Under the pieces are notes generated by a model. The model searched no databases, was not told the DNA's origin, and saw nothing but the letters and a program-made list of their open reading frames with translations. A DNA stretch of 64,000 bases from Sclerotinia nivalis (lineage: Eukaryota > Ascomycota > Leotiomycetes > Helotiales > Sclerotiniaceae). The DNA lies in assembly GCA_029531795.1 (NCBI GenBank), contig JAPEIS010000003.1, forward strand, positions 2,666,001-2,730,000, read 5' to 3'. A program made the position numbers and the translations under genes. Shown one piece after another: positions 1-64,000 of the stretch. Each line of letters begins with the position of its first letter. Position 1 is the first letter of the stretch.

Positions 1-2396
1 ACCGTTTGAATATTTTCCATCTCACCCTTTAGTGCATCTATTTGTCTTCGCTGGACCTCGATAATTTGTGCTTGTTCATCTAATTGCTTTTGCAATTTTC
101 CTACAAGTCCATCCGCACCAAGTTCAATTCTAGCTCTCATTTCATCCCTTTCAGCCATTGCCGAATCGGCAATCTGGCGAGCTTCAAGGGCTTCATCGAG
201 TGCTTGTCGTGCTTCGGAATCTGTGTGTAATTTATCCAAAAGACTCTGTACCGTGAAATTGAGACTCTGCTTTAAGTCCATGTCAGGAAGCCTCCTATCC
301 ATAGCGACATAACTAAGCATAGAATCCACCAGTTGGAACATTCTTAATCGTTCCTCGCTGTCGCTATCTCTGATGAGTAGAAGATGTTGCAATGCAGAGA
401 CGAAGTAATCTTGAGTTCTACTTCCTTGAACCTTTTGCATAATAGCATCGACAATTTGAGCCGGGTCAGTGAGATCTTTGATGTCCCCTTCAATACTATC
501 CTTTATGCTACTATTCTCACGCTCGAGAAGATCCTCATAATCAATCGCCTCATTTGTACGAAATCTTTCAATTTGCTTGTCGAGGACATCGTATTGGAAA
601 CCTTCCATCTTCGTAAGAATCCGTTTAATACCGCATGCTGTAAATTGAGCTCGAATATGAACACGGAGTTGCAAATCCCTCTCGGGGGCATCAACGACCA
701 TGTTAATCAAGAACATAGTCGTCAAAGCATATTCCATGAGTAAATTCTCCATGCCCGCACCACCACTTCTAACCTCCTCGCTAGCACCCACAAGACTTCC
801 CATCTTTCCTCGCCCATCAACAGTGACTTCAACAACACGCATCCATGCATCGAAACGTCCATTTTCACCCTGTTGATTTTTGACATAGTCCATAGCTTGA
901 ATGACCTTCAAATGACCCTGTCCATCTGCCCAATGACACAAGAAAGTCAAGACTTCACTAGCAACCCTTCTCGTTGGGATCCTGGGAGATACCAGGGATG
1001 TGGCCAAAGCCACAATGACTTGTTGATGTTGTAAAGCATCGTCGGCGCCGAATTTGTTGTTCATCAAAGCCTTCAGACACTTGCAAATATCATATTCCCT
1101 ATCCAGATCCTTGTCACTAATTGATCCTTCTGGCCCGGTTGGTCCCTGAGCTTGTCGCCGGTTGATTTTGCCGAGTACATTAGTTAAAGCAACTTGACCC
1201 TGACATTCCACAAAGGTTTTCACCCAGCCAATTGGTTGCGTTCGAAGGCTTACTGCGAGACTTTGTAATTGCTTTGCCGAAATGCTATTATCCATGACTT
1301 TTCTTACAAACCATTCCGGAGTTCCTTCCTCCTCCGCATTGAGGAGCATATCCATAGCAGAACCATATTGACCCGTGTGCTTGGCGTTCGTTCGTCTCTT
1401 TTGTTCACCTTGCCATTCCGTTAAGCGATCTTGATATACCAGAGTCCATTTCTTCGCCGGTGTATATGCCATCATTTGCCGGCGCGCTTGATCTGGTAAA
1501 TTGTGCCATCCTCGTTTCTGCATCAATGATAAGAATTGCTCTTCAATAACTCTGTCATCGTTTGGTTTGTTGAGTTTAAATCCATCCGGCGAAGCGACCG
1601 TTGGGGAACTATATCCTGTGCTAAGGTGTTGAGGTAATTTTGTCAAGCGTGGAGTGTCTTTTCCGGCTCCTGGTTGATATGACGGCGATAACGAACTATT
1701 CGAGTAGGAACCTGGTAAAGCCGTTTTTGAGGAGCTCCCTGATGAAAGAACGCTGGATCTTTCAGTCATCGAATCCACACTTTGTTGATCGAAGGATACG
1801 CGACCGCCATAATTCGAGGATTGGTTTGTAGAATAAGAATCGTATCTTGAATTGTGACTTCCATTTACCGTGCTTGCGATACTGGTCCTATTAGGACCCC
1901 ACTGTTGTAATTGAGCTGTACGATTTCCAGTTGATGCCATTGTTACATTACTTCCCACCAGTGGAGGTCGCGGGCCTGTGGGATGTGAACTGCCATTAGT
2001 AGATGCTGTATCTGAAGCGGGGTATTGATGAAAATCCATTCCATTCATATTCAAATGATGTGGAAGTGGTTCCCTTCTTAATGGCATTTGATCACTCCTG
2101 GGCAGATAATCCACTGATATTGGTGATCTGCCATCTGCCATTACACTATCGTATGGAATCGAAGTAATAACACCCGCCATCATATTAATCCCCGTCAAGT
2201 CTGCACTAGGCGATCCGGGAGTATCTTCCGAGGCAACAGAGGACATTCTAGCATGTCTTGAAGATTGCGACCCTCTGCCACTTGCTGCATCGTTGTTTCC
2301 TGTACCTGCAGAAGAAAGTTGTCGTCCTTCGTCACTGGCATTTCTTTTATCCTTCTTATTCCTCGAAAAGAAGGAGGATTTGCCAGATGATGACAT
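1..2396 (-). CDS. sepA: Formin (SepA/Bni1 type), N-terminal part; 3' end beyond window
   Basis: Formins nucleate and elongate unbranched actin filaments at hyphal tips and septa under Rho-GTPase control. The frame is open for about 798 codons from ATG at 2396-2394 to the left edge without an intron. Residues 1 to about 265 are Ser/Asn-rich and disordered. From about residue 275 comes the GTPase-binding/FH3 region (for example EEQFLSLMQKRGWHNLP, then WTLVYQDRLTEWQGE, WFVRKVMD and VASEVLTFLCHWADGQGHLKVIQAMD), followed by a charged coiled coil from about 735 to the edge. The FH1 polyproline and FH2 actin domains should lie to the left and are not visible. The start is the first ATG of the frame and begins a typical formin leader. 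The family call rests on recognising fungal formin FH3 sequence; SepA is the Aspergillus name. The call as a formin is strong, the symbol slightly less so. Confidence 0.9.
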   Translation of the reverse strand, partial: MSSSGKSSFFSRNKKDKRNASDEGRQLSSAGTGNNDAASGRGSQSSRHARMSSVASEDTPGSPSADLTGINMMAGVITSIPYDSVMADGRSPISVDYLPRSDQMPLRREPLPHHLNMNGMDFHQYPASDTASTNGSSHPTGPRPPLVGSNVTMASTGNRTAQLQQWGPNRTSIASTVNGSHNSRYDSYSTNQSSNYGGRVSFDQQSVDSMTERSSVLSSGSSSKTALPGSYSNSSLSPSYQPGAGKDTPRLTKLPQHLSTGYSSPTVASPDGFKLNKPNDDRVIEEQFLSLMQKRGWHNLPDQARRQMMAYTPAKKWTLVYQDRLTEWQGEQKRRTNAKHTGQYGSAMDMLLNAEEEGTPEWFVRKVMDNSISAKQLQSLAVSLRTQPIGWVKTFVECQGQVALTNVLGKINRRQAQGPTGPEGSISDKDLDREYDICKCLKALMNNKFGADDALQHQQVIVALATSLVSPRIPTRRVASEVLTFLCHWADGQGHLKVIQAMDYVKNQQGENGRFDAWMRVVEVTVDGRGKMGSLVGASEEVRSGGAGMENLLMEYALTTMFLINMVVDAPERDLQLRVHIRAQFTACGIKRILTKMEGFQYDVLDKQIERFRTNEAIDYEDLLERENSSIKDSIEGDIKDLTDPAQIVDAIMQKVQGSRTQDYFVSALQHLLLIRDSDSEERLRMFQLVDSMLSYVAMDRRLPDMDLKQSLNFTVQSLLDKLHTDSEARQALDEALEARQIADSAMAERDEMRARIELGADGLVGKLQKQLDEQAQIIEVQRRQIDALKGEMENIQT

Positions 2397-3192
2397 GATT
2401 GATTGTCGTTGTTCGCACTTTCGTCGCACTGTCTTCTATCCGTCCCAATACTTCAAAGTCTTGTTGTAATCATCAATGTCTCCAGGTATTGCGAACATTC
2501 ACATCATGCTCTTTGCCAATTGTTGGAGAAGTCGGTCCAATGAGAGAGTAGGTCCAGTTCGAGAGGAAGTCGATCCAATATTAGTATTATCCTGGCAGAT
2601 CCCAAACTCGGTCGCACTACCGAAATAAATGATTAGCATGAGTTTGTACTGAATTCTGCGACACTGGCAGGTTCACCTCCCCAATGTACGTACGACCCAT
2701 ATTGCATATTCAAGAGGAAACTTAATAGATGGCAAAGACTGGACGCACTTACCAGTGGAAATATGGATTTCTTCAGCACCACTTTTGAAGTCAAGAGGTA
2801 ACTGAATCTGTAAATCCAGCAGAAACAATCTGGAGAACCCAACAACTGCCCACACTCCTGTCGCAAAACTCTATTCGCCCCTGGTCAATCCTCAACGATC
2901 GTTTCGAAAGGCTGAAACTGACTTCCTCACTCGGTGTTGCTGCGAGTACATCAAACACTTTGCCCTTGACCCACAGACCACTGTATGAATGGATGCCGAT
3001 AGAAGCCAATATTTCAAGGAAAAGAATCCTGTGCGATTTAGCTGTGGAGCACTGCGTGATTGAGATTGGGGTATCAACAACAAGAACAACGACAGTCGCA
3101 AAAAAAAAAAGAAGAAAAAGAAAGAAGGAAGAAAGAAAAGCGATGCTAAAGGGAATGAAGAGAAAGCAAATGAGTGTTGAGTATGTTTAAAA

Positions 3193-3218
3193 AAATATTA
3201 GATAAAAATCTAATATTT
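3193..3218. repeat. Perfect AT-rich hairpin
   Basis: Two 11-base arms (AAATATTAGAT and its exact complement) flank a 4-base A loop. It lies among simple repeats, with no gene end beside it, so a terminator role is not supported. Confidence 0.55.
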
Positions 3219-3253
3219 GAATAAACAAGAAAGGTAAGAAGTTGAAAGAAGTT

Positions 3254-3320
3254 GATTGTATGTATGGATTGGATGTATGTGTGGATGTATGTATGTATGG
3301 ATGTATGGATGTATGGATGT
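3254..3320. repeat. GTAT/GGAT tetranucleotide microsatellite
   Basis: Interrupted tandem units of GTAT and GGAT run across this stretch. It is ordinary simple-sequence DNA in an intergenic region. Confidence 0.75.
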
Positions 3321-3466
3321 ACTAAAACCCCTTAAAACAAAAGAGCTTTAGGGTGTAGGTGTAATTAGATAAGGTTGAACGGGGAACTTGACTGAACGAG
3401 TGGGTTGTTAATATTCTGACCTATTAATTGTTTTTCTTGTCCTATGGAGTACTTCTTGTCTTTTGC

Positions 3467-3511
3467 TGCTGGGCTTTGGGCTGGCTGGGCTGGGCTGGCT
3501 GGGCTGGCTCG
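3467..3511. repeat. GGCTG-rich minisatellite
   Basis: Tandem units of GCTGG and GGCTG are mixed over about 45 bases. The GC-rich run contrasts with the AT-rich surroundings. Confidence 0.7.
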
Positions 3512-3554
3512 GAAGATCGGACTTAAAATATTTGATTGGTATAGGGTAGTTCTA

Positions 3555-3602
3555 TAGGTAGGTAGGTAGGTAGGAAGGTAGGTAGGAAGGTAGGTAGGTA
3601 GC
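3555..3602. repeat. (GGTA)n microsatellite
   Basis: Tandem GGTA units with two GGAA-type interruptions. The same motif recurs at 6499-6540. Confidence 0.8.
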
Positions 3603-4300
3603 GATGTAAAGAAAGAATCCGATAAGGATAGTACGTACACCTACTCCGTTCCGGTATGTATATCTCTTTTTACTATCTTCCTAAGATAAAAGATAAATCG
3701 CACATTTGAAAGAAAAAAGTTGAATAAGGGATGAATTGATTGTCAAGCCTCAATTGGGACATTGAAAAGGCTTATGAGACTTTTGAAGCCTCAAAGACAA
3801 CCTGCTTGATTATAGACTTCAATTTAAGACATTGAAGAATGTTATGACCTAGATACACAGTACAGTACTAGTATCGGATTTTGGTGGGTATCAAATAAAA
3901 CGCCATTTTTAATAGAACCACTCAATCAAAGAATAGGAAGGAACTCAGACTACTTTACCATATGGCCTAATAATAGCACAATGAACCCAACACGCACATC
4001 ATTCATCCATCTTTTACCCATAGATTTCCAGCCACAGAACCTGATTTGTCACTACCAAATGTTTAAACGGCCTGTAACCGCCCGAAGGTACATTCCCATA
4101 ACACTACCAATAGACAATAGAAAAGAAAAGGAGAGCCAACGGATCATAATTGTCCGTTCATTTATTAAGCAATTGTGGATGATTTATTTCTGCCATTCCC
4201 GTATTGGACCTTACTTCAATTTCGGTAGGGTTTAGTATCGATCGGTACTCTCTCTTTACGGAGAATCTTCCAACCTCATCAATCCCGCATCGAATTTCTA

Positions 4301-4327
4301 GGTAACGGTAACGGTAACGGTAACGGT
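4301..4327. repeat. (GGTAAC)4 hexanucleotide repeat
   Basis: Four uninterrupted GGTAAC units end 20 bases upstream of the 4347 start codon, so they probably lie in the leader of that gene. The motif is not the fungal telomere repeat. Confidence 0.8.
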
Positions 4328-4346
4328 TCTCATATTGTTCCATCAT

Positions 4347-4987
4347 ATGACGAACGCGTGGCAATCTCGTGCAGCCTTAAACGGGGAAGCATCAGTCCCA
4401 TATATACCCCATCCTGCACCTAATTCTGCTGGAAACGAAGATACTCCAACTACAACTTCAACCATGGTTTCCACATGGTCATTACTAAAGGTTATTGAGA
4501 ACTTACCTCGGAATTATTCTCTACTAACCAAAGCTAACATTTGTTTTCGCAGACCTTATTAGTACCAGCAATCATTTCACTCATTCTTTATCTCCTGATA
4601 TCATTCATCATCGTTCCAGTATGGAAACGTTATCGAGCGCGAGCTGGTCAATACCTACCATTAGATACTATTTCAACACGAACTACAAGTCTACGACAAC
4701 GAGCACAAGCTGCAGTGGTTAGAACAGTATTTCCAAATTCATGGACAGCGGACTTTAATCGAAATCGAATAAGCGCACAGGATAGTATTGATTTTGATGA
4801 TGAAGATGGGGAGGAACTTTTTGATGTGGATGATAATCGAAGAGAAGCATTATCGCTTGACGCACGAAGAGGCAGAGATGAAGATGGCGGAAGATTAAGT
4901 CGAGATTTAGAAGAAGGGTTTAAGGACGATAGTAGTGATGAAGACGATAGAACGGATAGACGTTTGAGTGGAGCGATAACACGATGA
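4347..4987 (+). CDS. Small single-pass membrane protein, acidic tail (hypothetical)
   Basis: Two exons, 4347-4490 and 4553-4987, join in phase 0 around a 62-base intron with a GCTAAC branch-like site and a CGCAG acceptor. They encode 192 residues. Exon 1 gives a polar Ser/Thr/Pro-rich head. Exon 2 opens with one hydrophobic helix (LLVPAIISLILYLLISFIIV, residues 50-69) followed by basic residues (WKRYRAR), which suggests a lumenal N terminus and cytosolic tail. The tail is strongly Asp/Glu/Arg-rich. I do not recognise the family and assign no function. The ATG was chosen because it follows the GGTAAC repeat and keeps frame through the splice. The intron donor (GTTATT) is not the strongest form, so the junction is inferred. 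Confidence 0.65.
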
Positions 4988-5335
4988 TACAAATACGGAA
5001 GATGGTTTGATGAGCTTCTATTTCTCTACAATTAATGTCTATTCTATTAATCGACGTGTTGAATCGGAGATTCTCGCAACATTCTCGCATTGCAAATAAC
5101 GATTACCCTCCAACCAAAGAACACCCGCCAGTGATGTGGAAAGAGAACGACTGATCCGGGGTATCTAACATTTGTCGAATTGTCTCCATTCGCGGGAATC
5201 GATTGCCACTGTTCCTCCTTTCGGCTCACCCGGGATATAAACATTTATCGCACCACCCGCAGAGTCAATCACAATTGATCCGTGTTTCCACTCCTCGAGA
5301 TATATACCATATATCGCACCATTCGCAGTAATCAA
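4988..5335. other. Convergent intergenic spacer
   Basis: This lies between the stop of the membrane-protein gene and the stop of the RING-like gene, which face each other. It should hold both 3' ends. No gene or clear processing signal is seen. Confidence 0.6.
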
Positions 5336-5992
5336 TCACCATTGCTCCCTATTTCCACTCTCCTCATATTTCCGGCAAAGCCGCTCAATATCTCGCTTCA
5401 ACACTTCCTTCGACTCCTCCACCCTATTCCCCACAGTCCGCACGGTCTCTCTACACATCTCACCCCAAACACCCGGAAAATGCAACTTCATCGCCCTCAA
5501 AGCTCTTTGCTCCGCCTCGGCCCGCTTTAATAACATCTCCACCTCAGTCTTAAGTTCCCCCTCTAGCCCTCTACACGCTAAACATCTTTTTGGCATATCT
5601 GCCACCTTCACACACTTCGGGGCACTTGTCACCTCACATGGTCGTATCAAATGTCCACATTCCGTATACACCATTTTTCTTCGACATTGCGGACAATTTT
5701 GATGTGGAGAATCTGTTTCTAGCCACCGCAAAATACATGTAGAGCCGAAGACATGTGAACAAGGAAGCATAAATGCGATTTCGACTTCTCCATCGCAACG
5801 AGAGGAACCAATATCTTCATTACATATTGTACAGCGTTGAGGAGAACTATCTGCCGGATCTGAACTAGAAGCTCTCGATGAGGATAGGGTTGATTGCGAT
5901 TTTGTTGAGAACATCTTGGTAAACGGAACACCCATGAAGAGAAAGATGCGCGAGGAAGACAATGATAGGAAATGAATAAACATAGATTTCAT
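5336..5992 (-). CDS. RING-finger-like zinc protein (probable E3-type), atypical ligand set
   Basis: A 218-residue intronless frame starting at ATG 5992-5990. Residues 1-50 are Ser-rich with a short hydrophobic start. A RING-like finger occupies residues 54-103: C54-x2-C57, then C78-S-H80, C86 and C100-P-Q-C103. At the position where a RING-H2 finger normally has a second Cys/His after H80 there is glycine (H80-V-F-G83), and C86 follows. A second cluster (C113, C122, C130, C141, C144) and a basic, probably helical C terminus follow. RING proteins usually act as ubiquitin ligases, but whether this variant binds two zincs is uncertain. An in-frame TTG upstream at 6007 was not chosen. The gene is convergent with the membrane-protein gene. 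It is recognised only to superfamily. Confidence 0.65.
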   Translation of the reverse strand: MKSMFIHFLSLSSSRIFLFMGVPFTKMFSTKSQSTLSSSRASSSDPADSSPQRCTICNEDIGSSRCDGEVEIAFMLPCSHVFGSTCILRWLETDSPHQNCPQCRRKMVYTECGHLIRPCEVTSAPKCVKVADMPKRCLACRGLEGELKTEVEMLLKRAEAEQRALRAMKLHFPGVWGEMCRETVRTVGNRVEESKEVLKRDIERLCRKYEESGNREQW

Positions 5993-6498
5993 CTTCCCAC
6001 TCGACAAAACAAAAATTACTCATACATTTAATACATATACATATAGAACAAATCTACAATAGATCATTCGTCCACAAAGATTTTAAAATAGCCTTTCACA
6101 CGAAAAACACAGTCATACTTACGGCGCAGGAGGCGATGTTTGCACATATACCCTTTATTTAGTACATTTAGTACCTAGCTACATAATATAATAATGCAAT
6201 CTGACTTCAACCAAAAAAAAATTGGTATGATGACCTTATACCAGCTGAGTTATTCAGTATGCGGATGACGAAGCGAATGATGCAAATGATGGGTTTTGAT
6301 TTATGAACCATGCAGTGTAGTGTAGTACAGTGGTTTGAGAGGAATAGAGGTGGATGTATAAATGTGTTACGCGATGGAGATAGATTGTGAGGATGGTTCA
6401 CCAGTTGGGTGGGTGGACAAAATGAGGGGATGAGAGGGTGTGGGGTTTCACGTGCATGGGTTTTGAGACGTGGATCATGCGCTCTTGGGATGGGGATT

Positions 6499-6540
6499 AG
6501 GTAGGTAGGTAGGTAGGAGGTAGGTAGGTAGGTAGGTAGA
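6499..6540. repeat. (GTAG)n microsatellite
   Basis: About ten GTAG units with one GAG interruption. Confidence 0.8.
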
Positions 6541-6581
6541 TAGTTTTTTATAAGAGTCATAAGAGTCTTGATAGATTTAGG

Positions 6582-6613
6582 GATGAAGATGAAGATGAAG
6601 ATGAAGATGAAGA
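6582..6613. repeat. (GATGAA)n microsatellite
   Basis: Five tandem GATGAA units followed by a degenerate one. Confidence 0.8.
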
Positions 6614-6979
6614 CGAAGGTGTAGGAGTATATCATTCCGAAATCTATATATCGATTCAATTTATTTATCAATTCAAATTTCCTTTTCTTTCTTTTCGTCT
6701 TTTTTATAAGATTATCATAAGATTATATATATATATAATTAGTTATTTAATTCATTGATTAGAAGATATTTAGAATATTTCTCTTGCTTTTTTTCTTCTT
6801 TTGTTTGATAGATGAGATAATAGATGATGGATGATATTTGATATACAAAGGGCTTATATGATTTGAGCCCTTGTTTGTTGTATGGGGATGGGGATGAGGA
6901 TGGGGATGGTTGCTAGGTATTAGGTGTTATGTATTAGATTAGCTATCTATATTTTTTATAAATTTAAGATGAGATGAGA

Positions 6980-7192
6980 TATCACGGAGGCAGCAGACAG
7001 GATAACAGAAATCACTTTTATTGATAAGACGTAGCTCGAAGAGCTACGTTTCTATAGAAGGAACGGTTCCTTAAACACATTTATGTGTAGCGCTAGCCCC
7101 GACCGGGGCTAGCCTACACTTATCCGAGGTCCGACTCCTACGGGTCGGAACCCGAGCGGTCTCCGTATACCATATACGGGGACCCCGTGACA
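6980..7192 (-). mobile_element. 213-bp hairpin element, copy 1 (left inversion breakpoint)
   Basis: One of four 213-bp copies. Its ends are TATCACGG and CCGTGACA. Inside are consecutive perfect or near-perfect hairpins with stems ACGTAGCTC, AAGGAAC, ACACAT, GCTAGCCCC (extended by GTGTAG with one bulge), CCGAC and GGTCTCCGTATA. On the minus strand it begins TG and has AATAAA near its 3' end, as in a solo LTR. The left flank ends TGAGA, while the right flank starts ATACT in LINE sequence. These do not match each other but match the flanks of copy 4 as reverse complements, so this copy sits at an inversion breakpoint. It appears identical in sequence to copy 2. Confidence 0.85.
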
Positions 7193-8453
7193 ATACTGGA
7201 AGCCTTGAACTAGGGGAAATCAGAAGGTATTACTTTTGATCCGAAGAAATCTGAATTAATCCATTTTTTCAAAAGTCCCAAAAGAAATATTGAAAGCCCT
7301 AATATTCATATAGAGAGTCTTTTCATTATAGAAAAACCAGAATCATTAAAATAGTTAGGGGTTTACTTCGATAAAGAGCTTAATTTCAAACCTTATGTTC
7401 AAATACTGTTGGTTAAAGCTTTCACAATTGCAAATGCTTTATATTCACTTGGAAAGATTATTCGAGGTATCCTTTTAATCCTGTTTCAATGAGTAACAAC
7501 AATTTGTATTCTCAAAAAGTGCTATTTTACAATCGAAACTTGATAACTTGATCGAATCAGAAAATGCAGTTTATACTTTACAATATCGAATCAAGTAGAA
7601 GGATATTTGAAACTTTTAAACAAGATTGTATTGATTAATACTCGAACAATCCTTTCACTGGCAGTATTCTATACAATCAATATTGCAATTTTGTTTAAAG
7701 AATCAAATCTAATACCTTTTGAGATTGAATTCAATTTGATCTTATAAAGCTTTGCTGTTCGAATTGTTTGGTTTGATCTTAATCATCCTTTTCGAATTCG
7801 AATCAAAAATATCCTAGCTAAAGGAACTAGGATTATTAAATCAAAATTCTCAAAATCAATTCTAGCTCTTCCAAAAACAGAATATATCAATCCAATTATT
7901 TTCTTTTTTTGAAGAATCAAAGAATCATATATTATTATAGAAATCTGGATTAATAATCCTTTTAATCGTTCAAAAGTATAAGCAACCAAAAACTTTGTAA
8001 GATTCCTATTTATAATCCCAATAAGCAATTTGCAGGTTTTTTTTGATAATTCGAAAAGTAAAGCTTTGAATGGTTTTATAGAAGGTAGTTCAATGATTTA
8101 TCAATACAATCTACAAATAGATCGATAGGTTTTCTTATTTGGTTGTAATACAAAAATCTTCGATGTTGAAGCAATTGTAGTTTTAAAAGATATACAAGTT
8201 GCAATATTATTATTTTCAAATAGATTCGTTACAAATCTTTGGATCTTTTTGGATAATCTAGAAATCGTTATACAATTGTACTCTCATTCGATAAAATCCT
8301 CGCAAATTATATTCAAAGATTTCTGTATTTTAACTACCATTTGATCTTTTAGACCTCGTTTGTTACATATCCATCCTAATTCAATTCGAATTCGATAAAT
8401 CCTTAATCACTTAGATATCCCTAAAAACGAAATAGTAGATATAATAATCAAAA
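7193..8453 (+). pseudogene. RIP-degraded LINE ORF2 fragment, RT to RNase H part
   Basis: This aligns along its length with the intact LINE at 59655-64000, starting at the position equal to 61826 and running toward the LINE 3' end. Differences are mostly C-to-T and G-to-A, and every frame is broken by stops. The matching protein stretch runs from just after the YADD motif of reverse transcriptase through RNase H. It is part of one insertion whose other part now lies at 19168-19346 in the opposite orientation. Copy 2 of the 213-bp element interrupts it at 8454. Confidence 0.85.
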
Positions 8454-8666
8454 TGTCACGGGGTCCCCGTATATGGTATACGGAGACCGCTCGGGTTCCG
8501 ACCCGTAGGAGTCGGACCTCGGATAAGTGTAGGCTAGCCCCGGTCGGGGCTAGCGCTACACATAAATGTGTTTAAGGAACCGTTCCTTCTATAGAAACGT
8601 AGCTCTTCGAGCTACGTCTTATCAATAAAAGTGATTTCTGTTATCCTGTCTGCTGCCTCCGTGATA
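8454..8666 (+). mobile_element. 213-bp hairpin element, copy 2, nested in LINE relic
   Basis: Begins TGTCACGG, ends CCGTGATA, and is flanked by the direct repeat CAAAA (8449-8453 and 8667-8671). Removing the element and one CAAAA restores base-for-base alignment with the intact LINE (minus strand near 60575). The duplicated bases already contain RIP-type changes relative to the intact LINE, so this copy inserted after the LINE was mutated. AATAAA lies near its 3' end. Confidence 0.9.
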
Positions 8667-9596
8667 CAAAAAAAAAACAATACTTCTCTTTTTACCCAAT
8701 TCTATTTGCACTTTTACCTTTTTAAAAAGAATTACTAAAACGAATATTAAATCAATAAAAGCTAAATTATAAATGATTATAATATTATTAAACTACAATA
8801 ATCTTTTTATAATCTATTATAACAAATCAATTATACTTTCTTTTAATCAAACGATATTAGAATATATCCTAACAGCCAAATCTCAATATAACGATTTCGT
8901 AATATATTATAACTGTTTCAATCACGAAAATGCTTATATACTATACTCATATAGAAAAAGAAAATCCCCTCTTTATTTTTACTTTTATAAAATTGAAAAC
9001 ATTCAAAAGACTCTTTCAAAATTACTATCATCTAAAGCTATCCTTTATCTCTTGGGAAATATAAAAGAAACAACGAAACTAACAACTTGATTCAAATCTA
9101 CAAAATTCTATCAGGATATATATTCTCGATTCTTTGTACAACTTATAAATTAAAGAATTACTTTGATTTTTATTTTTATTTTATTTTATTTTTGAATTCT
9201 TTTTGTATAAAGTGTTAGGTTTTGATTCGGAAAAATTGAACTTATATAAACTCTAAAAAAAAAAAAAAAAAAAAAAAGGAAAAAAACTTTATATTAACAA
9301 AATATACTAAAAAAGCTCGATTGCGATAACAAAGAAAAAAGGATCAGGAATCAAAAAATTTAATTGTATTATAAAGGACAACTGAAATATTTACCCAAAG
9401 GATTAACTCAATATATAACAATAATTATATAAACCCTATTGAAGCATTTAGCATATATAATATTAGTAAACTTAGATTAGCTAATTAGAAATCTAGGGGC
9501 CTTTCTTCCCTGATGTTCTTTGTTCCAATTGGGAATTTGAGGTTTGTGCTTCGCACAGAGCCTCGGACAAAAAATATCACACACACACACACACCT
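8667..9596 (+). pseudogene. RIP-degraded LINE, ORF2 C terminus and 3' UTR
   Basis: Continues the LINE after the nested element. A 105-codon frame at 8773-9090 still resembles the end of the intact ORF2 (for example RKRKSPLYFYFYKI), but the C and G positions of the zinc-knuckle-like motif are changed to Y. The 3' UTR follows: an internal A tract at 9257-9279, a conserved hairpin around 9541-9566 and a terminal (CA)n. It then meets the 15-base target duplication CTCCCCTTCTTGAAT at 9597-9611. Confidence 0.88.
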
Positions 9597-9611
9597 CTCC
9601 CCTTCTTGAAT
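9597..9611. repeat. LINE target-site duplication, right half
   Basis: CTCCCCTTCTTGAAT directly follows the (CA)n end of the LINE. Its exact reverse complement is at 19340-19354 beside the truncated 5' end of the same LINE. Together they mark target-primed insertion that was later split by inversion. Confidence 0.85.
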
Positions 9612-9623
9612 AATCAATCGTTT

Positions 9624-9775
9624 TTCATTAATCTTTTTATATATCTATTATATACAATCCAAAACAATTATTAATTCTATTAGTTATACTACTTGAAGCC
9701 TCTACAATATAATCTATTCAGTTCGTATTCCTATTCCCCCTCGCAATGTGCAATCGGGACGCATATATCTCGACC
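9624..9775 (+). repeat. Diverged dispersed repeat, copy A
   Basis: Similar to 51317-51488, best over the last 60 bases, where both read CTCGACCTACCTCTTTCACA after a shared GGACGCA block. It carries no coding capacity and no clear ends. It directly follows the LINE target duplication. Nature unknown; it may be a relic of another transposon. Confidence 0.6.
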
Positions 9776-9969
9776 TACCTCTTTCACAATAGCTAGATAG
9801 AAGAGAAATACTCCCAGGAGTCCGAATACAGGCGGAATAGACCATTATCTTCAATTTTAAATAGAGGAAGCTGATTTCAGTACCATTAAGGAAACCGAAA
9901 TACTTATTTTTTGAAACTACGAATGAGAGTAAAATAGACCAATATAGTAATTACTCTAATGCTGGAATG

Positions 9970-10182
9970 TATCATAGAGGTAATAGACAGGATAATAGGA
10001 ATCACTTTTATTAATAAGACGTAGCTCGAAGAGCTACGTTTCTATAGAAGGAACGGTTCCTTAAATACATTTATGTGTAGCGCTAGCCCCGACCGGGGCT
10101 AGCCTACACTTATCCGAGGTCCGACTCCTATGGGTCGGAACCCGAGCGGTCTCCGTATACCATATGCGGGGACCCCGTGACA
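9970..10182 (-). mobile_element. 213-bp hairpin element, copy 3 (diverged)
   Basis: Flanked by the perfect 5-base duplication GAATG (9965-9969 and 10183-10187), which fixes the element ends. It is the same length as the other copies but differs from copy 1 at about 11 positions, nine of them C-to-T or G-to-A, concentrated in the first 50 bases. The long hairpin stems are almost untouched. Confidence 0.88.
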
Positions 10183-10806
10183 GAATGGATAATTAAAGAC
10201 TATAAAACACAGGGGGTAAGATATTTAAGCGAGATAATAATCATTATATACAAAGGCGATATATTAGAATACAAAAAGATATATATTTATTCATGTAAAT
10301 CATTTCAAACTTTGCTTTTACGAATATTGTAAAGAAATTTCAATTAGAGGGATGACATAAAAGGTGGAGGGTGATGTAAAGAAAAAAGAATGAGGAAATA
10401 GCTACGGGAAGCGACCCAGCAGTTCTCAGAATACTGCTCTTCGTTTGTTTCAAAGCATGATCATCTGGACTAGTACTCACATTCAGCTAACGAGTGTATT
10501 AATTCCTTCCAATATTCAACTAAAACTCATACAACAACCCATCAAATTACGACGAAACTAACTGTTAATGTGCACGACTTGAACTCTTATGCCTTCTCCG
10601 TTACTGTTGAAACTACAGCCGCAGACTCATTGACTCAGTGTCATACAGTGCATTTATTCACCATCTGTGCTATTATATAAGAATTGAGCTGATTTGGTGT
10701 GTAATTTCGAGTGGATATATAAGCGACAATTGGATTTCGTGCATATGAGCAAGGAGGAAGATTGGTGATTTCGTGAATATTAGGAGCAAGATTTGTTGCG
10801 TATGTG
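10183..10806. other. Short intergenic stretch before the copia element
   Basis: AT-rich, with no coding frame, RNA gene or repeat recognised apart from the GAATG duplication at its left end. Confidence 0.55.
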
Positions 10807-10811
10807 ATTTA

Positions 10812-11341
10812 TGTGAGAATTCCTAATAAGTTATTAAAACACTTAATAATATTTACCGAACCAATAGTTATATGATCACGTGATATATTAATAATATGAT
10901 TTCATATTATTAAATTTTATTATTATATAAAATTTCGATCATATATCATATCAGAATGATTTATAATGGAATAGAATGAAATGGAAGCATATAGAATTTT
11001 CTTATTCTCAGATTGAATACTATTGGTTATTATTTCCTTTTATTATATAAAATGATTCTATAAGATTCGATTTAAATCGATCTTATTTATAATCATAGAA
11101 TAGTGTAGAATCTCATTAAAATCTATAAATACGAAGATCTTCTTCAAAGAATTCTTCGAAAAAATAAGCAGATAAAAAATTCAATATTCAATATATATAT
11201 AATTCTGACTTCAATATTCTATTGTTCATATATTCGATCACTCCTAAGCTAAATACGACTAAGTCTTCCACTATTATAATAAATAATATTATAGTATTAT
11301 TATTATATTATTTATTATTATCCGATCAACCTCCTACGAGA
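10812..11341 (+). repeat. Copia 5' LTR
   Basis: Starts TGTGAGAATTCC and ends CCTACGAGA. It contains a TATAAATA box at 11124-11131 and a perfect ATCACGTGAT palindrome at 10875-10884. Its ends are fixed by comparison with the 3' LTR and by the ATTTA duplication. Confidence 0.93.
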
Positions 11342-11353
11342 GGTTATGAGCCC
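11342..11353 (+). promoter_or_regulatory. Primer-binding site, half initiator-tRNA type
   Basis: GGTTATGAGCCC directly follows the LTR. It is complementary to the anticodon arm of initiator Met tRNA (CAT anticodon), not to its 3' end. Drosophila copia and several fungal copia elements prime from such a cleaved tRNA half. The match is by recognition; the host tRNA is not in this window. Confidence 0.75.
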
Positions 11354-11827
11354 GGCTAGTCAAATACTAGCTTAAAAAGGGGTACTAGCTCGATTCAAAG
11401 CTATAATATTATAGCTATTGAGCTGTCGAATATCACTATATCGATATAATATCAATATCATATTGAATTATTATCGAAATATACTAAAATAAACCCTGAG
11501 GCCTGCGTCCCTGAAGCTAAACCTAATTGAGTGAATAAAATTAGGTCCCTAGACGATATATTTAAGCTATACGCTACCCATAGCGGGTGATATATCAATT
11601 TCTTCATACCAAGGTGCCCTAGCTTATTTAGGCTTTATTTTATAAAGTTTAAAATAAAGATCTAATTTAAGAGGTGGCTGGTTTATTATACCGAAATCGA
11701 TCTAATTTCGATATTAAATCGAATCACTATCGAATTCCATTCAAATTTTAATACTAAATTCATCAAAATTAGTATTAATACTATACTAGATTAAAAGTCC
11801 ATATAGCTTACATATAAAAGCTTAAAA

Positions 11828-14800
11828 ATGGCTTCTGGTATAACTTTTAAAGGAGAACCCTTAAAAGGGAGGTCTAATTATATTGAATGGATAAATAAGG
11901 CTAAATTATACCTCGAAATTAATGGTTTTATGCCTTATATCGATGGATCCGAAACGCCTCCAAATAAATCATTATATGTAAATGATAAAGGAGAGCCTTA
12001 TACCCCAGAATTGGCTATTAAATTCAATGAATAAGCTTCCGAATATCTTCGAAATGAAAAGAGAGCTTTAGGAGCTATTAAATCTATAATTAGCTTCGAA
12101 TTAGTCGAAAGATTTAAGGATAAAACTACGGCTAAAACTCTCTGGGAAGCTATTAATAAAATATTCGGAGAATCTTCACTAGAACTAATGGGGAGATATC
12201 TGAATAAACTAATAGAATCCAATTATAATAGTTCTGATGATATGGATGATTATACTAATTCTATTCAATCATCGTATAACTATTTAAAATCAATGAAATA
12301 CGAAATTCCGAAGGCTTTTATAGCATGGTTTCTTTTTAGAGGCCTACCTAGTTCTTTCGATGGTTTTGCCTCTAGAAAATACGAAGAATTAGCTAAGGAG
12401 CTAGCTAATAATGACAACAATATTGATTTAGATAATTTATTTTCTGAATTAATATCTGAAGAGGCTAGAATGAAATCTAATACAGATTTCAATGCAAATA
12501 AGGCTAGCTTTAAAAATAAGAATAAAACTCCTTATTGTAGTCATTGCCGAAAGAAGGGTCATTTAGAATCAAAATGCTTCATTAAATACCCTGAATTAAA
12601 GAATAATAAGGGTGCTAATAATAAGCAATCTAATTCTAATTCAAATTCGAATTCGAATAATGATTCGAGCAAAAAGAACCCTCTTTCAAACAAACAGTTA
12701 ATGACTGTGAATCATAATATCGGAATAGCTAATTTAGCTAATATTTCGAAATATAAATTCATATTAGATTCCGGTGCCACAGAACATTATTGCCCTAATA
12801 AAGAATGGTTTATTAATTATAAACCATTAAAGAATCATTGTATCACTGTAGCTAGTGGTGAAAACGTCTCAATCGAAGGAATAGGCGATATTCCTATTAT
12901 TATTAATAATAATTCAGAGGTGATTATTCAAGGGGTATATTATATACCCAAATTAGCTACAACCTTAATTAGTACGAATAAAATAGCTACTAGAGGTTGG
13001 GCTAGTCATATTATCCCTCCTGGAGACAAAATCAACCTAGTTCATAAAGGGTATAATATTAAAACCACAGCTCCTTGGATCAATAATGCTTATTATTTAG
13101 ATTTTAAAATAAACTCTAAATATATCGAAAGCATTAATACCAATAACAGCTCTGAATTCGAAGAAGAACCAGAGCTATTAGCCAATAAAATCGATTTGAA
13201 TCTAATGCATAAGAGATTAGGTCATATCAATAAGGATCATCTCATCAAATCCTTAAATATTAAATCAGAAGATAATATATCTGATTTAAATACATGCGAA
13301 CCATGTAAATTCGGCAAATTCCATCAAATAATAAGCCGAGAACCTTCTGAAATACCTCCTATATCGAATAAATTCGAAAAATTCAGCCTTGATATTGCAG
13401 GGCCCTTTCGAATTACAGGAATTAAAGGTGAAAAATACTTTTTAACCTTTACGGAATGGGCTACTAGAGCTATTTGGGTATATCCCATTAAATTCAAATC
13501 ACAAGCCTACGATATTCTAATAGAGTTTTATAATCTAATTAAAACTCAGTTTAAAATTAACATTAAAATATTAAGACTAGATAATGCTCTAGAGTTTTTA
13601 TCGAATAAATGGTCTATTTTCATCAAAAATCACGGGATTATTTCAGAGTATATAAGCCCGTATACGCATTCCCAAAATGGAATAGCTGAGGTATTAAATA
13701 GATATATAATCGAAAGATTATTATGTCTAATTAAAGAAAAAGATATTCCTCTTTTTCTATGGCCTTATCTAATTCAGGCTATAGCCCATATCAAGAATAG
13801 AACCTATAATAGTTCTATTAAATCATCACCTTTCGAATTGATATATAATAAGAAACCTAATCTAGATTACATAAAAATACTAGGTTCACTCACTTATATA
13901 TTGAATAACAAAGAAATTCGAAAAGGGAAAATGGATTTTAGGGCTCGAAAAGGTATATTAGTAGGTTTTGAATCCTCTAATAACTTTCTAATATATATCC
14001 CTGCAATAAAAAGAGTGATTAGTGCAAGGGATGTTGATATTCAGGAGAATTTAAAATATTCCGATGAATATAAAAATCAGGATTTAAATATTTTGGAAGA
14101 AGAAAGCCCTGATTTCGAACCTATTAATACTATAAGTCAAGAAGAAGAAAATTCAACTTCAATTATAGTAGAAACCCCTACTCCTGAAAGGGAAATAGTC
14201 GAAATATCCGACGAATCAGAGCTTTCGGATGTTGAAATCAAAGAAAACTCTTTCGAAAAACCCGAAATTCGAACCTCTAAACGAATTAGAGGTCTAGAAC
14301 CTGAAAATAAAGGCTTTTCATATGATCATAAAGGTGTGTCATACTATGGTCTAGCTTTTTCGGGGTATTTTAATTCGATCAATAAGGGTGTGAATCTCGA
14401 AATCGACGACGAAAATTCGAAAAACCTTCAATTAGCCTTCGATATTCGGCTTAATAATAACAACAAAATCATTATTAAAAAGCCTGATCATATATTGACC
14501 GAACCAAAATCCTATAAAGAAGCAATTAGCTCACCGGAGAAAGAATATTGGCTAAAAGCTATGGACTACGAAATAAATACCCTTGAATTGAATAAAACCT
14601 GGGATATTATTAATAATCCAAATAACAATAAAACCCTTAAAACTAGATGGGTTTATAAAATAAAGGATTTGGGTGATTTCATCGAATTCAAAGCTAGATT
14701 CGTAGCTAAAGGATTCGAGCAATTATACGGATTAGACTATATTGATACCCATGCATCCGTAGTTAAATCGATGGCTTGGAAGCTATTATTCGTATTAGCT

Positions 14801-16018
14801 CTCCAAAATGATTGGCTAATTCATAAAATCGATATGGTATTAGCTTTTGCTCAAGGCAATATCGATACACCTCTGATCTTAACCCCTCCTGAAGGCTTTA
14901 ATGAATTAAATAATAAAGCTTTAAAATTAAATAAGGCTTTATACGGTCTAAAACAATCGGCTCGAATCTGGTATTATACCTTAAAAGACATTCTAAACAA
15001 ATTAGATTTCAATAATCTAATCACTGAAGAATGTATTTTTATCAATAAGAATAAGAATATCATTCTCAGTATATACGTCGATGATATAGCTATTATAGCT
15101 CCAAATCAAGAGATTATTAATGAATTCATTAGTAATCTTAAAAAGCATTTCGATTTAAAAGATCTAGGGCCTATTAAAGACTATTTAGGCATTCAAATCG
15201 AAAGAAAAGCCGACTGTTTAAAGCTACACCAATCAGAACACACCAAAAAGATATTAGCTAGATTCGGAATGCTAGATTCACACCCTGTTTCCACTCCAAT
15301 GGATCCGAAAATAAAGCTTTACTATAATAAAGAAAAAGCTAATAATAAGGATATAAAATTATATCAAGAAATTATTGGTTCTTTATTATATTTATCACTT
15401 GGAACTAGATTAGATATAGCTTTTCACGTCGGTAGATTAGCTAGTTTCTCGTCCAATCCTAGCTCTATACATCTCCAAGCCGCAAAAAGAATACTACGAT
15501 ATTTAAGAGGTACTATTAATAAAGGTACTAATTATAAACGCAATAATAACCCTTATATTAAAGGTTATTGTGATTCGGATTATGGGGGTGATGTTAATAC
15601 GTATAAATCAACTAGCGGATACGTATTTACACTAGCAGAAGGGCCTATTAGTTGGAAATCTAAACTACAATCAGTAGTAGCTCAATCAACTTCAGAGGCT
15701 GAATTTATAGCTATTAATATTGCAGCTAAAGAGGCTATATATATTAAAAAGCTATTAAAAGAACTCAATCTGTATAAACAAGATAAATTCCCACTATATA
15801 CAGATAATCAAGCCGCGCTAGCACTTGCTAAAAACCCTATATTTCACGAAAGAAGCAAGCATATAGCAATACGGTTTTACTATATTAGAGATATTATAAA
15901 TTCAGGTGATTTAGATCTAATTTATATATCTACTAATGATCAAAAAGCCGATGGCCTTACTAAGCCATTAGCTCGAATTAAATTAATCGAATTCTTAAAA
16001 CAGATTAATTTATATTAA
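11828..16018 (+). pseudogene. Copia Gag-Pol polyprotein with one in-frame stop
   Basis: One frame of 1397 codons, interrupted only by TAA at 12032-12034 (codon 69). The frame resumes unchanged, and an ATG at 12188 opens 1276 residues. CAA-to-TAA by one C-to-T change would explain the stop. Counting from 12188: CCHC knuckle CSHCRKKGHLESKC near 117; protease DSGA near 193; integrase zinc region with LMHKRLGHI near 339 and CEPC; integrase core acidic residues at DIAGPF, RLDNALEF and NGIAEVLNR; reverse transcriptase with YVDD near 963; RNase H with YCDSDYGGD near 1126 and ending before 1270. The order protease, integrase, RT, RNase H is diagnostic of copia. A programmed readthrough stop is unlikely so early in gag. 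Confidence 0.93.
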
Positions 16019-16055
16019 TATTATTAAAATATTTAATACACTTATTATGGGGGTG

Positions 16056-16585
16056 TGTGAGAATTCCTAATAAGTTATTAAAACACTTAATAATATTTAC
16101 CGAACCAATAGTTATATGATCACGTGATATATTAATAATATGATTTCATATTATTAAATTTTATTATTATATAAAATTTCGATCATATATCATATCAGAA
16201 TGATTTATAATGGAATAGAATGAAATGGAAGCATATAGAATTTTCTTATTCTCAGATTGAATACTATTGGTTATTATTTCCTTTTATTATATAAAATGAT
16301 TCTATAAGATTCGATTTAAATCGATCTTATTTATAATCATAGAATAGTGTAGAATCTCATTAAAATCTATAAATACGAAGATCTTCTTCAAAGAATTCTT
16401 CGAAAAAATAAGCAGATAAAAAATTCAATATTCAATATATATATAATTCTGACTTCAATATTCTATTGTTCATATATTCGATCACTCCTAAGCTAAATAC
16501 GACTAAGTCTTCCACTATTATAATAAATAATATTATAGTATTATTATTATATTATTTATTATTATCCGATCAACCTCCTACGAGA
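16056..16585 (+). repeat. Copia 3' LTR
   Basis: 530 bases, matching the 5' LTR throughout by eye. It is preceded by GGGGGTG and followed by the ATTTA duplication. Confidence 0.93.
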
Positions 16586-16945
16586 ATTTATAGTGTACAC
16601 GTAAGGTTGAGTATTCGGAGGGTATTTTGATGATTAAGAGGGATTAGTTTGGTGGTGGGCCATTTAGTATTGATACTTATAAATAATAGGAGTGACGGTA
16701 TAGAAGATACTGAAATAATCAGTTGCTGTAAGCTGCATTGCATAAAGTGAGAGAGTACAAAAATATGATAGGACTAGACGGACTAGATACTAAATTGCTG
16801 GCAACGGGCAAGAATGAAAATGAGCCACTTGCAAACTCAGCCCACTCAACCTACTCTGTGATCTAAACAACCCACACAGAATTCAAGAACAGCCAGCACC
16901 CAACACGCACTCTCCAATCTCGATTTCCTCGCAAATAAAAACAAC

Positions 16946-17533
16946 TCACCCCTCTTCCATTTCACTCATCACCTCAATCTCATTCCCCTCCATAACAGCC
17001 TCCATAACAGCCTCCATAACAGCCTCCATAACAGCCTCCATAACAGCCTCCATAACAGCCTCCATAACAGCCTCAAAATTCCTCTTCTGATATCGCTTAG
17101 CAAGCTTAGCAAAATACCTTCTCAACTCCGCATATATCACTTTTGAGTTTTTCAAACAGGTTAGGTCGACATATTCATGTTCTCGAAATTTTAGATTGAG
17201 GGTATATAGATTTAAGTCTGAGTTGTAGCTGAAAGATACCAGAATACTAAAAGGATACGTGGAAATTTTGAGAGAGGATGATTTGGTGTTGTTGTTTTTT
17301 TGAATAGATGGAAAATTAAAGGATGAAGGACGAAGGGTAAAGTTTTGAGTGGGGGTAGTGGAATTTTTATTCGGATCGGGATGGAAGGGGAATTTTGGCT
17401 TTGCGCTCGGGTTGGTTTTCGTTTTAGAAATAGAGGGAAAATATTTTCTTATGTAGAGGAAAAGAAATCCGAGTATTAATGTAAATAGTAAATAGTAGAT
17501 TGAATACTTGTATCCTACTGCATCCCTAATCCT
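16946..17533 (-). CDS. Orphan coding exon or relic with TM segment and VMEA repeat
   Basis: A 195-codon open frame without any ATG before its repeat region, limited upstream by TAG at 17536-17534. Read from its upstream end it gives a hydrophobic helix (YYLLFTLILGFLFLYI) followed by Arg-Lys, a Pro/Ser/Thr/Lys-rich stretch, a mixed region, a 7-unit VMEA repeat and an acidic tail. Such a long open frame in AT-rich DNA, with membrane-protein architecture, suggests a real exon. The upstream GGATAG could serve as an acceptor, and a candidate donor GTGAGT lies about 180 bases further upstream (near 17717). The segment lies inside the inverted block. I do not recognise the protein. It may be a later exon of a spliced gene or a gene cut by rearrangement. 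Confidence 0.4.
   Translation of the reverse strand, partial: RIRDAVGYKYSIYYLLFTLILGFLFLYIRKYFPSISKTKTNPSAKPKFPFHPDPNKNSTTPTQNFTLRPSSFNFPSIQKNNNTKSSSLKISTYPFSILVSFSYNSDLNLYTLNLKFREHEYVDLTCLKNSKVIYAELRRYFAKLAKRYQKRNFEAVMEAVMEAVMEAVMEAVMEAVMEAVMEGNEIEVMSEMEEG
16991..17074. repeat. 12-bp minisatellite, seven units
   Basis: Seven perfect CATAACAGCCTC units. On the minus strand they encode tandem Val-Met-Glu-Ala in the frame described above. Perfect identity suggests recent expansion. Confidence 0.9.
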
Positions 17534-18954
17534 CTATCCTTATAAACACATCCAGCGAGCGGGATTGATGAATCTACATTTGAAAGTCAACAAATCTTTT
17601 TCCCCCCTAACAGCGCAAGCGAGAAATCAGGGGTAAAGCCATCAACAAGAAGAATTTTCACTCTTATATCAAAGTTTTGAAATTATGATTATGCAAAGCA
17701 AAGGCAAACTCACCAATAAGGCCTTCTCACTATCATCCCAGCAATGAGAAGTCTGCGCAAAAACTAGGCATTCAGGCGGTAGATTTGCAATGGCTTGGCG
17801 TTATATAGTTACAATATTGAGGTCTAGTTCAATGGCCTGAAGATGAAGCGTGTAAGCGAGGTATAGCTTATGATGTATATCAAAGTCTCGATAATTTGCG
17901 GTCTGGAGGGTTTGTATGTGGAATTTTGAAGTTTATTCGAAAATATTTATTTGTCTGTATTATTGCTGAGGTTCGATGTTAGACTTACTAATTCGGCGTA
18001 TTTGAGTCATGTAAGTATCTATCAACTCGAACATTTAAGTAGTTTTCCTCACCGACACCAATTTGAAGACTTCAATTTACATGCTTGAAATGCCTCGCAA
18101 CTATTGCATATTGGTAATATATGAAATAAATGATTCAATAATTTCCCTCAACCAACCATTAAACCTTTTAAGTCAACATTAAAAATGATGAACAAACCAA
18201 CAAGAAGCCATTATCTCTCCCTCACCCTACCCATTTCAATCTACATTCCATCTCTTGATGAGAAGTTCCCTGAACTGTTCTTTTACATCATACACTTCCC
18301 TCAAGCTACGTCCTCGCACTGAATTTCGCGATGGATTGTGAGTAGCGGGTATATTCATTTTCCCCCTTATTATCGAACGTGAAATTTTGCTTCTCAATTG
18401 GATGGTGAATGAGGTTGTGGCGAACTGATTGTGAAAGTAAAGTCCAGAATAGAGATTTACCAGACATGTATGAATAAAAATGATGTGGCTTTAGAAATAG
18501 CGAAAGGAGACTGCAAGGTTTTGCGGCGATGACCCCAAGAATGAGGATGAGGTATTAAGCATTTTTCCGTATGTAGATTTTAGATATAAAGAGAAAGCTA
18601 GAAAATAAAATAGATAATTTTATGAGAAAAAAGAATCACTAAAGAATACGTAAGAAAAATCATTAAATTATATTACACGATCTTAATAAAATAAACACAC
18701 CAATAATAACGATAACGAGCAAGAAGCCACAGAGCTCTATAGACGATGTCAGTAAGGAAAGCATCCGAATCACCCGGTAAATATTCAAATTCAAGTATTT
18801 GAAGATGTGTACTACCTACTACTTATATGATGACTACATCGTACTACCTATTATGCTCAACTCATTATTCTATAGATCAGGGAATCTTGACTAGTCATTA
18901 GGTACTTAGGTATCAGCTACCACCCATTACCCAGATAATCAATCATCCCTCTCA
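17534..18954. other. Intergenic region up to the right inversion breakpoint
   Basis: No gene is recognised, apart from a possible upstream exon of the VMEA frame around 17718-17795 on the minus strand. Its last five bases, TCTCA, are the reverse complement of the TGAGA that precedes copy 1 of the 213-bp element. Confidence 0.5.
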
Positions 18955-19167
18955 TGTCACGGGGTCCCCGTATATGGTATACGGAGACCGCTCGGGTTCC
19001 GACCCGTAGGAGTCGGACCTCGGATAAGTGTAGGCTAGCCCCGGTCGGGGCTAGCGCTACACATAAATGTGTTTAAGGAACCGTTCCTTTTATAGAAACG
19101 TAGCTCTTCGAGCTACGTCTTATCAATAAAAGTGATTTCTGTTATCCTGTCTGCTGCCTCCGTGATA
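18955..19167 (+). mobile_element. 213-bp hairpin element, copy 4 (right inversion breakpoint)
   Basis: Begins TGTCACGG and ends CCGTGATA. It differs from copy 2 by a single C-to-T. The left flank TCTCA and right flank AGTAT do not match each other but pair with the flanks of copy 1. The right flank is LINE sequence starting at the same LINE position (equal to 61822) where the copy 1 flank stops. Confidence 0.9.
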
Positions 19168-19346
19168 AGTATTTCCGATTGTAGTTGATCACAATTCGAT
19201 TATAAGCTTGAAAAGAATGCTATTAAAGCAATATCATCTGTATATCCAAATCTTCGGATGGGATTGCCTAACCAAAACAAAGGGGCTATATAAAGCATAA
19301 AAAGAATAGACGAAATTGGAGAGCCTTGTGGTAAGCCACATTCAAG
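19168..19346 (-). pseudogene. RIP-degraded LINE, truncated 5' end (RT segment)
   Basis: Similar to 61822-61996 of the intact LINE, covering the reverse transcriptase around the YADD motif. It is the missing 5' portion of the LINE at 7193-9596, in the opposite orientation. The AGTAT overlap at the element insertion site is shared by both parts. It ends abruptly at the 15-base target duplication (19340-19354), as expected for 5'-truncated target-primed insertion. Confidence 0.85.
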
Positions 19347-19354
19347 AAGGGGAG
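19340..19354. repeat. LINE target-site duplication, left half (reverse complement)
   Basis: ATTCAAGAAGGGGAG is the exact reverse complement of 9597-9611. It overlaps the LINE end by a few bases of microhomology. Confidence 0.85.
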
Positions 19355-20026
19355 GACGAAGTCCTTTCCTTATATCTAACTACGAAGGATCATATGACCT
19401 ATTGTCTATGAATTAGCTACGTATATAGCTTCAATAACCCAACTTTCTCACACTATTAATAAATACCACCCGTCTGCCTGGGTCTCTCTTGTAAGGCCAT
19501 AACTACCCTTCTTTCCTTGGATATGCACCATGCTAGTTTCGCTCATAGTCCTATAATTAAGCTCTTCCATCGCAAGTATCGAGCATACTCATCCTGCTTT
19601 AAGATGGCTAATAATCCTGATAATGCACTACTTTCACTCGAATATTGATCAAATTCATCTGATATTTTGTACTGAAATTTCCAGCATCCACCCCATCACC
19701 AAAAATATTGAACTCAACCCTCCTCTTCACTCATTTTCGGTGAATCCATTTACAGAATCGAGGCTATGCCACGCCAAGCACATATGTATGAGCGATTTAC
19801 GTCCCGATGCCGGGTTAACTTTCCAAAAAAATAATAATAAGGTTTATTCACTGCCTGGCTATAAAAAAACACCTCCATTCTATTCTTCATCGTCCTTACA
19901 CTTCAAAATTTCGAGTCAGAAGTCAAGATCCTCTGAGGACTTGGAACTGTAGGCAAAAGTATGCGAGGGCCTCATTTTTTGTAAGAAATGATGGGACTCT
20001 CGAACCCTATGCATAAGCTTACCTAC
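19355..20026. other. Intergenic stretch, possible tRNA-like fragment
   Basis: No reliable gene. A 109-codon plus frame at 19623-19952 is low-complexity and unconvincing. At 19985-20045 the minus strand has a TGGCCCAGTAGG A-box-like motif and a GGGTTCGAGAGTCCC B-box-like motif, which could be a tRNA-derived SINE remnant, but the B box deviates from consensus. Confidence 0.4.
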
Positions 20027-20632
20027 CTACTGGGCCACAATACCACCATCCCCGAGCTCTAACAAAACACTAGGAGTCTGCGCTCCCTCAACCCCTTCCA
20101 TCTCCGCCTCTTGAACATCTGCGAAACTCGGCATATCAACCACAAACACAGTACCATCATCACATTCCCCTTCAATCTCATCTGCTGGTCAAGGAAATCA
20201 TAGAGAACTTGATTTCATTCGAGGTTGTTGATCACAGAATCTGATAAGCGAGGCTGTTTCCCCTGAGGTGAGCTCATGTTGATCTTTCTTTTGCAGAGCC
20301 ATGATGATCTTATTTTGGATCTCAGCACCAGGTTGAAGAATAGCTGCTGAATAAGTCTAACCTTTATCGATGTAACCCCTCAAGAGCTCCCCATTTCAAG
20401 CTTCCTTATGTGGTGTTGTGTTGATTGTAAGTCCTTGATTCTCCTCCCATCTTCATTTTTGCTCAGCCGAGCCCTCTCAAATTATCTCATAACCACATTC
20501 AAGACCAGCCTCGTCTATAATCTCCCAGCCGTATCTACTATCCAATCATCTAATTTTGGCTTGCTGATACTCATCTGATAGAACCCGAGAAATAAACATG
20601 ACATAGATAATCTTTTCCCAAGAACCTTCCAT
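20027..20632 (-). pseudogene. Decayed gene, about 201 codons, mostly Trp-to-stop changes
   Basis: One frame runs from ATG at 20632-20630 to a final TAG at 20029-20027 with no frameshift. It contains seven internal stops, six TGA and one TAG. Most TGA sit where Trp is plausible, beside intact Trp codons (for example before R-W-E-E-N). The longest intact run gives TYSAAILQPGAEIQNKIIMA and is protein-like. G-to-A in TGG on this strand is what RIP of the other strand produces. The stop number is only modestly below chance for this length, so the call rests on composition and frame continuity. The function of the ancestor is not recognised. Confidence 0.38.
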
Positions 20633-21781
20633 CTTCTTCCTCACAACAACAACAATAATAACAATATTTGCACGACTTAGCAACACCGCCACCTTCTTTG
20701 TTAAGAGCTATTATCTACAGTCCTGATCAATTTCTTCTTGTATTTCTTTAATCTCAATTCTTTTTTGAGGAAGAAATATCTCTTTCCTTTTTTGTTTCTA
20801 CAAGTTCTTTTCAACAAATCAAGCATAAATTTGCAGTACTTTCCAACTTCTAAGATATCGAGAATTTCCTCTGATTGCCTCTTACTCTGCAAGTGGTAAT
20901 GGAACTGGACAGTACCTAATACAATTTTACTCTCTATTTGCTTGTTCTTGTAAGTATTAATTCTCCTTGTCCACCTTTGAAATTCAAAACTCTCACTGTC
21001 TTGGAGTGTCTTGTCCAGATAACTTCAATAGTATTTGCATTAAGATCTTTGCTAATACTTACTTCAAGAAACATAGTGGAACATTTCAATTTGCTACTAT
21101 TTTGCTCTCAAATTGCTCTACATTCATTGCCCATTGCTCCACCTTGTAAGTACCACTACTTCTCTACTTAGCAGTCTCTTGAAGCTCAAAATATTACACC
21201 AACATGAATTCTTTAACCCAGATACTTTCAAGATTAAAATAATCCACTTTAATCTCATTTAAACATTGACTAACAAACAATTTTACAGGAAATAAAATAA
21301 CTCAATTAGTAGTTCTGACTTCATTTACTTTTTTGTATACTCAAGTCCTTCTTTTCCTTTATCCTTTTCCAGAAGTTCAAGATAGTATAAGATCGTCAAA
21401 TGTCTTATCAATATCTTCAAAAATCATTCTATTTAAAAGATTCCTTATCGAGCATTGACTAATAGCAAATGAATTTTCATAGCTTGAATACCATACAATC
21501 AAAACAGGATTCAATTTCTATTTGTTCACTTGAACATTGAGCCAACAAAGAATTTCTGATTCAGACTACGGCATTCACAGCTTCTCAGACATAATTGTGA
21601 GTTTAATCACAAATTTCAATTACTATGATTGTTTTACTAATTAGATCAGTCAATAGGTTACTGAACCCAACAAGTACAACTGATATTTGGTCATTTCACT
21701 TGGCCTCCAAACAAGGATCCTCGAATAAATCCACCAAACAACAATACAATCAAAGTCTCAGGCATACCATACCTCGCAACT
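20633..21781. other. Upstream region of the RGG-protein gene
   Basis: No coding frame stands out. An AAC/AAT trinucleotide run lies near 20646-20668. Several GTAAGT-like sites (near 20949 and 21146) could be donors of introns in a long 5' leader of the gene at 21782, but this cannot be settled by eye. Confidence 0.45.
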
Positions 21782-23898
21782 ATGACTACTGTCAAGCCAA
21801 TTGTTGAGGAGCGCCAACATCACTCATGGGGTTTGTTGGTACAAGGACGTCCTGCTACTCCCTCGGAGGGTAGAGCTCAGGTAAGCAACTTAGAAGTCAG
21901 AATACAAACCCAAACATTAACAGATTATAGCAATATACTAGGATTGGATGTAAGGATACACAATCCCTTATTACCCATAACAATGGAACTTGCTTGGAAT
22001 TCGGTCCTTGGGTACGTACATCTATTGTGGATCTTGCACATTAGCTAATAATTTCTTAGGACTTAGTTGATGAATTTGATGCAACCAAACCCTTTTATCA
22101 GCAAGTACTCCTTATCGACACTACCATCAAGGATATCCAATCAGTTCGAGTCCGCCATAATGATCAAGTTGGTGATGAGGTCGATGTGTTCAAGGGCTTT
22201 AGGACTATTCCATACACAGGAGAGATTCATCAACATGTTTACCCGAACGGTGAAACATATACTCAGGTACCGAGTTACTATGCAAGTGTATCGAATACGG
22301 CTTCGATGTACTCCACCACCAATAAATCTGACATTATTGGCGAGGCACACCCTGGTCTATCATCGGATACCAGATTTGGCGTCCTAGTACCAAACCAAAG
22401 CCAAAATCAAAACCAAGGACGTGGTGGAAATTCGTATCGAGGCAATGATCGACAAAATGGCCGAAGCAACCAACATTATGGTGAGCGTGGAGGTTGTGCC
22501 CAACTAAACCGTCGTGGAAGACGCGACACGCACTTTGGACGTGGACAGGGACGTGGACAGGGACGTGGTGAGGGACGTGGTGATGGACGTGGACATGTAC
22601 GTGAAAGTACACGCGGCGGGAGACATTTCGAGAGTGGTGGCCACCATCATAATACTAGCAGCACACAAAATGGAAATAATCAGCGTCGGGAGGATGATTA
22701 CGACGAGGAACGCTGGTGGGGCCAACCTGCTCCTCGGGAGATTCTAGCTGGCTACCAAGACGAAGCTGATCGCAGCTATCCTAGCTACGATGAAGACGAT
22801 CGTCAATATTCTAATTACAAACCTTACCACCCAGATGATCATACGTACTTGGGACCAAATGGAGAGGGATTTCCTCACCTCACGCTGACCCATGGGCAGC
22901 AAGCACCAATCTATCGTGGGTTCGAAGAGGCGTATCCTCTAATCCCTCCACCTAACGCAGTATTAATGTCCTATAACGGACCCATCAATCCTTATGCTCA
23001 TCCAGTTCCTATCGAAGGCAACCCATATGGATTCCCCAATTTTTACCAATCAATGCAAAGTAGAGTTCCATTCAATAGCTATACAAGCAGCAGTGCGGTT
23101 TACTCGCCAGAATCGGAAATGGAAAGCCATGTCGGTGGCCATTCTCCGTATTTCGTACCTGGTCATGATGTTGGGGTTGATGTTTCGATGGGGTCGGACA
23201 ATGGTCATGAGGCGACTAATCCACGTCCTCGAGTGGTTTTACCTCCCACTACTCCAGGCGGCCAAACATACGTCAGCTATTCGGCCGGGTATGAGGGGCA
23301 TTTGCGCGCAAATGTACATCCTCCAACGCCATTCGGACCTTCTGCTGGCCGTTCTCCCATGAGAACTACCACGAATGAAGGTTCCCCACTGATGCGCCCT
23401 CGTCGTCACGCAACTGATCCAAACATGTCATTCACCCCTTTGACACATGCTCGTACAACATCAGGATCTGGTACAGATTTACGTCGATTGGCGACGGGTA
23501 ATTCTGGATTTGCAATTGCCGAACCAAGAAGTTCGCCAAGCGCCAGTGCATTCTCTCCAGGATCGGGCTCACCACGGCATGTAAATATGGACTCGATGAC
23601 AGCCAGAAGCTCTCCTGGTATGTCATTCTCAAATCTGAGTGTGGTTGGTGGCCCCATGACAAGAAATGCATCTTCTCATGAGCTCAAGTATGCTGGATAT
23701 TCAATCCCAGGGCAATCCATCCCATCATCGGGTTTGGTCTCACGTACTTCAACTCCACTCGCCAATCCCGGTCGTCGCTGGTTTGAATCCAGACAATTTG
23801 TTCCAGACGGAAGCAGATTGTCATCCCCTGGTGTCACTAGCCCTTGTCAGAACAGTCGCATCTGGGCAGAGCCTAGGTCCGAGGATGGACAAATGTGA
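21782..23898 (+). CDS. RGG/GR-repeat low-complexity protein (hypothetical, possibly RNA-binding)
   Basis: Two exons, 21782-22015 and 22060-23898, join in phase 0 across a 44-base intron (GTACAT...CTTAG with a GCTAAT branch-like site) to give 690 residues. The N-terminal 130 residues are ordinary and moderately hydrophobic, with a compact part around LLIDTTIKDIQSVRVRHNDQ. Residues near 195-265 form a run of GRGQGRG, GEGRGDGRG and GHVRE repeats. The rest is Pro/Ser/Gly/Tyr/Asn-rich. RGG-type tracts are typical of RNA-binding and condensate-forming proteins, which suggests but does not prove such a role. An alternative donor GTACGT four bases upstream would create an immediate stop, which decided the splice. 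I do not recognise an orthologue. Confidence 0.72.
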
Positions 23899-24457
23899 TT
23901 GGGGAGAGACGTGAAGACATACACGGACAGAAACGTGTGAGGAGAGGTGAGAGATGTGGAGGAGCGACGTGTTTTGACAATACGAAGGTATTAGGTTTTT
24001 TAATATGGTTATGATGGGCTCGTGGACAGAGATACTTGAATGCTTAGTCGATGAGTCTTTATAGTCAGGTTACTTCTCGACTTTTACTCAATCTTCTTAT
24101 CCAAACGGTGTAATGGCGAAGGGAAGATGGTACTCGGATAGTTAGATAGTTGGATAGCGAGAGTCTTGACAGTTCGATTTCAACATTGACTCTTTACTCA
24201 GTCATTCACCAGTTGATAGTTATTCCTGACTTTTAACGGTGGGCTGATTGCAGGTAGCCCCACAAGATGAATAAAATGCTTTTTTATAAGTTGGTGATTC
24301 TCATTCGACTCTTGTGCTTGTGAGATGATGATTGTGAAAGGTTTCTTTGTAAATGAGGGACGTCGTCAGGTTGATTAATAAGCATAATTCTTATCCTTAT
24401 CCTTATCCAAGCTCCAAGCTTCCAAAAAGTTGCAGGCAACAGCTTCAAATATTCAGA
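23899..24457. other. Intergenic region between RGG gene and hus1
   Basis: It contains the 3' end of the first gene and the promoter of hus1. A CTTATC pentamer-like run lies near 24389-24410. No other feature. Confidence 0.55.
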
Positions 24458-25692
24458 ATGCGGTTTAAGACTTCCGTCCGGAATATTCAGACTTTCAGCA
24501 GTAAGTGTTATTTCTTTGGTTCTCTAGAAAGATGGTCTCACAACTTACAAAATTACAGAACTGACAGCTTCATTGTCATCACTTGGCAAAGTAGCTTGGG
24601 TACGCCTGGACGACAATGGAGTACGATTCACAATTATTCCTGAGACAGGAACTCAAGTATGGGCGTGAGTAATGCATTCATTACAGTTTGAACTGAAATG
24701 CTAATCCAGGAAAGGTCTCTCTCAATTGACTCTATATTTGAAGACTACACAATTCAATCCGCCGCTCCAGATAATACGATCAACATAGAACTACCCCTCC
24801 CACCCCTCCATCGCGCTTTAAAATCCGCAATAAACGCGTCATCTGCTTCAATACGACTCACTAAACGAGATGGAATGCCAGTACTATCTCTCACAGTTAT
24901 TACAAATACTATGATGCATGGAAAAAGCGCAAACTTTCTTGGTGGTGAAGGTGAAGCAGCAGATCCATTTAACGAAGGGTTCCGCGAAGAAAGTCTTGAT
25001 GCGAATATAAGAAGAGATAGAGAGGCTATCGTTACTCAGGATATTCCCATACGTATTTTGACGGCAGATAGTGTGGAAGGAATACACGAGCCAAGGGTTA
25101 GAGATCCGGATGCGCATATTATGCTGCCTTCTCTGATACAGTTGAAAGCTATCTCCGAACGTTTCACGAAGCTCGCAATGGCCACGGCATCTGGTGGAAC
25201 GAGAGGAGTCAGTGGAGGAAATATACCGAAGTTGGAGTTGAGCGCAAATATGCATGGTAGTTTGAGATTGAGTATTGCTACGGATGCATTGAATATCTCA
25301 AGTGTATGGACAGGTCTCAATAATCCGGAATTGGACCCAAGGCAAATGGAGGATGGAGAAGATGAAATTGAAAACCATCCAACAACGAGACTTAAAGCTG
25401 CTGGTCCGGATGCTTGGTCAACTGTTAGAATAGACGGAAGAGATTGGGGAAAAGTACTTAGTGTTGGGAGACTTGGTGGAAGAGTAATTGCTTGTGAGTA
25501 TTTCACGTTCTGAGGTTGATGATTCATACTGATAATTTTAGGTTTCGTCAATGATCATGCGTTGATATTATATGTATACCTTGACAACTATGATGAAGGC
25601 GACGAGTCTGTTCTAACGGTATGACCCATAATATTTATCAGCATTCACATTCTAACGTTCTCTAGTACTACATTTCTTCGTTCAGTGCATAA
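24458..25692 (+). CDS. hus1: DNA-damage checkpoint clamp subunit Hus1
   Basis: Hus1 forms the ring-shaped 9-1-1 clamp with Rad9 and Rad1, loaded at damaged DNA to activate the ATR/Mec1 kinase. Five exons fit: 24458-24500, 24559-24664, 24715-25493, 25542-25618 and 25666-25692, giving 343 residues. Recognisable family features are the start MRFKTSVRNIQTF, the strand K-V-A-W-V-R-L-D-D-N-G-V-R-F, the IDSIFEDYTIQS segment, the N-I-E-L-P-L-P-P-L-H-R-A-L stretch, and the end with VNDHALILYVYLDNYDE and YYISSFSA. The third exon needs the acceptor GAAAG, because the nearer CCAG would shift frame. If the last intron is retained, the protein ends eight residues earlier at TGA. Confidence 0.85.
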
Positions 25693-25831
25693 ATCACCAA
25701 AAAGAACTTGGGAAATATTGTTTCAGCGATGGCGTTTGGGTTGATACCACATTTTACATTGAGCATCTGTTTTACAAGGATACAACATGTTCCAGGATAT
25801 AGCTTCATGAACAACAAAGTTATCTGTAGCT

Positions 25832-26155
25832 TTAATATACCTCTGGGGGTACACTACACACATGATTTTGAGACCTCAGCCCTACACTCCTCCCCGTCGT
25901 TCCCCGTTTCTGCGTCAAACATCCGGCCACCTCTCGCGCCCATTCAGCTATGTCTCCGTGTCACTCCTTCGTGGAGAAGCCCACGAGTACCCCCTCCCTG
26001 TCATATCCCTGAATCGCCCCGAGAAAAGGTATTTCAGGTTCGTCCAGATACAACCGCAAAGCGTACCCATCACCCATCCTAAATCGTCTAAAATCATAAT
26101 CATACCGGGACTAGTACTCCAATGCATTACCCGTCTCGTTATCTGATCACTGCAT
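25832..26155 (-). pseudogene. Small decayed gene, three stops at probable Trp codons
   Basis: A 108-codon frame from ATG 26155-26153 to TAA at 25834-25832, with internal TGA, TAG and TGA. Each sits where Trp would fit, next to aromatic or charged residues. Between them lies a convincing protein-like run including ALRLYLDEPEIPFLGAIQGY. Trp-to-stop by G-to-A is RIP-like. It is convergent with hus1, 140 bases away. No family is recognised, and chance openness cannot be excluded for so short a frame. Confidence 0.33.
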
Positions 26156-28763
26156 CGTTTATTTCGTGCTTCTGGTGATGGAAATAGTTGGCTTGAATTG
26201 TAGAATTGTTCAAATATGTTTGGTGTGATGCATTCTGTGTATATCTAGAATGTTCAGGATGTTCTTGTCGAGTTTATTTTATGGAAATTTTATGATATGA
26301 ATGGATAGTATTAGCCATGCTTTAAGTCTTTTGTGTCGAAGGTCTGGGAGTTGGCTCAGATTCTTTAGGTGGTTTTATTGAAGACGAAAGGGCGCTTAAA
26401 TCTTTAGTCTTTTATTTTTATTTTTATAATATAGTTGATGTCCTTCCTACTTGTATAGATGCTTCTCATTCGCTTCCACCCCCCTCCCAAAAGTAAAAAA
26501 AAAAAAAACGCTTTAATTATTCCCTTGATTTAATATGCTTGTTTTTTCTCGGAGTATCGAAACTTACAAATTTATTCTGCTCTATATCCGCCATAGGAAG
26601 CTGCTCGCGTGGACGATTCCATGAACCAAAATGAAAGCATGAATTTCTGCTGGCAATTATCAGGTTGGGAGAGTGTATTTTTGTTATGAACCATGGCAGA
26701 TAGAAGCCATGGTGCGAGATGGGGCTCGTGAAGGACATTTCGTAATGGATGAAGCTATTTCAAATATTCGATTTGGAGGGGCCGATGAAAACTCCGTGTA
26801 TATGTGTGTCAAGTGTTTGCTTAAGCCTGTGGCGCTATCTCGCAGAGTTTTGGCGCATTCTCTCATGCAATGAAGGCGAATTTCTAGACTATTTGAAGGT
26901 GAAAAGCCCTTGTATTGAAGACGTTTTGAGGAATAAATTTATGAGAGATGAGAAGTATTTGTTATTATTTATAAGTTCATTTTTTGACATTTATGCATCG
27001 GAGTGAAAAGGGGTTATATAAGAGTTTTCATTTATTTCGCTTAAGCCTGGAATACGTAGACTCGCCTAATACTGATGCTATTTTATGTGGAAGGAAAAAT
27101 AAAGATGCTAGATGGGTGTCTAGAAAGAGCTCCTAGGTTAATATGGTGATTGGCACGTAAATTACTATCAGCGTAGTAGATTCGTCATATGTCTGCCTTA
27201 AAAGAAGTCTCAAAAGCTCTAGTAATTGATGCCAAGGTTCAGTTCTCTCGTGGATAAAAACTTCTAATTTGTGACCTCCATTTTCTACATTCGCGCCTCC
27301 TCTATGTCTGATATTTTCTGTCGTGTCTCATAGTCTAAAATTCATGACTAATCTATAGTAATCACCTAATGACCATGTTGGTGGTCATTGGTACTCGCTT
27401 AGACCATATATCGTTGAGCGTTTAGTGAGTTTGGGTTATATACATGTCGATGTGAAATTGCCCCTGGATGAATTCCAAAACAACGGCTGCATATGCGAAA
27501 AGACTATTCTAAATGGATCTTACATGCTCCGTAGACCTGACAAAGATCAGATGCAACCTACGGTAAATCATCCTGTTGCCAAGTCAAATGCATTCTTTAT
27601 ATGTAATTGTGTAGTCGTTTCTCAATCTCTAGCTTCCTGTTTTCTCTACTAATCTACTAGAGTAAACACAAAAGGGAGTTGGGCTCTGCACGATTGTATC
27701 ACAAAAGAATTGCCTTCATATGATTCTTTCAAAAAATGACAAGAAGATTCATGCTGCTACTGTACCAATCTCGTTCATATAAGTAGGGTTGCATTCCTAT
27801 TATTTCACTAGTGAAGATGGATAGAGATGCAAATTAACTCTAAGCATCGAAATAGTTATTCCTACAGCTTTTGTACGTTGTTTGGAAAGTGCCCGGATAT
27901 GCGGTTGGATTCCAAAGAGATATATATACAAGAGCAGGAACACCTTAACCTTCTGAAATGGAACTGTTTCCATGGCAGATGACCACGATTGATTAGATAT
28001 CTAAAAATATTAACCTGAATTTAAATCTGGACCTTCCTTCCAGGCCATTACTGGAAGTCTAGAAATATTACGAATTCGCACCTTTCGTTTCTGTCTTCAC
28101 TCTCAATTTCAGTACAGAATCTTCCTTCACTTATCAACTGGCTATTCTCTTGCATAACTAACTACTCATAATTATTCAAGATTAATGCAGAGCTGATTAC
28201 CACATCAACTTGATACGGGTCGTACGGCTGGTTCAATACGCTTCCCTAAGGTTACGGATGTTGAGACACTCGCGCTCAACAGCAATCACCCCATCCCCCA
28301 GACGTACACCCGCGCATAACAATAGAAGCAAGGGTCGTCTATGCACCGTATACTAAGCTCTACAATACCATGATCCATGGATGCGCTCAGTACTGCGGTC
28401 TCCAATCCAGCCAAGATACACCCGCGCTCAACAATGGCTACAATGCCCTTGTAAAAACCGTAGACGTAAACCGTGTATATTTGTAGTTGCTTGAGTTCAA
28501 TACAGCCTCATTAGCGTACTTCTTGTACATTTTTCCTAATACTTAAGTTCATTCTCAAGCCGTCTATCTTCTCGACATAACATCAAAAAGCTTCTAACCA
28601 AAATTCAAAAGCTTCTTTAAGATACCTTGATATTCAAACAAATACCTTCAAGAACTTCTTGAATAAACATTTTGACAGTATCAAAGGTCTTCTACTCTTT
28701 GAACTTTCAATAATTTTACAGTACCTTTTTAAAACAAGAAAAACTCCTTCAACAAACCACAAG
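26156..28763. other. Gene-poor interval upstream of the SAP gene
   Basis: AT-rich, with only short unconvincing frames. A poly-A run at 26499-26510 and related phrases such as CCCGCGC-TCAACA near 28270-28440 are the only visible patterns. The last 200 bases are rich in CTTC/CTTT and AAGCTTCT, as expected for a promoter and leader. Confidence 0.5.
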
Positions 28764-31700
28764 ATGTCACAGTCAGGATTCTTTGATGACATGGCATCAG
28801 GCATGGAATTCTTTTCGTATGATAACATTGATCTATCATCATTTCAATACGATGGAGATGTAGGAATACCCTTATACGATGAGGTACCCCCGAAAAGCCC
28901 CCCTCTTTCACCTACGCCCTCCAGAGAAGAAACTCCAGAGTTCCTCCGTAGTGTCTTGGAAGGCACTGAGTTCTCTGAGTTGCGGCCACGATCGGAGAAA
29001 GAACGTGCTCAGAATGGTGCTAAACCTAGTTCTGAAAAGCCCTCCGAAGATTTTCAAAAGCTAGATTCTGAAAAGCCCTCCGAAGAGTCTCAAAAGCTAG
29101 ATTCTGAGCGCCAATTTGATGGTAAAGCCAATAACACCAATGAACCATCTGTCTCAATGACCTCTGATCCACCACAGGATGTCAATAATGCTACTACCGC
29201 GTCTGATACCCCAGAAAACACTGCGGAAAATATCACCGATGACATCGACAACGATTCCTTGTTTGGAGACTTCGAGGATTCTGGTCTGGGTATTGATGAT
29301 GATGGCTTTGACACTGCCTTCGACGCCGGAGATTGCAAGAGTGTCAAAAATAAGAACAATGTTCTGACTCCTATTGCCACTGTCTTGGAGCCAAATAGAC
29401 TCCACCTCCCCGAACCCCCACGTGTGAATACTTCACAACAACGACTTCACCTACCGGATCACCCAGGTGACAACCCCGCAAAGGATAACAACGGAACCAG
29501 ACTCCATCTTCCCAGCACCCCAAGTGCGGACATCCAACAAGCTGCAGTCAATACCTTTGTCCAACAGCAAAATAATGTTGGCCAAGAAAACTCGACTGCT
29601 CCATTGAAACCTCGTAATGCCAGGAGTGGTCGAAGGCAAGGAGGTGCTGGTACCTCTGGCAAGATGAGTCGTCCTCAGAGTCATGATCGTGCTCGTGCGA
29701 CTGGACCAACAACAAAACTTTCTGGGCCTCCACCGTCGGTGTTCCAACCTCTTGAACTTGACTCGTCATCTGATGAGGGCAAATCCTCGAAGTCTCGGAG
29801 GGCTTCGCATTTCACATGGGCGTTCGCAGGACACGTTGATTTTGGTAAACCTGGTCCTGGCAACAAGTACAGACGAAACAATTCAGCGCAGGACCCAATA
29901 ATGGTTGGTGATGATTCAAAGACGGTTGAGAAGACCAATGAGGAAGTCAATAATCGTCAATCACAGGATGTTGACCGCCCAGTCACAAAAGTTCCAGGTG
30001 TCATTGATCTCACAAGTGAAAATGGGGATGGATCACCGGTTGAGAGTGATAAAGACAACCACATTGGTGAGGTTGATGGAAAAAATCATTCTGAAGACTT
30101 CGCAGATGGCCAGAGTTCTGCTCAAGACTACGAGAGCTTTCCTACTCCTGCGCAAAATCACCTGGCACCCACGAATAATCCCATTCGACAGACTCCGGAG
30201 GTACAGCCTGTTTTGCCGTACCATCCACAAGTACCGGCCAACGCGCAATTTCCGGCTCCTCAAAATCAAGCTCCTCATCAACCTCAACTTCGGGAACATT
30301 CAATGTTTGAGACGCCAAGCGGGTTCATTCACTCCCCTCATCCCAGCTATCCGAATATTGGACGACGGTATTTTCAGAACAACGGGATTTTTTCGAACTC
30401 TCCTCTGAATTATTCGTCACCATATGGGCAGCACATACAACAGACTCCGGAAGTGCATCCTCTTCGGTCTTCCTATCCCGAAGTTGAAAACAATTTGTCC
30501 TTCCCCAATTCTAATGACGGGCTTCCTCGGTTTCCTGTATTTCAGGAGGCGCATGGATTGCAACATCTTCCAATGGATCAAGCAGCTTCATTCCCTCATC
30601 ATGGTCACTTGAGCCAAGTGAATGACCAATATGACGACGGCCTCAGCGATGGAGCAAGTGATAGCGAAGAGGAGAGCTCGGTTAGTGGAACCAGAGACAT
30701 TCGGAATAACGGACGCAATGCACAAGCGAGCCCCCGGAGGAATAAACCGCGGCCATGCGAGAGTCGTGCCGAATATGGCTACCATAGACCATGGATGAGA
30801 TACGATGAGTACAAGTATCTCTTCCCTCTGGCTGAGCCACGTTTGTGCTTTGAAAATGCGATTGCGAAGCGAAGGGAAGAGGACGCGGTATTGATAGCCA
30901 AAGGAGAGGCGATCCCTCCAAGAAATCCCATCATAAGGCACATCAAGATTTCTCACGAGAGACTCAATGCACTGAATCAGTAAGTTGAACTACTCACTTC
31001 CCCGAGCTGTTACCTGACCATAAATGAGTAATGAATATTTTGCTGACTGATACTTCCTAGACTCCGTCTCTCAAATGGTGAAGAGCCATTCAAGCCGAAG
31101 CTTTCAGGCGTGAAAGATCAGTCCGCTTTCCTTGAGGCAAAAAGAAGAAGGATTGAAGAGGAGCAGGAAGAGTATTCTGGCTATGAGGGGCAGGAAACTG
31201 GACCAGACGCAAAGCGCCCGAGACTCGCCCCAGCACCGATCCAACCTGCCGCGCCCGCGATTGACAATCCGATGATGGGACAGCAAGATCCTAATGCGAT
31301 GATGAAGCGCCAACGATACTATATGGCATACCGAGTACCACAGTTGAAGGATAAATGCAAAGCTCTGGGACTTCGCACCCAAGGGCTGAAAGGCGTTTTG
31401 GTACAACGCTTGGTGGACCACGAGGCTAATAGCCGCCCTGTTGCTGCAAACAATGGTCAGCAAATGAATCAGGCTCAAGGTGGTTGGGGAGCTGGTCAAG
31501 GCCGGCCAATGCCTGATGTTGGTCCCATGAATGGAATGCAGGCTCCTCCCGTCGCAATGAATTATGGCCGACAACAGCATCAAGGTCAGGGTGGCCGGGG
31601 AGTTCGTCAAGATCAGCCATTGCCTTATGCAGGTCCAGTGCATGGAATGGGACCATCATATAACTACCAGCAAAATCCATCAACCATGCAATACGCTCCA

Positions 31701-32414
31701 GCAACAAGTTATCGAGCACCTGGCACTGGATCGATTATGTATGGTAATACAAGTCAGCCACCATGGAACGGTGGTCGTGGTGGATCTTTGAATAACTATT
31801 ATCCACAATTAACCCATGGTGCTAGCGCCGGACAGGAATCAATGAATGCTGGTCTTGGTGGATATGGTGGCTTCCAGCAGCCGATGAATGGTGGTAGCAA
31901 CGGATACACTCATGGAAGTTTTCAACAACCATATTCCGCAGGCCATCAAGGAAACGCTAGTGGTAGTCCTCAATATTCAACCCAAGGTTTTGCTGGTGGA
32001 TATGTGGCTAGCTTTCCTGAAGGATCGATGCATGACCCGCCTTGTGGAACGTCTAGAGGTAGCATGCGGCAACCATCAAGTGGCAATGGCAATGGCAATG
32101 GAAATGTTAATATGGCTATGGGTATGGCCTTTGACCACATGTCCAGTATGAATCCCGATCAGAACAACATCAATCAAACAATGTCGAACTCGTTGGGTTC
32201 TAATTCGATGAACTGGCAAGCTGATGGGCAAATGGGTACAGGTGATATGAACTGGAATCAACAATTCTACCAGAGACCTTCTCATGGTGGCCCTCAAGAA
32301 TCATCACAAGGTCTTTCTCATGGGCCTTCTGAACAGTTTCAATCCCTCGGCTTTGATGAACCGCCAAGAAATCCGTTCAATAGGGATAGGTTCAGCCCTC
32401 CACCATCTAGCTAG
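28764..32414 (+). CDS. Large SAP-domain protein with prion-like C terminus
   Basis: Two exons, 28764-30979 and 31061-32414, are spliced in phase 2 (GTAAGT donor, CTGAC branch-like site, CCTAG acceptor), giving 1189 residues. The N-terminal 740 residues are acidic, Ser/Pro-rich and disordered, with tandem P-S-E-(D/E)-x-Q-K-L-D-S-E units near 93-115 and an I-D-L-T-S motif. After the splice comes a bipartite basic stretch (EAKRRRIEEE). A SAP helix-extended-helix follows near residues 826-862 (MAYRVPQLKDKCKALGLRTQ, then GLKGVLVQRLVDHE). The remainder is Gly/Asn/Gln/Met-rich. SAP domains bind AT-rich or matrix-attachment DNA, or RNA, so a nuclear role is likely. The precise role is unknown. An upstream TTG in frame was not used as start. 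Confidence 0.8.
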
Positions 32415-35400
32415 GATGGAGTTGTTGGAAGATAGTGGAATATGCATGACTTGCTATTCATTTGAATCCGTACAAAGGAAGATCGCATGGGAATTGCTCC
32501 TGAGTATTTTCTGATTGGGATTGATTATTGATGTGGTGGGTGATGGTTGTGATGTGTTTGAGCTCGATGATGCTCGATGGAGAACGGGCTTTATGATTTT
32601 ATATTGATTAATATTTCTTTTGGTGATTAGTTTGTTAGGTGAAGTGAGGGTATTTATCGGAGTTTGGGATTTATGATTTATATTGACAGAAATACCCCGG
32701 ACTGCATTTGGTGTTTGGGTGTTTGATCGAAACGATTTTTTTTATTGCCAGGGATAGGATACCAAGTAACACGGAAAAGTCGTGGCTTGTGGCAATTGAT
32801 AACAAATGAATGAATATCAATACCACTTTACATACTCTAGTGTAATTTTATTTAGTGATTCCATTTTCTTAAGTAGTTGATATCTTGAAAAGATGATGAT
32901 TTAAGGTGATGGTAATCCTTGAGGAGTAAGTAATATTGCATTTAAACCTTTGTAAAGGGCAAAGCTCTTCTGTTGTGAACTAATAATAAGAAAGTGAATT
33001 AGCCCATTGATCTGAATAATTATCTCAGTAGGTATTACTCCATATATGTACCAAAAGCCAACTTTCTTTATAAACCCTTCTCTTCATAATGTCAAAGTTG
33101 TCATTGTTTATGAAAGACTTTCCAAAGACAATTTTTTGACATTGAGATTTATTGAACTTACCTTTTAATGACTTCCCTCTCTTATCTTCCTAAAACTCTT
33201 TATGCTTCCATACCAATGCATAATGATGGTATCGAATGGAAAGTAAATTCATAATGACCAGTAAGGTATATGGATATCTTTTGCTCTGTAAAAGCAAGGG
33301 ATGGTCCATAGACCACTAAGTGATCATTGATATCAATATTGTGAGGAATCATAAAGTTAATGGATCACACAGCTTTAATACATACTAAAAGCTAAAGAGG
33401 GAAGGAAAGAGGACCCGAAGCATTTCCTAACCTTCCCACTTTTACCTAGATCCAAACGCAATTGCTTCTCAATCATCATGCCCTCTACCCCATTTGTTCC
33501 TGCCATCCTAATAGTTGTGCTTTTTCCAAAGTTCAAACTTTTTGATCCTTAAAGTTATTGATATAATACTATTTATATATATAAGTAAAGTATTTGGGCG
33601 TAGATGCTTTACCCGCTGTATTTAAGATCTATGTTTGAACTGATGGCTAAGTACTGTCTCTTCCTTCACAGCAACATCTGAATGGAGATTGTAGCGAAAA
33701 ATTTCGCTCCGAAATTCGTAAGTCTTGCAACAAGTGCGTGGCATTATTTGAAAACTCTTCGCATGTCAATTAGACTAATTGGAATCTGGGTGGAGGGGTA
33801 TACATCCTCTTTCGTAAACGCCACAAGATGTCATGACACTAAACCTTAACCCAATGGTAAAATATACTAAAATCAACTAGTCTCATAAAGTTGTTTCAAA
33901 AAATTTCTACTTGTTTCTCATGATATGATGCAAAATCTTATAAGTTGCATCTCTTTTGCTTTGAAAGATTTTGCATTTTCATAAAACTCCATTCTTACTC
34001 AGAATTCTTCATCCAACTCATCTCTTCAAGGAAAATTACCAACAAAACTATCATTTTCCTCCGCTCGACTTGACTATCAAATACCACCCTACAGTTCTCG
34101 ATAGCATATAATTTCCATAATTCCCGCCATAGATCAGTGAGCACGTTCGATCGTACTGTATATTCTGGAAATCTGAATATAAGGTTGAAAAATACGGATA
34201 GTGGCTTGAAGAGATTCACAAATTAATCTAGGTCGGGGTTAGTGTATCAAAAAGATCATTATCGCAAGCAGAAAGAGGATCCTTAATTTTATGCTCGGAG
34301 CTATAGCTGAATGACAATTTTAGGGTAACTATATCCTCCGATTGTTTTTGATTTAAACAATGACTAGTACAACACCGCAAAGAACAATGGCAACATCAGA
34401 TGTGAATCAAAGTATAAACCGATGGAGCAATAAATTAGAAGAACGACAAATATAATGCTTATACGGCAACAAATGTCATTCTTCGCTTCTTTTTCCAATG
34501 TCCTTTTTGCATTACCCGGTTGGAGATCTGGAAGTGGAAGATTAGATGGAGATATGACTTTTTGGCGGTAATGTAAGTATCATGACGGGAAAACCATCAA
34601 TCGAGGTCGATATAACGATGACCAAAACTCATGACCCTTCCAGTAATCCACGGGAAAAGCTCTTCGAGCGGAAACCATATCCGTTACAGTGGTCATGTGA
34701 CCACTTACACTAAGCCCACTAGTCCTATAAGCCATTATAAATAATCTATAGCTAGTAGTCTTTAATCTATATACACTCTTTTACTACTAAATCGAGGTAG
34801 TTGTCCCCACTATGACAATGTCTACTATAGAGGTGTGATCATGGAGCCGGAATTGCGAACTCTCTGTGTTTCAGTTGAACAAAATATCAGGAATACCAGT
34901 TTCAAAACCAGAAGCCTTCATTTAAAGTAAAAAATAAAAAGGAATATGAAATCATGAAAGCAGCCTCTTGATACGGATACCTAGTGATTCTCCATGAGTA
35001 GTTTATGCGACGGAAAGAATCTAAATAGCATCCGAGTTGAAGCTGAGAAGATTGAGAGAGTAGGCTATTCACATTTTCAACTACGACGATATGAAGAGGG
35101 GCGAATTTAAATGCTTGAGAAAGAATATGGAAGAAAAGAGAGGGAGTGGAGATGGGATAAACAAGTGACAAAACATTCACACCATTTGACTAATAGAAAC
35201 TATCTATTATCCATGAATAGACTACGCAAATTCGCACCTCGTTAAACTGATATTCTAACTCTCACACTTGTGAAGTCATTCCGTCCGCCAATTATTCGGG
35301 AAGGGAGTTGCGCGGAACGTAGAAGGAATAAGAACAACGATAGTAACAACAGTGACTTGTAAAAAAAAAGTGAACAAGAAAACCCGAACGATAGCAGGAA

Positions 35401-38400
35401 CAACAAAAGCAATCCGACCTTCCCACATGGGAAACCTGTGGAATTAACTACAAAACTCACGGGTTTCGCATCTGCGGTCGCAGAACTACAACGGACAGAC
35501 TATTGAATTCATAATTTCGGTTTGGAGATGACTTTGAGCTCTGGAAAGCATCTGACGAGACCGTTCATCTAGACAGACTGTCCGAGCGAATGAAAGATTC
35601 GCTCTCCATTCTACCAAAATCCCTTTCCCCATCCCTGGTCAGCTTATTCACTAGCGCAAATACATAATGTGCGGCCTAATACTAAGCAACTACACGCATA
35701 ACAGTACCAAAAGGCAATGCTAACCCCGCGCTCTCCACAGTTTCTCAAAAGCCCGGCCTTACAACCTCACCTACCTAAAACCTGAGCTCGGCTCATACTT
35801 CTCGAGATCCATAAAACCAGTGCCATATTACGAGGTAACACAATAACCTCACTCCATCCTTAATCGTGGTACTTCCTAAGTTCACTTTATCTGTTCATAT
35901 CGTTCGATGAATAAGTAAGCTTCATATCCCGACCGAAGCCATCGGGTCATCATGACTCGTGTGCATAAATAATATGCAGGCAGCCACCTATCCAGTCGGC
36001 TAAGCCGTATCTTATGCATTAGGATATAACGCGGCAACAAAAAAGCGCCTCAGTGAAGATCGCCTTGCGATGAAATGGGGGGATGAAAAGGATAGATGGT
36101 ACCGGTTCAAATACGACGTTGAAAATTTATTCAGCACTGTTGATAGCAGCTAATTTACGCCCAAGCGTTTTCGACCCTAGCGTTTCTTTCCCCTTTCTAT
36201 CTTCAACGTCTTAAACTAATAATATTGTAAGATTAACCATAAATCACGTATCTACTGGATAGACAGCCCCTGAGCCTCTAAATGAAGGAAAGGAGGCGGG
36301 ATCGGTACTCCGCATAAAACCACCACGCACAAATCCGACCGCACCCATAATCCCAAACTTTTGGTAAATTAAAACATTGCAGAAATAAGCATGAGCATAA
36401 GCATATAGACACGTGGGCAGAAGATTTGAAATGAAACGCATGCCCACATGGAATTACACATGGGATGAAGAGCATATTGGCATATGAATTGAACGAATTG
36501 GCAGACATAATAGGGCTTTGTACGAGGTGAACTGTGAAAAGGCATATCGCGTAATGCAAATTTCATCCCCTTATGTGAATCATTACGTGAAATATGCGTG
36601 GTTGCGGCACGGCAAAGTGATAGCGTGGTTGGGCATGGTTTTTCACTAGCTCGATGCGCGATTGAAGGAGAGAAATAGAGCGTAAGAGGTTACCGACTGA
36701 CTGGTTCACTTCAGTTTGCAGAATGAAGTATCCAAGCTGAAAACTAGTTCTGGTTCAGAAATTGTCTTGGGTTTGCTGATGTATGAATATATGAATTCGA
36801 ATGTATCTAGAAACAACCCCCTACCGTTCGTGTAGTGTATGTGTACTCGGTGAGTGTGAATAGATTAGTCAGTCCAGACTCATCCCACTCGTTTCATCCC
36901 CATCCTAACTCCACAAACTCCGTCCCCGTTCCCCAGGTTTTTAAAATTTCTTCTCCCTAATTAAATCTTCTCACAACTTACTGTACAACAATCAAACGCC
37001 CAAACCGATCACCTGATCGTACGCTCATGCAGAAAAGCAAGACATTTCTCCCGTAAATTCGGAGTCGGAAATCGGAGCTGAATGTTAAGCATGTCCATTT
37101 GTACTTCGTAACCCCTTGGCACCCCGGAATATACCTGGGGCTCGTGTAACAGATTATGTGACAAGACTCACAAGAGATATCACATTATTAAGGAAAGTTT
37201 GTACGTGTCTTGGCACGGCTTTCGGGCTTGTGTAACCCAGCTGCGTGTAACCGAACCATTTCTCTCTGGAGGGGTGTAACATTAGATGTCATTGATGCAT
37301 GAGGAAAAGTATCTTTTCATTAAGCATTTCTTGGAGTGCTATTTTCTGGGAGTGCATGCATACCATCTTTTGCCCTACATATGCGCAGCAGCTGCAACGA
37401 TTCAAAACGTGGCAGCCCAACATCTGACATTTACCAAGCTTTAAATCTTAAAACGCCACCTAGCAAAAACCAGCTGATTCAACATCCCTCCGTCATTACA
37501 AAGACGATGGTTGATATTTTTACAAACTGCCTCGAATAGCTCGAATCTCCGTAGTTAATAATTATTAGGGTTTAGTTTGCTGCATTGGGTTTTCGGAGAG
37601 GTTTTTGCAGTTCGTTATCGGATGACTGATAGGTGTGGGTGGGTGGTCGCTGTAGTGAGTGGTAAGGATGAGGGGTGAAGGAGGGGTGGAATGATAAAAG
37701 TATCTCCGGGATCATGGGAGGGCTTTTGAAGTATATGGAGTATGTGCAGGGAAGAAGTTTGGAGTGGAACATTTGGCGGCAAGATGAAGAATTGAATGGG
37801 TGGGATGGAGAGGATGGTTACACAGGATTATTTATGCTTGCAGATTTGTGAAGCTTCACGGAGATTTATCGAGAAATTTATGTAGATTTATGAAATATTT
37901 CTTACAATGTGAAAGTAATTATGCAACGATTGAGTTGGAGCAGATGATATCTGGCATCTTGATAATAGAAACACAAATGAAGGGGTTTACAACGTCCAAC
38001 CCCATTCGCCATTTCCCATGTAACTGTCAAGTACTATTAGACATCTAATTCTCTCCATATAATCATCGACACCCATAACACTCGCCATCTACGTTTAATT
38101 CCCGAACTTCGCCCCCAAATGTCGTTCAATGAGCCGTGATGTCTCATCATCTCATTCGGCATTCGGTGCTCACAAACATTCACATTCACATTCGCTTGCT
38201 ACTTCCTCATCCGCGCCCCTCATCCGATCATCATTACAACGCTCTTACTAAGCAATTAACCTAATCTAGATCCTTTCTCCACGGTTCCAAAAAACTGTGA
38301 TATATGAATGAATATACGTAGCCGCAGGGGTACTTTGAAGATCAAGGCTTAAATTAGCAGTGTAAAGATCGACACTTACGACTTCAAGCCGCAAGGTGTA

Positions 38401-41400
38401 TAGCAATCAAGAACCCTTGGCTGATGAGTTTTCAACTTGCGTTGGTGCCTGGAGATAAAACTTTACAATGCGCCACCCTCGGTGAAATAATTAGGGCCCG
38501 CGTGAAGCGAAAGTTGAAGTCGTGATCTGCTCGTTTGTAGATTCTGTGGAGCTTTGAGGAGGGACAAACGAACAAACAAACAAGCATAAACCATCAAACA
38601 TTACTCTAAGTAAGGCTTTTGCTAGGATAGGTGAGCGGCGAGATTTGATGGTAGCCTCTTGGTGGGTAGACAGGTGGACATGTGGAGAACTGGGAAGATC
38701 GAGGGCTACGCAGTGCGCGCGCGCGCGAGAATGAGATCTTGAGAGTCTTGCAGATAGAGAAATCGGAAAGCAAGCATGATCCCTCAAAACCTTCGCAATG
38801 CAAGGTCGTTTGGGGTAAGTAAGCCCATCGGGGAACCCTCCGTAGTCAGTGGGGTGGGAGTTTGGTGGAAGTCTGGTACCTGGAGGAAATTTTTGCAGGT
38901 CCAGTGTTGTTCATATCTTTCGGCCGATGGTTCTAGGGAGGGGGTTTCGAGGGGAAAATGGAAGAGGTGGTTGAAGGTTAGAGATGAAAGAATTTATCAA
39001 AAATTTCGCAAGGGAAAGCGCTTTGGGGTATACGAGCGTCGAGCGGATAGCCAGATGGAGGCCTTGGGAGGAGGGGGTGGGTTCAAAGGTCCTGGCTTTT
39101 AAGATGGAATTCCATGACTCCAGCAAGGGGAAGGGGAGGGAAAATTTGGGGAGGAAGGATGTCGTTTTGATATGCGCGCGTAAGCTCGCGGCTTGAGGTT
39201 TGTGGTCTCAATTTGAGGATCTAGCCGATGAAGGAGAGCAACAGACAGAAGTGAAGAATACGCCCTTAGTATGAACGGAACTCTAACATTTGTACTGCAT
39301 TTCCTTGAATCTAGCGGTGAACAACTCCTCTTCTCGAATTTCTCGAAATTTTCATGGGAAGGGGATCCTCAAAACTTCGTATTTCATGTACCCCTCTTGC
39401 AGTCGAATATTCTAGTCAGGGCAAACGTCCCATAGTATGCGGATAAACAATATACTTTAGATTTTAGTGCGCGCGTCAATGGATCCATAAATGTTGGTGA
39501 TGAACACTGATGACTAGTGATGAAGATACCCCTGAAAAGAAAGCTAAAGATCCGGTGATCGGAGACCCTGAAAAAGCGCTTATGTAGGTATGTTAGGTTA
39601 TCTGCTTTGGCTTAATACATTAGTAAATAGGGAGTTGAATAGGGCAGATGTTAAGTTTTGCTAGGTACTCCGTAAGATTGATATAAATGAAGAGGGGGAG
39701 GTGCGATGATTATGGAATTATTGTTCGGTACGAAGTATTGGATGGGTAAGTAGATCTCACTATCGTACCGGACCTTTCAGGGAATGCAAAGATGAGACTT
39801 TCTCTCACAAAGCCGAACCAAAGTTTAAAAACTTCTGGATTTTTTCTAAAAAATTTCGGGATTTCTCTTCGCGATGAGGTTGGGAAGGAATTGCGAAAGA
39901 AAAATTCGAAGATATTTGAATGGATATGTATCACATTTAGTGGAGAAAGAAACCGGTATTTGGTCTGTGGTATCGGGATTTTACTAGAATGAATCGTTAT
40001 GATACGATATGTTGATTTGGAGCCGGCGAACGGTCAACATAGTCTCTCCTTCTCCTCGTTTTAAGGAAAACTCGGATTAAAGGGTCTCGTACCGCATTGA
40101 ACTGGCGGTGGAAGATTTAGAAGAAATTTTATTGTTTTGACAACTTTGAATCAGATGATTTGGGAGGCGAATATGTTGTGGTTGGTTCCTTGATGTTGAA
40201 GCCGAGATAATCGGATGAGATTGAATGACACCAAAGTCATACAAATATGCAATGAAGACTGCATGATCTTATCCACCACATTTTAAATTTCGTAATGAAG
40301 TATTATTTCCCTTTTGTACACATCGTCGAACATATTTGTATTTGTATATCTGAGACCGTGTAACGAGATGTTGTTGACAGTTCACAGAACATGGCTTGAT
40401 ACGAATACTCCAAATCGTGAATCTTCATTTTCTACAATTTCAGTTGAGAGGCTCCCTGAGAAATGGCTTGATGAAAGGCCAATAAGGAGAATCTGCAATG
40501 GCTAAAAAACAAACAGGCAAAATAAGGTGTGGGATTGCTGTCTTAGAGATTGCCAACAAAAATGAAGAACATACATCTGTGCGAGAGAATAAAATTGAAG
40601 ATATCCTAAAATCGATGGAATAAAAGTAAATATAAAGTAGACATTCTTCAATATCATAGCCATTATATCGGTAGCCATTGCCGTTCGTTAACCATGTTAT
40701 TTGCTCGTACCTGTGCCTATTCCTAGTCTTTCCATCGATATAACGCCTGGTCTTGTATGTACTTACGGTAGAATAATCCTAGAATGCCTACTAGGTAGCT
40801 TCCGACCCCTTTCATCGTTCCCGCTAAAAGATCCCTCAGTGTTCACATGCAATTTCTCATCCCCTGTCGAATTTCCTAAATTCTCCTTTTTTTCTAATCA
40901 CCACCAATTGGGTTATCTATTGCGGAGACGAAATACTTTGTATTCGTTTGTATATAAAATATAAAATGACGGAGATAGGATTGATCAAATTTTAACTTAA
41001 TTTGGCTTGACATATTTTACCCGCAAAAACTAAAATGAGATTGGATTAGAAAGTTTTCCTTTCTCCCCTTGTCCCAGGAACATTTTGGATTTGTAGTGGA
41101 GTAAATTGGTATGAGTGGGTACAAGCAGTGGAGAAGATTAAAAGGCTTCGAATTCACTTGGCAGTGAATCAACTCGGATTTTGGTGCATGAAGTCTCTAA
41201 ACTCTGGGACCAAGATGAACTTAAGAATACAATCAACCAAGGGCTACACTAGGGACAGCGCTCATCGAAAGGCTTCCTTTCCTTCTTCTCTTCTTCTAGA
41301 TATATGATATATGCCATCAATTGCGCCACTCAAAAAAGAAATCTATCCATAAATATCTTTTGAAAAGGATCGAAGGCTTATCGCACCCTCACTACTCAAT

Positions 41401-42047
41401 CACTCATGCACGACTGCAACTAGAAATTCATCTCACGATCCACTTCGTTCTGGATTTCAATTCCGTCATTCTAGCCTACCTGTCTACCTACGCACCCTCC
41501 TCTTCTGCTGGATTAAGTGTGAATGATTCGATCTTTCAAATCAAGAAGGGATTTATTAGAACCAAAGAGAGAAAGAGAGAGAGAAGGATAGAGAGAAGAA
41601 ATCAAATACGGTCATAATTTATCATTTACCTACCTACGCTTTCAAGGATTCATTCGACACATCTACCCGGGACACTTTCAATATATTCCATTCCAATTCG
41701 AATTTTCATTCTTGACTCTCAGTACAACACAATACCGGGACTTTTCGATAAGAGATTCTAAAACTTTATGCGGATTCAATACGACGAAACCCAACATAAT
41801 CAGAGACGGGTACGACAGAACCACAACCTTCGACTTGAATTCGAACTCTAATCCTTCTTTACCACGAGGAATAATACAACCTCGATTTCGATAATTCTTT
41901 AAAGACCTTTCTACAATAATATGTTTTAATACGACTTTAATAATAATTTCTCAGACTTTGCCTTAACTTTTGTCGCATTCGGTCATTCCTCCGAGATTCT
42001 ACTCCTGTTTACATTGAACTCTTCAAAACTACCTATCCCGTCCAAAT
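32415..42047. other. Gene desert of about 9.6 kb
   Basis: Only scattered short frames occur, none with a recognised motif or clear coding character; the longest is 108 codons at 38776-39102. A short CG dinucleotide run lies at 38716-38727, and a small hairpin (AGCGAAA...TTTCGCT) near 33692-33707. The final kilobase before 42048 is rich in CTTC and CCTAC and probably forms the promoter and long leader of the PH-domain gene. The rest is unexplained. Confidence 0.5.
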
Positions 42048-44301
42048 ATGATCTTGATGGAAGGATTAATGTTGGTACCACCTGAAAGGGGTACAATTAT
42101 TGGGAGGGCAGTATGGAAGGTAAATTTATTTTCTAGAGTATTCATCTGCCATTCTATCCCGAATGTTTGTCTGACAAAGTTTCCATCATTTCAATAGCCT
42201 CGATATGTTGTCCTTGGTTCCGGAGCACATCTACAAACACAAACCGAACTCCTCGAAAAATCAAATTCAAAGAAGGGAAAATCAATCAAATCTGCATCTA
42301 CAAAACCAAGCTTGGTGGATTTGGGAAAGGGATCAGAAGGACTATTCATTTCAATCTATAAGGCAAAGGTATAGTTTAGACTTGATCTCTTTTTCATCTG
42401 CCTATAAGGGCAAACTCCCAGACCCCCATAGCTCGCCACATTCGCAATGTTGGAAGATATCAAAAGCGCTCTTGTAGTCTGTCTTCGCGGCAGTGGATTT
42501 CGAAGGGCTAGCGGAGCGTCACTCAATGGGAAAATGAGGGGTGCAAAGGTTCTAATTTGACTATCAATAGGGCGATTGGGAATACATTGCACAACACCCA
42601 ATATCTTCTTTTAAATCCTGCGAAATTCGTGCATTATCACATCGAAAACAAGCCACACCATTGCCCACACTCGTGTTGGAATTCAAACCAGATTCGATAT
42701 CGGAAAAGCAACGAAAGAGAAGATCAAGTCGAACAGGGGGGTTAACTTCAAGCAAGGATTCGCAATGGCTGGATACACTTCTATTTCGATCAGTTCCTGA
42801 GGATCGCAACAACATTTACGATTGGCAAATTACTATCAAACCAAGATTACAAGTCAATGATAATGAAGAAAGTCCAATGAGTCCTTTAAGTCCAATATTC
42901 ACATCTTTCACCAATCCATTTTCACCAAGAGATCCAAGACCTTCATCCCGAAACGGCAGACAAGATCAACAAACTCGACCACTTTTTCAATCCTCGGGAC
43001 CATGCGCTCATACCTCAAGAGATCGTCCCACAGCATTAATATCTCCCTCTCCCAGTCTTCGTTCCCATCGCTCGGACATTTCTTCTCAAGCAAGTTCATC
43101 CCATCCACTAACGGGTTTCACATCAGCTCATCCGCAGTCCAACAATACAAATTTACCAACGGATCTACCCTCACCTGTTTCTATTTCTGGTTATGATAAT
43201 TTTATTGAAGGATGGACCACTGCGCAAGGAAGATCCTCGGCATTATCTCATCATACTAGAGGAAGTAATAGTATTGCTTCCGCTATTGCACCTCCACTTA
43301 CTTCACCTATTACAACATCACCTGGGCCAAGAGAAACAATTTTGGATAGAGCATTTCAAATGAGATGTATACCTGGAAGTGAAAGATTGAAAGATGAAGA
43401 GGAGAAAGTTAGTAGTATCGCTCGATTTGAAGCATTAATGAGAGAACAAGATGAAAGGTTATTACAAAAATCGGCGACTGATAGGGATGGAAGATATAGA
43501 CCTTGTTGGGAACTCGAGGAAGAATCTGAGGAATCAGACAATGATGATCCTGCTAATGTTTCAGAACAATTGGATAGACATGATATACTTATGCCTACTC
43601 CTGCACAAAGAGCATTGGATTATATAGCTGGACGACAAACTCCTTTATCTAGGGCGAGTAGCTCTAGTTCAAGACCTATCTCACCTAATAGTCCACCGGT
43701 TCCTTTCCTAAATCGAGATGCTATGAATGCTCTTCATAGTGGTTCAAGTTCAACCAACCAAAGTTTCTCTTCAGTTGGAAATTCTCTTCGCCCACGTACT
43801 GGAACAACCTCATCACATATGCGGAAAAATAGCCGACCATCATCTTTCGCATTACCTTCAAGATCTATTTCTACAAACGCTGTACCATCTTCAAATGATA
43901 GTGGAAGTGGAAGTTTTGGTTTGGCTCCTAATAAAGCTGAAAAGGATAAGAGAAGAAGTAGTACATCTATAAAACGACTTTCTTTTCAGGAATTCGCAAG
44001 GAGATTAAGTTCAACTAGCTCACTTCTCTTGGTTCAAACAAATGCTAGTTCGAATTCGGGAAGAGGTGATAGTTTTAGGGAAAGGGATGATTCTAGACGA
44101 GGTAGTGTGAGTGATTATGGTTTGGAAAGTCCTCCAGAAATTGCAGAGGAAGGTGATATGGATGGAAGAAGGGGATTGAGAAGTAATAATGGATCAAGTT
44201 TGAGAGGTGGAGATGTCCAGAATGTGGATCGGGACATGAAGAGATGCGGTGGGGGATTTAGGGGTATGGGTGTTTTTGGTGGAGAAGGAGGATTCCTCTA
44301 A
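42048..44301 (+). CDS. PH-like-domain protein with disordered Ser-rich tail
   Basis: Three exons, 42048-42119, 42198-42368 and 42571-44301, join in phase 0 to give 657 residues. Residues 12-150 have a PH-like pattern: G-R-A-V-W-K-P-R-Y-V-V-L-G, then LFISIYKAK, GDWEYIAQHPISSFKSCEI, PTLVLEF and a final helix with D-W-Q-I. Such domains bind phosphoinositides or proteins at membranes. The rest is Ser/Pro/Arg-rich with repeated S-P-x-S-P phosphosite-like motifs, an acidic patch (ELEEESEESDNDDP) and a Gly-rich end. The second intron is long (202 bases), and I cannot exclude a small internal exon. The PH assignment is by pattern and needs a structure-based search. Confidence 0.68.
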
Positions 44302-45157
44302 TTCTAATAAGAGGTAGGGGAAGGGCAGAGGAAGATTGCATATTTGCTTTGAGCGTCTTTTCCTTTCATTTCTTGTTTTTTTTTATCGAAGCGATGATAC
44401 CTTAGATGACATTTCCTTTCTACCGGTTTTGCTTAAGGTTTCAGACCTAAAGCTTTAGTGTTTTGGAACACAGATGAGATGAGATGATTGAGATGAAGGT
44501 CATGGGATGGCGTTCTTCTGTGGCTTCTTCAATCTCCAATCTTTCTCAGTGGAATGAGATTTTTGAGAGGTTTCTTCTTGGGAGTGAAGATGGTCTGATG
44601 GACTGGTCTTCTGGAGGATTGGGGAGAAAAGCGTACGATGATCGCATTGGATTTGCAGGAGAATGCACAACATGGCTTTTTATGTATTTATGTATGATTA
44701 CCCGTCAGATGGATAGCTTTTTCATCGAAAGGGACTAGGGATGTCTATGGATAGGATAAGACTTTGGGAGGAATGGGCAGAAAATCGGAGGTGGGAATAG
44801 AATGGATGTGAAGAAAATGGGGAGGGCGGAAGGGAATCATAGATAGGATAGGAAGAATACTGGATGTTAGAGTATTGAAAAGATTACCTCTCTATTGCTT
44901 TGCCTTGTGTTAATTTGAGCCTTGCGTTTCGCATTTGTGTTTTGTGATGTTGATGCTTACTATTTGGTAAGTCAACGCCGTATCTTTTGGCGACGGCTGG
45001 GGCTATCTGTATTGATGTGCGAATTTTAGGTTTGTGATCTTATACTGGTGTTACTGGTGTTTCTGTTTTTGAGGATTTGGGAAGGCATTCGGATGCGTGA
45101 GGATGATTTCCACTGTTTGAGATGGCTTTTCATGGACTTTTTTTGGTGGTGCTTGTT

Positions 45158-45196
45158 GGTGAGGGGATGGAGGGGATGGAGGGGATCGAGGGGAGG
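45158..45196. repeat. GGGGATGGA minisatellite
   Basis: About four units of GGGGATGGA with one C change. Confidence 0.7.
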
Positions 45197-46003
45197 ATAA
45201 TGTGAGTATAGTTTACTCCGTTGCGTTGTTCATATGGTGTGGATGTGAGTGGGTGGATGTATGATTGCTGCAGCGCTGGGGGAGAAGGGGGGGTGAAAGT
45301 GTGGGGTATCAAGTGGATCATTTAGAACTTAGCAGTAAGATGCCCTGCTTTGAAACCTATTAGTAAGATTTTGATGTGGAAATTCAGAAGTTACTTATTC
45401 GCTAGCCGCAAATAGAGAAATGAGTGTTAATCAAATGGCTATCCCGCGGCATTTTTTATTCTGGATCTAGCTTTGACAATGAAAGGTTCATCTCATTAAT
45501 GAGTCAACAGTCTCACTTTTATGATAGCTCAAGAAGAGTTTAGGGTTTATACTATCTTCTGTGCCTTTAAAGTTATCCTAGTGCACCTCGTTGCTTTCAA
45601 ACTCCTGCGGCACTTGAATACATGGAGTGGCTGGCATGTTAACAGAGAATCAAACTGCCGCCAAAAAACCCATTCAAAAATCCTTCGACAATTTGCCTCG
45701 ATCGGACCCGAAAGTTCATTCTTCTATTTCTGCCTGTTAAATCACACCCATATCACACATTTCAAGTCACTTAGTAGTATAAGTTGATGAGGAAGCCAAT
45801 TATGATTTGGGGGATCAATTTGTTCCATCGTTTCTCGCTGTTTTTGAGAGAGTAAGCTGGCAATTCTGGTTTTTATCACTATTGTTTGAATTTAGTTACA
45901 GCGAAGTGTTGTTTTTGATGAAAGTTTTAATCATCATGAGTGATATTTTAAGATGGACAATAGCCATCCTACGCATGACGCTTTCCCAGAACACCCTACA
46001 ACA

Positions 46004-46054
46004 TCCATCATGTAGAGCAATCCATCATGTAGAGCAATCCATCATGTAGAGCAA
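46004..46054. repeat. 17-bp perfect tandem repeat, three units
   Basis: TCCATCATGTAGAGCAA is repeated three times without change. Confidence 0.9.
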
Positions 46055-46899
46055 TCCAACTCGAAGATTGGAGACCGGTATCTCGGAATGGGGGCTGTAG
46101 GAAAATTGTTTGAAACATCTTTGATACTTTTGTTATCAGGTTGCTTTCCACGCTTTTGTTGTCATTTATCCATGATTATTGAATATATATCTGAAGGAAT
46201 CCTATAGGCAGTGGAAATTACCTAGTGAAAGAGGGAGATGAATATTCTTAATTTATCACAAAAAATCTCCTTTGCTTGCTTTGAGCCCTAGTTGTGGATT
46301 CATATAACGGAGTCTGCAACAACCTCACCCGCATCTTGCCCAAAGCCAATAATGCAGTGTTTCCATACGAAATCTTTCAAAATGTCCTGGAAGGAATGAA
46401 ACTAATAATCTTTCTTATTTCTCTTGTTTTGTTTACAAAAAGGAGCTAGTTTTGCTTCAGGGGAGTTTTGTTGTGCCTTATCTTCAGATGACACCAATAT
46501 TTGGGTGAATAATCAGCTATTCCATAAAATCATCCAACACATTCACCTATTGTGGAGAATAAACCCACTCTCTATCTCTCAGCTTCTGGAACCGAGCTTG
46601 CTGCATTTATTTGTTCTTACATAAAGGTTCGAGATTTCTTCCCTATTACATATCAACCGCACAACCCAGCACCCTCCAATTATTCAGGCTGGCGCGGTGT
46701 CCAACACAATGCCCGACACAACGCCTGATATAAGATAAAACGCCCATTCAAAGCCGATTGCGCCGAGAGTAAGTATGGGATATTTTCATCCCCGTCGGCC
46801 TTATGTGTTATCATTATTGTTATTATGGAGATGAGTGTTAAATTTACTGTGTTGATTTTAGTCAGTGACAGCAATAAAATATGAAGAAAGTGACACCAC

Positions 46900-47907
46900 T
46901 TATATAGCATGTTGTCCCATTCTCAACTGCGCCAGCTCAATAGACACAAGGCTGTGAAGACTGAACCCGCGATATTCCCACCGAAGATACCGTTGCTCCG
47001 AATCTCGCCCGCCAAGGCCAATATCTAACTGCGCAACACACATGATAAATCTTCGAATGCGAGTTAAGTTTCTGGCGATCTGCAAGCACAATGGTGCGAG
47101 TTCTGTTATGCTGGAGTGGAAAAATTGTTCGTACTCGAAGGTGAACCATGGGTAGAACGTGAACTTTTTCCGCATTGGATCGGTGTTAATAAGACACCTG
47201 GTGCGTAGAGGGCTCAGTTGGCATGGAACTTCAACAAAAAGCGAATTAATATGGAATAAAATGATTAGATCAGTCTGTTGGAGCTCAACTTAAGATATAA
47301 AATGGATGAATATCGAAAACAAGGCTGGCAAAATCAGTATTGCGTCTTCGTATCGAGTCAGATGGTTGCCAGATTGACAGCTTTTATTAGAATATGTCTA
47401 GTATACATTCGAGGCATAGGTAAACCTATCTGTTTCAACTCGAAGAACAATCTTGTCTAGGGTGACTAGGTACACTCGACGAAGCTCGCGGTCGAGGTTG
47501 TTGATCATTAAATGTTGTGACGGCTCGTCTCCTTCGTGTTGAAACCTTCCTTGCAAAGAAAACGTCAACTCTGAATAATTTTTACTGCCCATAGCAGCAG
47601 CGCCTTTGTAAGAGTACCGATGATTAAAAGTCCGTTTTCTCAAAGATGCTGATGAGTTTTCGTTGTTCGTCTAGAGAGTTGTGGTTATTGGGCAGTGATA
47701 TTGAAGATATGGAAGCTCGCTAGGATCATATGTGCGTTTCAGTGGCCGATTATGAGATTGTTCATCAGATAACTTGTTGTGAAATTTCTGCGGTTGATGT
47801 TTGCATACATGTTTCTATCCATCATTATCGGCCATCATTGTCAGCCCTCTCCACTTCAAGGCATGGATGTTTAAATTTTCGAGTGTGTCGTTCGTTCTCG
47901 TCGTCAT
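46900..47907 (-). pseudogene. Decayed gene, 336 codons, four CAG/CAA-type stops
   Basis: One frame continues without shift from ATG 47907-47905 to TAA at 46902-46900. It contains only four internal stops, three TAG and one TAA, far fewer than expected by chance over this length. Each could come from CAG or CAA (or TGG), changes typical of RIP at CpA. Protein-like segments include the surroundings of LTFSLQGRFQHEGDE, DRELRRVYLVTLDKIVLRVE and LAPLCLQIARNLTRIRRF. Some of these resemble short fungal 2EXR/F-box-like proteins in composition, but no family is assigned. It may alternatively contain small introns that remove some stops. Confidence 0.5.
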
Positions 47908-49877
47908 CGCAGCGAAGAAGCGGTTTTATCGGAGCACCAAATGCCTACTGTGACGAGCAGCGAAAAGCGACATGGGGGAGTATTATTGAAAGCAAGACAT
48001 GGGGTGCTTGCACCTTAAATAAATCAAAGGTTTTAATACTTTTTGTTTAAAATATTTTAGTCAAAAATACTATGTACATTGAAAGCCACGCATATGAAAT
48101 TTTTGATAGGGTTGGGTCGATTACAAGTAAGCGACGGTACTCAAGGTCAACAACTGAATTAAAGTGGTTTGAGACACGTCCGAGAGACATGTGCCTGCGA
48201 AAGAAAGTGTGCAAGGAGATATACTGAGTTCCGGATCGTGGAAAACAAGAGATGAATTGGGTTGAAGATTTGAATTGAATATGGATCGTTCTTTCCTTAT
48301 TTCATTCACTCAAATTTACCACCAAACTGATCTCGAGATCTCCGATGCTCCAAGCGGTATTAAAGAAATAGGATGGTTCCGGCATTTCGTAACATTCCAC
48401 ACTCATACGTCATCCGAGTAAATGAAGAACCTGCTAAGGAGAAATTAGTGCAGTTATCACCAAATCTCATTTACTAGTTTTTTTTTAGTAAGGATGTTTG
48501 TGTCTTCTTTTCAGGTATAGTTCCGAGCTTTGCTCAAATTTCTCGATTCCTTTGACTTTTTGCGATTAGTACTGCATTGCTATGAGAGCGTCCAATCTTC
48601 ACTCTTCGAACTGTGTTAGCCGTGTTTCTCGGGTCAAGGTTTTAATTCCTGGAGAATAAATCTAGAACGCCAGTAGCATGGAGTTAGTTCACTTAGCTGA
48701 AATGCGCCGCTCCTCACTTCGCTATTGATGTGCCGAACACCCTAAATTCATAGCTACGAGACCGTCACAAGACCCAAAATCTGCGATTTCTCACCATGAA
48801 AGTGTCTAATTCCCCAATTTGTAGTCGCGAATGGTTCAGAAGCTACCCGTCATTTACTACCGGCATTGCGATTGTGACATTTCAAAAACTTTCTAGGCCC
48901 ATGCTGATACCACATCTTCCCACCAGCTCATCACCAGTTGAAGAAAAATTGAGGTTTATTGCAAAAACTAAATCTTTGTTCGGAGCCATCCAAGTATTTA
49001 CCCACCTCATTCCAGCAAAAGGTCGTCACTTCCTCTCTTGTAAGTGCCGAGAATTTTGGGGCGGAAATATATCTCGCTTAGCATTAACCTAAAGGGGTCG
49101 CTCCTTCCCTTTCTTTTTAGGGTTTCTGATGGTCTAGTTTGCAATCTAACAATGTGGGGCTGTTGGTTCCTGGATTTATTTCATACATCGAGCAGGTCTT
49201 ATTTATTGAATTTCCCGCATGATTTTAATTGGGTTGAGATATTGTTTTCATTTGATACATTGTAGTCATTTGATAAACTAAGATCGTTTGACACAATGCA
49301 ACTATTTGAGCTACTAAATCTCTTTGGGTCGCTCAATCTAGTTGGTAGTTTGAATCTGTTTGAAATTTTTGATCCATTTAGAATGTTGAACTAACCCCAA
49401 ACAATCACAGCTGCCCAAGTACCGAGTGCAATCTGAACTATCGAAGGTTGGTTCCTTCTTATTGTGACAGACTTGAGAATTGCTCCACATTACTAAGACA
49501 TAGTCTCTGTTAATTGCGAATCTTTCATTCAATACTAGTGTATTATAGGGCTTAGTGGCTTAGTGGTAGATTGAAGGCTTCTAATTTATCATAATCTCGT
49601 TTGAGAATGACGCAAATGCAAATGCACTTACTCAGTTAGACTTCAAACTAGCTTTGGGAAGAGATTTTCCAGCATCTGTATATAAGCAGCCCCCGCACAT
49701 CTTATTTCTTGTTTCTCTTTTTCTCTTCATCGTCAAAACAGTCTACAAATTTGAGGTCTACAAACAAAAGAACCAGTTCTTGCTTCTTTTCTAAATAAAC
49801 CATATTCAATTTGCCTGTTTTAACACTTGGGTTTTTCGGTCAACCCAACTTTTACGTGTCAATAAAATTGACACAAG
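47908..49877. other. Intergenic region and promoter of the orphan 49878 gene
   Basis: No gene recognised. The frame at 48796-49092 is short and lacks motifs. The right end carries a TATA box and a CT-rich leader. Confidence 0.5.
49679..49686 (+). promoter_or_regulatory. TATA box upstream of the 49878 gene
   Basis: TATATAAG, followed within about 20 bases by a C-rich patch and then a TTTCTCTTTTTCTCTTC tract. It lies 191 bases before the ATG. The TATA element then pyrimidine tract is a typical layout for a strongly inducible fungal promoter. Confidence 0.6.
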
Positions 49878-50531
49878 ATGGCTTTACAACCAGGTTTTCG
49901 TCATTATGGTGCTTTGACCAGAGCTGTGGAGCTGGAGCTCTGTATCCCAACGGGTTTCGTTGAGGATAGAAAACACTGGCGTCCGGAGTTTGTCTCCGAT
50001 TATTTTTCATTCAGAAGATTGGCGGTAACACGTTATATCAACTGGGTGATTAATGATGTGGCAACTCGGGCAAGGCCTGAACACTCAGATGAAGCTCCTC
50101 TTTTGGCAGAGGACAAGCAGGTAATCCTTTGGAGAGATCCTGCGCCAATAGAGGAATGGATTCTAGGCCAAGTCTCTGTAAGACCGGCTGAGAAGGCATT
50201 CAGTCGGCACTCGGTACCATTTTGTGGGGAGGTACCGGGAACCCTTAGACCAGGGTTGAGACGTGCAATCTTTTCAAAAGCTTGCAGGCGTGGTGTTCCG
50301 GCGGTCTTTGGCTCTTTTGAGGGCATTTCTATGTCTTCCGTGGAAGGACAGAGTGGTTCCTGCATTTGCGAACCACTATTCTCGACTCCGCCGGGTCGGG
50401 AATCTTTGGTCCGCTGCGGAATCCTCTTCTTTCCGGAGCTTGACGTCCCTTATGCGTGGGGCGGGGAATATAAACGCGCAAAAGAAAGATTCCTTTCGGA
50501 GGTCTATGGAATCGATCTTCTGAGCGTTTAA
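49878..50531 (+). CDS. Orphan 217-residue protein, unknown function
   Basis: A single intronless frame with clear coding character, noticeably richer in G and C than the surrounding DNA. It is preceded by a TATA box and CT-rich leader, with AAG just before the ATG. The protein is mixed alpha/beta in character, Arg- and Pro-rich, with six Cys and no signal peptide or membrane helix. Aromatic runs include VSDYFSFRRLAVTRYINWVI, and the end is FLSEVYGIDLLSV. I recognise no domain. Isolation in a gene-poor tract, with a different base composition, makes it a candidate lineage-specific or transferred gene. It could also be a fragment of a transposon gene, though no ends are seen. Confidence 0.68.
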   Translation: MALQPGFRHYGALTRAVELELCIPTGFVEDRKHWRPEFVSDYFSFRRLAVTRYINWVINDVATRARPEHSDEAPLLAEDKQVILWRDPAPIEEWILGQVSVRPAEKAFSRHSVPFCGEVPGTLRPGLRRAIFSKACRRGVPAVFGSFEGISMSSVEGQSGSCICEPLFSTPPGRESLVRCGILFFPELDVPYAWGGEYKRAKERFLSEVYGIDLLSV

Positions 50532-50532
50532 T

Positions 50533-50612
50533 GTGGGCGTTGGCTTTTGTGGGCGTTAGATTTCTGGCTCTCGCTTCTGTGGGCGTGGGCTTTTGTGGGC
50601 GTGGGCTTTTCA
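50533..50612 (+). repeat. GTGGGCG(T/TG)GGCTTTT minisatellite
   Basis: About four imperfect units built on TGTGGGCGTGGGCTTT directly follow the stop codon of the orphan gene and probably lie in its 3' UTR. Confidence 0.75.
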
Positions 50613-51316
50613 GTCATCTAATGATGACTCCAGCGTTTTTGTCTTTTTGTTTGTTTGTTTGTTTTTCTTCTTTTTTGGGTCTTTTGGCCTACAGCGTTTC
50701 CTTCTTTCCTTTTCTTTTGGGATAGTATCCTACAGCGGTAGTGTGCTTTTTTTTTCAAATACCTCTCAGTAGAGATCCTCTCCGGAGCTAATGGGAGAAG
50801 CACACGCAAGTGATGTGTAAAGCCCAACCAAAAAAAACAGCCATTTATTGTTTTCATTCTAAGTCTTGCTGATGTGGGATTTAGGTCCATGTTTTTTCAG
50901 CGAAATTGGGGGTAAGAGTGAACTGAAGCAACTCTGGTTTTTGCTTGCAATTTGAAGGCTATACATTAATCTCCAAAGTAAGTTGGAAAAATCGACCCCA
51001 CCCTATGTGTCTAAAGATTGCCCTTCTTTCTCTTCTCTTCTCATCAATACCAGATTCAAACTCGAATGCAGTGACTCCAATGCTGGCTTTCATCTTGCGC
51101 TTACATCTAGCGGAACTATTACTTACAACACACCTGAAGTCTGAGAATAGTGAACTTTTCTCAAACGGAACCTGGTATCTGCTAAGTTACCGACTAATGT
51201 TGTGAGAGAGTTGAGATATTGAGGCCAAATACATAGTTAGTTCATAATTATATAATTATGTGATCCTTTGTAATTAGATATGAAGAAAATATTTCACTTT
51301 CCCTTTCTAAAACAAA

Positions 51317-51488
51317 TAATATTTTTCTGCTAATTTCTTTTATATCAATTGAATATAATTCAATCCATTATTTGTTCTGCTAGTTCTACCATTTGAAATT
51401 TCCATAATATAATCTAATCAATTCTTCTTCCTATTCCCCTTCGCAATATACTATCAGGACGCACGTATCTCGACCTACCTCTTTCACA
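51317..51488 (+). repeat. Diverged dispersed repeat, copy B
   Basis: Partner of 9624-9775 in the same orientation. The most conserved part contains ATCTCGACCTACCTCTTTCA. It carries no coding potential. Confidence 0.6.
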
Positions 51489-52285
51489 ATGTCATCTAAA
51501 TGCTTAGCGAAAAGCTAATTGAAATAGATTTCCATGCATTTGGTACACTTCCAGACGTACACTCCGTACTCACCCATGTAACTAGGTTGTTTGCCACATT
51601 ATCAACGACAAGATTGTGACGAGTCAGTTTTTGCTCCAACGGGATATTGAATCCTTAAGGTACTTTATAACCCGTATATCATGATCAAAAAAATATCATC
51701 AAATACAGATTTCGTTTTTCTACAAATACAGCGAATTTGGTTGCTCAAATCGAAGAAATTGTTATAAAATTGAACTTTTAAAATTGTATAGAAAGTTATA
51801 ATATATAGTAAAACTAAATAAAACCTTAATTTAGATAAGATGTATAACCAATATTCGAATTTCTTTTTATAATGATGAAAATTTATAAAAATTTATGATA
51901 TACGGGTAAACAAGTATATTAGGGAATGTGGAGTCGGGTAACTGCCGAAGGCAATTCTCTTCAATGGAGTTATGGCTTGTTTCCCAATTGTTAGCTATCA
52001 GACTTTGAGCGCTGACGGCCATCACAACTCAGCAAAAAATTCAAAGTATACGACATTTACCGGCAATGTAGGAGGGTCAAATTTCGATTGCGCTAATAAA
52101 TATCGATGGTTCAAGTGAAATTGAGTTTGGCGCCGGCTAAGTTTTTGAGTCTCGATCACCGGCCAATGCGCTAGGGGAATGTATGAGGTCATCAACGATA
52201 CCATATGAAGGTGATTAGTGCAATTCTTATGAGGCTAATCAGTGTTAGTTGGTGATCTGATTTTCCTGCGCTAGACAGAATATCT

Positions 52286-52293
52286 ATTTAAAC
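52286..52293 (+). promoter_or_regulatory. TATA-like box of the tandem-repeat locus
   Basis: TATTTAAA, followed by a CT-rich tract (TTTCTCCTTCTTTTTCTC) resembling that before the 49878 gene. Confidence 0.45.
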
Positions 52294-52956
52294 CCAGACA
52301 TCCTCCAACATTTCTCCTTCTTTTTCTCTTCTCTTCTAACCTGTATCAATCCGAAGCTAAGTTTTTTTCTCCTACCCTCCCTACCTTCATTCTCTATATC
52401 CTTCCTTCAATACACTTGCTAATATTTTTCACAGAATGGTGGGGACCTTGGCTATCATCCAGCGTAATGCTACATTGTACCTTGATTGCTCTCATGACCT
52501 ATTGCTTGTCCAATGTGTGCGTTAGTCCTTGAGACAGACCCTCAGTGCTGGCACAGGCGTGAGATTTATGTTCTGTTTGGCCTGATAAGACCGATGGTCT
52601 TATCTGAGAACATGTGGTATTTTGGCTCCTTTTCACATGAGTATTTTGTGGCTTAGAGGTTTGAGAGGCAACTTTCATCTTCTTTTATTTCATGATGATT
52701 ATTTCGTGGTGTAGAGGCTTAAGGGTCGAGTGACTTTTATCTTCTTTTCTTTCATTCGCAAGAGTGATGTAGAGGTTTGTGGGGTAACCTGCATTTTCTT
52801 TTATTTTGCACGGAATAATCTATGGTCTAGAGGTTTGTGGGGAGACCTGCATCTTCTTGTGTTTCTTCCTTGGGGGTTGAAAACATTCACATTGAGCTGT
52901 TGTGATGTAGAGTACTGAGAAATGATGGGCGGCGGACCATCAAAATATCAGCTTCT

Positions 52957-53062
52957 GTGGGTTCTGGGGGTTCTGTGGATTCTGTGGGTTCTGTGGGTTC
53001 TGGGGGTTTCTTGTGGGTTCGGGGGTTTCTGTGGGTTCTGGGGGTTCTATGGGTTCTGGGGG
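52957..53062 (+). repeat. GGTTCTGTG/GGTTCTGGG minisatellite
   Basis: Tandem 9-base units of GGTTCTGTG and GGTTCTGGG type with small insertions, about eleven units. Confidence 0.85.
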
Positions 53063-53246
53063 TCATTGAGACTGGGGTTTTTAACTCTATCTTGAAGACC
53101 TGTTAACCAGATTTTTTGATATGGTGGCTTTGAAAAGAAAAACGGATTCTGTGGGCTCTGGGGGGTCATTGAGATTGGGGGTTTTAACTCTATCTTGAAG
53201 ACCTGTTAACCAGGTTTTTTGATATGGTGGTTTTGGAAAGAAAGAC
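53058..53246 (+). repeat. Direct duplication, 103-base period
   Basis: 53058-53143 and 53161-53246 are about 90 percent alike by eye (shared AACTCTATCTTGAAGACCTG and more). Each is preceded by a short GATTCTGTGGG or GGTTCTGGG run. Confidence 0.88.
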
Positions 53247-53281
53247 TTGCCATCGCTTAACTGTGGGGTTCTAAAGTCCAG

Positions 53282-55264
53282 CTCATAAAACTTCTTGCTT
53301 CTGAGTCAGTCATTTCGTCGCAGTCCCTATACATATTGAATTTAGCTAGCTTGGCTTTTCTCTTTTGTTCCGCTCAGATATTTGTCTCAATGGATGCGCG
53401 TAAACTAGCTCTGTAAAGGCTAAGAGGGAAATAGGGACAATTGAAAAAAAGGGAAGTTGATTTCCTTCCTGGGCATCGCTGACCATAGTCCAGAAGCGCA
53501 GCGGTCAATGACCTAATGACTTGTGAAACGCCAGATCTACGATGTGGAGAAACTGTTCAAAGTTTATGTATCTTCATATGTTCAGTATGTTCCCTACAAT
53601 TAGTCTTTTATCTTCACCGGGGAAGAATGCTCATGGCAGATTCGCAGTTTCCGGATGCTAGTTGTTGGCTTCTAGCTAAACATCAAATATTCTAGCACAA
53701 TCGGAATCTAATCGACTGATACTTGCCACTGCGCTATTATCGCCGTTCCCTGCTGGCATTGTTTCTATAAGTACCGGATCAACACTATTGAGCCCGCCTC
53801 AAGTGGCATTCCTTTCGACTCAATTATCTTCAGCAAATTTCCGCATCAATCCGGTTATCGCATCAAATGCGGAACACTTGGGTTGACACTAGCTCCATGA
53901 GTGGTTAGCTGCATAGACTCGATGTTTAAAAACCTGAGAGGTAGAGAGTTAAGAGTGAAGTTGAGAAAGCCTATGGGGTGCGCTCTTCCCGGTTCCGAGC
54001 CAAGTTTAACCCGGTCTCCCTTTCAATCTGGTGCTCACCTCCCCGCTACACATCTTTTGCGGCGGTTATGAAGCACATTATTTACTCAAACAAATACGAC
54101 TTGGAGAAAATTCACTCATATGAAGGCATGATTTGCGCGATACAAACCAGCAACAACCCGAAATTGAGAGATGAAGACATACATATGGGTTTCCATCCTG
54201 TAGTATTTGGACAAGGACAACCCAGACACGCGGTGAACATGCAATCTATCGTATCTATCACCATGGCCCCAGCATGATGATATGGCAGAAGACGTTCGCC
54301 ATGGTAATGTAAGTCATCTTTATTTATTTGCTATCGTAATTTTCCAACTCATCTAACAATACGTTTCGTCCAATCAATTAAGAGAACATTCCGCGTATTT
54401 GCAATTCGAACCTATCAGCTGATTAACGACTTTAGATATTCATTCCTAGCATTAACAATATGAAAAATCCTTCATCTCTTTGGAATGTCTATCATTATTC
54501 ACTGAAAAGTAAGAAAATATTTGCTCTCATGTCAATCTAAAATATCTCATTCACAATTGTTACCAGACTTTGATCATTGGGCAGGGATACCTGCTGTGTA
54601 TTTTGAGAATGAAGGAAACCTGGACTCGGCATGGGGTTTGAGATTGATTGTGAGACTGTAGACATATCTTTCGAGTCTTTTGAAAGTCTCAGGTTTCAAC
54701 CTGGTTGAAGGAAGGAAGGATGGGAGAAAGAAACGGTTAGAAGAAGAGGGTTAGCAGAAGGGCCGATGAAGAAGGAAAGCTTAGCTCTATCGAGTTGAAT
54801 GAAGCGTTGAAGAAGCGCAGCTTCCATGGCTGATAAAATTTTGAGCGAGATATTATACAGAAAGTTGGAAATATGAGTTCATCGAAAAGCCAGTGGAAAT
54901 TTTGATAGTGGTTGATATAATTTATAAAATGATCAAATTATATTTAAAGAGTGATTAAAATAAAGTTAAATAGAAAAAACCATGCCGAACATCCGCTCAT
55001 ATCGTCTCTTCTAAATTGCCCAGGCATCCGAAAATTCAATTGCAGCTCTCGAAAAAATGCACCCTTGGTCCTCCGGGCATGTGAGTACTAGACATAAATT
55101 GTAGAAGCAAAATATCTAAGATAAACAAAACTAGCCTGTTTGCAAGGCAATCATGCGAAACTGATGTTTTCTAATCTACCAGACGCGAGTGGTACCTTAC
55201 CAAATGCAAAGTAAGATTTCTTGAATGTGGCGTTCTCATAACACGGTTCGTTGGAAGAAATTGA
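53282..55264. other. Intergenic region, downstream of the GLEYA gene
   Basis: One 99-codon frame with a GTG start (53978-54277) looks partly protein-like but its upstream frame carries several stops. No gene is claimed. The remainder is AT-rich and featureless. Confidence 0.45.
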
Positions 55265-57922
55265 TTATTGAGAGCTAGTGAGACCAGCAGTAGCATTAGT
55301 AGCTATAGAAGCTACCGATGGGAATGAGAATGTTTGGATATTGGATGGCGTGGTAATGATATCTTTAGCGGACCCAGAGGATGAAGACAAGAGAATTGAA
55401 TCTGGACCCTTGATACTGAAGCCGAGATTACCACTGCTGGCACCATTAGCCCAAAGAACCTTGAATGGGAGGATTTGTCCTGCAGTCAAGGTCTTGGAAA
55501 CTGTTGTGACGGCATTGAGGGTACCAGAGTTAGCGGCATTAAGGTCGGCATTGCTGGCGGAGTAGGAACCGAATGCGTTTGAGCCGATCCATCCCATAAC
55601 AATATCATCAAAGGCGGTAATGTTGAAGGTATAAGTTCCTGCTTTGCGAGCATAAACATAGCCAGTGTGAACGATGGCGAGTTGTTCAACGCTGCAGGAT
55701 GGTGCACCAGGGTATAGAGTTACGCTAGAACCAGCCGCAGTATTGGAGAAACCAATTTGACTAGCTGTTCCTGTATAAGTTGGGATCTTCCCATTCAATG
55801 AATTAATATCAAATTGTGCAGATCCGTAGCCAGTATTCAAAGCTGGGTTGCTAAAATAGGCGAAATTCACACCGAGGTTTGACGATGTGACTGGATCATA
55901 TGAAGCTGAAGATGTGCAAGATGGAATGGTACCAGATAATGTTTCGGATGCGTAAGAACTTGCAGATCCACTGCTGGAAATTGAAGGTACATTACTGCTA
56001 ACAGAGATTGATTCTTTCGATGCTGCTGACGATGATGGGGCTAAATATCCGGAAGAAGTAACCGATGCAGAGGCATGACTGGATACAGAACTCGAGGCAG
56101 TGTTATTTCCTGTGTTGGAAGGAAACGAATGAGGTGCTGAAATACTGCTTGCTGTGTACGAAGGCGATGTATTTGATACTAATCTACTGCTTGTGGGAAA
56201 TCCACTGATGATAGGATCGGTCCCGGAATAGGTAGGTCCACTAGCTGAGGCATAACCACTTCCTGATGATCCCAAATCGCTGCTTTCTGTGTTCGAAGGC
56301 AACGGATTTAATACTGATCCACTGCTGGTGGGAGATCCACGGGTAATAGATCCACTAGCTGAGGCATAACCAGTTCCTGGTGGAGCCGAGTGACTGCTGC
56401 TTTTTGTATTCGAAGGCAATGCATTAGATGCATAAGTGCTGCTAACTGTATTGGAAGCCGATCCACTAGATTCGGAAGTGCTATTGGCTGTGTTGGAAGC
56501 TAATGCACTGGATGCCGAAGTGGTGCTTAATGTATTGAAAGTTGAGATACTGGATGTTGAAGAAGCAAAAACTGAAGTGCTGTTTGCTGTATTTGAGGGC
56601 AATACTTGGGATGCCGAAGTACCGCTCACTATATTAGAAATTGAGCTACAGGATGTTGAAGAAGCATGAACAGAAGTACCATTTGCTGTATTGGAAGGTA
56701 ATGAATCAGACGCCGAAGTGCTGCTAACAGTCTTGTGAGTTGCGATTCCGGATGTTGGTGAAGCCGAGGCTGAAGTGCTCAAAACACTGCTTGAACTAGA
56801 GTTGACTGGAGCTTTGCAATCCTTTGCGTAATTTGGATTGGTAGAATTGGAGAGAGTGTAAGAAGAACCAATGGTATATACATCGCTTCCACTAGTATAA
56901 CCAGTATTTGTAGCATAACTGGAATCCCATGATTCTGTATACATGGCGCAAGTTTGACCTTGAGCAACACCATTCAAGTAAAGGATATAAGTGTTAATGA
57001 ATTGACAAGTCTTTGGGCTACCAGTTGCGGGCGGGTGAGCAAGATCATATGAGCTGGTCGCATCACAAGCTGCTGTACAAAGGCTAACATCAAAAGGAGT
57101 ATCGGTAAAGAAACGAGAACCGAGGAAAGTATCGTCTTTGTTGCAGTTCAATGGAGCGTTGATAGCAGAGTCTTCAAGACATGTAGGAGGGTTGTATCCG
57201 CCTGGTGTGGGAACAGTAGCAAGGTTATAACCATTAGATCCCGCGATGACAACGCGGAACTTGCTACGCCATTGACCATCATTGACTGCAGTTTTAGCAT
57301 CAATTGAGCCACCCCAGAAAACACATTTGACATTGGTCATGGAAGAAGGGTTTGTACAATTAGCACCTGGATCGACAATTGGATCGCGTTCGAAGTAGAG
57401 ATTGAAAGCATTACACCCGGTAATTGCGGAGCACTTGTCGGCGCATGAAGCAGTGTCGTAAGTTGGTAATTGTGTAAATCCCATATACTTCAAAGCATTA
57501 TTGGATGCGTGAAGATTGACAAAAGATCTAGTATAGCCAGATGGAGTTAATGCGCTGTTAGCTGCATCAGCAAATGGCTTATATGCTACAAAAGAGTCCG
57601 GATCGTCTGCTGGATTGGGGCCTGTATAGATCGTTGATGGTTGAATTGCACATGTACCATCTCTGGCTTTGAGTTGATTGATTTCTCGCTTCGTGTCTGG
57701 GGTAGTTCCTTTGATTGCTGAGCTTTGCGTCACGGCGGCAGCGGCAATGGAAGCAGCAGCAGTCGGATTATATGACACAACTTGAGCAGTGACACCGACG
57801 GGTACATCCTGAGCAGATTGTACGACAGGGCTGAGAGACTTAAAATCGATTTTTTGAGGGCGAGGAGCCGCATTTGCACCCGCGACCGCCAAGGCGGCCA
57901 AGGCGAGATTGGTGAAACGCAT
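55265..57922 (-). CDS. Secreted Ser/Thr-rich GLEYA-domain surface protein (adhesin-like)
   Basis: An intronless frame of about 885 residues from the ATG near 57922 (an in-frame TTG two codons upstream was not used). Residues 1-19 form a signal peptide (MRFTNLALAALAVAGANA, cut before APRP). A KRE site near 65 could be a processing site. Residues about 75-370 are Cys-rich, with a PAN/apple-like pattern including SCADKCSAITGCNAFNLYFE. A long Ser/Thr/Ala/Asn-rich repetitive stalk follows (about 370-665). The C-terminal part (about 680-850) is a GLEYA/PA14-like lectin fold: GYVYARKAGTYTFNITAFDD and VMGWIG are typical. Such proteins sit in the cell wall and bind glycans. No GPI signal is evident at the end. 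The stalk repeats are prone to length change. Confidence 0.82.
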   Translation of the reverse strand: MRFTNLALAALAVAGANAAPRPQKIDFKSLSPVVQSAQDVPVGVTAQVVSYNPTAAASIAAAAVTQSSAIKGTTPDTKREINQLKARDGTCAIQPSTIYTGPNPADDPDSFVAYKPFADAANSALTPSGYTRSFVNLHASNNALKYMGFTQLPTYDTASCADKCSAITGCNAFNLYFERDPIVDPGANCTNPSSMTNVKCVFWGGSIDAKTAVNDGQWRSKFRVVIAGSNGYNLATVPTPGGYNPPTCLEDSAINAPLNCNKDDTFLGSRFFTDTPFDVSLCTAACDATSSYDLAHPPATGSPKTCQFINTYILYLNGVAQGQTCAMYTESWDSSYATNTGYTSGSDVYTIGSSYTLSNSTNPNYAKDCKAPVNSSSSSVLSTSASASPTSGIATHKTVSSTSASDSLPSNTANGTSVHASSTSCSSISNIVSGTSASQVLPSNTANSTSVFASSTSSISTFNTLSTTSASSALASNTANSTSESSGSASNTVSSTYASNALPSNTKSSSHSAPPGTGYASASGSITRGSPTSSGSVLNPLPSNTESSDLGSSGSGYASASGPTYSGTDPIISGFPTSSRLVSNTSPSYTASSISAPHSFPSNTGNNTASSSVSSHASASVTSSGYLAPSSSAASKESISVSSNVPSISSSGSASSYASETLSGTIPSCTSSASYDPVTSSNLGVNFAYFSNPALNTGYGSAQFDINSLNGKIPTYTGTASQIGFSNTAAGSSVTLYPGAPSCSVEQLAIVHTGYVYARKAGTYTFNITAFDDIVMGWIGSNAFGSYSASNADLNAANSGTLNAVTTVSKTLTAGQILPFKVLWANGASSGNLGFSIKGPDSILLSSSSGSAKDIITTPSNIQTFSFPSVASIATNATAGLTSSQ

Positions 57923-59167
57923 TCTCAAGGAGAAATATCTTTGTAAATGAAAGTTTGAATATTATTTCAACGAATGAGTAGATATAATTCAAAAGCCGAA
58001 TAGAAAATTGATGAATGAAGGACTGAGTACTGTAGGACTCTGGTTGATAATGAAAAAAGTAAATATGTCGAGGAGATGATTGTGTACTTATACACAGCAA
58101 ACAACAATAAAAAGCAATCATTTACTTAAGTCTAGAGCAACTTCCTCCAAACCTGGATGAATAGTTTAAAGGTACTAAGGTCGACTTCTCCGAAGAAAGT
58201 GTCGGTTAGACCGGCGGTTCCTGAATGTGCACGTTTTGCCTTGTACCATTGCAATTTTTACCACATGCCGAAAAGTACGTTGATTTGGAAGAGAAAAGAA
58301 CCTAAACTACCTCGAGGTTAGTGGTCGTGTTAGTCGATTGTTGTGTTCTGCCATTCGCCATAGAAGGTCCATTTCCGAAGCTGTTGTTATAGTGGTTGTA
58401 AATTATGGCGCCGTCGCTGAGCTGGCATGAGCACCTCCGGTTGCTGATGTTCATGGAGGTTTCAAACTAAAAGTGGCCTCTGAGCTAAGGACACCATTCA
58501 TAAACTATGCTGCAATCAACGGCAAACATCAAATTCCCTCTTTATATTTCCATTTTGAACTCCAGCTACACGAATAAACTATGTAGCTTAAAAGAAGTTG
58601 TCGATTGAGCTGGAGATTTCTTTTTTCTAGTTCGAGGTCAGATAGCCATGAGACCGAGAAGAACATTTTTTGACCGTGATGTGCATACTTTTAATACAAA
58701 TACTTTACATGCCATTACTACTTCCTCAAGGTAATTACCGGGATAGCTAAGACGGTACCGACTCATGGTAGTGTCCCAATTATAACCGTGCACCAAGTCC
58801 TTAGATTGATTTTTGGCTAGGTGCGGAGGTGCTATGAAATAGCTATTTATCTGGGGCGTGAATAGAAGCCGTTTCACTTATTGTTCTTATGTGCAGCTAC
58901 ATTGCGCTTAAAATTGAATAGAATCTCTATTTGCGAACGCCCCTCGTTTGTTTCGGAGTCCGGCAACAAATTCTACATATCTAAGATGCAGGATCTATAT
59001 CGCAGAACCTAATATTCTGTCCGTCATATCTTAGATCAGATGGAAAGCGTACTAGCCGAAGTGTTATCCAATCGGTTGATAACTCCCCTTTTATTTCCAA
59101 GCATCTAATTTGGACCACCTGGCTAGTAATGTTGATGCATCTGGGAAAGTATCGGACGAACCCCTCG
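57923..59167. other. Promoter region of the GLEYA gene and intergenic DNA
   Basis: The first 200 bases are the AT-rich leader and promoter of the minus-strand GLEYA gene. Nothing else is recognised. Confidence 0.5.
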
Positions 59168-59581
59168 CTAATTACAAGCCTTTAAACGTAATAAATGTAG
59201 TAAGGCTGATGCCATGTTGACTTCCTTACCGAATATACCGGCATATACATAGCATAGATATAATTGGATTCTCAAATGGAGCTTATAATGCAGATCCTTG
59301 CCAAGCAACGACGGCGTTGGTGCTTGTCCTCTTGAATGTCCAAAACACCTCTTAGGACGATTTATGGAATTGCGCGATGGTAAAGGAGCCGCACAGAGGT
59401 TTCGAATTCGAAGAGCCAAAGAATCCGTATGGAGATAGTCCTTATAATCAACGAGATCATTCGCGAGCAATTCAAGTTCATCATGGTAGAAACACGAGCC
59501 CTTTCCCTAGACTTGCAGCCGTCGTTTTGAACTGAAGTCGATGAATTACACGATTGTATTCGCAAGACTGGCCCGCCTCAT
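59168..59581 (-). pseudogene. Decayed small gene next to LINE insertion
   Basis: One frame of 138 codons from ATG 59581-59579 to TAG at 59170-59168, with two internal stops (TAA and TAG) near its start and a clean 100-codon remainder. Protein-like parts include HDELELLANDLVDYKDYLH and LRIRNLCAAPLPSRN. The stop types fit C-to-T at CAA/CAG. No family is recognised. The 3' end of the LINE lies about 75 bases upstream of the ATG, so the insertion may have removed its promoter. Confidence 0.33.
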
Positions 59582-59684
59582 GGAGTTTATCATTTTTTTT
59601 GGTGCTGATTCTGAGTCAGATGGACTGTCTAGGATAATGTTGAGCCAGTTTTCATGTGTGTGTGTGTGATATTTTTCGTCCGAG

Positions 59685-59710
59685 GCTCTGTGCGAAGCAC
59701 AGGCCTCAAA
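59685..59710 (-). other. Conserved 3'-terminal hairpin of the LINE
   Basis: On the minus strand GAGGC-CTGTGC, loop TTC, GCACAG-A-GCCTC forms an 11-pair stem with one bulge, about 20 bases from the (CA)n end. In the RIP-mutated copy (near 9540-9566) the changed bases still pair as G-U. LINE reverse transcriptases often recognise such a 3' stem-loop. Confidence 0.65.
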
Positions 59711-60086
59711 TTCCCAATTGGGACAAAGGACGCCAGGGGAGGAAGGCCCCTGGGTTTCTAACTAGCTAATCTAAATTTACTAGTATTATATATGCTAAAT
59801 GCTTCAGCAGGGTTTACATGATTGCCGTTGCGTATTGAGTTAATCCCTTGGGTAGATATTTCAGCTGTCCTCCACAATACAGTTAGATCCCTCGATTCCT
59901 GATCTCCTCTCCTTCGTCATCGCAATCAAGCTTTTTAATATGGTTTTGTTAATATAAAGATTTTTTTTTTTTTTTTTAAAGTTTATACAAACTCAATCTT
60001 TCCGAACCAAAACCCAACGTCTTATACAAAGAAAATCCAAAAAAATAACATAAAATAAAAATAAAAATAAAAATCAAAACAATCCT

Positions 60087-63000
60087 TCAATCAATAAATT
60101 GTATAGGGAATCGAGGACATATATCCTGATAGAACCTTGTAGATTTGAGCCAAACTGCTAGTTTCGCTGTTCCTTCCATACTTCCCAAAAGATAGGGGAT
60201 GGCTTCAGATGGTAGTAACTTTGAAAGGGTTTTTTGAGCATTTCCAATTTTACAAAAGTAAAAATGAAGAGGGGATTTTCTTTTCCCACATGAGCATAGC
60301 ATATAAGCATCTTCGTGATTGAAGCGATCGTGATACGCTGCGAAATCGCCGTGTTGAGATCTGGCTGCTAGGATATATCCTAGTATCGTTCGATCAAAAG
60401 AAAGCATAATCGATTTGTTATTGTAAATTATAAAAAGATCATTATAGCTTAATGGTGCTGTGATTGTCCATAACTTTGATCTTGCTAATTTAGCATTCGA
60501 TTTAGCGATCCTTTTCAAAGAGGCAAAAGTGCAAATAGGATCAGGTGGGGATGGGAGTGCTGCTCCCTCTTTAGCTGCTTTGTCCGCTGCTTCATTTCCG
60601 GGGATATTTAGATGCCCAGGAACCCATCGGATTCGAATTGAACCAGGGCGGGTATGTGGCAAGCGGGGCCTGAGAGGCCAAGCTGTAGCTAGTTCGCAGA
60701 ATTCTTCAAATACAGATTGAGAGGATCCAGTGGAATGAGAGCCTAATCGTATAGCAACCTCTAGGTTATCCAAGAAAACCCAGAGGTCTGTAGCGAACCT
60801 AGCTGAGGGTAGCTGTATTGCTGCTTGAGCACCTTTCAAAGCTGCAGCTGCTTCGGTATCGAAGACTTCAGCATTACAGCCTAGTGAGAAAGCCTGTCGA
60901 TCCACTTGCAGATTGTATTGATAAATCACTGATCCACCTCCTGTAGCACCATCCAGAGCTTCGCTTTTCGAACCATCGGAGAAGACTTGCAAATCACTTT
61001 TTGGAATCGTAGATATAAACCTTTCGAAATCCTTAGCTGCTCGTTCCTTCGAACGACCGAGAGGGCCACCGATCCGGGTTTCTGTGATAATACGCGGTTC
61101 TTTGTTCCTCCAAGGGGGAAGAGCAATTGGATTGATATATTCAGCTTTTGGAAGAGCTAGGATAATTCTTGAAAACCTTGATTCGGCAGTTCTGATACCA
61201 GCTTTAGCTAGGATGTTTTTGGTTCGGATTCGGAGGGGGTGTTTAGGGTCAAGCCGAGCTGTTCGGGCCGCGAAACTTTGGGATATCAGATTGAGCTCTA
61301 TTTCAGGGGGCATCAGATTTGATTCCTTGTATAAGGCAGCAGTGTTAGTTGTACGGAATACGGGGAGGATTGCTCGAGCGCTAATTAGCACAATCTTATT
61401 CAAAAGCTTCAAATGTCCATCCACTTGATTCGAGATTGTGAGGTTTAGGCCTCGTTTCCTAGTTCGGCTAGGCCACCAGGTTTCAGCTGCAAAGTAGCAT
61501 TTCTTCAGAACACAGGCTGTAATCGCTCTTTGAAGCAAAATTGATGGGATGCCTCGGGTTGTCCTTCCAAGCGAACGCACTGCATTCGCAATTGTGAGAG
61601 CCTTAGTTGAAAGGACCTGGACATGAGGTTTGAAACTCAGTTCCCTATCGAAGTAAACCCCCAACCATCTCAATGGGCCTGGTTTCTCCATTATTGAAAG
61701 ATTTTCTGTATGAATAATAGGGCTTTCGATACCTTTCCTGGAGCCTCTGAAGAAGTGAATCAGTTCAGACTTCTTAGGGTCGAAAGTGATTCCTTCAGAT
61801 TTGCCCCAATTCAGAGCCTCCAGCATTTCAGATCGTAATTGATCACAATTAGATTGTAAACTTGAAGAAAAAGCTACTAATGCAATATCGTCTGCATATC
61901 CAAATCTTCGAATAGGATTGCCTAACCAAAACAAAGGAGCTATATAAAGCATGAAAAGGATAGGCGAAATTGGAGAGCCTTGTGGCAAACCACATCCAAT
62001 ACTAGTACTGGGCCCTGTTTCGCCATCAAGCCGAATACGAATTGATCGATTTGTAGAGAACGATTGAATCCATCGAACTAGATTATCAGGCCATCCTTGT
62101 TCTCTGAGTCGACGAACTAAGCGTCCTGGGAGAACAGCATCAAAAGCACCTTTGATATCCATAGTTAATAAAGTAGCTTTAGAACCTGAATTCAAAGCCA
62201 TTTCCACATCATGTGTAAGGCAAGTTGTGAGATCGACTGATGAACGCAGGGGAAGTGCTCCGAATTGTTGCTTGGCTAGTACTTTGAGGGTTATAGCAAT
62301 CCAGGACATCTTCTTTGCAATCAAACGTTCGAGACCTTTTCCTAATACTGAGAGCAGGGCTATTGGTCTATAAGATCTAGGACTTGTGCGATCTGATTTG
62401 TTCGGTTTCGGAACGATGGCTACAATCGCTGATCGGAAGCATTTAGGATGGTGACCTATTTCGAGGCATTTTTGAAAGAGTTGTAAGATATATGGTTCGA
62501 TCAGTGGCCATGCTAACTGTAGGATCTTGGTAGGGATCTCGTCTATTCCTGGAGCTGTATTACCCGTACGAAGGATAGCAGTTTGAATATCCTGAATTGT
62601 GATAGCAGGAAAGGCAATTGAACGAATGGAAGTTGAAGGCGAATCAAATGGGATATCGTTAACTTCAGCTGTATTGGTTAGCAGATTATTGATGAGTAGA
62701 TCTCTTTTAGTTTGAATTGTTGTAGCAAGAGAATGATCTAAAGGATCTACTAAAGGAGGAGTTCGATATGTTCCAGCTGATTGATGCCATTTTGTCATTT
62801 TAAAGACATCTTTTATTTCCTTGACTGAATCAAGCTTAGAGAGCCAGAATTCCTTTTTCGCTTTTTTGACAACCTTTCGAAGATTTTGTTTTGATTCTGA
62901 AGAGTTGTTCGTTCGGTTTTCTTGAACAGCTGTCCGGCAGGTCTCGTTCCACCATGGTTGACCTGTATTTCGGCCGAGTGATCTTTGAGCTGATCCTGTG

Positions 63001-63872
63001 TATGCTGATTGTAGAGCTTGAGTGATATCTAAAGCTAATTTATCAAGATCTGTGGTCGTGTTCAGAGCTAATAGATTTAGATTCAATAGATTCTCTGTTA
63101 ATAAAATAGAGAAGAGTTTTTCGTCTAATGTATTGATTCGGAGTCTTTGAATCGGGTCCTGAAACCTTGTATTCCAATTCAAAGTTGTCAATAAGGATCG
63201 ATGATCGGAAGTTGTATCCAAATGCGGTGCAGAAGTTGTATTGGCTGTATATGATCCTGAAAGAAAAACTAAATCGAGAACGTTGCCCAAATTGTGGGTA
63301 GGTTCACCGATTGTAGAAAGAAAATTGAAAGAATTTGTATCTAGCCAGATTGTAAAAGATTCTGCAGAATTTGAATATGAAGAACAAAAGGGATTCCATC
63401 TCGAATGATGAAGGTTTAGATCCCCTGCAAGAAGTGTAGAATTTAAAATATTCGAAGGTAAATCAAAGAGAGTTTGTATTGCTTGGTTTTCATTTGTACA
63501 ACCTCTAGGAGCATTATAAATATTAATGATTGTAAGAATAGAACCAGTTAAAGATTGAATTTGTAAAAATAATAAATCCCGGGAGGATACAGGCCGGAGC
63601 TGACTAGCTCGAATGCCTGCATTTTTCCGGGTATAAGACATCACACGAGGCCGGGTTTCCCAGTTGTCGAGTGGTGTGAAAGTTTCATAAGCAGGATGGG
63701 ATTTAGTGATTCGGTGTGAGATATCTGAGAATGTATAAGGTTCTTGAATCAGAATTATATCAATACAAGAATCATTGGCTAAGGAAAGTGCTAATTCGTG
63801 TAAAGTAGCGTTTTTAGCTACATTAGCTTGTAAAATGGTCAATGGTTTAGAAGATAATCTAGGATTATACAT
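60087..63872 (-). CDS. LINE ORF2: endonuclease, reverse transcriptase, RNase H
   Basis: 1261 residues. The N terminus is an apurinic-endonuclease-like nicking domain (about 10-230: ILQANVAKN, ILIQEPYTF, LLAGDLNLHHSRWNP and a T-S-D-H-R motif). Reverse transcriptase follows (about 440-740: SYRPIALLSVLGKGLERLIA, D-I-K-G-A-F-D, GLPQGSPISPILF and F-G-Y-A-D-D near 659). RNase H I covers about 960-1100 (FSDGSKSE, a D-T-E-A-A-A-A-L-K segment, WVPGHLNIPGNEAADKAA). The C terminus has a CxC-type zinc-knuckle-like patch (CSCGKRKSPLHFYFC). These carry out target-primed reverse transcription at a nicked chromosomal site. The start ATG overlaps the stop of ORF1, which suggests coupled translation. Confidence 0.93.
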   Translation of the reverse strand: MYNPRLSSKPLTILQANVAKNATLHELALSLANDSCIDIILIQEPYTFSDISHRITKSHPAYETFTPLDNWETRPRVMSYTRKNAGIRASQLRPVSSRDLLFLQIQSLTGSILTIINIYNAPRGCTNENQAIQTLFDLPSNILNSTLLAGDLNLHHSRWNPFCSSYSNSAESFTIWLDTNSFNFLSTIGEPTHNLGNVLDLVFLSGSYTANTTSAPHLDTTSDHRSLLTTLNWNTRFQDPIQRLRINTLDEKLFSILLTENLLNLNLLALNTTTDLDKLALDITQALQSAYTGSAQRSLGRNTGQPWWNETCRTAVQENRTNNSSESKQNLRKVVKKAKKEFWLSKLDSVKEIKDVFKMTKWHQSAGTYRTPPLVDPLDHSLATTIQTKRDLLINNLLTNTAEVNDIPFDSPSTSIRSIAFPAITIQDIQTAILRTGNTAPGIDEIPTKILQLAWPLIEPYILQLFQKCLEIGHHPKCFRSAIVAIVPKPNKSDRTSPRSYRPIALLSVLGKGLERLIAKKMSWIAITLKVLAKQQFGALPLRSSVDLTTCLTHDVEMALNSGSKATLLTMDIKGAFDAVLPGRLVRRLREQGWPDNLVRWIQSFSTNRSIRIRLDGETGPSTSIGCGLPQGSPISPILFMLYIAPLFWLGNPIRRFGYADDIALVAFSSSLQSNCDQLRSEMLEALNWGKSEGITFDPKKSELIHFFRGSRKGIESPIIHTENLSIMEKPGPLRWLGVYFDRELSFKPHVQVLSTKALTIANAVRSLGRTTRGIPSILLQRAITACVLKKCYFAAETWWPSRTRKRGLNLTISNQVDGHLKLLNKIVLISARAILPVFRTTNTAALYKESNLMPPEIELNLISQSFAARTARLDPKHPLRIRTKNILAKAGIRTAESRFSRIILALPKAEYINPIALPPWRNKEPRIITETRIGGPLGRSKERAAKDFERFISTIPKSDLQVFSDGSKSEALDGATGGGSVIYQYNLQVDRQAFSLGCNAEVFDTEAAAALKGAQAAIQLPSARFATDLWVFLDNLEVAIRLGSHSTGSSQSVFEEFCELATAWPLRPRLPHTRPGSIRIRWVPGHLNIPGNEAADKAAKEGAALPSPPDPICTFASLKRIAKSNAKLARSKLWTITAPLSYNDLFIIYNNKSIMLSFDRTILGYILAARSQHGDFAAYHDRFNHEDAYMLCSCGKRKSPLHFYFCKIGNAQKTLSKLLPSEAIPYLLGSMEGTAKLAVWLKSTRFYQDICPRFPIQFID

Positions 63873-64000
63873 TAAAAGGAATTGGAAGAGGAGGAGCTTC
63901 TAATGTTATGAAACGATTAGAAAGATTAGAAGGGGGTGGTATCAATGAAGATAATATCGAAGGAGTTCGGATTGGAGTTGAAGGAGCAATAGGTTCTTCC
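63865..64000 (-). CDS. LINE ORF1, C-terminal end only
   Basis: 45 codons of open frame enter from the right edge and end at TAA 63867-63865, which overlaps the ORF2 start (shared bases A-ATG-TAT-AA). The visible part is Pro/Ser/Ile-rich (EEPIAPSTPIRTPS, then ITLEAPPLPIPFNV). ORF1 of such elements is a nucleic-acid-binding protein, but its zinc knuckles are not in view. Confidence 0.7.
   Translation of the reverse strand, partial: EEPIAPSTPIRTPSILSSLIPPPSNLSNRFITLEAPPLPIPFNV

What the first reader, a model, noticed from the sequence alone, without database searches (positions are those of the whole stretch)
6980..19167. 11.8-kb inversion proven by swapped target duplications at two 213-bp elements
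Copy 1 (6980-7192) has TGAGA on its left and ATACT on its right. Copy 4 (18955-19167), in the opposite orientation, has TCTCA on its left and AGTAT on its right. Neither copy has a matching pair, but flipping the segment 7193-18954 gives copy 1 flanked by TGAGA/TGAGA and copy 4 by AGTAT/AGTAT. The same flip rejoins the two halves of one LINE exactly at the position equal to 61822-61826 and brings together its 15-base target duplication (9597-9611 and 19340-19354). Three independent marks agree, so recombination between inverted copies of a very short repeat is the simplest explanation.
Basis: seen in the sequence. Interest (0 to 1): 0.92.

Follow-up and report, generated by a model that had tools for sequence, protein, structure and literature searches.

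The report
Small inversion between two retrotransposon ends
In a fungus related to the grey mould Botrytis, an 11.8-kb piece of chromosome has been flipped, most likely by recombination between two facing 213-base retrotransposon remnants; the swapped insertion footprints record it clearly, but the process is a known one.

Summary
The 213-bp repeat is the long terminal repeat (LTR) of a 5.6-kb Ty3/Gypsy-type retrotransposon; the window holds four solo copies. Copies 1 and 4, oppositely oriented and differing at one base, carry reciprocally exchanged 5-bp target duplications. Flipping 7193-18954 restores both pairs; none of the three other flips between oppositely oriented copies does. It also rejoins a LINE without a gap (634 vs 634 bp), at a point crossed unbroken by the 40 best-scoring LINE copies of the genome (of 163 candidates), and reunites the LINE's 15-bp duplication. 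I read 114 complete LTR copies (303 LTR starts are known). 69 of 78 solos have perfect duplications; this is the only reciprocal pair. Of 13 inverted solo pairs within 50 kb, one is swapped. Best explanation: one inversion by ectopic homologous recombination between inverted LTRs, probably already solo. LTRs still joined to internal sequence are RIP-like mutated (median identity 90.1%), solos much less (99.1%), and copies 1 and 4 are nearly pristine. Not shown: the old order in a relative, raw reads, or element size at the time. It is a clear example of a known kind of event.

The parts
6980..7192 (-). Copy 1: solo LTR (213 bp) of a Ty3/Gypsy-type retrotransposon, left end of the inversion; flanks TGAGA / ATACT
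6975..6979 (+). TGAGA, one half of the original target duplication of copy 1 (other half now at 18950-18954 as TCTCA)
7193..18954 (.). Inverted segment, 11,762 bp
7193..7197 (+). ATACT (AGTAT reversed), one half of the original target duplication of copy 4
7193..9611 (-). Larger part of a truncated, decayed LINE (relative of 59655-61999), moved by the inversion; it holds copy 2; LINE target duplication at 9597-9611
8454..8666 (+). Copy 2: solo LTR, identical to copy 1, matching duplication CAAAA/CAAAA; not a partner of this inversion
9970..10182 (-). Copy 3: older solo LTR, 11 differences from copies 1 and 2, matching duplication CATTC/CATTC; not involved
10812..16585 (+). Copia LTR retrotransposon inside the segment: identical 530-bp repeats, ATTTA duplication, open frame 12035-16018
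18950..18954 (+). TCTCA, displaced half of the duplication of copy 1
18955..19167 (+). Copy 4: solo LTR at the right end of the inversion, one base different from copy 1; flanks TCTCA / AGTAT
19168..19354 (+). Remaining piece of the same LINE, starting with AGTAT and ending in the 15-bp LINE target duplication (19340-19354)
61366..61999 (+). Uninterrupted LINE paralogue used as reference; the junction falls at 61822-61826

Best explanation
Copy 4 (plus) inserted into an old truncated LINE, making an AGTAT duplication; copy 1 (minus) inserted about 12 kb away, making a TGAGA duplication. A crossover between these inverted, nearly identical LTRs, most likely after both had become solo, flipped the 11,762 bp between them. 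It left both LTRs intact, exchanged one flank of each and split the LINE. Shown: the exchanged duplications, the LINE continuity, the nature of the element, and that this is the only reciprocal pair in the sample. Inferred: that the exchange was homologous recombination in mitosis or meiosis, that the LTRs were already solo, and that it happened once.
For: Exchanged duplications at both copies. Gap-free LINE rejoining, 481 of 634 identical, at a point that all 40 scored LINE copies, the window's own among them, cross in one alignment (37 over all 634 bases; the best 40 of 163 candidates). LINE 15-bp duplication restored. The 213-bp unit is the LTR of full-length elements: three read, each with an LTR-to-LTR distance of 5425 bp and matching outer 5-bp flanks; frames of one of them match RVT_1, RNase H, SH3_Tf2-1 and Chromo. 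69 of 78 solos have a perfect duplication, and copies 1 and 4 are the only reciprocal pair among 114 copies. The sequence on the non-LINE side of each breakpoint (6500-6979 and 17800-18954) has one full match in the assembly, apart from short microsatellite matches of the first. RIP: 35 internal-flanked copies of 213 bp carry 636 substitutions, 601 of them C>T or G>A; median identity is 90.1% for 36 internal-flanked copies and 99.1% for 78 solos, Mann-Whitney p = 5.9e-10.
Against: No relative or second strain with the old order could be searched. Raw reads were not seen. The single difference between copies 1 and 4 cannot show chimerism or place the crossover. Seven other solos of the 78 also have discordant flanks, so discordance alone is not rare; for the six less decayed of them no reciprocal partner was found, which leaves their cause open. 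The solos' fewer substitutions are also mostly C>T or G>A (215 of 288), so solos are not free of that bias and the RIP argument is one of degree. The 40 scored LINE copies are the best-matching ones, which favours unbroken copies.
Confidence: 0.85

Rival explanations
1. A variant of the best explanation, its odds lying within that 0.85: the same inversion, but the crossover took place between full-length 5.6-kb retrotransposons (or one full-length and one solo), and each partner was reduced to a solo LTR afterwards.
For: Solos generally arise from full-length copies (recalled), and the exchanged duplications would look the same. Full-length copies exist.
Against: LTRs attached to internal sequence are mostly RIP-like mutated (median 90.1%), while copies 1 and 4 match the commonest LTR at 213/213 and 212/213, so they probably lost the internal part before any RIP. 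An asexual interval without RIP would escape this argument; 5 of the 36 internal-flanked copies are at 99% identity or more.
Confidence: 0.17
2. Assembly error: the segment was placed in the wrong orientation between two near-identical inverted repeats. This gives exactly the same signature as a real inversion.
For: A near-identical inverted repeat is a classic place for such an error; reads were not available.
Against: The assembly has 31 contigs, the largest seen 8.1 Mb, which suggests long reads that would span 213 bp easily (inference; the sequencing method is not known). Of 13 inverted solo pairs within 50 kb, 8 have both duplications intact, 4 include one discordant copy that does not match its partner, and 1 is swapped, so misorientation is not systematic. 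No N in the window.
Confidence: 0.07
3. The segment flips repeatedly and both orientations coexist, as reported for the 3.6-kb MAT segment of Sclerotinia sclerotiorum between 250-bp inverted repeats.
For: Same fungal family, similar repeat length and identity (PMC3574095, passages read). The LTR is rich in hairpins: folding energy -49.5 against a shuffled mean of -24.7, z = -7.45, which might favour breaks.
Against: Only 1 of 13 nearby inverted solo pairs in the sample is in the swapped state (the pairs share copies, so they are not independent); frequent flipping would give about half. Copies 1 and 2, identical, inverted and 1.3 kb apart, are not exchanged with each other.
Confidence: 0.06
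4. Chance or another process (LINE twin priming, hybrid-end transposition, or separate deletions) produced the flanks.
For: Twin priming inverts parts of LINEs (recalled); hybrid-element insertion of DNA transposons can mimic exchanged duplications (PMC2775673, passages).
Against: Chance of the double match is about 1.6e-6 for a given pair. Twin priming would not place the LINE's own target duplication in opposite orientation 9.7 kb away. LTR elements do not use the cut-and-paste route that hybrid insertion needs (recalled).
Confidence: 0.01

Closest known systems
Drosophila buzzatii inversion 2z3 generated by the transposon Galileo (PMC2775673; start of abstract in the listing and passages seen)
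   Same: Two copies of one transposon in opposite orientation at the two breakpoints, with exchanged target duplications; explained by ectopic recombination.
   Different: Galileo is a P-superfamily transposon with 7-bp duplications; both copies were shown to be chimeric; the uninverted chromosome was examined. It is a large population-level inversion (size recalled).
Sclerotinia sclerotiorum MAT inversion, 3.6 kb between identical 250-bp inverted repeats (PMC3574095; start of abstract and passages seen)
   Same: Same fungal family; inversion between identical inverted repeats of nearly the same short length.
   Different: The repeat is a MAT1-1-1 fragment that matched no transposon; it inverts in every meiotic generation; both orientations were observed.
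Ty/LTR-mediated rearrangements in Saccharomyces (PMC3757047 passages; PMC3102749 and PMC9879454 in the search listing only)
   Same: Ty elements and solo LTRs discussed as substrates of non-allelic homologous recombination.
   Different: The passages seen concern meiotic breaks and full-length Ty elements; no exchanged target duplications were seen in them.
Solo LTRs and RIP in S. sclerotiorum (PMC5004834; start of abstract and passages seen)
   Same: 141 and 359 solo LTRs of a Copia and a Gypsy element, RIP-like mutation, a 5-bp target repeat; solos taken as a sign of recombination.
   Different: The word 'inversion' does not occur in that text; exchanged duplications were not searched for as a term.
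Arrowhead and other D. pseudoobscura inversions between 128-bp and 315-bp repeats (as cited in PMC2775673; the original was not seen)
   Same: Inversion by ectopic recombination between very short repeats.
   Different: The nature of those repeats is called obscure there.

Membership tests
Solo LTR of a Ty3/Gypsy chromovirus-type retrotransposon | Same sequence flanks a full-length element as two direct repeats | tested here: met
   Three full-length copies read, LTR-to-LTR distance 5425 bp in each
Solo LTR of a Ty3/Gypsy chromovirus-type retrotransposon | Internal region codes RT, RNase H and chromodomain | tested here: met
   RVT_1, RT_RNaseH, zf-CCHC, SH3_Tf2-1 and Chromo in four stop-to-stop frames of L009 (of five listed); the integrase core itself was not seen in them
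Solo LTR of a Ty3/Gypsy chromovirus-type retrotransposon | 5-bp target duplication at undisturbed solos | tested here: met
   69 of 78 solos
Solo LTR of a Ty3/Gypsy chromovirus-type retrotransposon | TG...CA ends | tested here: not met
   Ends are TG...TA, a variant recalled as known among LTRs and so not held to be defining; the other features carry the assignment
Transposon-mediated inversion by ectopic recombination | Copies in opposite orientation at both breakpoints | tested here: met
Transposon-mediated inversion by ectopic recombination | Exchanged target duplications | tested here: met
Transposon-mediated inversion by ectopic recombination | Both copies chimeric | tested here: inconclusive
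   Only one base differs between copies 1 and 4
Transposon-mediated inversion by ectopic recombination | Uninverted order seen in a relative | not testable with these tools
   The genome has no relatives held here; internal proxy: LINE continuous in 40 of 40 scored copies
Recurrent inversion between short inverted repeats (MAT type) | Both orientations coexist | not testable with these tools
   One assembly only
Recurrent inversion between short inverted repeats (MAT type) | Comparable inverted pairs frequently swapped | tested here: not met
   1 of 13 pairs within 50 kb

The most novel reading that the evidence does not exclude
In a RIP-active fungus, RIP normally protects the genome from ectopic recombination by making long repeats diverge. 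LTRs shorter than the RIP length limit escape once they become solos, stay nearly identical in hundreds of copies, and so become the main remaining substrate for rearrangements; this 11.8-kb inversion would be a fresh example.
Probability: 0.2. Interest if true: 0.55.

Novelty: new member of a known kind. Interest (0 to 1): 0.3.

Why it matters
It is a clean footprint of one recombination event, readable from a single genome without a relative. It suggests a testable idea: in RIP-active fungi, solo LTRs of about 200 bp, too short for RIP, are the repeats that remain identical enough to rearrange chromosomes. The inverted segment is AT-rich and full of transposons. Whether any gene was broken or changed was tested only by a Pfam scan of ten open frames near the breakpoints, so no effect on the organism is claimed.

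Tried and rejected
LINE twin priming: rejected, because the LINE's own 15-bp duplication is split and inverted. Other flips (1-2, 2-3, 3-4): rejected, flanks do not match. Other rearrangements by the same LTR: I looked for reciprocal partners of six other discordant solos (L007, L070, L066, L103, L080, L039; 96.7-100% identity) by 5'-flank patterns over the whole genome, exact in the first 15 LTR bases, so a partner with a mutated start would be missed. One 5' match turned up (C14:1732787, for L080), but its 3' flank is TCATA instead of ATAGG, so it is not a partner. L070's 3' flank looks like a piece of another LTR (read by eye), so nesting or deletion may explain it. L085 (79%) and L021 (82%) were too decayed to use. 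both count 78 solos with nine discordant, but one search counts L021 where one search counts L103; I use. Position 136, the one difference between copies 1 and 4, gave no information on chimerism. Composition and RIP indices along the window did not sharpen the breakpoints. A Pfam scan of ten open frames near the breakpoints found one gene, a RING-finger frame at 5336-6019, about 1 kb outside the left breakpoint and not cut by it; nine frames had no match. Literature: nine of ten searches used. None of the titles and abstract starts shown reports a solo-LTR inversion with exchanged duplications in a filamentous fungus; several lists were capped and most papers were seen only as listings, so this is no proof of absence.

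Limits of the census: 114 distinct complete copies, against 303 LTR starts at up to 2 mismatches and 248 exact 23-mer starts. The sample is not random: it follows list order and lies mostly on contigs C1-C5 (81 of 114). 22 partial BLAST hits, and an uncounted number of copies too near a locus end, were dropped before the count. One copy of 214 bp was left out of the substitution count. The last lines failed with a script error; only its first lines are used.
Full report
WHAT IS THERE. The window is C3:2666001-2730000 of a 50.3-Mb assembly in 31 contigs, the largest seen 8.1 Mb. A Hus1 reading frame in it (24692-25513) is 96% identical to Botrytis paeoniae and 95% to Botrytis cinerea over 95% of its length, so the organism is a Sclerotiniaceae fungus close to or within Botrytis; the species is not known. 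In element orientation, copy 1 has AGTAT before and TCTCA after; copy 4 has TCTCA before and AGTAT after. The two differ at one base of 213.

WHAT THE ELEMENT IS. The genome holds 303 LTR starts at up to 2 mismatches. In pairs 5425 bp apart the LTR bounds full-length elements; in the three that I read (L009-L011) the outer 5-bp flanks match as duplications. Four stop-to-stop frames of one copy match RVT_1, RNase H, zf-CCHC, SH3_Tf2-1 and Chromo; the integrase core was not seen in them. This is a Ty3/Gypsy chromovirus-type retrotransposon. The ends are TG...TA instead of TG...CA. The four window copies are solo LTRs.

THE INVERSION. Of four possible flips between oppositely oriented copies, only the flip between copies 1 and 4 restores matching duplications, and it restores both. 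It also joins the two LINE pieces with no gap and no overlap other than the 5-bp duplication: 634 against 634 columns, 481 identical. The 40 scored genomic copies of this LINE stretch (the best 40 of 163 candidates, one of them the window's own) all run across the junction point in a single alignment, 37 over the full 634 bases; being the best matches, they are biased towards unbroken copies. The LINE's 15-bp duplication is exact in reverse complement. These right-hand marks share one breakpoint, so I count two breakpoints, each with its own evidence, not three independent marks.

HOW UNUSUAL IT IS HERE. Among 114 distinct complete copies, 78 are solos and 36 adjoin internal sequence. 69 of 78 solos have a perfect 5-bp duplication. 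The nine that do not include copies 1 and 4, the only reciprocal pair among all 114. Two solos share a duplication in 3 of 2346 pairs, giving about 1.6e-6 for a double match in a given pair. For six other discordant solos a genome-wide partner search by 5' flank gave none. Of 13 oppositely oriented solo pairs within 50 kb, 8 have both duplications intact, 4 include one discordant copy that does not match its partner, and 1 is swapped; the pairs share copies and are not independent. Thus the assembly does not systematically misorient such segments, and frequent flip-flop is not the rule.

WHEN AND ON WHAT SUBSTRATE. LTRs still attached to internal sequence carry mostly C>T and G>A changes (601 of 636 in 35 copies) and have a median identity of 90.1% (36 copies); solos have 99.1% (78 copies; p = 5.9e-10). 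This fits RIP, which acts on duplications longer than about 400 bp (stated in PMC5004834, passages): full-length copies are hit, solos of 213 bp much less. Copies 1 and 4, at 213/213 and 212/213, therefore probably became solos before any RIP, which makes recombination between 213-bp solos more likely than between 5.6-kb elements, though not certain. Against this: the fewer changes in solos have the same bias (215 of 288), five internal-flanked copies are also at 99% or more, copies were mostly picked by an exact match of their first 23 bases and in list order, and solos and full-length copies may differ in age. The exchange came after both insertions, and copy 4 lies in an already decayed LINE, so the inversion is recent relative to the LINE.

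MECHANISM. Shown: inverted near-identical LTRs, exchanged footprints, both LTRs intact. Inferred: a crossover by ordinary homologous recombination within one chromatid or between sisters. As single-stranded DNA the LTR folds far better than its shuffles (-49.5 vs -24.7, z = -7.45), so hairpins might promote breaks there; this is a suggestion only.

COMPARISON. Exchanged duplications at transposon-bearing inversion breakpoints are a described signature of ectopic recombination (Galileo, PMC2775673, passages). Very short repeats suffice elsewhere: 128-bp and 315-bp repeats in D. pseudoobscura (cited there) and 250-bp repeats in Sclerotinia MAT (PMC3574095, passages), which belongs to the same family as this fungus. 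The finding is a neat new example, not a new kind.

WHAT REMAINS OPEN. No reads and no relative were available, so an assembly error (about 7%) and a still polymorphic state (about 6%) are not excluded. The unlucky case that the partners were full-length at the time is a variant inside the main explanation. A Pfam scan of ten open frames near the breakpoints found one gene, a RING-finger frame at 5336-6019, not cut by the breakpoint; gene models were not made, so a broken gene without a Pfam domain is not excluded.

Noticed in passing
genome-wide, LTR family of 6980-7192: Solo LTRs are near-identical (median 99.1%, 78 copies) while LTRs still joined to internal sequence are RIP-like mutated (median 90.1%, 36 copies), as if solos escape RIP.
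   Followed up: partly
L010:502-730 and 5900-6139: The first bases after the 5' LTR (CTACGTAGCTCC) are complementary over 9 bases to a stretch inside the LTR (GAGCTACGT), which recalls Tf1-type self-priming (recalled); a purine-rich AAGGAGGGGGG precedes the 3' LTR. Read by eye, not tested.
   Followed up: no
10812-16585: Copia retrotransposon with two identical 530-bp LTRs, ATTTA target duplication and a 1327-aa open frame: a recent insertion inside the inverted segment.
   Followed up: partly
59655-63899: LINE copy with a 1270-aa open frame (endonuclease, RT, RNase H matches) on the minus strand; 634 bases of it are 96-100% identical to eleven other genomic copies.
   Followed up: partly
55265-57961: 898-aa open frame (minus strand) with a GLEYA domain and a degenerate 99-bp repeat array at 56391-56771.
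   Followed up: no
18955-19167: The LTR is a chain of strong hairpins, z = -7.45 against shuffles.
   Followed up: partly
L007:1501-1713 (C11:1774618): A solo identical to copy 1 (213/213) with discordant flanks AATAT/CGATT and no reciprocal partner found; possibly one side of an unequal exchange or deletion.
   Followed up: partly
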